This document shows, piece by piece, positions 1-64,000 of a DNA stretch of 64,000 nucleotides. Origin of the DNA: Piezodorus guildinii (Eukaryota > Arthropoda > Insecta > Hemiptera > Pentatomidae); the NCBI GenBank assembly GCA_023052935.1, contig CM041297.1, positions 109,049,563 through 109,113,562 of the forward strand, read 5' to 3'. Within the stretch, counting starts at the first letter, position 1. Each line of letters begins with the position of its first letter. A program made the translations under genes and the position numbers. The notes beneath the pieces are model-generated. The model saw nothing but the letters and a program-made list of their open reading frames with translations, made no database searches and had not been told where the DNA came from.

Positions 1-60
1 ACGTGTTTCAGAAATAAAAACAGAAAGAAGCTTTATGATGGGACAAGGTCCCCTTATGAA
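1..60 (-). repeat. Possible 3' end of a CR1/L2-like LINE
   Basis: Read on the minus strand, this edge holds a short GGGGACC...GGTCCC-type hairpin next to an A/T-rich tail, like the 3'-terminal hairpin shared by the other CR1/L2-like copies in this window. It is cut by the window edge and is diverged, so the assignment is tentative. Confidence 0.3.
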
Positions 61-477
61 AAAAATAATAATTAGTACTGTACTAAGATACTAACATATA
101 ATTATTTGTAATTTTGCTCTGAATATATCTTAGCAAACAAAAAACAAAAAGGCAGATTTTTTTTTTATATTTGAGTAAGGGCTAATAATTAACCTTTTCC
201 TGTAAATATTCACCACTTAAATTTATATAAAACCTTTGTTCGATGACATGAAGTAATAAAAAAGAGTTATCTAACAATCTCCATAAAGTGTGTCTTCAAA
301 AAGAAAATAGAGTATTAATTATGTGAAACAGCCATAATAGATGGAATAGTCGATAACCATAAAAAAATATGACAAAGTCAGAATTCCAATTGAATTTACA
401 AGAGTTGCAAGAGCGGGAAAAGGCCTTTGTATTACGAATTTGTATATCGTTGAGCCGAATAGCAAGGTACAAAAATG
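61..477. other. AT-rich DNA without recognised gene
   Basis: I see no coding signal, RNA gene or structured repeat. The 66-codon minus-strand open frame here lies in AT-rich sequence and has no recognisable motif. Confidence 0.5.
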
Positions 478-489
478 ATAGTTATAAAA

Positions 490-552
490 GGGGTACTCGC
501 TACGTTTGCTATAGCACATTTTTTGTGCTATAGCAAACGCAGTGAGTACCCC
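490..552. other. Long near-perfect hairpin (29-nt arms)
   Basis: Arms 490-518 and 524-552 are reverse complements apart from two positions and are separated by a 5-nt T-rich loop. Each arm starts or ends with GGGGTACTC. A decayed version of the same hairpin occurs at about 2436-2495, so the palindrome belongs to the repeat. Confidence 0.85.
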
Positions 553-669
553 TGATCCCTTTTTTGTTACGAATGTTTGTTCGTATCGTTACAAACTTGA
601 TTCTAACTTTTGTCAATTTGTAAGGCTATGAATACTTATGTGTCAAAAGAAATTATTTTATAAAAAAAA

Positions 670-1271
670 GGATTATTGACCAAACCCTTTCCTGGAAACC
701 CCATATTGCCCAAATTTCCCGAAGAACAATAAGTACCCTCAAATATTTCCATCGTTCCCGCCATCTTCTTCCACTTTCCATCCGTAATCTCCTTATATCC
801 GCACTTATTTTCCCCCACTTTGACTATTGCTGCTTAGTATATGGTGGCCTCCCGACGGGGCTTGAGGACAGACTAAAACGAATTATGAACATATTATTAA
901 GATTTGTCCTCAGTACTCCGAAGAGGTCTCATGTAACCCATTTTTACGGCGAGTTGAAGTGGCTCCTTCCCCCAATCCGCAGACAATATTTCCTAGGAGC
1001 ATACCTTTACCAAATCATTAACTCCCAACACCTTCCATACATTTACAGTCTCCTCCAATTTAAATCTTCAGTCCATTCACTTGAAACAAGATCCCGCCAT
1101 TCCGACCTTTACTTTCCTACCCATAGAACTAAAACATTTGATCGTTCCTTCCTTGTCCGCTCCTCTACTTTCTGGAATTCTCTACCTACTCTTATCCGCC
1201 ATGCTGCTTCTCTCTCCTCATTCAAATCCCAACTTTTCCAATACGTTTTATTATCCCAAAAAGACGCTTAA
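670..1271 (+). pseudogene. LINE ORF2 C-terminal remnant (copy A)
   Basis: The reading frame runs in two overlapping phases. The first part (about 670-880) reads as the helical segment after the RT core, ending in a FDYC...VYGG-like motif. From 885 to 1271 an open 128-codon stretch contains KRSHVTHFYGELKWL, RRQYFLGAYLYQI and FWNSLPTLIRHA, which match the C-terminus of the longer copy at 17,139-17,675. This is the region downstream of the YADD core; no catalytic residues are present. It is a dead 5'-truncated retrocopy and makes no functional enzyme. Confidence 0.7.
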
Positions 1272-1623
1272 AAACTGTGATATTTATATTACTTACATCA
1301 CACTTTGAAAGTGATATTTGTTCATAGTATATATTTAAACGATGTTATCTATTCATTTATATTTAAGTTTGTTCAACACAATGTTTTCTAGGAATTGTTT
1401 TTATTTTATGTTATCATTGTATATATATTTTTTTCTTGTATATATGTGTGTATATGCGTGAGTAATATACAAACATAAATTAACCCATAAATGTAATTAG
1501 TAGAAATTATGTTCCTTCGGTCTGTCGGCCAGACATGCTGAATACTTAAACTGTACAAAGCTGTTATTCTTAGGGGACCCAGTCCCAGAATAAAAATTAT
1601 TTTCTATTTCTATTTCTATTTCT
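670..1623 (+). mobile_element. 5'-truncated CR1/L2-like LINE, copy A
   Basis: This is the 3' part of a LINE: about 600 bp of reverse-transcriptase C-terminal coding sequence, then an AT-rich 3' UTR, a GGGACCCAGTCCC hairpin at about 1574-1586 followed by AGAATAAA, and a short tandem tail of TTTCTA units up to 1623. The hairpin and tail match copies B to G in this window. It is inserted into the palindrome repeat; the paralogue at 2428-2743 lacks it, so the junctions are set by comparison. The 5' truncation is typical of target-primed reverse transcription. Confidence 0.75.
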
Positions 1624-1743
1624 ATTAAACAATTTTCTCAGCTTGCAAGGATATCTTTAAAATTTAGATTATAATGATTGTACAGTTGTTGTCGAGAACA
1701 AAATTATTAAAATATACAAGAAGATTATAAGTCTAAGGTTTAG

Positions 1744-2427
1744 TCGCGATTGCATTAGAACGATGGGAATAGAATTGACCAATTAATGTGCTCCTTTCTG
1801 AAATGGACTTTTATAAGAGATTGAGGACTTACTTTATGTTTATTTTTCTATTATCTTATATTATTTTTTTTCTTGAATATTGTCTACTAATAACTTGATA
1901 AAATTTTATTTTTACTAACGCTGTCGAATATTATTTTTAATAGATTATTTATTCTTATTAACGGGTTTTGATCAAACATTATTTTAATATTGAAAAAAAA
2001 AAAAATTTGTCTAAATTAATTTTCCTAAATGAGCGTATCCGGCACTATTTATGAGTGTATTATTTGTAAATTATGTATTATCTGTATGTATTATTCATGT
2101 ATTATGGATGTATTAACTTATTATGTAATATGATTATTGTCTATTATGTATTATTATATTTCATAATGTATTCGTTCATTTTGTATTATTATATTTGTTT
2201 TAGTGTATTATTATCATTTGTTATATTGTTCATTATTTATTTAATTAATATTATTATTTAATATTCAACTAAAACCATAATTTATGTTTTTAAAAAACTG
2301 TATTTATAGTGATTTAGGTTATTTTATCTAAGTGTATCTTATACTGAGTGTTATCTGGCACTGATGACCAAGATGTTTTTTGTGCCAATAAATAAAACTA
2401 AAACCAAAAACCAATCCAAACCAAAAA
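1744..2427. other. AT-rich DNA, nothing recognised
   Basis: The stretch is very AT-rich, with runs of TATTAT and a 62-codon low-complexity open frame (2073-2261) that has no protein-like composition. I see no gene or structured repeat. Confidence 0.5.
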
Positions 2428-2743
2428 TGTTTAGTTATAAAAGCGTACTCGCACGTTTTATAGCACATTTTTTGTGCTATAGAAACCAGTGAGTACCTGA
2501 TATCTTTTTTTGTTACGAATGTTTGTTCGAAGTTTACAAACTTGATTCTAAACTTTTGTCAATTTGTAAGGCTATGAATACTTATGTGTCATAAAAATTA
2601 TTTTATTAAAAAATATTAAACAATTTTCTCAGCTTGCAAGGATATCTTTAAAATTATTTAAAATTATTAAATAATGATTGTACAGTTGTTGTCGAGAACA
2701 AAATTATTAAAATATACTAGAAGATTATAAGTCTAAGGTTTAC
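2428..2743 (+). repeat. Palindrome-bearing repeat, copy 2 (empty site)
   Basis: This is the uninterrupted counterpart of 478-660 plus 1624-1743. The hairpin (about 2436-2495) is more decayed, but the right flank continues directly from the TTATTTTATT stretch into ATTAAACAATTTTC, where copy 1 carries the LINE. It therefore shows the pre-insertion arrangement for LINE copy A. Confidence 0.75.
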
Positions 2744-3645
2744 GGAAAGAAGTAACCCACAATATAAACGAAAAGCAAACCGGTCTTAAGAACTAAAAAT
2801 AATTGCTTAAAGTCATGCACGTCTCACTCACTAAGCCAAATAAATGAGATTTAAAATATATTAAAAGGAAAAATCCTGCTAAAGAATTTCCTTAAGGTGT
2901 GCGTGAATAAAATTAAATTAAAAGGGAAAGAAGAAACTATAACATTCCTGAGTCCAACATTCTCTAAGGAGAAAGGGAAGGGAGAAAAAAGGCTTGTAGA
3001 CAAGGGAGAATCTTGTAGGGAGGCCCACTACTAAGGGAGATAGAAAAAAAACAGAAACGCTGAAAGGGGTAATCATTAGCCGGGACTACCACGCCATCTA
3101 TTCGCCGGCAAAGCTGCGTCAGGACGCGAGGCCAGCTCCTTTTCACCACGATTAATCTCTCGCCAGACCGCCTGAGGAGCAATTAAGGTTGAGATCCTAG
3201 GACAGCAGCTATTGTCCTATTTGTCACCACAAATGGAAAAATAGCCAAGAGTCTGGAACTAGGCCACAACTATGCCTTTCTAAAGAAACGAAATAGATAT
3301 TTAAGTGAATCCCCTATCCCTTTCCCTAAAACAAGAAATATAAAAGAAATACCATGAAAATATTAGTATAATGCTTTAAAAAAATGAATTCATTAATAAT
3401 AGGAAGAAAGTCATTTATATCGTATAACCCCAATTCACATTTACTTGTTTGTTGTAGTAATATATTTGTACGGTTCAATAAATAATTTTTTTTTAAAACT
3501 GACAGAGGATGGACGAATCTGATATAGGACGTCCTAAAACCCGTAAAACCACTTTTAAAAAAAATATATTATACGCATATTACACGTGCACTATAACACA
3601 TACCAACAATATATATAAATGACATAGTAACATACGTATATTATA
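2744..3645. other. Unassigned DNA with a GC-rich patch at 3060-3260
   Basis: Most of this is plain AT-rich sequence. At about 3060-3260 the GC content rises sharply. On the minus strand a pyrimidine-rich stretch ending in CTCCTCAG precedes an open frame with VWREINRGEKELASRP that soon meets a stop. This could be an old exon or part of an unrecognised repeat; I do not recognise the peptide. A short motif ending in CAATAAATAA near 3425-3490 resembles LINE 3' ends at 15,050 and 15,310. Confidence 0.3.
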
Positions 3646-4760
3646 ACCTTTTCATTATTACTTTCACTTACTATATATAGTAAGGGGAAGTATTGCAATC
3701 ATGAAAATTTTCGAATTCCAGATTGCAACGGAAATACACGTTTACTTAGTAGGTCCCTTGAGTGTGTTAACTCCCGGACGGAAACGGTAAGTCCTATGAA
3801 ACTGAAATTTCATATTTAAGACAACTATACGCCCGAGACGTGACAACACTTTTTTCATCAAAATGAACTTACCATAAGAGGCACTTTATACTATGCATTT
3901 TGCACCTTTTTTCGATTTTCTCGAAAACAGTTCCGACGATTTTGATTAAACTCGCTATATCGATGTAAAATTTAATCGGCTTTAATATCATGTAGGTTTT
4001 ATTCTGATTAAAATGGTCTGACAGGGCTTAAATGCCGATATTTTCTTTCCCTAAAGTACCTTCAATTTTGTAGCTTCAATAAAAATAACTATATTATCTT
4101 GTTAACGTTGATGAAAAACAGGTAAATAAATAAATTGAATAAATTCGATACCCAACTAAAGGAGAAAACAGAAAAAAATATTTTTTTAATGCAATTTTTT
4201 GTTTTTGAACATAAGAGCAGTAATATACATGTATAATATACCGTTGGAATAGCTAAAGATTATAGAAAAATATTATCTCACACACAGCTTTTAAAAGTAA
4301 TTGAGAGTGATGAAATGAACATAAACTAATGATTATTTAGGATCACTTGTATGGTGGTTAGCGTAACACCTCTATGCAAAAGTCACGGTTCAAACCCGCA
4401 GTGGTCCCAGGATTTTTAATGGAGTAAAAATCTTAGTACGCCGTCCTTCGATGGACGTTAAAGGTGTCCGAGCCTTTGCGATGTCAGTACTCGTTAAGAT
4501 CCTATCCTAATAAAACCTGATAGCAAATTTAGGATCCCACTGTAGCATTGTCGATTAGCCATAGTACATAAGTGACGTTAAATAAATAACCAAACTGATA
4601 TTTAATAAAATATAATAATTTTTAATGAAACACATGTTTCTATAGAAATTCATTTAATTAATCTTTATATTTTTACGTATTTCTATCTCTACTGAAAATT
4701 CTTTCATTGATTTTAAAAATGGAGCTAAGTGAAAGGTCGTGTGTTGCCTGCACCAGATTT
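3646..4760 (+). repeat. R880 repeat, copy 1 (interrupted by a SINE)
   Basis: Non-coding repeat of about 0.86 kb after removing the SINE at 4340-4595. It starts with CTTTCACTTACTATATATAG and ends near GTGAAAGGTCGTGTGTTGCC followed by a T run. The copy at 52,255-53,135 on the minus strand matches along its length, including the CAGGGCTTAAATGCCG segment. The ends share a short inverted motif (ACTTTCACTTAC), suggesting a non-autonomous DNA element, but the tail beyond one end is unmatched, so the class is uncertain. Confidence 0.65.
4340..4595 (+). mobile_element. tRNA-derived SINE, copy S1
   Basis: The head resembles a tRNA promoter: a GTGGTTAGCGTAAC box A-like segment, then GGTTCAAACCC (box B). 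The body contains ATCCTATCCTAATAAAACCT, and the tail is GTGACGTTAAATAAATAA. Flanks TGATTATTTA and TGATATTTAA form an imperfect target-site duplication. The orthologous position in the R880 copy at 52.4 kb has no SINE. The body matches six other copies in this window. Confidence 0.8.
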
Positions 4761-5029
4761 TTTTTTTTTTAGTCAAATGTTCCATTGCGTATCTAGTTTC
4801 CCTCCACAACAAAAAATTTAAAGAAAACATCAGTTGAATACTATTTGAAAAATTGAGTAATTAATAATTGTGAAAGTCTTCTCATTTCCGAGAAAACTAC
4901 GTCCCTTGTATGTAAACATTAACTATAAGAACTACCCTATTATTCAGTACACAAAACTAATTAGGAAATAATAAAGAAGATTAGAAAGGAGTAGGCCTTT
5001 CAACAAATTATTATTTTTACTCATATTTA

Positions 5030-5570
5030 CTTTTCCTTACATATATGAACGATATATAAGAGAAAGTACTGCGATCATGAAAACTTTCGAATTTCTCTTC
5101 ACACTCAAGGGAAATAGACTTTTTAGAGTCCCGTAAAAATGTCTAATATTTAAATGGAATAAAGACTTTTTAGGGTCCCGTAAAAACGTCTATTTTTTTA
5201 CGATTCACTAAAAAACCGTTTTAACGATTAAACTTACTTTATTAATGCAACATTTAATGAGTTTTAATGCCATGTAGATTTCATTCCGATAATGTCGATA
5301 TTTTAATTTGTGTGTTAAAAAAAAATTAACCTTTTCATCTTGTAAGGCATTGGAAAACAACGGATAAATATAAAATATGAAATAATTTAATTACCAACTA
5401 TGGGAGAAAAGTGCAAACATGTTTATATAGATTTTTTTGTAACATAAGAATAGTAACATGGATGTGTAAAACTCAGTTGGAAAGCCAAATATTTACAAAA
5501 AATGTAATCTTAAATACAAATTTGTATGTGGTAATGGAGATTGATGAAAAATTAATTCAACTATCTCATT
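5030..5570 (+). repeat. R880 repeat, copy 2 (partial, decayed)
   Basis: Shares with copy 1 the order: TACTTTTCCTTAC terminal motif, AGTACTGCGATCATGAAAAC, a CCCGTAAAAA segment, and later a TTAATGCCATGTAG segment. An internal stretch of AGACTTTTTAGxGTCCCGTAAAAA is tandemly duplicated. No coding capacity. Confidence 0.55.
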
Positions 5571-5837
5571 TTTAATGTAATAATTCAAACTCTAACCTTA
5601 CTTTTAAGTTCTTAAATTGTTTTCAACAACAACATTGAGTAAAACGCGCACTAGATTTTTAATAAATAGGATTTAAATTATTTAAATACTGTTTTTCTAA
5701 ATGAAAAAAACAATGACGAAATTCCAGAAACCTTGAAACGCCTTCTTATTCCATAACAATTTTTATTTTTTTGGAATGGCTTCATATAATTTATCTAGCG
5801 ATCTCTCTTGGTATCGATATGATATACTTTAAGATTG

Positions 5838-6122
5838 TTTGTTTATTTATTTAACGTCACTTTATGCTACTATGGCTAATCGGACGATGCTACAGTGGGA
5901 GTCCTAAATTTTGCCTATCCAGGTTTTATTAGGATAGGGATCTTTAACGAGTATCTCACATCGCACAGGCTCGGGACCACCTTTTAACGTCCCCTCCGAA
6001 GGACGGCATAACTAAGGATTTTTTACTCCCATTAAAAAATCCTAGGACTACTTGCGGGTTTGAACCCGTGACCTTTGGCATAGGAGGCTGTTATGCTAAC
6101 CACCCAGCTACAAGTGATCCCG
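5838..6122 (-). mobile_element. tRNA-derived SINE, copy S2 (full length)
   Basis: On the minus strand it begins GGGATCACTTGTAGCTGGGT, continues with GGTTAGCATAAC (box A region) and GGTTCAAACCCGC (box B), and ends in GTGACGTTAAATAAATAAAC. It is flanked by a perfect 12-bp target-site duplication ACTTTAAGATTG (5826-5837 and 6123-6134). This is the best-preserved copy in the window. The related locus at about 7262-7290 is uninterrupted. Confidence 0.88.
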
Positions 6123-6732
6123 ACTTTAAGATTGATACAGAAGATGGCCTCTGGATTTACTAACTTAAATAAACATTGAAGTTCTACCGCTGGGTAATTT
6201 CTTCACAAGCCTTTTCACGACCTTTTATTATAATTAAACAATTTTAGTTGTAGTATTTATGTTATATATAGTTGTAAAATTCAATAAAATATAAATTTAA
6301 AACAGATTGAAACAGTATGCTGTCGTGCCCTAATAAACTCAAGCGAATTAATGCCGATACCCCTCTTTATTTCATTATTAACATAATATAGATTGAAACT
6401 GGAGATTTTAAACTAATTAGATTCAAATATCTAAAGCATATTTATAATGATGAAAATAAAAAAAGTTGTCTCTATAATAAACTACAATACTTAATAAAAA
6501 AAATCCAGAAGCACTATGTGATTATAATAAATAAAAGCGAATGTTTCCCACCATAAACATTGCAATTTAAGGAAATAACTAGGAATAGAGAAGAATTAAA
6601 CCTCTCATTGGTTGCATTATACTTAGCTCCGAGCAGAAAAAGGTTTTGACAAACGATGAGTCAACTAAAAAGACCTTTCGCGGGAAAGTGATAATTGCCA
6701 ATTTAAACTATTAGATCTTAATAAAAACATTG

Positions 6733-6737
<5 letters not shown>

Positions 6738-6800
<63 letters not shown>
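6738..6800. repeat. (TA)n microsatellite
   Basis: About 60 bp of nearly pure TA dinucleotide, broken by one TACATA. Confidence 0.9.
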
Positions 6801-7381
6801 ATATAGAAAAAGGTAGAATATTTTAAAATCTCGACAATGTTAGTTGAAGTCTAGAAAGGCAGGGAATGTTGGATTTCAAAGATTTCAGCGAGACATAGAA
6901 ACACAAGTAACAAGTCGAGTTTTGCATTTTAAAGCCCTTTAATTCGTCGTTTTTGAGATAACAGTCCTATCCATGGCCCTATGCCAAGTTGGTTAAGGGT
7001 CGTAATCATGATAACTTCCTACCCATGAAAACAAGTTGAATCCACGATATTTTAAAAAACTACAACAATAAGAGTGAGGATGAAAAAACTAAGGAAAATT
7101 ATAAAATATAACTAATTTTATTGGTATGCCCAAGATTAAATTAAATATTAAAACAATGACGAAACCCCGGAAACCTTACAACGCCTTATTATTCCAGCCA
7201 ATTTCGATTTTTGTTACATGCCTTTATATAATTTACCTATCGATCTCCCTTTTTTTTTTCTATATGATAGACTTTAACATTGATACAGTATGCTGTGGTG
7301 TAACTCGTGGTGGCCGTAGAAACTCAAGCTAAGTAGAAAAGATACACCTCTGTTTTTCATTATTAACATAATATAGATTAA

Positions 7382-7790
7382 CCTGTTAACCGGGGAATTC
7401 CCTTTTTAATTAAGCAGCATATAACGGGCGCGAATTCTTTCACTAGGACGTGTCAGTACGTCACGCCCGGAGAAACGTAATTTCATATTATTACTTTAAA
7501 ATAAATGAAAATACTATACAAATTATATGTCTTCGTTGAGAAAATAACGTGCTCGTCACTTCTCATCCATAACACGTCCACCGCTCACAATAGCGAAATG
7601 ATACTGATTTTCTCCGCATCTTAAATTCATGTCGAAACATGTATCGATGACTAATACCTTTGTTGTACGAAACTATACGTCCCACCCGTTCCAGGGCGCA
7701 ACACATATTTGAAGGGCGTATTTATACGTCGTACACGTACACGCTGTAATTTACGTTTGACGTATTTATACGTTCCGCCCGGTTAACAGG
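7382..7790. mobile_element. piggyBac-type MITE with TTAA duplication
   Basis: The 409-bp element has 13-bp terminal inverted repeats CCTGTTAACCGGG, flanked on both sides by TTAA (7378-7381 and 7791-7794). TTAA target duplication with C-rich short inverted ends is the signature of the piggyBac superfamily. The interior is GC-richer than its surroundings, with several ACGTCxx and TATTTATACG motifs, but it encodes no transposase. A non-autonomous element is the best reading. Confidence 0.75.
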
Positions 7791-7893
7791 TTAATACTGT
7801 ATTTGAAAACAAATTGAACTCATTATATTTTTAAAAACTGCGACAATTAGAGTGAGGATGAAATAAATTAAAGAAAATAATGAAATATAACTT

Positions 7894-8601
7894 TTTGTTC
7901 GATAATTATCAGGCCGATTTTCAAAAGAAATCCTTGGATATTTTATTGTATTTTATCCTTTTTTATTATTGGATATTGATAATATCTCCGTCCTACATAA
8001 GGAAGAAAACATAAATAAACGGAGAATCATAGAATCAATTTATATAACAAAAAATTTAGAAAAATCAGTTAACCACCAAACAGACGTTGACAACATAAAC
8101 ACCTTTTATGCAAGTACTATCGAGAGAGTAAATATATAAATCCTTTGGCATCCCCACCCCAAGTTCAGTCGCGCACGTGAACACCTAAAAGGCGGCCGAA
8201 AACTGTTAAGTAAGTTAGAAAAAATGTTTCTTTTCTTTTTTGAATAAATAGATCCCCTTTTTCAATGGATGATGAAAAATAATATGATATTTTTGAATAC
8301 AGGTTTTTTTGAAAAATGACATTTTAAAAAAATTATGACGACGCTGCTGAAAAGCGGAAAAATGATAGGATAATTAGGATGGATATGCATGGTAGGTGAC
8401 ATAATTATTAAAAATAATTTATTATATGTTGTTGTAATTGAATTGTTGGAAATATATAAATGCAATGAGATTTTAATTGATTACAGAAGCTTGAAAATGG
8501 CCCTAGAGGCTGAAACGTCGCGATGACTTGAATAAATAAATTGTTTTAAAAAAATATCCAAGGATTTCTTTTGAAAATCGGCCTGATAATTATCGAACAA
8601 A
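7894..8601. mobile_element. 708-bp element with perfect 51-bp inverted ends
   Basis: Positions 7894-7944 and 8551-8601 are exact reverse complements over 51 bp. The interior holds no significant reading frame. Near the right end is GGCCCTAGAGGCTGAAACGTCG followed closely by AATAAATAAATTG; this resembles the stem II plus GAAAC part of hammerhead-like motifs known from Penelope-like elements, but the CUGANGA box is not intact. It could be a MITE or a derivative of a retroelement with inverted terminal repeats; the target duplication is unclear. Confidence 0.7.
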
Positions 8602-8699
8602 TATTCAAACAAAAGAAAAACAACGACAATGATGTGAAATATAACTATTTATATGAAATATAAATTTTATGGACATTCCCAGGATTAAATTACGTATAT

Positions 8700-8900
8700 G
8701 TTTTTTTTTTTTTGGGGGGGGGAGAGGTTAAAGGCGTGAAACCCTAACTTTATGGTTTCCTCTCTATTAACCAGTACTGTTGAAATATTTGGGTTTAGTC
8801 CAATTTTATTCAGGTGTAATAAATAATATGGGCATTCTTCAAAAATATGTCGAACGGGGACGGTTCCATCACATAGCATTGGGGCACGGACTGCTTATAC
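8700..8900 (-). pseudogene. Fragment of an RNase H-bearing LINE ORF2 C-terminus
   Basis: A 64-codon minus-strand frame reads CDGTVPVRHIFEECPYY and continues with LNKIGLNPNISTVLVN. This is the Cys/His knuckle after the RNase H domain of I-clade LINEs (compare CEQCNVPITIKHLLTDC in the element at 31.9 kb). The fragment is isolated, with no upstream RT. It is a decayed remnant. Confidence 0.45.
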
Positions 8901-8980
8901 GAAAAAATACGTATATGTTTTTCTTTTTGTCCCATCAATTAATGACGAAATGGTTGAATTATCCTGTAGGTTAATTTTTC

Positions 8981-9544
8981 TAACCTTAGTGAGTGATAAT
9001 GATTCATTCCTACGGAATTTCACAAAATTAATTTCAACCCGCCCTACAAACTATCGTCATGTGCTGTAGCTGATGTTATTGACATAGTCACTTAACTGAC
9101 AAAAAAAAAAAAGGGTTATAACTTTATTAAAAGTATCCATTAGAATGTTTAGAATAAGACCACTAAACCAAAGATCTTGTGAAGCAAAAAAAAAAAAATC
9201 CATTAACAAGTAAATAATATTGAAAATGGAATTCTTGTTTTCAAGATATTAATCCCTTTCTAAGTTTTCCTTTTCGTTTCGAAATAATGGTTTACCCGTC
9301 TAAAAAGAAATGGGATCCATTAGTGGCCTAAGTATAAATATATTATTTTTCAGGTTAATGGATGTAGGCATAAACAAACAAAATGAATGGCGGGTCATCT
9401 TAGGAGCCTTCAAGTCAAGAGATGGGTCTTAAATAACAAATGCGCCAACGGCAGTAATTAATATACTCAGGGTCAATCCATTAACTCACCACTCCTTCAA
9501 AAAAAATAAAATAAAATAACAATAAATATATATAACAGGATAGT
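8981..9544. other. AT-rich DNA, nothing recognised
   Basis: A-rich homopolymer runs and simple sequence only. The last part may be 3' flank or tail of the Jockey-like element that follows. Confidence 0.45.
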
Positions 9545-9589
9545 GAGAAAAATATACATAAATATAAAAATACGATTAGGGTGATGGAT

Positions 9590-12166
9590 AAGGTTCTGAT
9601 GGAATTTAGAGAATTTTAATGGTATAAGGTCTAAAATAAATGGAATATTTAGGTCGCGGTGTAAGGTATAGTTGGATACATAATAAGGAGCATTAACTAT
9701 TGTTCGGAGGACTTTTGATTGGAAGGATTGAATGCGTTTGATGTTAGAAAATTTAGCTGTCCCCCACAGTTCAAGCCCGTAGGTCCAGATAGGTTTCAGT
9801 ACTGTCTTGTATATTAGCAGTTTGTTCTCGATAGATAATTTAGAATTTCCGTTCAGTAGTCTGTATAATTGTCCAAATCGTCGATTAAGTTCTTGTCGTT
9901 TAAGTCTAGTATGCGGGTTCCAAGTTAGTCTTTTGTCCAGAAGGAAGCCAAGATACCGGACTGTGTCGGAGAAAGGAAGCGGAACGGAGTTAAAGAGAAC
10001 TGGAGGGCAGGATTGTCTTCGAAGGGTAAAGGTGACATGTCTGCATTTGGATTGATTTACTTTGATTCTCCAGTTGTTACACCAGTCTTCAATTTGAGAA
10101 AGGTGTGTTTGGAGGCCTGTAGATGCAATTTCGGGATCTAAGTGAGAGGATAGGATAGCTGTGTCATCAGCGTACGTTGCTAGGAAGGTATTAGGGCAAA
10201 GAGGAATATCACCCGTGTATATATTGTAGAGGATAGGACCAAGGACACTACCCTGAGGAACACCGGATTCGACTGGATAATAATTGGAATATTCTGCACC
10301 ACAACGAACTCGGAAGGAGCGGTTTGATAGATAGGATCGGAGGACTAGTATAAGGATAGGGGTAAATGGTTTTTGAGCTTAAAGAGCAATCCCGGGTGCC
10401 ACACCCGGTCAAATGCTTGCGTTATGTCCAGAAATGCACCCGAGCAGTACTCCTTGTTCTCAAGGGCAGAGGAAATATGGTCAACGACTCGGAGCCCTTG
10501 CTGAACGGTTGAATGTTGGGAACGGAATCCAAACTGATGGGAAGGAATAGTGTGGGATTCTAATAACGGTAATATTCGTTTGAAGAGGATTTTTTTCAAA
10601 GATTTTTGAAAGGATTGGGAGTAGGCTGATAGGTCTATATGATGTAGTGTTAGGAGGTTTACCTGGTTTTAGGAAGAGAATTATTGTGGAATGTTTCCAT
10701 AAGAGAGGAAAATGAGTAGTGCGTAGAATGGAGTTGTAAATATATGTAAGAAATATAACGGCTTTAGATGGAAGCTGTCTGAGAATCTGAGGAGTGAGGA
10801 GATCGTATCCAGGAGATTTACGGAGTGCAAGTTTTCGGAGAAGATATTTGACCTCAGAGGGATTAACTGCTTTAGGAGGTAATGAAAGCGGAATTGGAGA
10901 CTGAAGGAACTGTTCCACTACTGAAGTGTGGTTTGGATTGGATTCTGGATGAGGTGTGAAGACTTGGGAAACGTATTTGGCAAGTTCCTCGACTTTGTCT
11001 TCACCAGACGCAGCCCAGGAACCATTACTACGACGGAGAGGATGGGAAATATGGTGGGATTTTAGAATTTTCTTGGTGACATTCCACAGGAATTGTCACA
11101 AGCCGAAAGAGAAGAAAGGAAGGAACTAAAGGATTTGGAACGGAAGGTCGCCAACTCCCTCTTTAATTGTCTACAATAAAAGTTATAGGAGCGGCGATCT
11201 GTGGGGTGACGGGTGCGTTGCCATAAGGATCTGGATCGGCGTTTGGTGCGGATGAGGTCAATGAGGTGTTGTGGTAAATGATTTTGGTTATGACTTATCT
11301 GGGAGTGCTTGGGAGAGGAGGCAGTCCAAACAGCTTGTTGAATAGCGATGGTGAAGAAGTTTACGGCATCATCAAGGTCATCTGGAGTTTTGAGTTTCAC
11401 TCTGAGGTCAATATCACTGGTCAGGATTTGGCGAAAAAGGTCCCAGTTTACTGGTCCTCTGATAAATGACGGTGGGTGGGTTTAGGAATAGGAATTAGGG
11501 ATACTTTAAGGAGCAATGGACTATGGTCAGAGGACAGTTCATCAAGGCGAGTCACCGACATGTTTAGGGAGTCTAATCCGCTGTGAATGAAGAAGTCAAG
11601 GATGTCAGGATTACGGTTAGGATCAGTTGGCCAGTAGGTAGGGGAGTCAGGAGGCAGGAGGTTGAAACGTCTAGAGCTGAGTGCAGACTGTAAATTCCGT
11701 CCACGACAATTCGTGGATCTGCAACCCCATTGTTGGTTCTTAGCATTCATGTCTGCACCCAGAATGAAGTGGTTTCCTAAGGCATTGAGGAAGGATTCGA
11801 ATAGAATGTTGGAGATGGAATGTTTAGGAGGACAGTACGCTGATGCGAGGGTGATCGGATAAGAAAAGTCTTGATTACTATGGCGGTGCATTGTAGGAAA
11901 TCATAGGAGGAAACTGGGAATATATGGTGGGAGAGGGACTGGTGCACAATGACAGCAGTACCGGCATGGGCTTTTCCGTCTGGGTGGTCTGTACGGTATG
12001 TTACGTATTGCGGTATTTTAAAGAACTGTTTAGTGGTTAGTCTAGTTTCAGTAATAAGTGCTACATCAACGTTTTTGTCTTGCAATAAAGCTGTAAGTTC
12101 GTCAGTGTGATTTCTAACACCATTCGCATTCCAAAGGAGAATGGACAAGGAGTTAGGTGTAGTCAT
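9590..12166 (-). pseudogene. Jockey-like ORF2 (EN-RT), frameshifted
   Basis: ORF2 starts at 12,166 with an AP-type endonuclease (ILLWNANGVRNHTDEL, LITETRL; then in another frame LGADMNAKNQQWGCR and SSDHSPLLLKV). Downstream pieces show the RT: SYRPISLLPILSKIFEK, HQFGFRSQHSTVQQ, GAFLDITQAFDRVWHPGL. The YADDT box lies at about 10,153-10,170 in a stretch with no long open frame. At least four frame changes or stops separate these blocks, so no active enzyme can be made. The C-terminal region near 9.6-10.0 kb still aligns with the intact element (GLELWGT-like region). Confidence 0.8.
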
Positions 12167-13477
12167 TTAAGGATTTTTTAAGGAAGGGATTAAATTTGAT
12201 ACGAGATTAGTAAGTAGTGATATTAGCGGCATAACAAGAGATTTGATTTCAGTGATGAAGGATGTCATCAAACTTGTAAGGTCTGTGACATTTGATGGAG
12301 GAGGAATATGAGAAATTTGATGCGGATGAGGTTTTTGAGGGTTGGGTAAATTTTGAGGAATAGGTGGTTGTGGAAGGGGTTCAGGATTTTGAAGTATGCG
12401 TTGTTCCGGCAGGGCCTCTTTGTTCTGGTTCCCACCTCCAAGTAGATGGGCAAATGTTACATTGGAATCAATTGTTTTTGAAGGTTGTCTTCTGCTTTTG
12501 ATCGGCTCAGCTGTTTCATCCAGATTCTGAGGTTTTTGGTATCTGCTTTTGAGGTTCTTGTAGATTTGACATCCCTTGTAGTTAGCCGGGTGGTCCTTGA
12601 GGCACAGAGCACATACAGCGGGTGTTGATCTTAATCGTGTACATTCTTCTGATTTATGTTGCTCACCGCATTTCACACAGCGTGGTGTGTGGTGACAGTA
12701 AGTTCTCGTATGACCATATGCCTGACAATTATGGCACTGAACTATTTCTTTCTTAGTGTAAGGTTTCTCAACTCTTACACTAGTATAGTACAACCTATTG
12801 AGGTCGTAAATTTTTTCAACTCCTGCTGATGGTTCCAAGTCCACGAAGAATAGAGGCAGTGGAATTTTATCTTTTAGGACATTGGTGACTTGCCGCACTT
12901 TATAGCCTATCTCCGTCAGTTCTTCTTTGATAGCTGTAACTGGTGTCGAAGGGTGTAGGTTTCTAATTACAACCCTTAAAGCTCTCTCCTGGCGCAACTG
13001 ATAGGTATGAAAATCAGCTTTGGTCTCAGTCAGATATTTCTCTATTTTTCTGTAGCTTTCGGCGGTAGTCGGGGATATTTTAGTATCACTGGTTCTACTT
13101 ATACAAGAATAACTATTAGGATCAGTTACTTTGTTTAAATGCGCACACATCAGTTGAAAATTTTTAATATTTTTAACAAATATTGGTGGAGGTAGTGGTT
13201 CCCTGGTTATAGGAGAAGATTCCATGGTTTCTTTTTCATTTTGGAGGATCTGAAATGGATTCGGTGTAAAAAACGGCGATTCATCAGTTAATCCTTGTGA
13301 TGATGTGCTAGGCTGTGGTTCAGATCCTAAAGAGGTAGCTGAAGCGGTCGCTGGGGGAATCATTTTTTTATTATTTTCACGGCGAGGTCTCTGTTTTGTA
13401 GGAGACGAATTTGAACTTGCAGATCTAGATCTTTTACTTGTAGCTTTTGAGGACATAACTTGATGGAAATATCTCAT
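12167..13477 (-). CDS. Jockey-like ORF1 (zinc-knuckle RNA-binding protein)
   Basis: An open 436-codon frame encodes the Gag-like nucleic-acid chaperone of a Jockey-clade LINE. The N-terminus is basic and Ser/Pro-rich (SKATSKRSRSA, KQRPRRENNKK). The centre has the conserved fold seen in insect LINE ORF1s, with PLPLFFVDLEP, followed by three CCHC-type knuckles: CHNCQAYGHTRTYC, CVKCGEQHKSEEC and CALCLKDHPANYKGC. The tail is Pro/Gln-rich. Translation could start at the first Met (13,477) or at the Met seven codons later. The stop (TAA, 12,167-12,169) directly abuts the ORF2 ATG. It is intact by reading frame, although its ORF2 partner is broken. Confidence 0.8.
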   Translation of the reverse strand: MRYFHQVMSSKATSKRSRSASSNSSPTKQRPRRENNKKMIPPATASATSLGSEPQPSTSSQGLTDESPFFTPNPFQILQNEKETMESSPITREPLPPPIFVKNIKNFQLMCAHLNKVTDPNSYSCISRTSDTKISPTTAESYRKIEKYLTETKADFHTYQLRQERALRVVIRNLHPSTPVTAIKEELTEIGYKVRQVTNVLKDKIPLPLFFVDLEPSAGVEKIYDLNRLYYTSVRVEKPYTKKEIVQCHNCQAYGHTRTYCHHTPRCVKCGEQHKSEECTRLRSTPAVCALCLKDHPANYKGCQIYKNLKSRYQKPQNLDETAEPIKSRRQPSKTIDSNVTFAHLLGGGNQNKEALPEQRILQNPEPLPQPPIPQNLPNPQKPHPHQISHIPPPSNVTDLTSLMTSFITEIKSLVMPLISLLTNLVSNLIPSLKNP

Positions 13478-13850
13478 TGATTAAAAAAAAATAAATAAAT
13501 AAAAAAAAATAATAAAAATAAAAAAAAAAATAAAAAAAAATAAATAAATAATGAGATGAGAATGAGAAGGAAAGATAATAAAAGAAAGATAAGCTAAAGA
13601 AAAGCAAGCCCGAGCTTGCCAAGCTAGCGGCAATCAGCTGATCAGAGACCCTCCTTTCACTTTTCGCGATTCTACAAAGTAAATTATAACTTTGCTTACC
13701 GATATTTCTCCAATATTCACTGCTGTGGTTTTCTTGAAGACTAGTGATGTTTTCCAGACTTAACTCAAGCGAATTCCCACTGAAAAGAGCAAAAATCTGA
13801 GAGACGAAGTAACGTATGACTGTTATCATCGAGCGCATCAGCTGTTCTGA
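13434..13850 (-). other. Likely 5' UTR of the decayed Jockey-like element
   Basis: A 134-codon minus-strand frame overlaps this stretch, but its C-terminal half is an F/Y/L-rich product of the A/T tract, so I treat it as a chance open frame. The position directly upstream of ORF1 fits a LINE 5' UTR carrying the internal promoter. Confidence 0.4.
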
Positions 13851-14039
13851 GATTAAATTAGTTTACATCATGTTGATAGCATTAAAATTTAAAACTTTTG
13901 TTTTCCTTATTACAGTAGTCCCTAAAAACCAAATGAAATATTAATTAAACAGAAAAGTATGAATGAAGTTAAATTTAACTAATAAATTGTGATTTATTCG
14001 TAAAATTGATATGGTTGAACTTATTACTTCAGAAACACT

Positions 14040-14545
14040 AAGGGAAATCAATGCTTCCTCTACCAGGTTATCAGAACTCAGCGCCCCATCTATATCTTCC
14101 AAACCCTGCAATTTAAGTCTTCAATTCAGTCCCGTTCCACCAGATCCCGTCCAGTCTTTCTGACCTCTATCCTCCTCCTCACCGTACTGCTGCCTTTGAC
14201 AAGTCCTTTCTAGCCAAAGCAACCTCTCTTTGGAATTCTATGCCTCCTGAGATCCGTCATGTAAGAACTACTTTCTCCTTCAAATCGCTCCTTTTCTACT
14301 TACCCAGTCAAACAGACTATAACCTCTAACTGCAGATGCCAAAAATACCAATTTCTGTTGTGATATTATTTAAATTATCACTCATGAAGTAGCTATTTAT
14401 TTTTATTTTTTTCATAGTTTAGTAATTTGTTGTTCAAAGCCATGACCACATTGTTCCGGTCATCGATTCTGTATTTTTATCTTATTCTTAAGGGACTTTA
14501 GTCCCAGGATAATAAAGAAGTTTTTCATTTCATTTCATATACTGC
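14040..14545 (+). mobile_element. 5'-truncated CR1/L2-like LINE, copy B
   Basis: Broken C-terminal ORF2 sequence is recognisable (RPIYIFQTLQFKSSIQS-like, then an ALWNSMPPEIRH-like segment), followed by a 3' UTR with the GGGACTTTAGTCCC hairpin at about 14,492-14,505, an AATAAA and a tail of TTTCAT units. The hairpin and tail match copies A and C-G. Confidence 0.65.
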
Positions 14546-15411
14546 AAAAACTTTAAGGCAACTGATGATTCCATGAGAAATTTTAACTACACATAAGTAG
14601 ACAAAAGGTAAAAAACGAAATAAATAACTGTATTTTAAAAACCACTAGAGACAATAATTAGAAAAGATATGATAATAGAATAAAAAAGAGAAACATATTC
14701 TAACTTGAATGAGGTTGACAGAAAACTGCCTATAGAATCAGATTCCACTTACTTAAAAAACACTACGAACTTCCAATCTATTACAAAAAGTTTATTTACA
14801 TTAGCATTTTAAACCCTATTTAAGCATATGGGATTGTGCTTTAAGGTCATCCTAAACCCCTTAACACCTTTCGCACTCAATCCTAACACTTCGAACTCCT
14901 CCGAAAATTCTTAACACCCGTTATTTTGTCACGAACAAAATCAACCATTAAGACCTTCATTGCACACTTAAAGCTCCTAATATATTTATGAAAAACCTCA
15001 TTTAAGTGCTAAATTCGTAGTTCATTCAAGTCATTTTTATGACATGTAAGTCCAATTCACATTTACTTATTGGCTGTAGAAATACAGTTATATATTTCAA
15101 TGAATATATTGTTCAGGATAAATAATCTTTCCACCCCTCATAAAAATAAATAAATAAAAGATATAACTCTTATGATTTCTAACACTCAATCTACACAAAT
15201 ACCCTAGTGTGTAACTTATCGTCCCAACATATTTCTGATAAATCTACAAGACGATAAAAAAGGTAACCTTTATAGTTCATTCATCAGCCAATTTCATTTC
15301 AGGTTTTGGACCTCACATTTACTTGTTGTATGTATTTATTACAGCTGTAAATTACAATAAATAAATTGAAAAAAATGTAGGATGCATTGCTAGTTGGAGA
15401 TTAGAGATATG
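14546..15411. other. Intergenic, with two short LINE-like 3' ends
   Basis: No gene is seen. Two short stretches (about 15,050-15,110 and 15,305-15,370) share CACATTTACTT followed by TGTA...AATAAAT, and resemble one at 3425-3490. They may be 3' tails of very short LINE insertions. Confidence 0.4.
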
Positions 15412-16000
15412 GTACACTCAACAGCAAAAAAAGCGGACCATGATATAATTCTTTGAAAACATTGAAACAACAGCATCCAATAAAATAGTGTTATTTTTTA
15501 TTTAAAGGTGAAGTATTAGGTCAATAGAACACATGAAAATATATGGGGAGAAATAAGATATTAAACTGATAAAATAAATTTAAAAAAAAATAATAATCTT
15601 TCCAATTTCAGTAAAATGTTATTTTCAATGATTTACTTCCATTTAATAAACAAATCCTCTTGTCTTACAGTTGACATGGCGGCTCAGTACGTCTGTTTAC
15701 TCATCTTGCTAATATGATTTCTTCCATCTTTCTAGGCATACTTTGGATCAGGCCATCGATTTAATATTGAGGAATACCCTTCCACTCTTCCACGACGGCT
15801 CTTCTTAGCTCTTGAAGGCTTAATATAGGCCTCAATCGTTGTCTAACTGTTAACCCGATCCAGCTAATCCGAGGTGTGGTCTAAGGAGTTCAGGTTCGAG
15901 CTATTCGATGGTTCGGATTAAAACTTCATCCAGGTAATCGCTTGTGAAATATTGAGGGCTGAATTGTCATACATTAATAAAAAATTATCACTAATAAGAG
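15412..16000 (-). pseudogene. Tc1-like transposase C-terminus with terminal repeat
   Basis: On the minus strand, 15,960-15,660 reads through the end of a Tc1-type transposase: a decayed DLNPIEHVWD region (NLNSLDHTSD), then PILSLQELRRAVVEEW, KGIPQY, IDGLIQSMPRKMEEI. The block LxxLxxxLxxxWxxIP...I..M..R is diagnostic of Tc1/mariner C-termini. Stops and frame changes interrupt it. At 15,413-15,436 the element ends in CACTCAACAGCAAAAAAAGC, a plausible terminal inverted repeat next to TA. The N-terminal two thirds are missing. Confidence 0.7.
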
Positions 16001-16259
16001 GACAAAAAGGGCCAAAATATCTTGTAAAACATACGTTATATAAATTTGAGCATTTATTGACCCCCTGCCCTGTCAATAAATGAACTTTAGCGGGTCAATT
16101 CACGAAAATTATATGATTTAGATTAAATAATATACCAATATAAAATTGTTATGTATAATGGTTGGTAATAAGTTTAAGCCCTGTTCGTCACTTTACATTA
16201 ACTTTTACAAATTTATATATAAGATTTTTTTTCCAAAATCTATATTACTGTACGTACTG

Positions 16260-16660
16260 TGTTAAAAAAAAAATTACATCAAAAATATTTTGCTATTTTC
16301 TTCTTCAGTTGGTTGCAAATTCTTTCACCTTATATATTCAGCCGTTTTTTTTTTTAATATTTATTGATGTTTACAACTGTATAATAAAATACACATAACT
16401 GTATAATGTGATACAAGATATACTGTCATGATTTACATGTGGGGATACTACCTACTGGCAGCTCTCCAAAAACTGACTAGATTAATTTTTTTGAATCGAC
16501 AAATTAAAGGTACTTTTGTGGAATAAAATTTCAAATATTGGCATTCAAGCCCTGTCAGAATATTTCAATCAGAATGAAACCTACGTAATATTATATCCCA
16601 TTTAATTTTAAATCGGTTTTAATAGAATCGTAAAAAAGTTCAAAATAATTTTGACAGCTA
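16260..16660 (-). repeat. R880 repeat, copy 3 (split by a LINE tail)
   Basis: Same order as the copy at 52.6-52.8 kb: TTGCTATTTTCTTCTTCAGT, then AATTAAAGGTACTTTTGTGG, then CATTCAAGCCCTGTCAGAAT. A Jockey-like 3' UTR fragment (16,352-16,485) interrupts it. Confidence 0.6.
16352..16485 (-). mobile_element. Jockey-like 3' UTR fragment
   Basis: Closely resembles 40,592-40,712 of the intact Jockey-like element (TTTACAACTGTATxxxAAAATACA...ACTGTCATGA...ACATGT...CTACC...TGGCAGC), starting with a T run that is the poly(A) tail on the minus strand. It is a very short 5'-truncated insertion within R880. Confidence 0.7.
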
Positions 16661-16672
16661 GTAATATATTGA

Positions 16673-19600
16673 ATGAATGAAAAAAGAACTTTATTCTGGG
16701 ACTAAGTCCCTTGAGAATAATACACATGTACAAGAAAATAATGATTACAACTGGCCAAAAAACACATAAAAAACTAATAATATGAATGATTACAAAAATT
16801 ATTTACAATTATTTTAATTGATGAAAAGAGAGTGAAATGAAAAATATAAATTAAAAAAAAATATAGTAATATCTGAATGTAATATAGAACTAACACACCA
16901 AAAAACAAAACAAAAAAAAACATCAGAATAATTGAAAATAGAAATGAAAATAAACTTTACTATCACTTATGGTATGAAGTGTAGACATTTCTCTCATCAC
17001 ATTAATCGCTGTACTGAAATTAGGTGGCATCTGATTAGGAAGCAAGAAGGTGTTTAAAAAGGAGAGATTTGAAAGAAGATTGGGAAGGAGCATGACGGAT
17101 GTGTGATGGGATGGTATTCCATAAGAAAGTGGTCCGGGCTAAGAAGGAAAATTCATATTTTTTGGTTCTATGGGAAGGCGTATAGAGGTTGGAAAGACGG
17201 GATCTGATTTCCTGAGAATAGATTGTGGATTTAAATTGCAGGAGCTATAGATGTAAGAGGGGCGGTGGGAGCGGATGACTTGATAGAGAAAGGAACCAAA
17301 GAAATATTGCCTTCCAATCGAGAGAAATAGCCAATTCGACTCATCATAGAGGTGGGACACATGTGACCGTCTAGAGGTACCGAAGACAAATCTTAAGAAA
17401 CAGTTCATAACTCGTTTCAATCTGCCCTCAAGCAACCTCGAGAGCCCACCATATACCGCACAACTATAGTCAAAATGGGGGAAAATAAGAGAGGATACAA
17501 GGAGCTTCCGGGAGGATTGTGGGAGAAGGTGACGGGACCGCTGAAATAGTTTTAGTGTGCTGATCGATCTTTTGGAAATTTGGGCAATATGGGGTTTCCA
17601 GGATAAGTTTTGGTCAAGGATTACGCCAAGGTTTTTGACGGAGGAGGTGAAGGTAATAGGGTGACGATCAAGCAAAAGAGAAGGAAGGGTGGTGATAGAA
17701 CTAAGGAGGAAATTGGAACCGATTAAAATGGCTTGGGTTTTTATAGGATTAAGCTTTAGACTATTCAGGTTTGCCCAGGCACTGATCCTATCTAGGTCTG
17801 CCTGAATATTTGCAAAAGCTAATGATAATTCGGAAGGAGGAAAGGATAGATAGATTTGGAAGTCATCAGCGTATAGGTGGTAGGACAGTGATGGATTGAA
17901 TTAGGGAGGTCATTGATAAAGGTATTGAACAGAATGGGGGAAATACTCGAACCTTGAGCAACACCTGAGGATAGAGTTAGGAAGGAAGATAAGGGTTCAT
18001 TAGGGATAGCAACTGCTTGTGATCGCTCGGAAAGAAAAGATTGGAACCATTGGATAGAACTATTAGAAAAGGATAAACACTTTAATTTGGAAAAAAGGAT
18101 CGAGTGGTTCAGGGAGTCAAAGGCCTTGGAGAAGTCTAGGAGTATTAGGACCGTTAATTTTCTTTCATCCATTGCAGTGTGGATATCACTTGTGATTTTG
18201 GTAAGGGCTGATTACGTGGAGAAACCAGGTCGGAAGCCGGATTGGAAAGGATCAAGTTGATTAGTCTCTTAGAGAAAATGGGACACTTGGGATTGTACAA
18301 TTCGTTCTAGAGGTTTGGAGAGATTAGACAGGATAGAGATAGGGCGATAATCTTTAGGTGATGTCGGGTTAGGGATTTTGTTAATAGGATGGACTAAGGC
18401 TTTTTTCCATGATGAAGGGAATACAGAGTCCTGGAGTGAGAAATTGTAAATGAAAAGAAGAACAGGTAGGATTTCAGGTAGGCATAATTTTAACAGTTTG
18501 ACGGGTATTCCATCAGAACCGATGGAAGTGGTATGAGATTTCATTAAGGAAGAAATAAGGTCTGTGGGAGTAATATTTGAGTAATAAAAATTATCACAAT
18601 TAAATGATGGTGTGAGTGAAAGGTTGGTAGAGAAGGCTGTAGTAATATTGGAGGAATCAGATGTAAAGTATATATTTAGCTCGTCGGATGATATTGGGAA
18701 ACTTGAGGAGGTAAAGGATTTACAGAGGGAAAGTTCACGAAGGAGTTGCCATTTGGTTTTGGAATCAGGGGAAGAGGACAAGGCTTCATGAAAATAGTTG
18801 GATTTTGCACGCCTTACTGTTGTTTGTGTCAAGTTACGGAGTACCCTAAACGCTTCATAATCGTCTGCATGTCTTGTACGCCTGAAGCGTCTGCGGGCAG
18901 CCTCACGCTTCCTTTGTAAATCTCTTATCTCTTGACAAATCCAGGAGCAGGGCGGCGGCGGAAGGTACAGGTTTTGAGTGGAGCATGTTTGTCGAGGATA
19001 TTGATGAGGTTGGAAGTAAGGATATCGACCATTGAGTCTATTGAGGAAGATGAATATAAGTCGTCCCAATTGAGGATTTCTAGGCCAGGTAGTAAGTTTT
19101 CGCGGGTGAGGGCATTAATGTTACGGAACGTTATGGTTTTAGGGAGGATTTTTGGAGTTTGGATATTATAAGATATTTGAATTAAGTCATGGAAGGAAAG
19201 GAATGGGACAAGCAATTGTGATGAAGAGAGAAGGTTCTGGGCCGAGTTGATTACATGAAGGTCTAACCAGGTATCGGAAAAGCGGGTATGATGGGTGGAT
19301 GAGAAAGGAACGATGAAAAGATTCAGGGAAAAGAAGAGATTCTCGAGGTACTGTTGATCGTTGGAGTTGGATAGGAAATTGGTATTAAGATCGCCTGAGA
19401 TTATAATATTATTGTAGACCGGAATGTAGTTGTAAAGGGTATTTTCAAAAGGAGCATCAAAAGGAACTAGAGGAGGGCGGTACACTACAGCAAATAGAAG
19501 AGGATGGGTGTTACAAGTAATTTCAATGAAAAGGAACTCAATATGAGGTTGGTCAGATGGGGTTGAGACTTCTATAATACGGAATTTAAGGTTATTATGA

Positions 19601-19860
19601 ACGTATAGACCGACGCCGCCACCTGTGCGGCCTATTCGGTAGTGGCGTATAAAGGAATAATCGGGTAAGGAAACAGAAGAGGAGGGGATATAAGGTTTTA
19701 ACCATGTTTCTGAAATAGCTATGACATGATAAAAGTGCTGGCTAAAATATTTCAGAAATTCATCGTAATGGACTGGTAAGGATTGGGAGTTAACATGGCA
19801 AATGTTTAGGATATTAGACATGGGAATGAGATGGGAGAAGATGCCAAGAAGAAAAGGTAT
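16673..19860 (-). mobile_element. CR1/L2-like LINE, copy C (longest)
   Basis: About 3.2 kb on the minus strand, with an ORF2-type coding region from 19,821 to about 17,000, then a 3' UTR ending in AGAATAAAGTTC after a GGGACTTAGTCCC hairpin (16,697-16,710) and a TTCATTCATTC tail. No ORF1 is present; the right edge is just upstream of the endonuclease start, so it is either 5'-truncated or from a single-ORF family. It provides the reference for the shorter copies A, B and D-G. The target-site duplication is not clear. Confidence 0.75.
17139..19821 (-). pseudogene. CR1/L2-like EN-RT polyprotein, frameshifted
   Basis: The endonuclease (19,821-18,925) starts LNICHVNSQSLPVHYDEF and has AISETWLKP, GGVGLYVHNNLKF, AVVYRPP and SGDLNTNF. 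The RT follows in new frames: DYRPISILSNLSKPLERI (near 18,300), LILLDFSKAFDSLNHSIL and SSGVAQGSSISPILF (18,172-17,880). The YADDFQIY box is encoded at about 17,862-17,880 but in a different frame from the preceding segment, so a frameshift sits just before the active site. The C-terminal part (17,675-17,139) is open. At least three frame breaks make it inactive. Clade is judged from motif style only. Confidence 0.75.
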
Positions 19861-20499
19861 ATTATTATTATTATAAATATATTATAATTATATTACACAT
19901 ACCAACACTAGAAATAAATAGCATTGTGATATGCGCATATCACATTTTTACTAATTATTTTAAGAATCACAAAGTCCATTGTGTATCTTGTTTTCCTCCA
20001 CAATAGCAGGGTACAAAAGGCCTCGGACCCTTACCTTATAAATATCCCGTACGGTAGAGCATCGTTGGCCCAAGTTTTCTCTGTTATTGGGTCATATGTA
20101 TTACTAACACACCCTACAGGAAGTAAAAGGCATATGTTATGATATACGGATGACAGTCAGGGTATTCTGAGCTGGACAAAGGCCAAATCCTCTCTGAAAA
20201 AAATCCTCCCTACCACTAAGGACTATTGAGATGATTTCAAAACCCTAATGTTTTTTTATTCAAAACAAAGCTCATCAGGATTGAAAAAGAAAACTCTTGA
20301 ATAATAAAAACGTTTTAAGTAAAATTTCAAATAAAATAAATGAAATAAAAATTTAAATATAACATATGAAATGAGTAAGGTGTTGGCAAAGGTAATGGGA
20401 CTGTCGTTAGAGAAGCTCATTGTTGTGATAGCAACACTGTAACTCTTCAACTAGTTGAATCTTTAACATGAAGGTCAAATTCTTTGAATATACAAATTA
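19861..20499. other. AT-rich DNA, nothing recognised
   Basis: Includes a TTATTATTA run and a short segment (about 19,975-20,005) resembling the flank of R880 at 4785. No gene is seen. Confidence 0.45.
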
Positions 20500-20780
20500 T
20501 TTCTAAAATGATGTACTTCAAAGAAATTTGTTATTTCAGGAAAATAAAAAGTCACAAGGACATAGATCAGGTTAAAAAGGAATTGGGAAACAGCAGGAAT
20601 ATCTTTGTAGTTCGAAAATTCTATAATCTAAAAGGCCATGTGACACTGGGAGTCGTCATGATGGAGCATCCACTTGTCTGCAATGTCCGGTCTCATACGA
20701 ATCCCCCTTTTCCTGAGTTTATTATGAGATTTCACAAGAACTTTCTGCACGTTCGACGTTCGACCGATTAAATCATAATA
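20500..20780 (-). pseudogene. mariner transposase remnant
   Basis: The minus strand reads VLVKSHNKLRKRGIRMRPDI, then ADKWMLHHDDSQCHMAF, a short gap with a stop, YKDIPAVSQ, and DLCPCDFLF. These correspond to the mariner transposase catalytic region (family pattern W.LHHDNAP.H and SPDL.P.DFFLF), including the second and third catalytic Asp of the DD34D triad. Stops and frame changes show it is dead. The plus-strand 95-codon open frame over the same bases is an antisense artefact. No terminal repeats were located. Confidence 0.75.
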
Positions 20781-21194
20781 TTTATTGTTCCTCTTGTTCT
20801 GCTTTATTCTTATTGATTTCGTCCGATTTTTTTTTTATTTAATTTTTTTTCCCTCATCATTTTTTTTTCCTCATCGTCTTCTGAAGATAATTTGGGCAAT
20901 AATAACCACTCGCAGTTTTTTACCCTTAAAACCAAAACAACAACGTACGACGTTTTTGTCAGTTTTGTTCAACCTAAGTCAGGTCGTTTTCTAGAACTAA
21001 AGATTTGTATTATTGATGAGTATTGTTTTAATGGGCATGTTTCAAGTTTTCAAAAGTCGCAGACTCCAATACTTTTTTAACACAAAATTTAATTAAGTTG
21101 ATCTACTTTTGCGATATGAAGCTAAACAAAAAAAGAAAAAACCTATATAAGTACAAAGCTATTTATATTATATATATGTGTGTAAATATATATA

Positions 21195-21234
<40 letters not shown>

Positions 21235-24200
21235 TATATATATATATGTGTGTGTGTATATATAGATAGATAGATAACATGGACTAAACATGTGGAAGGG
21301 ATGCACAAACCTATTTGAAATATAGAACAATATAACGTTATAAGTCTCATTACAATTCTCACATACCTCGCAGGCTGAATAATCAATGAACTATATAAAC
21401 TAAATTTCAAGAACAAATAATAAATAAAGGTGCTAAAACTCTTAGTAAAAAAAATTAAGGTATGAAAATAGTGAAGGTGGGATGTATTGACAAAAAATAT
21501 TTAACACTCCGAAACCATTTAGAAGAGTTATGAATGTGTAAAAAATATTGCAAAAACAAGAAAGAGAGCTGCGAAGACACCAAAAAAAATCTATATAGTT
21601 GGTCGCAATTCCGACATTCTCATAAATATTTCCATATTTCCCATATATTATTGAAAAAAAATAATAAATACCTATTTTCATTAATGGACAAATGTTCTTT
21701 TGAATTTAGAATCCGAAAAAAAAAAACCAACTTACCAAATCACAACTAGCAAACCACCCTAAAATATTAGGTTTTTAATGCTGTTTCATTTACTAACTGG
21801 TTTCATCGGTTAAAATTAAGCTATAATCGTTATACATTAATTTTATAGCATCTGAAACTTTATGACAAATTGCAAGTGGGTTGATATACGGAGGTATGGT
21901 CTGACCTACATAAACTTCATGCATGTGTTATTTATGGCGCATATTGCAGGCATATAACTATATCGATTAGAAGCTCCCTTAAAATATTGTCGCCCCGATT
22001 AAATTTTCTAAAATTTTAAAAAGTTATTTAGTTATAATTTTGTTGATTGTTTAGAAAAGTGTTTTCTTAGTCTCTGACGAAAGATGAAATGTACATCGTA
22101 ATGATATAACACATTTATAACTTGAAAATCAAGGTTCATAATAATTTGAATCATTAAAAAAACACAGATATCGTTGCGTTATTGTTCAATTAAAATAGGA
22201 AAAATTAGATGCTTAGAAATGTACAAGATCTGTAAGAAATCGTAATATATATTTTTTCTTTCAACTTTTACAGTCGCAGATAATATACAGTCACGGTGGG
22301 AGTATTCTATTTTATAAATAATAATTACAAGCGCAAGAGATGAAAACACCTAATATAGAAAAAGTACTAAATAAACACCTTGAAGAATGTGTCCATCTAT
22401 TACAAAGGAAATACATGTTTCATAATTTTATAGGTAAATATTTATAAATTGAGACCTAATTTTAAATTATTTTGAAAACTCCAATAGCGTGCAATAAAAT
22501 ATTAATAAAGTCAAAATCAGAAAAATTAATTATACCTTGCCAGAAACAAACAATGTGGTATTTCTTTTTAAATAGTAATATTGTGGTTTTGATTTTACAT
22601 TGAATTTCATACTAATGAAACAGAAAAAACCCTAAATGAAACCTAAAATTTTGAATAGTGATAATTGATAACTTCTGCCCCAAATTTAAGCAAACAAAAT
22701 CAGAATCGTGCCCAAGAAGAACGAAATGTGCAATACTGTATACATTATTCCAGCAAACATCTATTTGTTAAATAATGGGTTTTTAAAACGTTATACAAAA
22801 AAAAATGAAATAATAAGGAAATTCATTATATAATAATATATGATTATCAGTAGTTTGATGTTGATTTTATTAGCTTCCAGTAGGTTAACTATCGGTATTA
22901 TGGTTAACTAGATTACTAGAAAAAAAAAATTGAAAACAATCTATCTATAAATCATTCGAGAATACCACCTTCGGAAAAATACAAACATTCGTAGATAAAG
23001 ATAAAAACTAACAAGACCGATGGAATATATTTCACTCTCATACAACCACGTGCCTCGGCAATATTTCATAAACCGCCCGGGAAAGTAAAATATAAGGAAG
23101 TAAATGCGAAGCAATTTATATGTAACAGTCTTTCATTTCTTGTGATTCGCAGAGTAATCTCAACAGCGTTGGGTGCCATATTACCTCTCTGAGGCGAGAC
23201 CAGCTTATCAAAGTCGAGTTTCTCTTTCCCTTGTCCTAGAAACCTACCTTTAATACATCAAGGACAAATCTACATGAGTGATTTTTTAATACGGCCTATA
23301 AAATAAGCAGACTGAAACAGTCTGAAATAAATGTATATAATAGGTTGAAAGTAATGAAGAAACTGCCTTGTTTAAGCCGGTCTCATATCAAAAAGCACCT
23401 ACTTGCTGTAAAAATTTTGAACTTGAGAACATAGTTCTTTTCTGTAAATGAACTTTTAAAAATGAAAAAGCTCGATTTTCTCGACGTTTACACGGGAATA
23501 TCTCGAAAAGGACTGCGTGAAAAATTACGAAACTAACACAGGTTACACATCTATTTAGTGACTGAGACTGAGCTGGTATCTGAGTTATAATTAAGTTTCT
23601 TAAACGACCAAGTAAAATATGATGGAGCTTGATACAGATCTAAATAATAAGCACTGGAGGATAAAATTTAATGGCTGAGACTCAACTGGTTCAACCGTTA
23701 TTAATATGGTTTGGCATCAAGTAGATTGATTGAGGCAACACTTGCAAGGCAGTAATGTGTAATGTATTCTTTTTCGAAAACGAACGGAGTCGGAAACTAC
23801 AAATGTTATCCTACATTACTTATTATACAGGGATATAATGTGTATACGTTTCATCATTTGTTATTCGGTCCCATTTACGATAACCCGCTTTTGATATTGC
23901 TGAACTTGGCTCACGATCGAAATTTCTACAAGTAATGAAACGATAAGACTATATTAAAAAAAGACTCCTTTCTAACGTTCCTTGTTATAGCCAGATTGAA
24001 AATAATAAACCAAATCATTTATACAACACTTCGTTATTCCTTTCGTTTTCCTTTTATTTTCATTCCAATAAAATTTTATGATTCCAGAGCACCTTCAAAA
24101 ATAACCTAGTTATCAAGAAATTACATCTCTTATAAATTGTGGCTTGACCATATAAGATTATTTTTATTTATCTTTGTTCATCGCGATGTCCTCATCTTGA

Positions 24201-24699
24201 CAATCCTTTCGATTTTCTTTATCTTCAATAATAACCAAATTTTAGTGGGATTATATCTATTATAATTGGTTGCTTGAATATATAGATCAACTTTTTTTTT
24301 CTATTTATAGAGAAAATAATACATTTGTGAAAATAATAAATAAACCAAAAACAAACCACTAAAGCCACAATGGTCTAGTATGGGCAGCGCTCAATGCAGA
24401 TAATCTGAGAGCATATTGCATAACATTCGTAGCTTAAATCCCCGAGGCTGGCTAGAGTTATGAATAGCGAAGCTGGCCAGGAGGTTTGGGAACCACGTGT
24501 ACCGTAATGACCAGCTTAAACGGCACATTTCCATGTATAGAGTATACTCTACTCTCAGTTCGGGCTCAAGCAAGATTTTGAGTCGGAGGCGTCAGGAAGA
24601 GTCCAAAAACATAAATTATAAGATAAAATAATCATTATTATTCCAAAATAACAAAACACGACTGACCTTCAGGTTTAAATCTTTATATATATAAAATGA
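20781..24699. other. Long AT-rich stretch without recognised genes
   Basis: About 3.9 kb with T runs, a TA/TG microsatellite (21,174-21,265) and otherwise anonymous sequence. Short open frames here are of low complexity. A possible splice acceptor (TTCTTGTGATTCGCAG at about 23,136-23,151) precedes 28 open codons with no recognisable homology. At 24,365-24,600 the GC content rises slightly without a recognised gene. Confidence 0.4.
21174..21265. repeat. (TA)n/(TG)n microsatellite
   Basis: Alternating TATATA and TGTGTG blocks, partly palindromic (TATACACATATA), ending in GATAGATAGATA. Confidence 0.9.
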
Positions 24700-25260
24700 T
24701 AACGCGATTTTTTTTTTCCGCTAGCTCCTTCTAAACCACAATACGGATTTTTATAAGATTTTCTCCATTATTGAGGACATTCTTTCCTAAAGGTTTATAA
24801 GTAAAATTCATTGCAATTTATTTAGCTTTGCTTTAAACGAGAAAAATAAATTTTCTGTAACCAAGCTATCAAAAAATTTCTCCTGATATAAACTAGTAAC
24901 ATAGACTTATAATATACCGTTGAAAAGCGCAAGATTATAGAAAAGTTAATATGCAATAAAACCCGTGCCAAAGATCACAGAATCAAACCCGCAAGTGGTT
25001 CTAGGATTTTAATGGGAATAAAAAATCCTTAGTTATGCCGTCCTTCGGAGGAAACGTAAAACGGTGGTACCTAGCCTGTGCATGTCAGGTACTCGTTAAA
25101 GATCCCTATCCTAATAAAACCTGGATAAGCAAAATTTAGGACTCCCACTGTAGACTAACCGATTAGCCACAGCAGCATAAAGTGACGTCAAATAAACAAA
25201 CAAACAATATGCAAAAAAAGAAATCGTACAAGTTAACATAAAATTGTTGTAAAGACATAA
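24700..25260 (+). repeat. R880 repeat, copy 4 (interrupted by a SINE)
   Basis: The segment ATAATATACCGTTGAAAAGC...GATTATAGAAAAGTTAAT corresponds to 4230-4275 of copy 1. It is interrupted by SINE S3 at 24,957-25,205. The copy is diverged and its limits are approximate. Confidence 0.5.
24957..25205 (+). mobile_element. tRNA-derived SINE, copy S3 (5'-truncated)
   Basis: Lacks the box A part but retains a decayed box B (AATCAAACCCGC), the GGATTTTAATGGGAATAAAA body, ATCCCTATCCTAATAAAACC, and the tail GTGACGTCAAATAAACAAAC. It is flanked by a 9-bp duplication AATATGCAA (24,948-24,956 and 25,206-25,214). Confidence 0.8.
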
Positions 25261-26046
25261 ACTTATGACGATGTACGTATGAGGTGAGGTAAGGTAAGAG
25301 GAATGTTAATTGTGACCACCGTCGCACACAGGGGCTAAATTCCTTACCAAAACTAGAAATTTAATTTGTTCTATATTTTACAAATAACATTAATTTCCTT
25401 TAGTAAACATACTGGGGAGGCAATATAAACTATCCGACCTTTGAAATTGTTTACTAATAAGAGATAGACACTAGATGAAACATGGCGTTCTCCTCTTGTA
25501 ATTAATAATAAGATATTTATTTAAAAATAGTACGCGCTTCTTGTTGGCGTCTAAAAGGTATGCAAAGGTGTAAGATGAAGGATTGTCAGATCTTACAGTT
25601 TGGGGCTTAAACCATAATCATTGGATTGAATTGTACAATATAAGCAATAATTACTGGTGTTGGCGCTGAATCTATCGGGTTCGCTAGGATTCTTAATATT
25701 TATTTATTTATTAGTTATTTATTCAGTTTCCATGAAAACATCTATTTTAATAGAATGATCTAAAAGGGGAAATTATTTATAACAAACGCTCAAGTTTACG
25801 GGTTTTTCGTCACTATACGATTCACTTATATCCATTTGTTGCATTTTTTCATTCATGAGCTTACCAAAGGTATGAAATATACATTTTGGTTTTTAATAAT
25901 AATTACATGCTCTACACGGGTAAGTTTAACATTTTAAGCTATATAATTGCGTGTGTTTACTGACAGGTGCATGTATTCACATAACGTAATATAATGAACA
26001 ATTATGATTTATTTATTTATGAGTTTATTAAGTTTTGATTTATTAA
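25261..26046. other. AT-rich DNA, nothing recognised
   Basis: Anonymous sequence. No coding or structural signal stands out. Confidence 0.45.
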
Positions 26047-26600
26047 CACTCGATCGAAGGATGACTTGGGGCCCACATATTAAGATGAAAAGACAGACTC
26101 TCAACCACCGACTGAAAGTACTATACTCTCTTTTATCTAAATCATCAAAATTAAAAATTAGACAGAAACTGAATACATACACTTACCTACTTAAGCTAAT
26201 ATGGACTTATGTTTCACAGATTTTCGGTTTTGCAAAAAAGACTCACATACAAAAACTGCAATCATTTCAATCCAAAATTTGAAGACTCATAACGACAGCT
26301 CCTTGCTACATAAACAACAGAGCCCTACATACGGACTACAACAACCACCATTTGACGAACATATACGAACACTCTATTGTCGTTTTCACAGTAAACTTGA
26401 CGGACACGACAATAGACTGATTAACGACATGCCAATAGCTGAAATGCCAGGCAGAAGAAGGCTAAAGAGAAGTTGGATGAGGGACCTCCTCTGCTAAATT
26501 AATGCCTTGGAAGGGCTGCTGCAATTGGTCAAGTAGTTTCGGAAAAATGCCGCGGACGGCTAACGGCGTACGGCAGCCAAACAGATTTTTTTTTTTGAGA
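26047..26600 (+). mobile_element. 5'-truncated Jockey-like LINE fragment
   Basis: Two overlapping frames encode the end of a Jockey-type ORF2: LTLDRRMTWGPHIKMKRQTL, LIWTYVSQIFGFAKKTHIQK, LQSFQSKI and, after a frame change, LYCRFHSKLDGHDNRLI and GRRRLKRSWMRDLL. These match LLLDKRLTWNPHTRLKRQ and PPRRLKRKWPRDLLV of the intact element, but the 3' UTR is unrelated, so it is another subfamily. The last few dozen bases before the I-like element are its 3' UTR. Confidence 0.7.
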
Positions 26601-26677
26601 GGGTGGTGAGGATAATTTTTTATTGGTCGATTACAAAGGTTCATTATTGAGAGACAGCTGTTTTGACCAGCTAAGTG

Positions 26678-27787
26678 ATGATTACAAGAAAAAAGCTCTC
26701 CGAACATTTTGAAAATTTACATAGTTTTAATAGTGACAGAAATAGAAAAAGCATGGAAGAAGGTCCAATTAGTGTTAGTGAAGATTATAGAATGAAGAAT
26801 TCATGGGCAGAACAGACTATCAATGAAAACCAGGGACGTAAGAATCAAAACTTATTACCTAGATATTATGTACTTAGTATTCAAGAAACCGGAAAAAATT
26901 TTAATAATATTAGTCCTATATACGTCAACAAATGCATAACAACCCAAACGAAAGACATAATTATTAGAAAACTTGGAAATTCAGGTAACCTATTAATTGA
27001 ATGCCTCACAAACCACGCTGCAGCAACAGTGAGACAAATGAAGAGCGTCGGTAGCTACCCCTAGACGGTCCAACCTCACCGTTCATTAAATTATTGTAAA
27101 GGAATATTTTTCAGTTCAGATTTAGATTATGTCACTGACGCTGAACTTTTAGAAGATCTACAGGACCAACATGTCTGTGGAATTAAACGCATTCAGTTAA
27201 AAAAATCATTTCGAACCTTATTCCAATTGACATTTTCAATCCCAACACTACCGACCAAAATAAAAATAGGTTATCTCTCTATTCCAATTCAAGCATACAT
27301 ACCAATTCCTTATCGCTGCTTCAACTGTCAGACGTATCAGTACCACAAAGAATGTAATTTAGAACCCATCTGTGGTAAATGTGCAAAACCCAAGCATGAA
27401 AACACTTGTACCGAAACTAGATGTTATGCCTGTGACGGTAACCATCCTGTATGGGATAAAACTTGTCCGGTGTATCAAACAGAATTTCAAATAAGAAAAA
27501 ATATGGTAACTCAGAAAATTTCGTACAGAGAAGCAAAACGTAAGATTCTAACTACAAATCAAAGGTCTTATGCTAAAATATCTAGTAACAGCGCAAACAT
27601 CGAAAATGATTTGTTATGCAGAATATTAACCTCAATCGAAAAACTAGAAAAACGTCTGTGTGCCACCGAAGCAAATCTGAAAACTACTCCAGACAACCAT
27701 TACTTAAAACCTAATTCAGTTGAAGTTTCAACCTCACAGGATCAAGAAAAGTTTCAGCTGAACTCCTTGACTGACCACAAGACATAG
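26678..27787 (+). pseudogene. I-clade ORF1, frameshifted
   Basis: The first block (26,678-27,064) reads NLLPRYYVLSIQETGKNF, ITTQTKDIIIRKLGNSGNLL and ECLTNHAAATVRQM, the RRM-like part of an I/Jockey-type ORF1. A stop and frame change lead into the second block (about 27,120-27,787), which carries three zinc knuckles: CFNCQTYQYHKEC, CGKCAKPKHENTC and CYACDGNHPVWDKTC. The C-terminal stretch ends at 27,787. The product would be an RNA-binding chaperone; this copy cannot make it in one piece. Confidence 0.8.
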
Positions 27788-28404
27788 CTGTTCAAATGGA
27801 TAGTGCAGAAGACTAGCCGGACAATTGTACTGGCTCTGGCGAAACTACTGACAAATTCGAAGTATTTCATGAAAATTCAGATGTAAATGGTTGCCGAAGT
27901 AAAACACGGGTAAATGACATTTCAAATAATATTACTAATATCAGTTCAAATTCATCCCCATGCTCATTCACCACACAATCAGTTATAGCACTAATACATG
28001 ACACTGACAAGACAGTACAACCTGTGACAAGTAAATCAGGTAACACCTCTATTAAACCAAAACGTAAAACGCATAACAGACGATGGAAATAGTAAAGACC
28101 TTTAAATTCCCTTTCTTTTATTTTTATGTCAACAAAATTTAACCTTTATTACTGTTATCCATTATATCATATGTTTTCATTCATAACAACTAAATATGGT
28201 TTTAACAATTCAGCTATTTATTATCATTTCCATTATACATGTTTTTTTTTTCTATATACTATACATGTATGTCGGGTAAAGTGTATGTTTCGTGTGTATT
28301 GATCCATTCTATTTATTATTATTATTATTATTATTTTGATTTTTTTTTATAAGACTAAAATTAACTTAAATGTTTTCATTTTTTTTTTTCCTATTTCGCT
28401 TTAC

Positions 28405-31400
28405 ATGAAATTCATGCAATGGAATATTAATAGTTTCCCTCAACATAGAGCTGACTTGCAAATAATATTATCTGAACATGATATATCAGTTATATGTCTT
28501 CAGGAAACAAAGCTCTCTTCTAAACATAAACTCTCTATCTCTGGGTATCTCGCATATCGAAGGGATTATGAATTCGAAAAATATCCTGTGGCGGGGTAGC
28601 CATTTGTGTTAGAGACAACCTCTATTGCTAGGAAGTCAAATGCTCTACTGCCCTTCAGGCTGTAGCTGCCCTCTATCCATTGCCCCTCCAGGATAACATT
28701 ATGTTCTCTGTATCTTCCGCCGGGAGAAATAATAGATCAAAATGAATTAAATAATTTAATTTGTCAATTACCGAACCCAAAAATTATTTTCGCCGATGCT
28801 AATGCTCGAAATACATGTTTGGGCTCTGATGCGACAAATCATAGAGGCCACCAAATACTAAAAATTCTAGATGAGCACGATCTCATTGTTCTTAATGACG
28901 ACTCTCCTACATACGTGTGCCCCAGGTATGGTTCATTTAGCCATACAGATATTACTGCATGCTCGCCTTCTATTTTGACCTAGCTTGAATGGAAAACCCC
29001 AAGTGACTTCCATTCAAGTGACCACACTCCCATAGTTACCTCCCTTCTTTCCACGCGTATCACCGACAAAACACAGTGTACAGCTAAGATTTGGCAAACA
29101 AAGAACGCAGACTGGGATAAATTTTAGATTGCTTTCATTGAACTATCTCAGAATATAAAGAAATTAATTTAGACGTTGATGGCTTTAATGACCTGGTCAT
29201 GAAAGCAGCTGAAAAATCCATTCCAAAGGTAAAATTTCGTAATGACAGAAAAATCCCTATTCCTTGGTGGGACAATGACTGCACAAAAGCTATTAGGTCT
29301 CGAAAACGTGCATTTAGGAAATTTATAAAATGTCCTAATGATACGAATTTACTACTATACAAACAGTCGAAAGCGCGTACCAAACGATTAATTGTGGAAA
29401 AAAAGAAATTATCGTGGCGCACATTTTTAGAATCTTTAAACCATAACACTCCAGCTAGTGAGGTATGGTCTAAAATTAATATGCTAAATCACAAACGATT
29501 TTCTACTATAACGGGAATAAGAACGGAATATGGTATTGTAACAGACCACCAAAAAATTGCTGACCTATTAGCTCAAACATTTTTAAAAATCTCTGATGAT
29601 ACTCATTACGACCTAAATTTCACTAAACATAAATTGAAAATTGAATCCGTACCAATATTGATAAATCAAACAACCCATCTTTTAAATACTCCAATAACGT
29701 ATAGTGAGTTAGATAACGCCTTAAATAAATCAAAATCCCGATCTCCTGGTCCAGATAATATTCCTTACGATTTTCTAAAAAAATTGCCATCATCGGGTAA
29801 ATCTAAGTTATTAACCCTTATGAATGATATTTATAAAAACGGTACATACCCCGATGTTTGGAGAAATGCAATTATCATTCCAATTCTCAAAGGAAATAAA
29901 GACAAAAACACGTCCTCAAGTTACCGGCCAATAGCATTAACTAGTTGCGTAGGCAAACTCATGGAGAGAATTCTCAATAATAGATTAAATTGGTTCATAG
30001 AAAAAAATAAACTTATTTCGGACAGGCAATGTGGATTCAGGAAGCATCATAGTACAATTCACAATATACTAAAACTGCTACAAGCTGTCTCCGATTCCTT
30101 TTTATCTAACTCATTAACAATAGCTATATCTATTGACATCGAGAAAGCTTTTGATACAGTTTGGAAGCGACTAATAATTGAGAAATTACTGGCTTGGGGA
30201 ATTCAAGGACACTTTACTCAATTTATCATTAATTTTTTATCTTATCGTCAATTTCAAGTGCGAATAGGAACATCCCTTTCTCAAAAAAAATACCAAATCA
30301 ACGGTGTACCGCAAGGATGCGTGTTAAGTCCAACTTTTTTTAAAATGGCCATTAACGGAATTACTAACTATATCTCTAAACCAGCTAAAGCTCTGTCATT
30401 CGTAGATGACATCTTAATATACTTCTAACTCTATCAAATTAGCAACTGACCATTTGCAATCTATAATGAATGACTTGGAAATTTGGCAACGCAAGACAGG
30501 TTTTTTAATTTCAGCTGAAAAAACAAAATTAATAGTATTTAGCTGAAAAAGGAATGTACCAGTGCCAAAAATAAAATTAAATAACAGAGAAATAACAAAC
30601 GTAACATCCATTAAATTTTTGGGAATGATATTTGATCACAAGCTGACCTGGATTCCTCACATTAAATATCTATTTAATAAATGCTTGAAGGCTCTAAATT
30701 TCCTTAAAGTTCTTAATAGCACTAAATGGGGAGCTGATAGGACAACGTTATTTCTGTTTTATAGAGCATACGACAGATCCCTACTAGACTATGGTTGTAT
30801 CGCCTATTCCTCTGCCTCACCTACAATACTAAGACTATTAGATCGGATTCATCATGCTGGTATCCGTATAGCTACTGGCACGTTCAGAACAAGCCCAACT
30901 GATAGCCTATGCGCCGAAGCTGGCGAACCGCCCTTAGAATACAGGCGATATATTTTGATATTAAAACAAGCCGTAAATTTGAAAGCATTACCCGGAACAG
31001 AATGCTCAAGCATACCAGACGAAAACCCATTATTCCACAAATATCTAGCCAAGAAAAAATTTTCAAAACCTTTTAATGTACGCCTAAAAATTCTATTACT
31101 CGAAAATAATTTTGTAATTCCGCGAATTTTCCAGCAATCCTTGACACCTTGAAAATTCCAACTTGGCACATTCGCTCGATTGATATTAATTATAAATTCC
31201 GTCATTATTCGAGAAAAAGTAGCACCATCAAAAAATACTTTTATGAATTCTTAGAAAGATATACAGGACATACTATTGTTTTTACTGATGGGTCGAAAAG
31301 CGCCAATAGTGTTGGATCCGCAGCAATAGTTGATGATTTCTCGGTTCAAACTAGCCTTCCTCCTGAATGTAGTTCCTTTACAGCTGAGCTAACTGCGATA

Positions 31401-32071
31401 TACTGGGACTTAGGGAAGCTTATTACAGAGAGGGTGAAACTGACATTGTTCTCATCACTGACTCATTGAGCTCTTTACTTTTCCTGAAGAACGTGTATAC
31501 AACACATCCCATCGGTATTCTCATTCTGCAATTCGTTTACATGTTAAATTGGTCAAATAGATCAATTCTATTTGTTTGGATCCCAAGCCACGCAGGAATA
31601 TATGGCAATTGCCAAGTAGATGAGGCGGCGAAAGCGGCGTAATTGATTCCTCCATCCGATTGCTTAGACACTCCACATAATGATCTCTATAGGCTTATAA
31701 AATTATTAATCATGGACAAATGGCAGTTTAATTGGACCAAAGAAAGGGATAACAAACTCAGGGAAATAAAAGAAACAGTATTTCCGTGGAAATCATCTGT
31801 ACAAAACAATAGAAGAGAGGAAGTAATATTAACAAGACTCGGAATAGGACACTCACGACTAACGCACCAACATTTACTGACTAGAACACCAAGACTTTAC
31901 TGTGAACAGTGTAACGTACCCATCACTATAAAACACTTACTGACAGACTGCAGGCAACTGATAGGTGTCGACCTTCCATATCATTTGAATACTCTATTAA
32001 ATGACAACAGTACACACATCCCACATTTATTTGATCATTTAAAAAGAAATAAATTATATGAATCCATCTAA
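28405..32071 (+). pseudogene. I-clade ORF2 (EN-RT-RNase H), several breaks
   Basis: Endonuclease: MKFMQWNINSFPQHRADL and ICLQETKL, then a stop at 28,600; later pieces show FADANARN and SSDHTPIV. The largest open block (29,199-30,428, 409 codons) is the RT with YRPIALTSCVGKLMERI, CGFRKHHSTIHN, SIDIEKAFDTVW, GVPQGCVLSP and FVDDILIY, so the usual Tyr of YxDD is Phe. It is followed by a stop. A thumb-like block spans 30,562-31,152. The RNase H block has FTDGSK, FTAEL, then in another frame ITDSLSSL and QVDEAAK, so all four acidic positions are recognisable. The C-terminus has CEQCNVPITIKHLLTDC. At least five disruptions are visible. Confidence 0.82.
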
Positions 32072-32356
32072 TGCCCCGAAGTATACTGATTTTTATTTTA
32101 TCATGAATAATTTATGCTTAATATTTTGATTTTTTCTTCCAGTTGTATTTTTATTGCAATTAAATTATGTTTATCACTCAATTAATTAACCTTCTCCATA
32201 TTCCTACCTACCTTTCATACCTACCTTCTCAATCTATATAACTATGAACTGTTATTGGTAACATATTTGAAATAGCAATATTTTACGTCGGCAAACATCA
32301 CCTATGTTGTGGATTGCCTGTATCAATGAAATAAATAAATAAAGGTTCATTATTGA

Positions 32357-32934
32357 AAATAGTAAACTAAAATTCATGATAATCAATCGCAATACTTTTC
32401 TTTACTATTTATTTCGAATAGGTAAGTAAAAGCAAGAAATGATCCTCCAGTTGCTGTGTTATAGCCTACCCTAATATGTCAAGTTGTGCCTAAGTACCCG
32501 TTATAAGTCAAGCATATAAATTGAGCCGAACTACCTCGGTACTTCTGGATGATACACATACAATCAGTCCCTAAATCGAAGATCATTTGCATACAGATCT
32601 CCGAACAGGCAGATGGAGCGGCAGAGGGGACAAGGCAAGATGTATGGCTCTTTACCTCCAGGTCTCCCTTACTGCTTTTCAAAGCCTTCAGATCCTACCG
32701 GAAGATGTTTCCATGAGCCGCATCACTGCTCTGATTATCTTCGTATTCCTATCCTTCCATTTTTCATTCCCTCCCCTCACACCTACATCAGCAGATTTTT
32801 TATTAGATGGTACGACCCCTGTTTTATATCTTTAGAGATAGGCTACGATATAAGAAAAAGCATTCAAAGGAGCTTATCGGTAATACCTCTATACTTCCGA
32901 CAAGAGTAGAGAATGACGAACAAAGTGGGGAAAT
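32357..32934. other. Unassigned DNA
   Basis: A 98-codon plus-strand frame (32,613-32,909) contains many Pro, Cys and His residues but no motif I recognise, and it overlaps a second frame of similar length. It is mildly GC-richer than its surroundings. I do not call it a gene. Confidence 0.35.
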
Positions 32935-33075
32935 CTAAAGGAGATAACCCGGAAAATGGGGTGAATAGGAACACTCTATGATATCTTGAGCAATATAAGA
33001 AATTATTTTTTTATTTTTTAGTCAACTCTATTACATATTTACTGGTGTGTTTTTGAATAGTAGTTTTTGAAAAAG

Positions 33076-33107
<32 letters not shown>

Positions 33108-33925
33108 CATGTGTACAGTAGGAGGTGAATAGGAACGACATTGAAAATGTTATTGTGTTTCCATTTACAACACGTGGGGTGAATGAGAACAGTTTAAAAT
33201 GCTTATTAAATTACTTTATACATTTAAAATCTTTTAAAAATAGAAATTAGGTCACTTATATTCTAGAAATTAGGTCTCTTATATTTTAAAAACGTTTTAA
33301 AGCATCATTCTTCTCTAGGAGAAGAAGAAATGTCAGTTAATAGTGAATACACTTAGATCATTGATAAATGAAACAGTTCCCAATAATCTGTCAGATTTGG
33401 AAGATTCGATTCGCTTTTCCGACTGTAATATAGCTCCACTAGGGCTAAAATAAGCGTTCTCTTGAGTTGGGACGAACCTATAAGTTTGCTTGATTCCGCT
33501 ATAGCTGTGTTCCCATTTACCCTACACTCCAGAAAATGTAGATGCCAGTAGCTAAGAAACTGGTGCAAATAATATATTGAGCAAGAAGACAACTTGATGA
33601 ACAGTAAACAGATACTAAATAAGCTAGATACTATAAATAAGCTATATGCAATAGTTTCATACTTGTAAGTAAATTGCGTGGAAAAGAAACATTTTGTAAA
33701 AACTGGTACAATTTTTCACAAGTTGAACTAATAAGTTAAAAGTACTACCAACAGAACAAAACCATTTAATCGTATTATTTACAGGGTGACCAACCAATAG
33801 CACCGAAATTAATAACTATACGATAAAGTAAGTGGCTTTCACGCAACTTTAAAATAATATTGAAGTTTTGTTCCCTTCCACACTACTCTTCCTATTTACC
33901 CCATTTTACGTAAGATCACCTTACA
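32935..33925. mobile_element. Possible non-autonomous DNA transposon (about 1 kb)
   Basis: AAAATGGGGTGAATAGGAAC near 32,953-32,972 is matched in inverse orientation by a TTCCTATTTACCCCATTTTA segment near 33,889-33,908. Related copies of the GGxGTGAATxxGAAC motif lie inside (about 33,122 and 33,176), and an inverted one near 33,509. Imperfect inverted ends with internal iterations suggest an old non-autonomous DNA element. No transposase is seen and the target duplication is unclear. Confidence 0.45.
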
Positions 33926-34129
33926 GTGAGGATAATGTTAGAGTAACATGCAGCTCAAATATACAAACAAAAAAGGCGAAATATATAAACGATTTATTAA
34001 TATAGATCCTAAGGTTTTCTGTCGGATCATTTACTACTTCAACAGATTATATATATATATATATAAAATATATATATAATAATATAATATATAATAATAA
34101 TATTAAAATTATTCATCGAGATGTTTTTC

Positions 34130-34393
34130 TTATCATTTAACGCCACTTTATGGTACTATGGGTTAATAGAATAATGCTACTGTGGGAGTCTACATTTTTC
34201 CTATCGAGGTTTAATTAAGATAGGGATCTTTAACGAGTAGCTGACATCGCATAGGCTCGCTACCACTATTTAACGTTCTCACTGAGGATGGCATAAACAA
34301 GAATTTTTTACACCCTTTTCAAAAATCCTAGGACCCTCGGCCGGTTTTAATCTCTGAGCTTGGGCATAGAAAGCTAGCTACTAAACTACAGTT
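34130..34393 (-). mobile_element. tRNA-derived SINE, copy S4 (decayed)
   Basis: On the plus strand it reads ATTTAACGCCACTTTATGG at the SINE tail, then TTAAGATAGGGATCTTTAAC and ATTTTTTACACCC. It ends near the former tRNA-like head. Box B is degraded (GGTTTTAATCTC on the plus strand side). The order matches S2. Confidence 0.7.
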
Positions 34394-35545
34394 AAAGAAT
34401 TTATTTTTAAATCCTTAAAAATAAGCTCCTCTTTTAAGCGAAAAAGCTTTGATTAATTCTCATTTATGTTGCAAAAGCGTTATGATGATTAACAACGATA
34501 ATTACGGGTATGCCTAATTCTAATGGTATGATATAGTAAATTTGATGAAATACAATCAGGATAACCTAGGGAAGTTGTTTTTTACTTCCTCGAAAAATCC
34601 TAGTTACCGTCCCTATACCACAGGTGACCCTTTTGCTAGGATATATTTACTGTGGTTTATTAATTTAGGAAAAAATTGTAATACTTTTTTTTTACATTAA
34701 TATCATGCGTTTAGTCCACATAGCACCTCTTCTCCGTTGATTGGATCTGAATTTTTTACTTGATATATTTACAACATCAATCAAATTTTATAATAAGCCT
34801 TTATTTTCGCCGTGAAATTGAATTTCGATCTCCGTTCCTTAAGAAAACAATTACGAAAAGCCCTTATTTTCAGAGTCGAAATCCTATTAACCGTAATCCT
34901 ATTGCGTTGATCGGCTAAATCTATGTTTTTTCATCAACGGCTAATGAATAATTTAGAAGGGCTGTTATACTCATACCGCCGGGTGTGGTTATCGAACCCC
35001 TTGTTCTTAAAATTGAATATTTTTCTTATAAGATATCGGTAAACTAATTTATTTTAAATTGACCAATGTATAGATTAGTATGTTAAAAACCATTAAATAA
35101 AACAACTTGGTATAATATAAAAAAATGGTTAAAGAATTTTGAAATAAATAAATTATGGGCTTGGATTAAAAACATTCATAATAGGACGATGTATGATTTT
35201 ACTTGCCTCTCGTTTGACAGGTGAAGGTACCTTTTTTTTCCAAGTAACATTACTACTTATTTTAATGTAAATTTTTTTAAATAGTATTAGATTTTATGTA
35301 ATAATAATTGTTATTTTTTTATTATTACAATATTATAGAGATTCCTGAGAATGGGAAAAGAACCCTGAAAAGTTGACTAAATGCATACATTTTTTGGAAT
35401 AATAGCTTGGATTAATAGCTCCAATTATTTTAATAAGTTTCAATATAAATAATTCAGTTTTTAAGGTCATGTTTAATTTTATTTTATTAAAAATAATCAT
35501 AACATCCCTCTCTTCTGCTCTTATCATCGAAGTACTATCACAACG
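34394..35545. other. AT-rich DNA, nothing firm
   Basis: No gene is recognised. The stretch 34,560-34,635 (CTCGAAAAATCCTAGTTACC, CCACAGGTGACCC) may be a truncated SINE head but is too diverged to call. Confidence 0.4.
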
Positions 35546-35786
35546 GTTTGTTTGTTTATTCATTTAACGTCACTTTATGAGACTGTAGCTAATCGGACGA
35601 TTATACAATTTCGTCTATCCAGGTTTAATTAGGATAGGAATCTTTAACGAGTAGGTACTTGTCAACGCACAGGCTCGGGACAACCATTTTACTTCTCCTC
35701 CAAAGGACGTTATCACCAATGATTTTATACTCCTATCTGCCACCTATGGCATGGATGGCTGTTATCCTACACACAACCAATGACCC
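35546..35786 (-). mobile_element. tRNA-derived SINE, copy S5 (internally deleted)
   Basis: Plus-strand order: GTTTGTTTGTTTATTCATTT tail, AACGTCACTTTATGAGACTG, TTAATTAGGATAGGAATCTT, then a shortened body, ending near a degraded CCAATGACCC head. The segment around box B is missing. Confidence 0.7.
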
Positions 35787-35850
35787 ATTATATCACAATA
35801 GTAGTTTAGACACAATATGTATTACATGACATAGTATAAAATTCACTGCC

Positions 35851-36087
35851 GGTCAAAAGTTTAAGACCTAAGTAGGTTTACACCAATAAATCAGGAATAA
35901 CCTCTATTAATACCTAAATAAAATATAGGTATCTTATTATTATTGATAAACTAATTTGCTAATAAGGTGTAAGAAAGATTTGTGAATACCGTAAATAACA
36001 AGAAATAATTTGATTAAATCAAATTATTTCTCAGACCACTGACGTAATAAAAATAACCAATGTGATTTTTGTGTCTAGAGATTTACT
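35851..36087 (+). mobile_element. Tc1-like terminal repeat fragment
   Basis: Begins CACTGCCGGTCAAAAGTTTA, which resembles the CAGTG...CCAAAAGTTTTxGACC ends of Tc1-type elements. About 230 bp of possible interior follow, including a 27-bp near-palindrome (about 36,003-36,029), up to the start of SINE S6. No transposase or opposite end is found, so this is a tentative remnant. Confidence 0.4.
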
Positions 36088-36353
36088 GTTTATTTATTTT
36101 ATTTAGCGTCACTTTATGCCCCTGTGGCTAATCGTACGATACTACAGTGGGAGTCCTAAATACCGCCTATCCAGATTTAATTAGGATAGAGATCTTTAAC
36201 GAGTACCTGGCATCTACCACCTATTTACGTCCCCTCCGAAGGAAAGCATAACAAAGAATTTTTTACTCACATTAAAAAAACCGAGGACCACCTGTGGATC
36301 TGAACCCAGGCATAGAAGAATGTTATGTTAGCCAGCATGCTACAGGTGATCCC
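36088..36353 (-). mobile_element. tRNA-derived SINE, copy S6
   Basis: Plus-strand order: TTTATTTATTTTATTTAGCG tail, TCACTTTATGCCCCTGTGGC, GGATAGAGATCTTTAACGAG, TTTTTTACTCACATTAAAAA, then a degraded box B and GTTAGCCAGCATGCTACAGG at the head, ending GTGATCCC. The head directly abuts LINE copy D. Confidence 0.75.
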
Positions 36354-36794
36354 CCACTCACTTGAAACAAGATCACGCCATTCCGACCTTTACAACCCTT
36401 ACCCGTAGGACTACAACTTTTGATCGCTCCTTGTCCGCTCCTCTGCTTTCTGGAATTCTCTACCTAGTCATATCCGCCATGCGACATCTCTCTCCTCATT
36501 TAAATCCCAACTTTTCCAATACCTTCTATAATCCCAAAAAGAGGCTTAAAAATTGTGATATTTATATTCTTGACATCACACTTTAAGAGAGGAGAAATAT
36601 TTGTTCATTTTCTATATTTATTTATTATTTTTATATTTATATTTTTATAGTCTATATTTATTTATTTTTTTAATTTATTTATATCTATTAATTTATTTTT
36701 AATTTGTTCACAATATTTTATAAGAATTGTTTTTATTTTATTTCATTATTATATGTACATATATATTTTTGTTGTGTGTGTGTGTGTGTGTGTG

Positions 36795-36860
<66 letters not shown>

Positions 36861-37005
36861 AATATATATCATGTATTCACCCATAATTGTAAAAAGTAAT
36901 TAATTGTGTTCCTTCTGTCTTTTAGCCAGACACGTTGTATATTACAGCCTATTATTCTTGAGGGACCCAGTCCCAGAATAGAATTAGTTTCTATTTCTAA
37001 AATAA
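36354..37005 (+). mobile_element. 5'-truncated CR1/L2-like LINE, copy D
   Basis: Starts inside the C-terminal coding region (CACTTGAAACAAGATCACGC matches 1078-1097 of copy A). A 74-codon open stretch (36,362-36,586) is in a shifted phase relative to the ancestral protein. The 3' UTR contains a (GT)n/(AT)n microsatellite, the GGGACCCAGTCCC hairpin (36,962-36,974) followed by AGAATAGAA, and a TTTCTATTTCTA tail. It is clearly the same subfamily as copy A. Confidence 0.75.
36770..36862. repeat. (GT)n-(AT)n-(GT)n microsatellite
   Basis: About 90 bp of GT and AT dinucleotides within the 3' UTR of LINE copy D. Copy A has only a short TATATGTGTGTATA at the equivalent place, so the tract expanded after insertion. 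Confidence 0.85.
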
Positions 37006-37112
37006 CACCTATGGTATACATGTTTACTATAATACTTTATCTCGAAAGGCCCTGAAGTTCCTTCAAAGGGATGTTTCATAACAAGGAGCTATAAGAAAAG
37101 ATGGGTACTCAC

Positions 37113-37201
37113 TGAGGTGGTTGGTGGGTGTGGCCCTCCTGTCATAGTCTTTCTTGAGGAGGCTGTCCAGAATCTGGAGGTGATCCATCTTGGCCGCCTC
37201 C
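37113..37201 (-). CDS. Probable exon of a Cys-loop ligand-gated channel
   Basis: An 89-bp, GC-rich, fully open exon on the minus strand. It is preceded by a pyrimidine-rich acceptor (CCTCTGTTCCAG, AG at 37,203-37,202) and followed by a consensus donor GTGAGT (37,112-37,107). It starts and ends with one split-codon base and encodes 29 residues containing MDHLQILDSLLKK, DYDRRATP and TNHL. The pattern LDxLLxxYDxRxxP is typical of the first helix and following loop in the extracellular domain of anion-selective Cys-loop receptors (GABA-A, glycine and related arthropod subunits). This is inferred from the motif, without a search. The neighbouring exons must lie outside the window or are unrecognised; everything around it is repeat DNA, consistent with long repeat-filled introns. 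Confidence 0.6.
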
Positions 37202-37569
37202 CTGGAACAGAGGATCATCCATCAGCTATTGGAGTGTGATCGAGGGCGTCTTGTGACGGTCATTAGCGCTACCACTGTCACCGGGCTAATTCCAAAAATA
37301 TATTGTGCAAGGTTACGGGTAGTAAGGTATTGAACAATCTGGTTTCGTGATTAAAAATTGAGAAAAGAAAATATGTGAAAAAAAAAAATAATTATGTATA
37401 AATCAGTACAACTAGATAAAAAAAATTCACCTTGACAACTATTTTAATGAATTTTACAGAATGATTAATCTTTAACCTTTCATTTTACCTGAAGTGGAAC
37501 ACAACTTTAATTTATTTTTCCCCATACTGATCATAATTTATTAATTTATTTTTTAATTATTTATTTATT

Positions 37570-37905
37570 AATTATTTATTGATATTTACAACTGTATTAT
37601 ACAACGCAATTAATAAATAGGCTAAAAGAAAATAGGCATGAACAAGACATGGAGAGAAGCTACCCATCGTCAACCCTTTAAAAATATTCTAAACTAGAAG
37701 GTCTCGAGGCTATCTTCTTTACAGACGCCTCGGGAATTATCAGGTATTGAAGAGGAAGAGAGTATTGAAACTAATGGGTTAGAAAGGAAATGGAATTTAT
37801 AGGAAGGAGAGGTATCTGGATCGGGCCAAATCAGTAATATACGGAACATTAAGGTCATTTAGGATGGATTTGTTCATGACAAAGTAGGGATTGTTACAAG
37901 AAAGG
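37570..37905 (-). mobile_element. 5'-truncated Jockey-like LINE (3' end)
   Basis: Aligns with 40,592-40,920 of the intact Jockey-like element: TATTGATATTTACAACTGTA, AAAATATTxTAAACTAGAAG, TATTGAAGAGGAAGAxAG and GTTCATGACAAAGTAGGxxT all recur. It contains the ORF2 C-terminus (RRLKRKW-like) with changes, and the 3' UTR. It is closely related to the intact copy. Confidence 0.8.
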
Positions 37906-39104
37906 TTAAAATATTTTTTAAATAAATTCTTTTTTTTTTTATTATCAGGACGATGAAATTAAAAATTAAAATTTGGTTCAAAATGTTTTAGAAAGTATCG
38001 AACAGTAGGAGAAGCAGTGGACTACTTGAATTAAATTTACTTGTTGAGTAATAGTAAATCATAATGTAATTATGATAAATAAATTGATTAATAACATTTC
38101 CTTCATGACAAACAAAAATGAATGCCTGATAGACGAAGAGGTGTTTTGAAACGAGTAGTCAGCTTTTGCAAAGAACGTTTGTGGACCTACAATAATATAC
38201 CTTTACAAAATAAAAACACTCATAAACTGATCCTGACGACCAACCTTCTTCCTCGAAAAAAAACTGAACAATAAAAAATCCGCCTTAATTTTCAATGCTT
38301 CTTTCCATACTATGTGCTATAGGCCAGTTATATAACATTTATTTTTTTTAGTTTATTATTATTAACTAATACTTTATGTTTTCTTTGCCATGTCAGTTTA
38401 ATAAAAACTAGCAAAAGGGACAAGAAAAAAATCCATTTCTTTTAATAAACTGAATCTCTCACTTCTGAAACATGTTAAAATGACTTATAAGTAAAACACT
38501 TCGCAATTCAGTTTTTTGTTAGATGGAAAAATTAAATTTTCTCTGACCAAGGAATTAAAAAATCTTTCCTGAAATATACATGTTTAATATATCGTTGGAA
38601 AAATTTTAGAAAAGTTTATTTGTAGCAAAAGAAGTGGTACACGTTAATAGAAAGTTTATATAGACACAGAGACCTATGAAAATATGTTATTTGTAATGTT
38701 GTGATGAGGAAGGTTATGATGATTCAGCGTAGTTGAGTATCATTACAAGTTTATAATCATGGAACAGTCTGTAAGGTTTTAGAAAAATATGACGTCCTTA
38801 ATCATACGTAAGTTCATGAAATAAATGGATAGATGTATATATGGTATAATACATAAACTAACATCTAAAGCGATCGAACTGTGATTTTTTTAACATACCA
38901 CATATATAATATACGATACCACAGTAACATAAAGAAGCGTTTAGGGTGGCTAATAATATTTTTTTTTTTTTTTTAATTTTGAATAGTTGGAAAATAATTA
39001 AATTATAAAATGTTTAATAAAAATACCTAAAAACCCAAATTGGGAGGCGTTACTAAGTAATAGGTGTTTGAAGGTCATGGAAATTTATAATCCCATTTAA
39101 ATGA
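37906..39104. other. AT-rich DNA with an R880 fragment at 38,480-38,640
   Basis: The only recognisable piece is ATTTTCTCTGACCAAGGAAT...TATACATGTTTAATATATCGTTGGAAAAATT, which resembles the central part of R880 (compare 4225-4275). No gene is seen. Confidence 0.45.
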
Positions 39105-39310
39105 CTGCATTTGAGGTTAGATCTCACAAGTGGCTATGTTAATCCACCCTTTTCTAACCACAGGAAGAGAATGCCTTGGTTTAAACGCTGGGGCCACCGC
39201 AAAATAAATCTCGCGATCCAGGTGGGAATCAAACCCACTTCTCTAAACTCTATCCCTTCGGGACCGCATACCACAACCTTTACCCCGGCAATCAGATACA
39301 AACTATGTTC
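39105..39310 (-). mobile_element. Possible second tRNA-derived SINE (single copy)
   Basis: Read on the minus strand there is a box B-like GGGTTTGATTCCCACC, with a TAAAGGTTGTGG box A-like segment about 45 nt upstream, followed by an unrelated body of about 110 bp ending near AGATCTAACC. The GC content is higher than in the surroundings. No second copy occurs in the window, and a degraded tRNA pseudogene is the alternative. Confidence 0.3.
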
Positions 39311-39599
39311 TTCATATGATTTGTTTAATAAGTTTTTAAATAATGCCCGATTTTTTTATAACATTTTAAGATATTAAAGTAAAAGTAATGAAAAAATAAA
39401 CTAAAGTCAATCCATGAGTAATATAATAGTAAAGTAATTATCAATACAAGTTTTTGGCGGACTACTCCTTACAATCATTACCACGCCAAGGACCCCTCTT
39501 AAAATATGTTTATATATACCCCTGCATGTAGGGTTAGGGTATTGGAGTAGGTGCTCAACCTCTTGGTTATTAGCACCGAATAAATTTGTAGTAACAGAT

Positions 39600-39856
39600 T
39601 TGTTTTACTCTTTTTTCTTCTTTTTATTTATTTATTTTTCCTTCTATTTTTTTACTTATTTATTTTTCCTTCTATTTTTTTATTTATTTTTTTTATTGTT
39701 TATTTATTTATTTATTTATTTTTTTTTTTTTGTTGACACATTCTGAATTAGTGAATTTATTCCAATTTATTCTTTATTTATTTTTTATTTTTATATATTA
39801 TTTTTTTTATTACTACTATTATTTTTTTTTTTCTTTCTTTATTTTTTTTTCTTATA
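39600..39856. repeat. T-rich low-complexity tract
   Basis: About 250 bp of TTTA and TTATTT runs ending in TTTTTTTTTCTTATAG, which could act as a long polypyrimidine tract with a 3' splice site. Confidence 0.8.
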
Positions 39857-40126
39857 GTTCCGGGAGCAGAGAACATTCTTTGACGAACCTAATCAGTAAA
39901 CTAACTGTTTCACTAGAGTCCTTCAAGCTCTCACTCAACGATCTAGCTAGGTTAAGTTTATATTATAAACTTAACCCCTGCATGTATATAAGCCCCGAAT
40001 CCGATTTAATCAAAAGAACACTACAATCTATGAAAGCACGTTTAAAAATTGCCATTCTGTCCAAAAAGTCCTTATTTAATTTCGTCCAATTTGCTCATTC
40101 AAGAAGACAAAAATCTTTCCTCCTAT
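39857..40126 (+). CDS. Candidate terminal exon, unknown protein
   Basis: After a strong acceptor-like sequence (T-rich tract then CTTATAG), 89 codons stay open to a TAA at 40,126-40,128. The peptide is helix-prone and leucine/serine-rich (SLTNLISKLTVSLESFKL, LNDLARLSLYY, KRTLQSMKARLKIAIL, FNFVQFAHSRRQKSFLL). The open frame formally extends upstream into the T tract, but that part is F/Y repeat and unlikely to be protein. I do not recognise the family. It may be the last exon of a host gene or an old element-derived segment. Confidence 0.25.
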
Positions 40127-40554
40127 AACGTAAACAAAAATTATATTAACGATAAACAAAAACAATTCTAGATCTCAATGTGAAAATAACAAAGTAAATT
40201 GGTTTGATAAAATCCATTAAATATTTCCTATAATGAATGTAGTACTTATTGCCAAAAATTGTCTTAATTTCAAGTGCGACTAACAGAAAACTTTAATCAT
40301 TGAAAAAATGGACAAATGATTCAGTAACTCCGATTGAAATAAATTTTCAAAGATAGTAATGATGAGTATGCTAAGTACAAGATCTAAGAACATATTACCA
40401 ACACCAAACCAAAACATTGTAGTGAGTGAATTATTGGAATTTGGAATACAATTCAGTTACCCTTTTTAATAAAAAATTTCCTCGCCCAACTTAATGTGCC
40501 TGTCCAAGCCGTGAGTAATTGTGGTTACAAGCCAGGGCTTTACAAACATATTTG
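40127..40554. other. Unassigned DNA left of the intact LINE
   Basis: No reading frame. Because the LINE that follows splits a sequence ending at 45,675 in an hAT-type terminus, this part may belong to the same old DNA transposon, but I see no direct signature here. Confidence 0.35.
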
Positions 40555-40717
40555 TCATTAAGGTAAATTTTTTTTTTTTTTTTTTTTTTTAAACATATTT
40601 ATTGATATTTACAACTGTATTAAATAAAAATACATCTAGTAAATGTGATGGTAATATACAAAACTGTCATGAAAAACATGTAGAGACACTACCCAGTGGC
40701 AGCACTCTAAAAATATT

Positions 40718-43414
40718 TTAAACTAGAAGGTCCCGGGGCCATTTCCTTTTCAGGCGCCTCGGAGGATTATCCGGAATTGAAGAGGAAGACAAGATTGAAA
40801 CTAGTGGGTTAGAGTGAGAATGGAGTTTGTTATGAAAGGATTGATACCTGGTCTGGGCCAAATCAGTAACATAGGGAACATTAAGGTCTTTATGGATAAG
40901 TTTATTCGTGACAAAGTAAGGAGCGTTGAGGATTTTACGAAGGATTTTGGATTGTAAGGATTGGATGCGGGAAGAATTTGATGGTTTAGTAGAGCCCCAA
41001 AGCTCTAATCCGTAAGTCCAGATTGGTCTTATAATAGTCATGTAGATGAGCCTTTTGTAGTTAAGAGGAAGGTTTGATCGTTTGTCTAGTAAGTGTTGAA
41101 GTAGCCTAAAGCGGCGAGCAGTTTCTTGTCGTTTTAGTCGTGTATGTGGATTCCAAGTTAGGCGTTTGTCAAGAAGAAGTCCTAGGTATCGGATCTGTTC
41201 AACAGGAACTAGTTGAGTGTTATTAAAGGATACTTTAGGGCAGGAAGTCAAAGGTTTACGGCGAAGGGTAAAGGTTATTTGATGGGACTTGTTGGAATTT
41301 ATTTTTATTCTCCAGTTCTGACACCATACTTCTAGGTCTTTGATGTGGGCTTGGAGGGTATTTGAAGCAACAAATGGATCTTTATGAACTGATAACACGC
41401 AGGTGTCATCAGCATAGGTAGAAAGGAAAGTGTTAGGATGGGTTGGGATATCAGCTGTATATACTGTGTATAGAATGGGTCCTAGAATACTGCCTTGAGG
41501 AACACCAGCAGTCTGTGTATAAAGGGATGAATAGGAACTATTGTGATTAATTTTGAAGGATCTATCAGAGAGGTAGGATTGAAGAATCAGGAAATATGTG
41601 GGAGGAAGGAATTTACGGAGTTTGTACAACAGTCCTGGGTGCCAGACTCTATCAAAGGCCTGTTCTACATCGAGAAAGGCTCCCGTGCAGTACAACCCGC
41701 GCTCCAAAGCAGAAGAGACAACGTCCACCACACGATGACATTGCTGGATAGTGGAATGGGATGTTCGGAATCCGAACTGATGATCAGGGATGATATGATT
41801 AGAATCAAGGATGGGATATATTCGTTTCAGAAGGAGTTTTTCAAAGATTTTACCCATAATAGGTAATAGAGAAATTGGACGGTAAGAGGATGGATGTTCG
41901 GGCGGCTTTTGGGGTTTGGGAATCATCTTAACAATGGATAGTTTCCAGGAATCAGGAAAATATGTGGTCCGGAGGATAGCATTATATATGTAGGTAAGAA
42001 AACAGATGGATTTTCGAGGAAGCTGTTTCATTATACGGGAAGTAACTAGGTCATGTCCAGGAGCTTTGCGGGAAGGTAATCTGTGAATGATATTGGCTAT
42101 TTCTGAAGGATGAAATGCTTTAGGTGGTAGGGTCATTTGGAGAGGAATATCGAGTTCTGTTTCAATACATTCAACATGGTTTGAATTGAGTATTTCAGGA
42201 TGAGGATTGTATATTTTAGAGAGGTGCTGAGCAAATATCTGGGATTTTTCTTCGTCGGATCGTGTCCAGGTTCGGGTTTCATTAAGGAGTGGATGGTTGA
42301 AATTTTTAAACTTCAGGATTTTTTTAGTAGTCGTCCATAGTGATTTGTCAGCAATCGTAAGATTTTCCGTCAAGTTTTGTAAATTTTGTATTTTGTATTT
42401 TTTGAGTTCTGATTTTAGTTTGTTAGTCAGTTGGGTGTAATAAGTTTTGTCTGTTGGGTATCTGGTCCTGTGCCACTTCGATCTTGCTGTGCGCTTTTCT
42501 CTCAATAAGATCTGAATGTGCTGTGGTAGGTTACTTTTCTGAGGTTTATTAGGTTTGGTGTTAGTTGTGTTGTCTATTATGGTGCTACTTATTGAGTCAG
42601 TAAGTTTTTCTATGGCTAGGTCAATATCTTGTTTGGTCTTTAGTGGAAGTTTTAAGTCTAGTTTATTTTCTATGTCATATCGAAATTGGTCCCAGTTTAC
42701 ACGTCCTGTAATTAATGTAGGAGGAGAGGGTTTAGGAACAAAGTTTGAATGCAAAGAAAGCAGAACAGGACTGTGGTCAGATGAAAGGTCATTCAGGGAT
42801 TTGATTTCGGCTTGGGAAGTAGGGATTTGAGAGGTAACAAATATATCCAGGATATCAGGTTTTTTTTTTAGAGATGTAGGCCAATATGTGGGATTCGTAG
42901 GAGCAAGGATAGAATAACAATTGGAGTTTGTGACGTTAGAAAGGATACTACCACGGGAGTTGGATGCTCGACAACCCCATCGTTGGTGTTTAGCGTTGTA
43001 ATCACCTCCAGCAATGAAGCGCGGCCCAAGAGATCGGAATAAGGAATTAAGAAGGCTATAGGAAACGGTGTTACCAGGAGGACAGTATACAGCTGAGACT
43101 GTGAAATGGAAAGGACGAGTTGAAATTATTACAGAAGAGGATTGTATGGCGTCAGATGGAGTAGTAGGAATAAGGGAATGTGGAAGGGATTTATGGATAA
43201 GAACGCATGATCCAGCATGGGCAGTGTTGTCTGGGTGGTCTGTTCTATAAGTGATGTAGTCTCGTATGTAAAATTTTGATCGTTGAGTGAAGTGAGTTTC
43301 AGTTATTAATGCAATATGTATGTGATTGTCATGTAGGAGTATGTCGAGTTCGTCTCGGTGGTTGAGTAGGCCATTAGCGTTCCACAAGAGGATAGCTAGG
43401 GGCTTTACACTCAT
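40718..43414 (-). CDS. Jockey-like ORF2 protein: endonuclease-RT (898 aa)
   Basis: Polyprotein that nicks target DNA and primes reverse transcription there. The AP-like endonuclease (1-225) has LLWNANGLLNHRDEL, LITETHF, GGDYNAKHQRWGCR and SSDHSPVLLSL. The RT (about 440-720) has RKAPGHDLVTSRIMKQLP, SYRPISLLPIMGKIFEK, HQFGFRTSHSTIQQCHR, GAFLDVEQAFDRVWHPGL, AGVPQGSILGPILY, and the active site YADD at 667-670. The thumb region has IRYLGLLLDKRLTWNPH; the C-terminus ends RRLKRKWPRDLLV. There is no RNase H domain, as usual in Jockey. Every catalytic motif looks intact. The length is typical of the clade. Confidence 0.92.
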   Translation of the reverse strand: MSVKPLAILLWNANGLLNHRDELDILLHDNHIHIALITETHFTQRSKFYIRDYITYRTDHPDNTAHAGSCVLIHKSLPHSLIPTTPSDAIQSSSVIISTRPFHFTVSAVYCPPGNTVSYSLLNSLFRSLGPRFIAGGDYNAKHQRWGCRASNSRGSILSNVTNSNCYSILAPTNPTYWPTSLKKKPDILDIFVTSQIPTSQAEIKSLNDLSSDHSPVLLSLHSNFVPKPSPPTLITGRVNWDQFRYDIENKLDLKLPLKTKQDIDLAIEKLTDSISSTIIDNTTNTKPNKPQKSNLPQHIQILLREKRTARSKWHRTRYPTDKTYYTQLTNKLKSELKKYKIQNLQNLTENLTIADKSLWTTTKKILKFKNFNHPLLNETRTWTRSDEEKSQIFAQHLSKIYNPHPEILNSNHVECIETELDIPLQMTLPPKAFHPSEIANIIHRLPSRKAPGHDLVTSRIMKQLPRKSICFLTYIYNAILRTTYFPDSWKLSIVKMIPKPQKPPEHPSSYRPISLLPIMGKIFEKLLLKRIYPILDSNHIIPDHQFGFRTSHSTIQQCHRVVDVVSSALERGLYCTGAFLDVEQAFDRVWHPGLLYKLRKFLPPTYFLILQSYLSDRSFKINHNSSYSSLYTQTAGVPQGSILGPILYTVYTADIPTHPNTFLSTYADDTCVLSVHKDPFVASNTLQAHIKDLEVWCQNWRIKINSNKSHQITFTLRRKPLTSCPKVSFNNTQLVPVEQIRYLGLLLDKRLTWNPHTRLKRQETARRFRLLQHLLDKRSNLPLNYKRLIYMTIIRPIWTYGLELWGSTKPSNSSRIQSLQSKILRKILNAPYFVTNKLIHKDLNVPYVTDLAQTRYQSFHNKLHSHSNPLVSILSSSSIPDNPPRRLKRKWPRDLLV

Positions 43415-45039
43415 CGTGGGAAATTAAATGGGATTTCGGAAAGAATACGAGTGAGGAGGGAGATAAGTGGCTGGATGGTTTCTTTGAGATCTAATAGGAA
43501 GGAATTAAGAATGGAGTAAAAGTCGGGTGGGGGTATATTATAGGATTGGGAAGGATAATTTAGTTGAGCTGGTACATTGGCTGGAGTCTGCACCCGTCGA
43601 GGGGTACAATGATATGCATTTTGGGATGTTTGGGGTTGAGGATTGGGTTGATTTGGCTGTACAGTAGAACGGGGTGGGATCGGGTGAGGTTTTTCTGGAG
43701 GTAATTTAACCCTAACAGGTATCTGATGAAGAGGGGTTGGCTGGTGTGGAGCTTCAAGCTGGGGATGGGAAATCTGGGTCATGGGTTGGGAGTTCGGAGG
43801 CGCCTGCCGTCTAGGTTGTTGAGGCTGCGAGTCGATAACGGAGGAGGGCTTCTTAATGTTCCGTCGATCTTGATTTCCAGGTTTTGGAGTAGTTGGCTGT
43901 GGAGTCATGTTAACAGCAGGTTTCTGAATTTCTGGAAAATTTACCAGGTTATCCAGTACAGGAGGTGGTGCAGGTGTATTACTTTTCTGTTCCAGACTTT
44001 TGGGTAGAAGGTTTTGTGATCTCTGTCTGAGCAGATTTTTGTAGACCGAACAGCCTCTGTAGCTCGCTGGATGTGCTTCACCACAGAGAGCACATTTTGC
44101 TGGTTCATCACGAGATTTCGGGCAGGTCTCTGTAGCATGAGGGCCGGCACATTTGACGCACCGGGCCTGGTGGTAACAGTAGGATTTAGTGTGTCCCAAA
44201 TTTTGACATTTAGTACACTGTACTATTGTAGATGTCGGCCTAGGCTGTTCAAATCGCACAATGGAGTATACCAGTCGTGTTATATTGAATATTTCTGGGT
44301 TATTTGTGGCAGGCTCTAGATCCACGAAAAATAGAGGCAGTGGATATTTTCCCTTTGGATGGAAAACGGGAGAGACCTTTCTGACATTGTAGCCTATTTC
44401 TTCTATCCCTCTTTTGATAGCATCTGTGGGAGTTGATGAGTGGAGCCCTCTAAGAACGACACGATATGACTTTTCTTGTTTCAATTGGTAACAATGGAAG
44501 TCGTAGCTTTTCGAATTCAAATGGTTGACAAGCTTTTTGTAACTGTCTTTATTTGTTGTATTGATCTTAATATCATTTGTTCTCGAGTAACAACGAAAGT
44601 TGGGCTGTCCGATCAAATCTGCAATTTCTTGACCAAACGACATAAAATTTTGTATGTTGTTGACAAATATTGGTGGGGGTTCGGGATCACAAAACCCTTG
44701 AGAATCTGAAATTATGTTGGCTGTACCTGACGTACTGGCAGAGGTAGATGGCGCTGTGAAGACAGACGGAGCGGCTGATGATGATGGAACTGGTTCTATT
44801 GTGTTGGCTGCAGTGAGTTTACTGCGGGTTTTTGGCGGTGACATATTTTGCTCAGACGCCTGCTTATTTTTATTTGATTTATTTTTTTTTTTATTTGGTG
44901 AGTTACCCCCAGATCCAGGAGGAAGGGAGTTCCGATGCCGCTTCATACGGCGAGTTAAATATTGAGAGTCCGTTTCACTTATTTCAGAGAAAGGGGTCTC
45001 CTCTGAGTCGTCACCGGACGTATTTCTATCTAAGTCCAT
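43411..45039 (-). CDS. Jockey-like ORF1 protein (542 aa)
   Basis: Gag-like nucleic-acid-binding protein of the LINE, which coats the RNA and accompanies it to the target DNA. The N-terminus is acidic (DDSEETPFSEISETDSQ), followed by a basic nuclear-localisation-like stretch (KKKNKSNKNK). A central conserved region (about 155-270) includes YDFHCYQLKQEKSYRVVL and PLPLFFVDLEPA. Three CCHC-type knuckles follow at 275-288, 294-306 and 316-330. The C-terminal 200 residues are Pro/Gln-rich. The stop codon overlaps the ORF2 start as ATGA (43,414-43,411), suggesting coupled termination and reinitiation. No internal stop or frameshift is present. Confidence 0.9.
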   Translation of the reverse strand: MDLDRNTSGDDSEETPFSEISETDSQYLTRRMKRHRNSLPPGSGGNSPNKKKNKSNKNKQASEQNMSPPKTRSKLTAANTIEPVPSSSAAPSVFTAPSTSASTSGTANIISDSQGFCDPEPPPIFVNNIQNFMSFGQEIADLIGQPNFRCYSRTNDIKINTTNKDSYKKLVNHLNSKSYDFHCYQLKQEKSYRVVLRGLHSSTPTDAIKRGIEEIGYNVRKVSPVFHPKGKYPLPLFFVDLEPATNNPEIFNITRLVYSIVRFEQPRPTSTIVQCTKCQNLGHTKSYCYHQARCVKCAGPHATETCPKSRDEPAKCALCGEAHPASYRGCSVYKNLLRQRSQNLLPKSLEQKSNTPAPPPVLDNLVNFPEIQKPAVNMTPQPTTPKPGNQDRRNIKKPSSVIDSQPQQPRRQAPPNSQPMTQISHPQLEAPHQPTPLHQIPVRVKLPPEKPHPIPPRSTVQPNQPNPQPQTSQNAYHCTPRRVQTPANVPAQLNYPSQSYNIPPPDFYSILNSFLLDLKETIQPLISLLTRILSEIPFNFPR

Positions 45040-45568
45040 TATTAATTAAAATTAAAGAAAAGAAAAAAAAAATCTATATACACCTGCGTATTAAAATAAA
45101 AAAATAAATTTTATACAATAAATACTTAAAAACTAAACTATTCACATGATTATATACAATTAATAAAGAAAACATATCTAAGAAACAATTATAACAAATA
45201 GGAAAAAAAAAATGGTCTTTAAAAATTTAAAAGGAATGAATGAAACTAAAAACAAAATAAAGTCCTAGACGAAAACAGATGACTGAGTTAGTAAACTTGG
45301 CCTAGCCCTTTAAAAATAAAGATAACTGTTAAGGATTAGGGCCACGTTGCCATCTCAACCAGATAGCTATCAGTTTATAAGATATCGTGTATCGGTACAA
45401 ATAGTCACTCACCTCACTATACGTGAATATTAAAGTGTTTTAGTTGATAGTAAACTCACTGTTCACAAAGTTTTATAGCTGACATGTTGATAGAACCGTG
45501 GTGAAAGTGTGACAAACGCAGAGCTACGAAAGAATAGAACTGCAGTTGCGGCCATTAACCAAGGTACT
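45040..45568 (-). promoter_or_regulatory. 5' UTR/internal promoter region of the intact LINE
   Basis: About 530 bp between the 5' junction and the ORF1 start. Jockey-type elements are transcribed from an internal promoter at their 5' end, so this is the expected place, but I cannot assign individual elements. An A-rich stretch precedes the ORF1 ATG. Confidence 0.5.
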
Positions 45569-45583
45569 TCATTAAGGTAAATT

Positions 45584-45675
45584 AAATATTTTTTCGATGA
45601 CACCTCGCGGACTCCCTGGATATCGTCTGCGGAACCCCAAGGGTCCTCGGACCACTAGTTGGGAACCACTTTAAT
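45584..45675 (-). mobile_element. hAT-type transposon terminus
   Basis: Read on the minus strand, AAAGTGGTTCCCAACTAGTG, then GGTCCGAGGACCC and CCGCAGACG, closely resembles the CAGTGGTTCCCAAxC...GGTCCGCGGACCC ends of many animal hAT elements. The intact LINE is inserted 12 bp past the inner side of this stretch. No hAT transposase is seen. Confidence 0.55.
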
Positions 45676-46393
45676 AGTATATGGAGGAATATATTAATTC
45701 CGTCTTCCGAACCCTCTTCATTATGGAGATTAAATAATAATTAGCGAAGTTATGAAATAAATTTCAAACTTTGGACCACTCGATTTCTTTTGACTTTCTT
45801 ATCCTTCATACTTGTCTTTGTAATTACTTGTAAAATTTATACTAACATCTTGTGTTAAATAATAAAAAAATGTGAAATAAAAAAACAATAGACATTGGAT
45901 CTGCCTATCTATAATACACTGCTTTTCCCAGTCAGGGAGAAATTGAGTTGGCGGACAGATGATGTATAGAAGGTAAAGAAACAAAGAAATTATCTACTAA
46001 CAAAAATTTTAATCACCTATGTGCATTCAGACATTGGTTAGGTAACTTTTTTCATTCAAACCAATAAAGCTCTTTTTAACGGTAGGACCTAGCGACAAAT
46101 ATCATATCACAAATAATATTCTCCACTAAATTTCTGACCAAGGAATTGTCGTCAAACAGCGCTAGACCGTTTCGAACTGAGGTCGGAAAGAACGTTATAC
46201 AATTAAAGTTACAGACCTCCCCCCACAGTCATAAGACATATTTATGTCAAAATTAGAAAGAAGCCTTTAAAAAAAAATGTTTAAAAAAACTTCGTAAGCA
46301 AATTATTCTTCATACGACGAATAATATTTCAACTTTATTTCTTTTATATAAACCGAAAATGCTATACAAACCGAAAAAAAAGAAAAAAAAAAA
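45676..46393. other. AT-rich DNA, nothing recognised
   Basis: No gene or repeat structure stands out apart from A runs just before SINE S7. Confidence 0.45.
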
Positions 46394-46561
46394 GGGTGGT
46401 CACCTATTGCTTAGTAGCTAGCATAATAGCTTTCTATGCCAAAGGTCGCGGGTTCAAACCTGCAAATGGCCCTACTTCCCTCCCATTAAAAAATCCTTAG
46501 TTATGCCGCCCATCGGATTATGAGGGCATTAAGTCACGTTAAATGAATAAACAAACAAACG
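46394..46561 (+). mobile_element. tRNA-derived SINE, copy S7 (internally deleted)
   Basis: Head: TTAGTAGCTAGCATAATAGC (box A region), then GGTCGCGGGTTCAAACCTGC (box B intact). The body is shortened: ATTAAAAAATCCTTAGTTATG is followed by a GC patch and then directly by AAGTCACGTTAAATGAATAAAC. The middle third present in S2 is missing. Confidence 0.8.
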
Positions 46562-47555
46562 AAAGAAAAAGCGAATTTCTGTTTTATTAATCGTCTCGAA
46601 CGAACGATTCATTCAACAAACGGACATTTCAGACTTATGGAGATATATATATGGTCCAAACGCAAGAACATGTTTTGGGACAGAACTGGTACGCAGTTAG
46701 AGATAACAAGATAAATAAATCATAAGTAAAAATAACCTTCCCTCAAAACTTCCAGGTCCAGTCTTCTTCTTCCAATTGATTTTCTAGTCTTTGGAAAATA
46801 ATGAAGGTGCATTGAATACTGTCAATAGAAAGAACGACGGTTATCGAAAAAAAAAATACAAAGAAGCTTGTTATCTTTGGGAGGAGGGGAAAAGCATTTG
46901 GTTGATTGGAAGCCATCAGTCTGCGCTTCGACCGTTGGCCAGTAGAACCTTCCATTTGCGAATTATGCCACTGACTATGAAATGACTTCTACCACTATCA
47001 TCGAATTGTATACCCCGATCAGTATAAAACCTTAATATATAAGCGTCGAATGGATCATAGAACTCTTATTGTTAATTAGGCATTAAAATAGTGTAGATTA
47101 GATTTAACCTCGTCCTTTTCCCTCAAGCTAACTATAGCGAAAGTAATTTTTCGTTTGTTTCACGAACTTTTTAGTCATCTTAAAATGATTTCAGAAAGTA
47201 TATTACACATAAAAATTGCATATTTTACTGATCTTCAAACGCGGTAAGAAACTCTATATCACCATGATTGAACAGAGAATACCTAGAAAGATAGTCAATC
47301 TAGTTGCTATAAGCTTGTCTAAGACATACGATAAAGTTAAAATCTGTCAATAGTACGCCGAGAGGTTTGAGGTGCGATCGGGTTCGAATTTAGGTGGTTC
47401 ACTTTCATCTGTTTTATTTTATTTAGCATTAGATTACAGAAAAGGTAGAGCGAACCAAGAAAGGTTTAAATCGCGGGCGAAGACGCGGAAACTATTTAAC
47501 TAACTACAATTATGTTAATAAAAACCGGTAAGAGATAGGTCTTGAAATAAATGAC
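46562..47555. other. AT-rich DNA, nothing recognised
   Basis: Short open frames on both strands near 46,750-46,980 overlap each other and lack motifs. No gene is called. Confidence 0.45.
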
Positions 47556-48312
47556 CAGTGGTAGTAACGGAAATAATCTCGTTAAGATTCTACTTACTCT
47601 TGTCAATACTCAAGAAACCCGAAAATCCATTGCTATTCTAAAACAATTTCTAAGATTTCGTGATTCTATCCCACCTAAAATAAACATGCTATTGGCCTCT
47701 TTTCTCATTTTCTCCCAGTTTGACTACGGTTGCCTCGTATAGGGCGAGCAGTCTGAAAAGGTTGACAGGAGAATAAAGAGACTAATGAATTTCATGTGAA
47801 AATAAGCGCTCAGCCATAAGCCCATGTTTCTAGTAGGTATACCGAGTTAAATGGCTCCATCTCTTTTTCCGTCGACAATACATCTTTGGTCTCTTCCGAC
47901 CCTAGAAAACAAAACAACCTTCTTATATTCTCGATATGCTTACCACTTGTTACTTTGCCCATTCAGTAAACACTAGATCCCAAACCATAAACTTATAAAT
48001 ACCTTCCCATAGATCCGCCTCCTTCAAAAATCGTTTGTTATAAGTGCTACCTTGATTTGGAATTCCTTGTCTGTACCCATCGTAAAGCCTTATCATCATC
48101 CACTTTTAAAAATCAACTATTTCTTCATCTCCTAAACAATCAATCTTCCCAAAATATGTAATAACTATTCCTTGTCATAAAAATCCGTCTTTTTTATTGT
48201 TAAACTGAAATCTTAAATAATCAGACAATTATTATTTATATTCTACTTTTCTTGTTATTCTTAGGGGTCTACTCGTCCCAGAATAAAATTATTTATCATT
48301 TCATTTCATTTA
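47556..48312 (+). mobile_element. 5'-truncated CR1/L2-like LINE, copy E
   Basis: Decayed ORF2 C-terminus: RKSIAILKQFLRFRDSIPPK, LLASFLIFSQFDYGCLV (47,551-47,742), then a stop and further broken sequence. The 3' UTR carries a degraded hairpin (GGGGTCTACTCGTCCC, 48,264-48,279) followed by AGAATAAAATT and a TTTCATTTCATTT tail. Confidence 0.65.
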
Positions 48313-50180
48313 TATATTAGGACATACGTTTGAACACGAAGAGAAATTAAAGCACTTAATTCCAACTAGAAAAAATAAAACCCAGGAGGAAATAAAGTCA
48401 GTTGAAGGAAGGAGACGCGTGCTATTACTAAGTTGCGAAATTAAATTATAAGTAAATTTAGCTCGCAGTTTCTGTCAAAATTATTAAACGAATCTTAAGA
48501 GGCAACGAACATTTGGGTTGGGTAAGCCTGTTATTATTACTTTTCTTCTAGTGGCCGAAGACAAAAATTATTTGAACATTAGATATTCTATGTATAGATG
48601 TAATTTCGTTTATCACCCTCCAAAAGTTGAAGTTGAAGACGAAAGAGAAAGGCATACAAAAAATAAAATAAATATTCGTTTGACCAAATATTAAATAAAC
48701 ACAGTTATCGCTCGATTTTCTGCCTAACTCTGAAAGGCATCTCTTGAGTGCTGAAGATTAACAATATTATTTAAGTTACAATTAAATTTATGAACCATGG
48801 AGGCTTTTATGATATTATCAAGTGATCACACGAAATTAAACAGTTGGTATATAAAACTAGAGACTGATCCTAAGCACAAGCACATCATCACCTTATATGC
48901 TTATTTTCATCACTAATTCATTTTAATCAATCAATGAATCCAATACGCAGGATCATACCCTTATGTTACACTACACAAATTGCTAGGTAAAATAGTTACC
49001 CCATTATGAATAAATTCATACCACGACCAAACAACAGCCAGTCAGATCAATTTAGTGCACCAGCGCAATAGACCTCGGTACAAGAGGAGTCGTTAAGAGG
49101 AGATAAAAATAAAATTGTTCCAGTTGGACTGGATTGAATTCAATTAATTGGGAAGTTTGCTTGGGAAGGGGGCTATATTGTTTAAAACAATAGAATGCAA
49201 TCAATTGTTGATGTTGATTGCTATGTAAATTTAACATACTTACTAAACCAATTCATTTAAAAACCCTTGAGCCGACAGAGCAGTTATCAAGAAATCAGAA
49301 TTATTGCGAAAATTCTATTAATATTCATTAAATTCTACGCATATCTCTACCCGGTACATTATTAACAGAATTCCATAATAAACACATATAAAAGCCTTAA
49401 AAGGTAGGAAAAACGGTAGTCTCGGTGCTGTAAAAAGAAAATTTTAGTGGACCCTTCCAACTGAATAAGTTAGCATTTTTTTTTTTAGGATTCAGAACTA
49501 AGTTCCATTATTTTTCCAAAACTTAAACCTTTTTCAGCCTACTGATCATTTTAAAAAACCAAAAACTATGAAACATATGGATTGGATAAAAACCTAAACA
49601 CGAAACATGGCTATGAAACGAAATATACCTAATATATTTGTTAAGTATTTTAGTATCTATGCTATTACTGATCAGATTAAGACAATTTTGTTTCCAGGTG
49701 GTTAGATATATGCTTGTCATTCAAATGAGTACTTATAGTTTTTTAGGATGCGTATAGTTTTTGAGTTATTTGATAACTAATTTTGTTTTACGTTTTAGAA
49801 AAATATTTTTTAAAACACTTAGAGGACGAATTTTCCCCAACCCAGCCTTATTGCAAACCTATACGTCAGAACGAACCTCCAGGAAAAATTTCAACTTCAC
49901 GACCATAGTAATTTTTGAGAAACTGCGATGACCAGAAAATCGAGTGAAATGGCACTTTCTTTTATAAATATATATCAAAATAAATATTATCTGTTCAAGC
50001 TGGCCGTGATTGAAGTACAAAAGGAATTTAACAATACTCCCCCTCTCTCACAAAAAAAAATCCAAGTCTTCTAGCCCATTGAAAAAAAAATGTTTTATTC
50101 CCATCCTTAAATAACAGTAAACAACACACTTAGGACTAATAACGCTTGAGATTTAGTTCAGAGATCGAATTTCGGAGGCT
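48313..50180. other. AT-rich DNA without recognised gene
   Basis: Anonymous sequence with short chance open frames. No structured element is evident. Confidence 0.45.
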
Positions 50181-50400
50181 GAAAGAGAAGCTTAGATCGC
50201 CGGCAATTAACACATTACTGGAAATTAATAGGCCCATAAAATTATTCGATAATTACCGACACAGGAGAACTAGGTCAGTACAAGGCGAGCACTAATTACC
50301 AGATAGGATGGTCTGGGCGGCTGTTAGTCCACTTGGGATAGGCGCGGCTATATATAGAGTGCAGGGAACTTGTATAATATAACGTATTTGACTTTTAGGC
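50181..50400. other. Non-repetitive GC-elevated patch with TATA-like box
   Basis: Contains TAATTA and CATAAAA motifs and a GGCTATATATAGAGTG segment at about 50,347-50,362. There is no open frame. Base composition differs from the flanks and I find no second copy in the window. It could be a regulatory element or core promoter, but this is speculative. Confidence 0.25.
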
Positions 50401-50689
50401 AACGTCTACTTCCTTACGTACATTTTCGATTGTTATGCCATTTTTAAGTAGAGATTGGCAATTACTCCAATAAAAAGTATGAAAAATTCATTCAAATAAT
50501 CAGACCGCTGAAGTAAGACAAGTATCCAGCATTCATCTTCAGTACTTCCTATTTTATATACGTACTCAGAATTAATTGGCTTTAGTATTTGAGTAATTTG
50601 CTATATAAGACTACCAGAGTAGGCAGCACCTTAAGAGTCATTCTTAATTACTGAGGTTCGCGGTCATCTCTTTTTTTAGTCTTTCAAGA

Positions 50690-51100
50690 ACCGTATGTCT
50701 TTTCTTACGCTTTCAAAGATCATCAAGAATCGAAAAGGAAGCAAGTATAATAAGCAATGTGTTAGAGTGGAAATAAAGTTTGTCATGGAACAAGTCATAC
50801 CTAGTTAGATCCAAATCAACAAGATACATTACAATAAGGCCATTATGTGTGTGTTTATTCGTGACAAATTAAGTAGCTTGAGCAGTTCCTAAGTTAAGCA
50901 TTTCACGAATAGTTTTGAAGTGTGAAGATTAAATACGAGAATAATTCGATAGTTCAGATTGGCTTTATGATAAGTTTCGTAAATGGATCTTTCGTAGTAA
51001 AATTAAAGATAAGAGAGTTTGTCTTACACTAGTTAAAGTAGCTGAAAACGGCGATTAATAAAATATAAAGTCTATAAATTAGATCTAAAAACGGATTACA
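50690..51100 (-). mobile_element. Decayed Jockey-like LINE fragment
   Basis: Tracks 40,770-41,090 of the intact element: GTTAGAGTGGAAATAAAGTT, TACCTAGTTAGATCC, TTATTCGTGACAAATTAAGT and GATTGGCTTTATGATAAGTT all have counterparts. Many indels are present and no reading frame remains. Confidence 0.65.
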
Positions 51101-51349
51101 TTTATATAGGAGTTCTGACCATGTAACTTTGTGGCTATTACGCCCTAGCCTGGCCTTCACTGGCTTACACCAGTGACGCGGCTGAGAGCGATTCGGACTC
51201 CGCTTTTCCCCCTACAAGTGGAGGAAAAGGGCCAGTCTGGGATTCCTTTAAGATTGTAAATATTGTATATAGTTATGATTGTGAGTATGATGTTAATGTA
51301 TTTCTTACTTCTTTATTTCATTTATTTTTATTTATCTCGATTATAGGTT

Positions 51350-51401
<52 letters not shown>

Positions 51402-51454
51402 TACTTTATATAATTTGACTTTATTATTGTTTTTTTTTTGTTTGTTTTTTTATA
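51101..51454. other. Short GC-rich patch and (AT)n tract
   Basis: At 51,145-51,245 there is a GC-rich stretch with small hairpins (CACTGGCTTACACCAGTG; CCCCCTACAAGTGGAGG). An AT microsatellite follows at about 51,353-51,398. No gene is seen. Confidence 0.4.
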
Positions 51455-52150
51455 AATTCTTTATTTATTCTGGGACAAGTCCCTTTTGAATAATTTTACA
51501 AAACATACAAAAAGAACTTTAGTGTCTTAGAGTACAAACATGAAACAAACAAATAATAATAGAAATAAAAATAAAACAAAAAGTGAACAATAGTGATAAA
51601 TTAAAAGGTAGCTTCTAATAATAATGATTAATAACAAAACTAGAGTAAAGATAGAACAGAAAGATATGTGCATATACATACAATTTTAATTAATAGTGCT
51701 TTACTGTATTGATGTAAAATTAATGAAATAATAAAGTTAAATATACAAGTACACCACAATGTAAGATACTATATTTAATTAATTGTTTCTATATGTTTTA
51801 TTTAACTAATTTAAATTGAATTGGCAAATCTATTTAGGATTATTTGAAAATTGAATAGAGAGGAAGTGATCGAATAGACGGGATTTGAAGGTTTGAAGAG
51901 TATCAGAATGTCGAATATGTGAAGGAAAGGAATTCCATACGAAAGAGGAGCGGATTAGGAAGGATCCGTCGAAAGCTGCGGTTCGATGAGGTGCCATATA
52001 CAGGTCTGAAGGCGGTGAACGAGTGTTACGGGAATGAATGGAGGATTTGAATGATAACATATCTGAGATGTACGATGGGCGGCGGGATTGGAGAACTTGG
52101 AAGAGGAAGGTTGCCAGGAAGTATTTACAACGGTAGGGTAAAGCCACTTC
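51455..52150 (-). mobile_element. 5'-truncated CR1/L2-like LINE, copy F
   Basis: On the minus strand an open 105-codon C-terminal block (52,147-51,830) reads CKYFLATFLFQVLQSRRPSY, SFKSSIHSRNTRSPPSDL and SFVWNSFPSHIRHSDTLQTF, homologous to copy A. The 3' UTR ends in the hairpin GGGACTTGTCCC (51,472-51,483) followed by AGAATAAATAAAG. The longest open remnant after copy C. Confidence 0.75.
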
Positions 52151-52254
52151 AACTCTTCGTAGAATATATATGTATTCTGTATATATTGTGAGAATGTGGT
52201 CTCATATGACTATTACTATTGTTCATTGAGAAACTAATTGTAATATATCTCAAT

Positions 52255-53135
52255 TAAAAAAATCTGGTGCGGGCAACACACGACTTTCACTTACCTCGAT
52301 TTTTAAAATCAATGACAGAATTTTCAAATACAGTTAGAGATAAAAATACGTGAAATTATTAAGGAATTAATCAAATTAAATTTCTATAGAAACATGTGTT
52401 TCATTAAAAAATCTATTATATTATTATCTAAAATAATCAGATAGTTTTATGTTCATTTCATCACTCTCTATTAACTTTTAAAAGCTTGTGTATGAGATGA
52501 CATTTTTTCTAAAATCTTTAGCTTTCCAACGGTATATCATACATGTATATTACTGCATGTATGTTCAAAAATGAAAAATTGCATTAAAAAATATTTTTTC
52601 TGTTTTCTCCTTTAGTTGGGTATCGAATTTATTTAATTTATATATTTACCTGTTTTTCATCAGCTAACAGTTAACAAGATAATTTAGTTATTATTATTGA
52701 ATCTACAAAATTAAAGGTACTTTAGGGGAAGAAAATTTAAAATATCGGCATTTAAGCCCTGTCAGACCATTTTTACCCAAATAAAACCTACATGATATTA
52801 AATCCCATTAAATTTTACATCGATATAGCAAGTTTAATCAAAATTGTCGGAACCGTTTTCGAGAAAATCGAAAAAAGGTGCAAAATGCATGGTATGAAGT
52901 GCCTCTTCTGGTAAGCTCATTTTGATGAAAAACGTTTCGTCACGTCTCGGACGTATCGTTGTCTTAAATATGAAATTTCAGTTTCATAGGACAGACACAC
53001 ACACACACAGACCTTTTTGCGGGACTTGGTTATTTGGACTCAGGGGACCCTAAAACGTGTATTTCCGTTGAAAACTGGAATTCGGAAATTTTCACAATCG
53101 CAATACTTCCCCTTACTATATATAGTAAGTGAAAG
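52255..53135 (-). repeat. R880 repeat, copy 6 (complete, no SINE)
   Basis: Most complete uninterrupted copy. Minus-strand start near CTTTCACTTACTATATATAG (53,135-53,105), end near GTCGTGTGTTGCCCGCACCA then T/A-rich sequence (52,255). It contains a short CACACACACACA run (52,996-53,008) absent from copy 1. It represents the empty site for SINE S1. No reading frame. Confidence 0.7.
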
Positions 53136-53690
53136 TAAAAACAGTAATAACTAAACATAATATAATTATAATAACTTGAGCAAAACAACTAAGTTTACTC
53201 AATAGAAAATACTTAGAATCCGATGACAGATCAGAAAGTAATACTTATCCCTGTACAACTTATAAATATCAAACGACCAAAGTATAAAAATTAAACTAAA
53301 CGATTCTTGCAAGACGTAGTGGCAGAAATGAATAAATAAATAAAGAATATAGTTTGCTAATATATTATTGAAGCTTAATCATTTTTTTAAAGTATTGAGC
53401 CAACATGCAACAAAAAGAATTAATTTTGATTAGTAAATTTGACAAACATTATTATTAAATTTATATTTTTGACAACTGGTAAGGTTAGTGCACTAAGTAC
53501 TTCCTCCAGACGATGCACAACCACGCTCCAGCTCTCCGCAGGATATAGGTCGAAGCGTGCCTTTATGAGTCCTGTCTGTTATCTTTACGACCTTAATTTA
53601 TCTATATTATTATGATCCATTATAAACACGTATCTACTCCAGGCTTAATTTTATTATTCCTCGAACCCCTTTTACTTTATTAACTAGAAT
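53136..53690. other. AT-rich DNA, nothing recognised
   Basis: No gene or repeat identified. Confidence 0.45.
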
Positions 53691-53830
53691 AGAAATGGAA
53701 AATAATTTTATTCTGGGAATGGTACCCTCAAACACAAAAATTATGTACCAGTACAATTGAAATATACAATCTCTCAGACCAAAAAAACAAAAGTCTAAAA
53801 TTAATTATTTATTACTTATAAAGGCGGTGG
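53691..53830 (-). mobile_element. CR1/L2-like LINE 3' end, copy G
   Basis: Only the 3' terminus is recognisable: on the plus strand GAAATGGAAAATAATTTTAT, TCTGGGAATGGTACCCTC (degraded hairpin, 53,715-53,727), followed by AT-rich 3' UTR-like sequence. Confidence 0.55.
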
Positions 53831-54009
53831 AACAGAGCAGACAAAAAAACGACGAAAAAAATCTTAGGGAAAAAAATTACTTTAAAAAAAATGAAAAATA
53901 AATGCATTTATTAACAGAGTTTAAATTTGGCAAATACACGAATATTTGTGAATATATAATTCACTTATATCAATTACTATTATAGAAGAGTAATTTAAGT
54001 TATGAATAT

Positions 54010-54574
54010 TGCTACGGTCAAGACAATGACGGGTGGACCACGCCTGGAGGGGCCTAGATGAGGCTAGAGACTTCTGGACCTGGACAGTCCTCGAAGTGCC
54101 TGGAAAGGCCCACCACCCTACCTGCGCCCGGGTCTAGAAGATTCGGCGGTGGTTTAAATAGCGGTCCCCTGAGTCTAGGTGGGTCAGTCCTAATCCGGCT
54201 CAACAAGCATCTGTGATGTATCAGTGAACAGTGACAGTGAACCGTTCGTGACAGTGTGACAGTGTAGTGAAACTGTGTGTCAGTATTGTGATAACCGGTC
54301 GGTGGGAAATTAGAAGACTGTAGTTTATATATGTGTTTTATAGTTGTAAATTCTAGAATAAGTCTAACAGATTGTATGAATTTACGTAAGTAGTTTATTT
54401 GTTAGGAATACCTCATTTTATATGTATACTGTTTAGTAGTTAAGCTAGTGATTCCATTATTATTGTTAATATAGTGGTTAGTAATCCCTTTGTATTTGTG
54501 TTTTCTGTATTTAATAAATATTTGTAATTTGTAAACTGGAGTAGTTCATTTCTCACACCCCGTAGCCCGTAACA
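54010..54574 (+). repeat. 5' LTR
   Basis: Starts TGCTACGGTCAAG and ends CCCGTAACA (TG...CA). It contains a TATA-like TTTAAATA (54,153-54,160), an initiator-like TCAGT about 30 bp further (54,184-54,188), a cluster of CAGTG motifs (54,218-54,285) and a polyadenylation signal AATAAA (54,513-54,518). I find no difference from the 3' LTR when read side by side. Confidence 0.95.
54153..54188 (+). promoter_or_regulatory. LTR core promoter (TATA box plus initiator)
   Basis: TTTAAATA is followed after 23 bp by TCAGT, an arthropod-type initiator; its A at 54,186 would be the start site, placing the TATA box about 30 bp upstream. This would define U3 as 54,010-54,185 and the start of R at 54,186. Confidence 0.55.
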
Positions 54575-54577
54575 ATT

Positions 54578-54595
54578 TGGTGTCAGAAGTGGGAT
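54578..54595 (+). other. Primer-binding site (tRNA-Leu type)
   Basis: TGGTGTCAGAAGTGGGAT starts 3 nt after the LTR. Its complement is a CCA-ended tRNA 3' terminus with TCTGACA acceptor bases and the ATCCCA end of a T arm, which fits leucine tRNAs as I know them from animals. Confidence 0.75.
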
Positions 54596-54658
54596 CATTG
54601 TAAATGGTTATAATTTTGGTTTTCTTGTTTTTGTAATTATTGGGCTACTGTGTGGAAA

Positions 54659-56605
54659 ATGACTTCTCAGAGTGTTAGACTGAATGATTTAAAAGTTGCA
54701 GACTTAAGACGGGAGTTAGAAGAACGAGATCTGGATACTTTCGGAACGAAATCAGTACTGCAACAACGCTTGCGCCAATTTTTTGTTGATTCAGGGGAAA
54801 ATCCAGACGAGATTACGTTTGAAAATGATTTCAGTAAGTTGTCTGCAATTTTTAAAACTGAATTAGGCACTGTTAAAAATGAGTTAGGTAATGAGTTAAG
54901 TACTGTTAAAAATGAGTTAGGTAATGAGTTAAGTACTGTTAAAAATGAGTTAGGTAATGAGTTAAGTACTGTTAAAAATGAGTTAGGTAATGTAGAAAAG
55001 AAGTTAGGTAATGAATTAAGTACTGTTAAAAATACATTGGAGGCTAAGTTAGGCAATTTAGAAACTAAGTTAATGGAAAGTGTAGATAATAAGTTAGCTG
55101 ATGTAGAATCTAGATTAGGAGAAAAAGTCGATTCAGTAGAAAATGAACTTAGGGTAAGAATAGAAGCTCTAGAAGAACGTATGAACAACCCAACGACAAT
55201 CGACACCGACCAACCCTCTGAGAGAAGCCCTCACAACACCATTCCCTCCGCCAATGCTGGGATGCCACCAACGCACAACACCATCCCATTGTTCGACGGG
55301 AAGACACCGTGGGAGGACTACATGACTCTCTTCGAGACAGCGGCTTCGATCCACGGGTGGTCAAAGGAGACGCAAGCATCAGCGTTGTGCCTAGCCTTGC
55401 GTGGAGACGCCTTAGGAGTGCTACAGGGGATGCCCATGTCGGAGCGGTGCAACTACAGTGAGCTGATGAAAAGACTGGAGATGCGTTTCGGCCATCGCCA
55501 CATGGACCAACTATACCGTTCCCAGTTAAAGAACAGGGTCCAGAAGACCAACGAGACGCTGCAGGAATTTGAAGCAGATATCGCCCGGCTAGTAAGGAAT
55601 GCCTACCCAACGGTCACCGACGACGTCTACGAGAGCTTGGCTATCGACAAATTCCTGGATGGACTTCGAGACCCGGAAACCCAACAGGCAGTGAAACTCG
55701 CACGCCCTAAAACTTTGGGCGATGCATTGTCGCAGGCCATGGAATTCGAGGCTGTCAGGCAGTCAGTCCGTGGACATGCACGAGTTCGAGCGGCAGAAGC
55801 GGAGCCTAACGCGGCCCCCACCATCGAGGACATAGTAGCAAAGGTTTTAGAAGCCCTCAGGACCCGCAAAAAGGAGATACGCTGTTGGAGCTGCGGTCAA
55901 CTTGGACACCCCAGAAGCAAGTGTCCTACCAGGAAGCCGGAAAAAGCCACAGGAAAACTAAGGAGGGTTGATGGGAAGGGGCAACTGTCAACCCGTAGCA
56001 TCAAAGGCCCCAGGGTCGCCGTGAGAATCGCGACAATAGGGAGCAAGACAAATAGTTTCTATGTGGATGGAATGGTGAACGGGCAGCTGCGGAGTTTTCT
56101 GCTGGATACCGGCGCAACCATGACAATACTGAACCCGAAGGCAGTTAACGCTGAGAAGATATCACCTACCACTTGGGCGTTACGGACAGCCACAGGACAG
56201 CCAGCCGAGGTCTACGGGGAGACAGTTGCCACTTTCTTCATCGGGGGCCAACGTCTAGAGCACCGCGTTCTCGTGGCGAAAATAGACGAGGAAGTCATCT
56301 TCGGCATGGACTTGATGATCAAATACGGGATCAAGCTGGACATGTCGAGAGGTGTGATGACGCTGGGAGACGAAGAGGTCATCCTTCGGCAGGGAAAGGA
56401 CCTCTATGCACGAGTACTCCTACTGGAAGACACCACTTTACCTGCACGGAGTCAAATTCTGACGCATGGGACGATCAATGGACGACTACCGGAGGGTCAA
56501 TGTCTTCTACTTGAACCTGGGAAGCACGAGGAGCAGGAAGTCGGACGCGGTGTTTGGTTGCAAGGTCTCTCATCAAGGTCGGACATACCACCCCAATCCG
56601 ACTGA
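54659..56605 (+). CDS. Gag-protease polyprotein (648 aa)
   Basis: Structural and protease part of the Gypsy element. The start chosen is the ATG at 54,659 (AAAATGAC context). Residues 5-42 form a SAP-like motif (LNDLKVADLRRELEER, FGTKSVLQQRLRQF), known elsewhere as a DNA/chromatin-binding helix-extended loop. Residues about 70-180 are a long coiled coil made of 11-residue units (VKNELGNELST), encoded by 33-bp tandem repeats (54,869-54,980). A capsid-like Gag domain follows at about 205-370 (PLFDGKTPWEDYMTLFE). A CCHC knuckle is at 409-422 (CWSCGQLGHPRSKC). The aspartic protease has LLDTGATMTIL with the catalytic Asp at 483. The frame stops at TGA 56,603-56,605, past the protease. Codon use shifts from AT-rich to GC-rich near residue 178. 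Confidence 0.9.
   Translation: MTSQSVRLNDLKVADLRRELEERDLDTFGTKSVLQQRLRQFFVDSGENPDEITFENDFSKLSAIFKTELGTVKNELGNELSTVKNELGNELSTVKNELGNELSTVKNELGNVEKKLGNELSTVKNTLEAKLGNLETKLMESVDNKLADVESRLGEKVDSVENELRVRIEALEERMNNPTTIDTDQPSERSPHNTIPSANAGMPPTHNTIPLFDGKTPWEDYMTLFETAASIHGWSKETQASALCLALRGDALGVLQGMPMSERCNYSELMKRLEMRFGHRHMDQLYRSQLKNRVQKTNETLQEFEADIARLVRNAYPTVTDDVYESLAIDKFLDGLRDPETQQAVKLARPKTLGDALSQAMEFEAVRQSVRGHARVRAAEAEPNAAPTIEDIVAKVLEALRTRKKEIRCWSCGQLGHPRSKCPTRKPEKATGKLRRVDGKGQLSTRSIKGPRVAVRIATIGSKTNSFYVDGMVNGQLRSFLLDTGATMTILNPKAVNAEKISPTTWALRTATGQPAEVYGETVATFFIGGQRLEHRVLVAKIDEEVIFGMDLMIKYGIKLDMSRGVMTLGDEEVILRQGKDLYARVLLLEDTTLPARSQILTHGTINGRLPEGQCLLLEPGKHEEQEVGRGVWLQGLSSRSDIPPQSD
54869..55030 (+). repeat. 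33-bp tandem repeat in gag (coiled-coil units)
   Basis: The unit ACTGTTAAAAATGAGTTAGG plus TAATGAGTTAAGT is repeated three times almost perfectly, then in degenerate form. It keeps the reading frame and the heptad-like Leu/Val spacing, so coiled-coil length could vary between copies by unit slippage. Confidence 0.9.
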
Positions 56606-59600
56606 TGAATCTGAACACCTTCCCGGTGACACTAAAGAGAGGAACACCAGTCGGAGAATGTACGGCCGCTACCTCAGTAGTTCGACAGCTACAACGCAAC
56701 CCCACCGAGCAACGAGGACTACCCGAAGAATTAAAAGGATTCGTGGAGGAATCATGCAGAGAACTTTCGCCTGAACAGAGCGAAATCGTGAAGAGATTGA
56801 TTACCCGATGGCAGGACATTTTCGAGATCAGCTCAGGACCACGGGGTAGAACGAACATCGTCCAGCACAAAATTGACACCGGGGATACAAAGCCCATCCG
56901 ACAGATCCCGAGGAGGCTGCCGCTAGCTAAACGAAAGGATGCCGAGGAGATTATTAAGGATATGGCGAATGATGGTGTCATCGAGCCCTCGAGTAGCCCA
57001 TGGATGTCACCTGTCGTACTGGTGAAAAAGAAAGATGGGACGACAAGATTCTGCGTAGATTACCGTCTTTTGAACAACGCCACGAAGAAGGACAGTTACC
57101 CACTCCCAAGGATTGACGACACGCTGGACACACTAGAGGGTTGCAAACTATTTTCTACCTTGGATCTCCGCAGTGGATATTGGCAGGTTGGATTGGCACC
57201 GGAAGATAAGGAGAAGACGGCATTTTCAATCGGCACTGGCCTCTGGCAATTTACGGTAATGCCATTCGGGCTTTGCTATGCACCTGCAACGTTCGAGAGG
57301 CTGATGGAAAGCGTCTTAAGAGGCCTTTCTTGGGAGATATGCCTGGTTTACTTGGACGACATCATTGTACTGGGAAAATCCTTCACTCACCATCTGGAGA
57401 ATCTGGAGCGGGTCTTCGAACGGCTGCGTGCAGCTAATCTAAAACTGAACCCGAAGAAGTGCAATCTCTTCCGAAGGCAAGTCAACTACCTGGGGCATGT
57501 TGTATCAGACAACGGAGTTGCTGTTGACCCAGAGAAGATTACAGCGATCACCAATTGGCCAGCACCTCGAGATAAGCACCAAGTGAGAAGTTTCCTCGGA
57601 CTCTGCACCTACTACAGGAGGTACGTGAAAGGATTCGCCAGCATCGCAAAACCTCTTACCAGGCTCACTGAGGAAAAACGGACTTTCCTTTGGGATCGCG
57701 AGTGTCAGGCTTCATTTGAGGAGTTAAAGAAGAAATTGAGTAGTGCGCCTATTCTAAGCTATCCACGTCCCGAGGGCAAGTTCATTCTTGACACAGATGC
57801 CAGCAACACTGCTATTGGAAGCGTCCTTTCCCAACTCCAAGACGGGGAAGAAAAGGTTATTGGGTACTTCAGCAAAGCACTGTCAGCCCCAGAACGCAAC
57901 TACTGTGTCACAAGGAAAGAGCTTCTGGCAGTGGTTAAGTCCATAGAGCACTTTCATAAATACCTGTATGGAAGAAGATTTCTACTGAGAACGGACCACG
58001 CAGCTCTAATGTGGCTGCTGCGATTCAAGTCACCGGAGGGACAAGTTGCACGGTGGATCGAGCGCCTTCAGGAATATGACTTCGAATCTGCTCATCGTTC
58101 TGGAACGAGTCACCGGAATGCGGATGCGCTCTCAAGGAGACCCTGTGACGGAGAATGCAAGCATTGTTCTCGACAAGAAGAAAAGCAAGCAACAGTGTTG
58201 CGGACTACGGTCGTTACCGACGGTTGGCAGGACACACAACTGGCAAAGGAACAGGACGAGGACCCGGACTTGAAACAAATAAGGGAATGGAAGCTATCAG
58301 GCCAAAGGAGACCAAGCTGGCAGGATGTTGCTCCAATGTCGAAAAATATAAAAACCTATTGGGCTCAATGGAACTCCATTCTACTGGACAAAGGTCTGCT
58401 GAAACGAGCATTGGAGAACACAGAGGGAGATCAGCGGAGACTACAGCTCATCGTACCAAAGATTAAAGTGCCCGAAGTACTGAGGGAATTACATGATGGA
58501 GCATCTGGTGGCCACCTTGGAGTTCACCGGACATTAGAAAAGGTTCGTGAACGCTTTTACTGGGCAAACCTCAAGGACGATGTGTTAGATTGGTGCCGGC
58601 GGTGTGCAACTTGTGCCGCCTCTAATGGACCGATAAGGAAAAATAAGGCACCTATGAAGAAATACAACGTAGGAGCACCATTCGAGAGAATAGCGGTAGA
58701 CATCGCTGGCCCTTTTCCTGTGACAGATAATGGCAACCGATACATTCTCGTGGCCATGGATTATTTTTCAAAGTGGGTGGAAGCTTACGCCCTTCCGAAT
58801 CAGGAGGCCGCCACGGTTGCAGATGTTCTCGTGAAGCAGCTCGTCAGTCGGTTTGGGGTGCCCATGGAACTTCATGCTGACCAAGGAAGAAACTTTGAGT
58901 CGGCAGTCTTCTCCAGGATGTGCGAGGCTCTAGGAATACGGAAGACCAGAACGACGCCTCTTCACCCTCAGTCCGATGGCATGGTAGAGCGCATGAACAG
59001 GACGATGGGTCGATATTTGGCCAAGGTAGTTTCTGACCATCAGCGAGACTGGGACCAATATCTTCATCTGTTCCTGCTAGCCTATCGTAGTTCAGTCAAT
59101 GAAACGACAGGGCAGACCCCCGCCAATGTCGTGTTCGGTAGAGAACTACGCTTGCCTTGCGATCTGAAATTCGGTTTCAAGCCTGATGAGGAGGTCGCCG
59201 GAGAAGACTACGTCACGAACCTACGGAAGCGAATGAACACTATTCACGAGAAGGTTCGCACAAACATCCAGGGAGCAAGTGACAGAATGAAGGAGCGTTA
59301 CGACATCAAGGCAGAGAAAGGTGGCTTCCAACCTGGAGACTTGGTCTGGCTACACGATCCTCGAAGAAGGCAAGGCTACTCACCGAAACTTCAAAACTCC
59401 TGGGACGGACCGTATGAGGTCATCAAGAGGATCAATGATGTCATCTATAGGATCAGGAAGCAGCCCAAAGGAAAACCCAAGGTAGTCCATTTCAACCGAT
59501 TGGCTCCATACAAGGGAAACCATGGCCCTACAGAGGAACAGCAAGTGAGGAACCTCACCGACAAGGACCTAACTCCCCATCCTAAGGCGCCAGACTCCCT

Positions 59601-60144
59601 TAGGGTAACGCAGACAGTTTACAGAGACATATTCTCGTTACCGGTAGACTATGCTCTAGCACATTGTGTCGCCGAACATCTGAGGAATTCCCGGGGGATT
59701 GCGACGGTCTTCAGGAAGAAGTTCGCTGGAATTGAAGAGCTGGAACGCCAGGGACCAAGAGTTGGGAAGACTCTCCATCAAGAGCATGAAGGCCGGCACC
59801 TGTTTTACTTGGTTACCAAGAGTTCATCAGAGCAGAAGCCGACATACGACACACTGCGCCGGAGTCTTGACGACCTGCGGAGAAAGCTTCTGGAACTGCG
59901 TGTCACCAAGCTCGCCATCCCGAAGTTGGGTTGTGGATACGATGGCCTGGAGTGGAGGATTGTCAGGAACATTGTAGAAGAGACGTTCGCCAACTCTGGA
60001 GTCATCATAATGGTATGCACGTTCAACCCCTGGAAAGACAAAACACCTACATCGGAGGAAGATCAGCATCGCTCAGCTTCTGCAATCTGTGCTCTGGGGC
60101 AGAGCACGTCTAAGGAGGGGGTAGTGCTACGGTCAAGACAATGA
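56554..60144 (+). CDS. Pol polyprotein: RT, RNase H, integrase, macrodomain
   Basis: Open in the -1 frame relative to gag; homology to Gypsy linkers begins at about 56,554 (numbering from there, 1,196 aa), but this codon is TTG. The first ATG is 56,605, overlapping the gag stop as TGATG. RT: D204 (STLDLRSGYWQ) and YLDD at 266-269. RNase H: D415, E456, D481 and D524. Integrase: N-terminal zinc-binding His/Cys set (H647, H654, WCRRCATC), then D716, D776 and E812, a DD35E triad. A GPY/F-type module lies around W950 (SWDGPYEVI). No chromodomain is seen. Residues about 1015-1160 are a macrodomain of the TARG1/OARD1 type (VTQTVYRDIFSLP, ALAHCVAEHLRNSRGIA, KPTYDTLRRSLDDL, PKLGCGYDGLEW). The frame crosses the polypurine tract and stops 20 nt inside the 3' LTR. 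Confidence 0.9.
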   Translation: MVARSLIKVGHTTPIRLMNLNTFPVTLKRGTPVGECTAATSVVRQLQRNPTEQRGLPEELKGFVEESCRELSPEQSEIVKRLITRWQDIFEISSGPRGRTNIVQHKIDTGDTKPIRQIPRRLPLAKRKDAEEIIKDMANDGVIEPSSSPWMSPVVLVKKKDGTTRFCVDYRLLNNATKKDSYPLPRIDDTLDTLEGCKLFSTLDLRSGYWQVGLAPEDKEKTAFSIGTGLWQFTVMPFGLCYAPATFERLMESVLRGLSWEICLVYLDDIIVLGKSFTHHLENLERVFERLRAANLKLNPKKCNLFRRQVNYLGHVVSDNGVAVDPEKITAITNWPAPRDKHQVRSFLGLCTYYRRYVKGFASIAKPLTRLTEEKRTFLWDRECQASFEELKKKLSSAPILSYPRPEGKFILDTDASNTAIGSVLSQLQDGEEKVIGYFSKALSAPERNYCVTRKELLAVVKSIEHFHKYLYGRRFLLRTDHAALMWLLRFKSPEGQVARWIERLQEYDFESAHRSGTSHRNADALSRRPCDGECKHCSRQEEKQATVLRTTVVTDGWQDTQLAKEQDEDPDLKQIREWKLSGQRRPSWQDVAPMSKNIKTYWAQWNSILLDKGLLKRALENTEGDQRRLQLIVPKIKVPEVLRELHDGASGGHLGVHRTLEKVRERFYWANLKDDVLDWCRRCATCAASNGPIRKNKAPMKKYNVGAPFERIAVDIAGPFPVTDNGNRYILVAMDYFSKWVEAYALPNQEAATVADVLVKQLVSRFGVPMELHADQGRNFESAVFSRMCEALGIRKTRTTPLHPQSDGMVERMNRTMGRYLAKVVSDHQRDWDQYLHLFLLAYRSSVNETTGQTPANVVFGRELRLPCDLKFGFKPDEEVAGEDYVTNLRKRMNTIHEKVRTNIQGASDRMKERYDIKAEKGGFQPGDLVWLHDPRRRQGYSPKLQNSWDGPYEVIKRINDVIYRIRKQPKGKPKVVHFNRLAPYKGNHGPTEEQQVRNLTDKDLTPHPKAPDSLRVTQTVYRDIFSLPVDYALAHCVAEHLRNSRGIATVFRKKFAGIEELERQGPRVGKTLHQEHEGRHLFYLVTKSSSEQKPTYDTLRRSLDDLRRKLLELRVTKLAIPKLGCGYDGLEWRIVRNIVEETFANSGVIIMVCTFNPWKDKTPTSEEDQHRSASAICALGQSTSKEGVVLRSRQ
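59596..60033 (+). other. Macrodomain (TARG1/OARD1-like) within Pol
   Basis: About 145 residues matching the whole macro fold of the terminal ADP-ribose protein glycohydrolase family, which removes ADP-ribose from acidic side chains and hydrolyses related esters. The family's catalytic Lys and Asp correspond to K1089 (YLVTKSSSE) and D1130 (GCGYDGLEW), 41 residues apart as in human TARG1 (K84 and D125). The nucleotide-binding GCG loop and the N-terminal GDIF-like strand (here RDIFSLP) are present. A protease cleavage site before it is not evident. Confidence 0.88.
60112..60121 (+). other. Polypurine tract
   Basis: AAGGAGGGGG ends three bases before the 3' LTR, the expected place for plus-strand priming. 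It is also coding, being inside the end of pol. Confidence 0.8.
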
Positions 60145-60689
60145 CGGGTGGACCACGCCTGGAGGGGCCTAGATGAGGCTAGAGACTTCTGGACCTGGAC
60201 AGTCCTCGAAGTGCCTGGAAAGGCCCACCACCCTACCTGCGCCCGGGTCTAGAAGATTCGGCGGTGGTTTAAATAGCGGTCCCCTGAGTCTAGGTGGGTC
60301 AGTCCTAATCCGGCTCAACAAGCATCTGTGATGTATCAGTGAACAGTGACAGTGAACCGTTCGTGACAGTGTGACAGTGTAGTGAAACTGTGTGTCAGTA
60401 TTGTGATAACCGGTCGGTGGGAAATTAGAAGACTGTAGTTTATATATGTGTTTTATAGTTGTAAATTCTAGAATAAGTCTAACAGATTGTATGAATTTAC
60501 GTAAGTAGTTTATTTGTTAGGAATACCTCATTTTATATGTATACTGTTTAGTAGTTAAGCTAGTGATTCCATTATTATTGTTAATATAGTGGTTAGTAAT
60601 CCCTTTGTATTTGTGTTTTCTGTATTTAATAAATATTTGTAATTTGTAAACTGGAGTAGTTCATTTCTCACACCCCGTAGCCCGTAACA
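60125..60689 (+). repeat. 3' LTR
   Basis: Same 565 bp as the 5' LTR (offset 6,115). The polyadenylation signal AATAAA is at 60,628-60,633. It is followed directly by the ATAT target duplication. Confidence 0.95.
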
Positions 60690-60693
60690 ATAT

Positions 60694-60878
60694 ATTATTC
60701 GGAACAGTCTCTTCTATTTTATTTATATATTTATTTATCATAATATATATAAACCATGATTATTAAAAAATCACGTTTCGAGGTACCTTATCTTCAGATC
60801 TTTAAATATCATATTTATTTCCATATTATATCCTAATATAGGTCATTTAATATTGTAGTATTATTCATATTAAGTTCC

Positions 60879-60944
<66 letters not shown>

Positions 60945-61500
60945 CACTTAATTCTGTCACTAAGCACATTCGAAAGGACGTAAAATTAAAATTTATAAAA
61001 ATGTATTTTAAATTTATTTGATTATAGCTAATTATTTATAACTAAGCCGTTAAAAAATATATCATTTACATTGAACAAGGGAACAATTTTTATATTCAAC
61101 AAGCGATAAATTCATAAGCATAAAACCAATTTGAATGAACCATCATCGTTTACCAGCAGATGAAAAGTTATTTCATCATTATATACATTTTTTTTTTTTA
61201 ATTTATTAAAACTTTAGTATCTAATAGACTATACAGAAACTATAAGTATGTTAATAGACTTTTCTTTTTTTTAAAATAACTTTTACTAATTCAGGGCCTC
61301 GGGTTATGAACACATGAATTTTATACTTGCACTGAGCCGGTTAAATCTCAGATTAGATATATTTCAATTACAAAACATCTCTTACAAATTTAAATACATC
61401 AAATTAATAGCTGGGGTCCGTACCTATAAAGTAAATAGAGAATTGATTATTAATAATTTCAATATGAATCAATATATGTATATTGATATTTAGTAAAGGA
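60694..61500. other. AT-rich flank with (TA)n microsatellite
   Basis: No gene. A TA microsatellite runs from about 60,881 to 60,942. Confidence 0.6.
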
Positions 61501-61504
61501 AACA

Positions 61505-61830
61505 GGGAAGCCCGTCTCTGAGTGGCTAGCGCGCTAGTGTCGCACGCTAGCCAGCACACATTTTTTATCTATTAAAGCACATTTATACTTCAGTAAATTT
61601 AATATTTATTTTCAACAAGTATATTGATATTTAGTAAACGAAACAGGGGAGCCCGTGGCTGAGTGCTTAGCGCGTTAGTGTCGCACGCTAAAGCTTGTGA
61701 GTTCGAATCCCAGTCCCAGCAGGACTTTTATAACCATGCAATTAAATGAGGATTTACTCACAGCTTCCCGGATATGTGAGACCCGTTACCCTACTGGTAA
61801 TGACCCTACTCCATAAAATATCATCGAGAA
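61505..61830 (+). mobile_element. tRNA-derived SINE of a second family, with partial upstream copy
   Basis: From 61,646: GAGCCCGTGGCTGAGTGCTT with a box A-like TGGCTGAGTGC (61,656-61,666), then GAGTTCGAATCCC (box B core 61,701-61,711) at tRNA-like spacing. A non-tRNA body follows to about 61,830. The arms do not pair as a functional tRNA. A partial head (GAAGCCCGTCTCTGAGTGGC) lies at 61,509, and the preceding 30 bp (TATATTGATATTTAGTAAA) is duplicated too, so a roughly 140-bp segment was duplicated in tandem. Confidence 0.6.
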
Positions 61831-63230
61831 ACGTGGTGAGTATATGGTGGTGAGTAGTAAAATAAATATCCTCAAACAGTATCGATCAAGTAATCAACAA
61901 TATGATATAATTTACTAACACTAATGCATTTTTTATTTAAAATATTTGTATTTATTATATGAGAAATGTCCACAGACAATAAAAGATTAGTGAATCAAAC
62001 ACACGTAGTAAGTAAAGCTCAAAAGCATAAAGTCATAGAAAACAAATCATAAATTTAAAAGAAATATATGGCAGTTACAGAATGTTTTTTCGCCCGAATC
62101 GACTAGTTGTAGAACACCTTTCCTAACCAATATTTTCAATTGATCCAGATCGTACAATTAATATAAATTCGGATGATGGTTAGCGATGGTTCATCATCAT
62201 GCTCTTGTTCCCAAATGTTGTGAAAAAATTAATAAAAAATAACATACATCTGCTATAGATTTCAATAAAACCATATACATTAAAGTTATCCCCAAAAGAT
62301 GTTACCACGATGAACAGCAACAGTAATGGTCTATGAGTACAATCAACAACGGGAGCAAATGAACCCACTGTTTCTACACATCATATCCTTATGATTAATT
62401 GTCCTCCCTATACGGTCGGCAGACAGTTCTTAGGCACACAGTAGAGTGTTTGCATTTGAATGTAATATATCATAGCTGGTCATATTTCAAGTATTCCTCG
62501 AGTATTTACAGATCTCTCCCCTGGGCCTTTCTCTTTAACGAAGAATATTAAAACCAAATAACAACGAGCTTTTTTAGAATTCGTTAGGATAGCCTTTCTT
62601 TTCACTCCTTCTCAGGCAGTGTGAGATGAGAAAAGCTAAAACAAAATCGGATAAATTACTTATATCCAGTTTTAAACCTATCTGTTATGTGTTTCGAAAT
62701 TCAATCAACTAAGAAAAAAATAATAGATTGCCGTACATTTGCCCATCTGACTGGGTCTCGATCGTCGCTTGAATAAAAAATAAGGAACGATTTAAGAGTA
62801 GTAACCGCCGATGTCGATGTGAAATTCAAGGTGCGCATAAACAGCTCGCTATAGGCAATAACCGAAGTGTCCAATTTGTTTTTAACTTACTTCATTCTTC
62901 AACTTAGATAGATCCCTTTAAGAAATCATGAATAGAGAAATAAAACATTCTTGAGAAAAATCAGTAAACATATTATTAAGTTGTTATTTGTTATTATTTA
63001 ATTTACGCTATAAAATACATTTAAATAAATTGGAAAACAGAATTTAGATAAAACTGGCAAACTAAGTAGGATGGAAATGCGGCGGATAAAGAGCTCACCA
63101 AGTCCATAAAATTAAAATAAGATCTATTATATTTAATTTTATCACTTGAAGTCATCGTCGTAAACATATGAATACCCTACAATAACACAATAGCATATGC
63201 GTCATACTTGACACCCTCGTAATAGACAAA
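61831..63230. other. AT-rich DNA without recognised gene
   Basis: Anonymous sequence; short open frames have no motifs. Confidence 0.45.
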
Positions 63231-63760
63231 ACGACAATGAACTGCCCTACTTTTTCGACTACTTCACATTTGCTGAAAAAAACAACAACACTCAAACCTT
63301 CCGCTCAGCTACAAAAGGCTCATCTACATGACTATCATAAGGCCGATTGCGGAGTAGAACTTTGGGGCTCTACTAAACCAACAAATTCTTCTCGTATCCA
63401 ATTCTTACCATCCAAAAAAAAATCCTTCGTAAAATCCTCAATACTCCTTACTTAGTCACGAATAAACTCATCCATAAATGTTCCATAGGTTGCTGATTTG
63501 GCCCCAGCAAAGTACCATTCCTTTGATTACAAACTCTATTCCGACTTTAACCCACTAGTTTCAATTCTTGCGCCCTTTACAATCCCTGATAATCCTACAA
63601 TGCGGCTATAAAAAATAATTAGCCTAGTTTTTGGAGAGCTGAGAATGAGTAGTTTCCTTACATGTTTATCATGATTTTAGTTTAATATTGTATCTGATTT
63701 AATATATGTATTAATGTAAATACAGTTTTACATTTCAATAAATATATATATTTTTAAATT
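63231..63760 (+). mobile_element. 5'-truncated Jockey-like LINE, 3' end
   Basis: An open block (63,237-63,455) includes GVELWGSTKPTNSSRIQFL, nearly the same as GLELWGSTKPSNSSRIQSL in the intact ORF2. It then decays through frameshifts, with a remnant of the C-terminus, and ends with a 3' UTR of the same type (AATACAGTTTTACATTTCAA then TAAATATA). A dead copy closely related to the 40.57-45.57 kb family. Confidence 0.75.
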
Positions 63761-64000
63761 ACTTGAAGTATTGAGATTATATAATTCATTGGTGACATTA
63801 CAGATAACATATAATAATTAAAACGTTTAATACCAAAAGGTACTCAGTAATCTGTAGATTAAATCGGAAGACAGATTTTGATGAAACTAAGGACAAGAAT
63901 TAAAATATGTTTAAATAACAAATTCGTAAAAAAAGTCTTTTTGTACCTTTGGCCACATTATGCACAAATAATTTATAATAATAGCAAGTAAAAAGAAAAA
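63761..64000. other. AT-rich window end
   Basis: Nothing recognised. Confidence 0.5.

What the first reader, a model, noticed from the sequence alone, without database searches (positions are those of the whole stretch)
56554..60144. Gypsy Pol polyprotein ends in a TARG1-like macrodomain
Seen: one uninterrupted frame runs RT-RNase H-integrase-GPY/F and on into a full-length macrodomain in the place where env would be. Known: TARG1/OARD1 macrodomains erase ADP-ribose from proteins, and several RNA viruses use macrodomains to counter PARP-based defence. Inference: this retrotransposon may reverse host ADP-ribosylation of its capsid, integrase or target chromatin, or use the fold to read ADP-ribose at damaged DNA. 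I know of no described Gypsy lineage with this fusion, but I cannot search.
Basis: partly seen in the sequence, partly recalled or inferred. Interest (0 to 1): 0.95.

Follow-up and report, generated by a model that had tools for sequence, protein, structure and literature searches.

The report
Gypsy retrotransposons carrying a TARG1 macrodomain
A recently active jumping gene in an animal genome, probably an arthropod's, ends its replication protein in a copy of an enzyme that strips ADP-ribose tags from proteins and nucleic acids, and a whole branch of related insect elements carries the same fusion, hinting that these elements erase a tag the host uses against them.

Summary
One open frame (56554-60144) runs RT, RNase H, integrase, GPY/F, then a complete TARG1/OARD1-type macrodomain (residues 1018-1156), ending at the polypurine tract with no room for env. 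It lies in a Ty3/Gypsy element with identical 565-bp LTRs. The domain matches human TARG1 at E=5.6e-32; its AlphaFold model superposes on TARG1 at 1.1 A over 140 residues without a gap, putting TARG1's catalytic Lys84 and residue 125 on K1089 and D1130. The genome holds at least 150 copies of the domain at 99-100% identity.

It is no one-off capture. Of the 121 nearest listed Pols (query included), 27 carry the domain; the 20 placed on a tree share one clade (SH-aLRT 100) with three that lack it. Retroelement macrodomains form one clade (96/84, rooted) beside animal OARD1: one old capture, inherited with Pol. Most relatives also carry a CCCH zinc finger behind it (19 of 27 tails), which the window element lacks.

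Best reading: an ADP-ribosyl hydrolase delivered in Gag-Pol that removes host ADP-ribosylation from the element's own proteins or nucleic acids. Activity and target are inferred. I found no description of such a Gypsy lineage; fish retroviruses with macro domain ORFs are the nearest precedent.

The parts
54010..54574 (+). 5' LTR, 565 bp, TG...CA
   Evidence: identical to the 3' LTR, 0 differences
54006..54009 (+). target-site duplication ATAT (left)
   Evidence: flank5 ...ATAT, flank3 ATAT...
54578..54596 (+). putative primer binding site TGGTGTCAGAAGTGGGATC, three bases after the LTR
   Evidence: sequence at that place; the tRNA was not identified
54650..56605 (+). Gag-protease ORF: SAP domain (54680-54784), repeated coiled-coil-like region (about 54814-55186), Retrotrans_gag (55391-55672), CCHC knuckle (55883-55924), aspartyl protease (56063-56317)
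56554..60144 (+). Pol-macro ORF, 1196 codons (in this copy in another frame than the protease)
57022..57501 (+). reverse transcriptase (YLDD at residue 266)
   Evidence: Pfam RVT_1 5.7e-36
57691..58077 (+). RNase H
   Evidence: Pfam RT_RNaseH and RT_RNaseH_2
58453..59508 (+). integrase: H2C2 zinc domain, rve core, GPY/F-type C-terminal domain
   Evidence: Pfam Integrase_H2C2, rve, Integrase_p58_C
59605..60021 (+). TARG1/OARD1-type macrodomain, residues 1018-1156
   Evidence: PDB TARG1 E=5.6e-32; AF2 + Foldseek/VIA; own HMM
59818..59820 (+). codon of K1089, equivalent of TARG1 Lys84
   Evidence: alignment, gap-free superposition, codon AAG
59941..59943 (+). codon of D1130, equivalent of TARG1 residue 125
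   Evidence: alignment, gap-free superposition, codon GAT
60112..60124 (+). polypurine tract, overlapped by the ORF tail
   Evidence: AAGGAGGGGGTAG directly before the 3' LTR
60125..60689 (+). 3' LTR, 565 bp; holds the stop codon of the Pol-macro ORF
60690..60693 (+). target-site duplication ATAT (right)

Best explanation
This is a young Ty3/Gypsy LTR retrotransposon of a clade that once captured a TARG1/OARD1-type coding sequence, probably an animal's, and has mostly kept it ever since as the C-terminal domain of Gag-Pol. SHOWN: the anatomy, the predicted fold, the conserved catalytic pair, the single clade of the fusion and its inheritance with Pol, and recent amplification. INFERRED (likely): the domain binds and hydrolyses ADP-ribose on TARG1 substrates (Glu/Asp esters, phosphate ends of nucleic acids, thymidine in single-stranded DNA) and, as part of Pol, enters particles at low dose together with RT and integrase. 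INFERRED (more likely than the rivals): its use is self-protection, i.e. removing ADP-ribose that host PARP-type enzymes place on the element's RNA, its single-stranded cDNA, integrase or Gag, or on chromatin at the integration site, thereby weakening ADP-ribosylation-based restriction or silencing. In most relatives a CCCH zinc finger behind the macrodomain may hold the eraser on RNA or cDNA; the window's lineage lacks it.
For: TARG1 match and fold. K and D equivalents: both kept in 243 of 244 domains found by macro similarity, hosts included; in a set of 34 retroelement domains, 14 of which were first listed by the integrase search, K in 31 of 33 and D in 29 of 32, at a median pairwise identity of 51%. 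One clade of retroelement domains: 99/93 with 35 of them, 96/84 when rooted with 16 of 80 viral TARG1-type domains. All 20 macro Pols long enough for the tree in one clade, SH-aLRT 100, with 3 macro-less rows. Macro and Pol distances correlate, r=0.705, n=19, 0 of 9999 permutations as high. At least 150 copies of the domain in this genome at 99-100%, 66 identical (the window's included), none with a stop inside. LTR pairs without a substitution in 14 of 14 copies with both LTRs, fully identical in 12, 4-bp target duplications in 12 of 14. 10 of 14 copies show Gag overlapping Pro-Pol in the -1 frame, so the domain would come as the end of a frameshift Gag-Pol. [quoted passage not shown] Gypsy-superfamily elements tend to rise without PARP-1 in Drosophila (passages of PMC7712786). 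Viruses named after insects carry TARG1-like macrodomains too (thrips virga-like and flavi-like viruses; also Kadipiro virus VP8; that Kadipiro virus is mosquito-borne is recalled), and so do viral contigs, mostly phage by my guess, which suggests convergent use.
Against: No activity was measured. In one ADP-ribose loop the retroelements mostly have SRGIA where animal OARD1 has MGxGIA; the effect on binding is unknown. In 3 of 34 members the pair is changed (P0253, P0256, P0259) and in P0134 a three-residue deletion makes the aspartate doubtful (one search aligns one there). Three members of the Pol clade lack the domain (P0248, P0251, P0260), so it is dispensable in some lineages. The domain evolves faster than Pol (mean distance 0.50 against 0.28). 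PARP-1's effect on fly retrotransposons may be indirect, as its authors say. That the host has PARPs was not shown: that search did not complete. The synonymous-only variation among 31 copies is no evidence of selection, because those copies were picked with identical protein pieces.
Confidence: 0.55

Rival explanations
1. Reader, not eraser: the domain binds ADP-ribose at DNA breaks or PARylated chromatin and guides the preintegration complex there, much as a chromodomain guides chromoviral integrases.
For: It sits directly behind the integrase GPY/F domain in the place where chromoviruses carry a chromodomain (position recalled; chromodomain as a known LTR accessory domain: PMC6338049 passage). 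The catalytic pair is changed in P0253, P0256 and P0259.
Against: A pure reader need not keep the catalytic lysine and aspartate, yet most members do. Whether the domain stays joined to integrase or is cut off by the protease is unknown.
Confidence: 0.22
2. The domain acts on small molecules (O-acetyl-ADP-ribose, NAD turnover) or on general host signalling rather than on the element itself.
For: TARG1 also hydrolyses O-acyl-ADP-ribose (PMC7050489 passage).
Against: A Pol-level dose inside particles is a poor way to change a cell-wide metabolite (inference); linkage with a CCCH finger in most relatives points to nucleic acid.
Confidence: 0.08
3. Structural part of Pol: the fold is kept for particle assembly or integrase stability, its chemistry being irrelevant.
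For: Always at the same place behind the integrase in the members seen; the nearest relatives without it end 6-19 residues after the integrase (18 of 18 rows P0262-P0279).
Against: Conserved active-site residues; relatives without it exist in the same clade.
Confidence: 0.1
4. Chance passenger, assembly join or gene-model artefact.
For: Host genes are sometimes caught by retroelements (general knowledge); some single hits are probably gene-model chimeras (P0140, P0159).
Against: At least 150 near-identical copies of the domain, with LTRs and target duplications where examined, and a clade of diverged members with the same join.
Confidence: 0.01

Closest known systems
TARG1 / OARD1 / C6orf130 (ALC1-like macrodomain class)
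   Different: C-terminal domain of a retrotransposon Gag-Pol, not a free protein; SRGIA instead of MGxGIA in one loop; its own clade.
Ty3/Gypsy LTR retrotransposons without env (nearest macro-less Pols here, e.g. P0262-P0279)
   Same: RT-RNase H-IN order and GPY/F-type end; up to 65% identical in the integrase.
   Different: Those 18 Pols stop 6-19 residues after the integrase C-terminus; here about 210 further residues with a macrodomain. Five other macro-less rows have longer tails of another kind (P0243, P0281, P0304, P0312, P0350).
Fish epsilon-like endogenous retroviruses with macro domain ORFs (Basta et al. 2009, cited in PMC4977317)
   Same: LTR retroelement with a captured macro domain (review passage).
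   Different: Retroviruses of fish; an additional open reading frame by the review's words; type of macro domain not stated there. The 2009 paper is not held and was not read.
Macrodomains of RNA viruses (alphavirus nsP3, coronavirus Mac1) and of insect viruses (Kadipiro virus VP8)
   Same: Macrodomain encoded by a replicating element; Kadipiro VP8 is 42% identical over the domain.
   Different: Alphavirus and coronavirus domains are far less similar (12-18% identity) and belong to another macrodomain class (recalled).
DarG antitoxin and TARG1-type macrodomains of viral contigs
   Different: DarG lacks the acidic partner (PMC7050489 passage); the retroelement domain has both residues.
Chromoviruses (Gypsy with chromodomain) and Gypsy elements with DNA methylase
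   Same: Accessory domain in LTR-element polyproteins (PMC6338049 passages).
   Different: Another domain with another chemistry; no ADP-ribose enzyme mentioned there (0 occurrences of ADP-ribos).

Membership tests
Ty3/Gypsy LTR retrotransposon | Two LTRs with TG..CA and short target duplication | tested here: met
   565/565 bp identical, ATAT both sides
Ty3/Gypsy LTR retrotransposon | PBS after the 5' LTR and PPT before the 3' LTR | tested here: inconclusive
   PPT present and PBS-like stretch present at those places; the tRNA match was not tested
Ty3/Gypsy LTR retrotransposon | Order PR-RT-RNase H-IN (RT before IN, unlike Copia) | tested here: met
   Pfam order
Ty3/Gypsy LTR retrotransposon | Gag with Retrotrans_gag and CCHC knuckle | tested here: met
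   Retrotrans_gag 25.4 bits, cutoff 24.1; CCHC
Gypsy with env (errantivirus) | env ORF after Pol | tested here: not met
   macro ends about 100 bases before the 3' LTR; no other ORF of 100 codons or more there
A named Gypsy clade (Mag, Mdg3, Gypsy, CsRn1 ...) | RT phylogeny against reference clades | not tested
   no reference set was at hand; only the nearest public Pols were used
TARG1 (ALC1-like hydrolase) | ALC1-like macrodomain fold and sequence | tested here: met
   (fold from a predicted model)
TARG1 (ALC1-like hydrolase) | Catalytic pair Lys84 and residue 125 | tested here: met
   K1089, D1130 by gap-free superposition and sequence alignment
TARG1 (ALC1-like hydrolase) | Orthology: groups within animal OARD1 | tested here: not met
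   retroelement domains form their own clade beside the sampled animal ones; beetle and hemipteran host OARD1 were not sampled: a captured relative, not OARD1 itself
TARG1 (ALC1-like hydrolase) | ADP-ribosyl hydrolase activity | not testable with these tools
   needs purified protein
CCCH zinc finger (relatives of the window element) | C-x(6-10)-C-x(4-6)-C-x3-H behind the macrodomain | tested here: met
   19 of 27 tails of 35 or more residues among 34 members, 0 of 90 macro-less Pols; Pfam zf-CCCH above cutoff in 3 of 7 scanned (P0128, P0134, P0255); absent in the window element; AF2 gives the finger low confidence

The most novel reading that the evidence does not exclude
A Gypsy clade found in beetles and hemipterans acquired, once and long ago, a nucleic-acid-directed de-ADP-ribosylation module (TARG1-type eraser, in most members with a CCCH finger) that cleans ADP-ribose off its own RNA or single-stranded cDNA; it would imply that insects mark retroelement nucleic acids or proteins with ADP-ribose as a defence.
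Probability: 0.28. Interest if true: 0.92.

Novelty: new variant of a known kind. Interest (0 to 1): 0.78.

Why it matters
Macrodomains of RNA viruses are treated as evidence of ADP-ribosylation-based antiviral defence. A retrotransposon clade that has kept a TARG1-type eraser through deep divergence would point to the same conflict inside the genome, between retroelements and host ADP-ribosylation, in insects, which have no interferon (recalled). It gives a concrete test: which ADP-ribosylated molecule of a retroelement does it clean? It also warns annotators: public gene models called OARD1-like in a leafhopper, a planthopper and a potato beetle fall inside the retroelement clade.

Tried and rejected
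Pfam Macro at the default threshold did not report the domain; it appears below the cutoff at a looser threshold, so a negative Pfam call here is no evidence against it.

One-off capture or assembly join: rejected by copy number, LTRs and relatives.

P0140 (Nucella) and P0159, with RNase H or integrase zinc-domain pieces before a macrodomain (Pfam column), looked like independent fusions; in the trees their macrodomains fall on the side of ordinary OARD1 (for P0140; for P0159) and they are single short models, so I take them for gene-model chimeras. Not followed further.

Host OARD1 in the same genome: searched with the mollusc OARD1 P0228; all 150 scored matches (of 505 candidates) were 37-39% identical and look like the retroelement family, so whether the host has its own OARD1 is unresolved (an intron-split gene could be hidden). 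Host PARPs: six requests with PF00644 did not complete.

Host species: unnamed; arthropod is an inference from the nearest named relatives (Macrosteles, beetles). No species search was left.

dN/dS between element families was not possible (no DNA for the relatives). Within the genome, the 31 copies compared all have the same protein piece, since the first 30 loci were the identical ones; their 3 variable sites are synonymous by that choice and I draw nothing from it. The LTR ages are likewise from copies with identical domains.

Structure of macro plus CCCH (P0127): macrodomain confident, finger region pLDDT about 44-52; no fold claim is made for the finger.

Papers: searches. None of the listed titles or abstracts describes a macrodomain in a Ty3/Gypsy element; four lists were capped (20 of 479: 20 of 75: 20 of 37: 12 of 46), and the library lacks most subscription journals. 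Listings only were seen except passages of PMC4977317, PMC10499221 (reference list only), PMC6338049, PMC7050489, PMC4299795 (terms absent), PMC7712786, PMC4695847, PMC8501950.
Full report
WHAT IS THERE. The ORF at 56554-60144 is open for 1196 codons. Pfam finds RT, RNase H, integrase zinc domain, integrase core and a GPY/F-type integrase C-terminus in order. About 32 residues after the integrase C-terminus a macrodomain begins (1018-1156); behind it lie 40 residues of tail that run across the polypurine tract into the 3' LTR, where the stop codon lies. The element has 565-bp LTRs at 54010-54574 and 60125-60689 with no difference, TG..CA ends, and ATAT on both sides. Upstream lies a Gag-protease ORF with an N-terminal SAP domain, a repeated coiled-coil-like region, Retrotrans_gag, a CCHC knuckle and an aspartyl protease. 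There is no env and no room for one.

COPIES IN THE SAME GENOME. The genome (1.2 Gb, unnamed) gave 150 scored matches out of 546 first-look candidates with the macro piece, all 99-100% identical, 66 of them identical over the whole piece, none with an internal stop; the window's own copy is one of them. The first 30, all identical in protein, became loci. Of these I took all 16 on the plus strand for their 5' ends: 14 have a 5' LTR in the stretch fetched; in these 14 the two LTRs differ by no substitution and in 12 by nothing at all; 12 have a 4-bp target duplication. LTRs differ between copies (89-98% to the window's, gaps counted). The family is young, at least in the copies sampled. In 10 of 14 copies Gag ends in one frame and Pro-Pol-macro opens in the -1 frame with about 148 bases of overlap, a usual retroelement frameshift layout (one of the ten, L047, has a further break near the Gag start); 2 of 14 read Gag and Pol in one frame over the stretch seen (L053, L060), and 2 have a break near the Gag start (L048, L052; L052 also a stop). 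The window copy alone among these 15 has protease and RT in different frames; its open frame of 1209 codons is shared by one other row and one.

RELATIVES. Searching with the macro part of the ORF among proteins of similar length gave 152 hits, 120 listed: Pol or Gag-Pol fusions in the longhorn beetles Molorchus minor and Aromia moschata, in two records filed under the fungus Erysiphe pulchra, and in unnamed contigs; and three sawfly proteins with two macrodomains each and no Pol. Many of the beetle models lack most of Pol. Searching with the macro piece alone gave 172 hits, 120 listed: mostly insect OARD1 genes, a few from other animals, plus short pieces of the same retroelement type in Leptinotarsa, Brassicogethes, Gonioctena, Nilaparvata and Macrosteles. 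The fungal records and a Klebsiella record (P0252) are probably insect contamination (inference). The third protein search used the integrase, so that macro presence was not selected for: of the 121 Pols (query included; 120 listed of 1529) 27 carry the macrodomain. Every listed Pol above 66% integrase identity has it except P0248, P0251 and P0260; every one at or below 65% lacks it. The 18 nearest of these, P0262-P0279, stop 6-19 residues after the integrase; five macro-less rows have longer tails of another kind (P0243, P0281, P0304, P0312, P0350). In a Pol tree of 59 rows (44 macro-less rows from P0300 on and 18 short rows, 7 of them with macro, left out) the 20 macro rows lie in one clade of 23, SH-aLRT 100. 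So: one gain, up to three losses, or P0260 branching before the gain. P0251 still shows, by eye, remnants of the tail behind the macrodomain.

ONE CAPTURE. In macrodomain trees all retroelement domains are one side of a branch: 93/92 with 31 against 33 others, 99/93 with 35 against 22. Rooted with 16 of 80 TARG1-type domains from viral contigs, the retroelement clade has 96/84, the animal-side clade 97/90. Caveats: P0155 from Rhamnusium has no Pol part and is the deepest retroelement-side row, its label resting on similarity; P0123, P0124, P0127, P0128 and P0130-P0133 have no detected Pol part either and were put on the retroelement side before the tree. Macro and Pol distances correlate over 19 elements (r=0.705, 0 of 9999 permutations). 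The domain thus most likely entered once and was inherited with Pol. It lies beside, not inside, the sampled animal OARD1s: the capture is old or the domain evolved fast; host OARD1 of beetles and hemipterans was not sampled.

A SECOND MODULE. Most relatives carry a CCCH zinc finger directly behind the macrodomain: 19 of 27 tails of at least 35 residues (7 of the 34 tails were too short); 0 of 90 macro-less Pols show the pattern anywhere; Pfam zf-CCCH above its cutoff in 3 of 7 scanned. The eight tails without it are those of the window element and P0003, P0007, P0010, P0125, P0245, P0247 and P0130, the last with one cysteine missing. As finger-bearing members sit on several branches, the ancestor probably had macro plus finger (inference; no ancestral-state test was run). 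AlphaFold gives the finger low confidence.

IS THE SITE UNDER CONSTRAINT. In 244 domains found by macro similarity (hosts included) lysine and aspartate both stand in 243; that set is chosen by similarity and holds many near-copies. In 34 retroelement domains, 14 of them first listed by the integrase search, K stands in 31 of 33 and D in 29 of 32, the median pairwise identity being 51%. P0253 and P0259 have R for K, P0256 and P0259 N for D; P0134 has a three-residue deletion there and its D is a matter of alignment. Most of the clade thus looks catalytically competent and a minority not. A frequent difference from animal OARD1 is SRGIA for MGxGIA.

HOW IT PROBABLY WORKS. Shown: placement, predicted fold, residues, inheritance, recent amplification. 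Inferred: an active eraser made as the end of Gag-Pol and taken into particles. TARG1 acts on acidic-residue esters, nucleic-acid phosphate ends and thymidine-linked ADP-ribose in DNA (PMC7050489 and PMC8501950 passages); reverse transcription exposes ends and single-stranded cDNA, so the element's own nucleic acids, or integrase and Gag, are the natural targets (inference). A motive exists: loss of PARP-1 in Drosophila tends to raise gypsy-superfamily transcripts, though perhaps indirectly (PMC7712786 passages), and SIRT6 silences L1 by ADP-ribosylating KAP1 (PMC4695847 passage). Other genetic parasites carry the same class: Kadipiro virus VP8, thrips virga-like and flavi-like viruses, iridescent viruses, and many viral contigs, 80 of 80 examined with both residues (one of the two search patterns itself asks for the aspartate).

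KNOWN OR NEW. Known: TARG1, Gypsy elements, and accessory domains in LTR-element polyproteins (chromodomain, DNA methylase; PMC6338049 passages). Nearest precedent: macro domain ORFs in fish epsilon-like retroviruses (PMC4977317 passage; the primary paper is not held). Searches for macrodomain or macro domain, TARG1 or OARD1 with Gypsy, retrotransposon or transposable element returned nothing that describes this lineage (listings, some capped, and passages where named). I rate it a new variant of a known kind.

Noticed in passing
P0123, P0124 (Macrosteles quadrilineatus), P0132 (Nilaparvata lugens), P0181 (Leptinotarsa decemlineata): Public gene models named ADP-ribose glycohydrolase OARD1-like fall on the retroelement side of the macrodomain tree. 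P0181 has a Pol C-terminal stretch; P0123 and P0124 begin with sequence like the linker behind the integrase (by eye). Probably retrotransposon fragments, not host OARD1.
   Followed up: partly
P0004-P0006 (Athalia rosae, Neodiprion pinetum): Sawfly proteins without Pol that hold two TARG1-type macrodomains each; both domains of P0004 and P0006 group with animal OARD1. Function unknown to me.
   Followed up: partly
L061-L140: 127 stretches of IMG/VR viral contigs encode TARG1-type macrodomains (80 kept); all 80 keep the lysine and the aspartate.
   Followed up: partly
BFVD entries A0A8E0KJF2, A0A7G9IR66, A0A7G9IR80 and others: Kadipiro virus VP8 and several thrips-associated RNA viruses match the model closely: repeated uptake of TARG1-type domains by insect viruses seems likely.
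   Followed up: no
window 54680-55186: Gag begins with a SAP domain followed by a coiled-coil-like region with repeats of 33 bases; the place where the Gag match starts differs between copies.
   Followed up: no
window 40718-45039 (-), 18925-19821 (-), 29199-30428 (+), 12167-13477 (-): LINE-like ORFs: endonuclease and RT domains, and PRE_C2HC proteins.
   Followed up: no
copies across G000: LTRs of copies differ by up to about 11% from the window's (gaps counted) while each copy's two LTRs agree: several LTR variants seem to have been active together.
   Followed up: no
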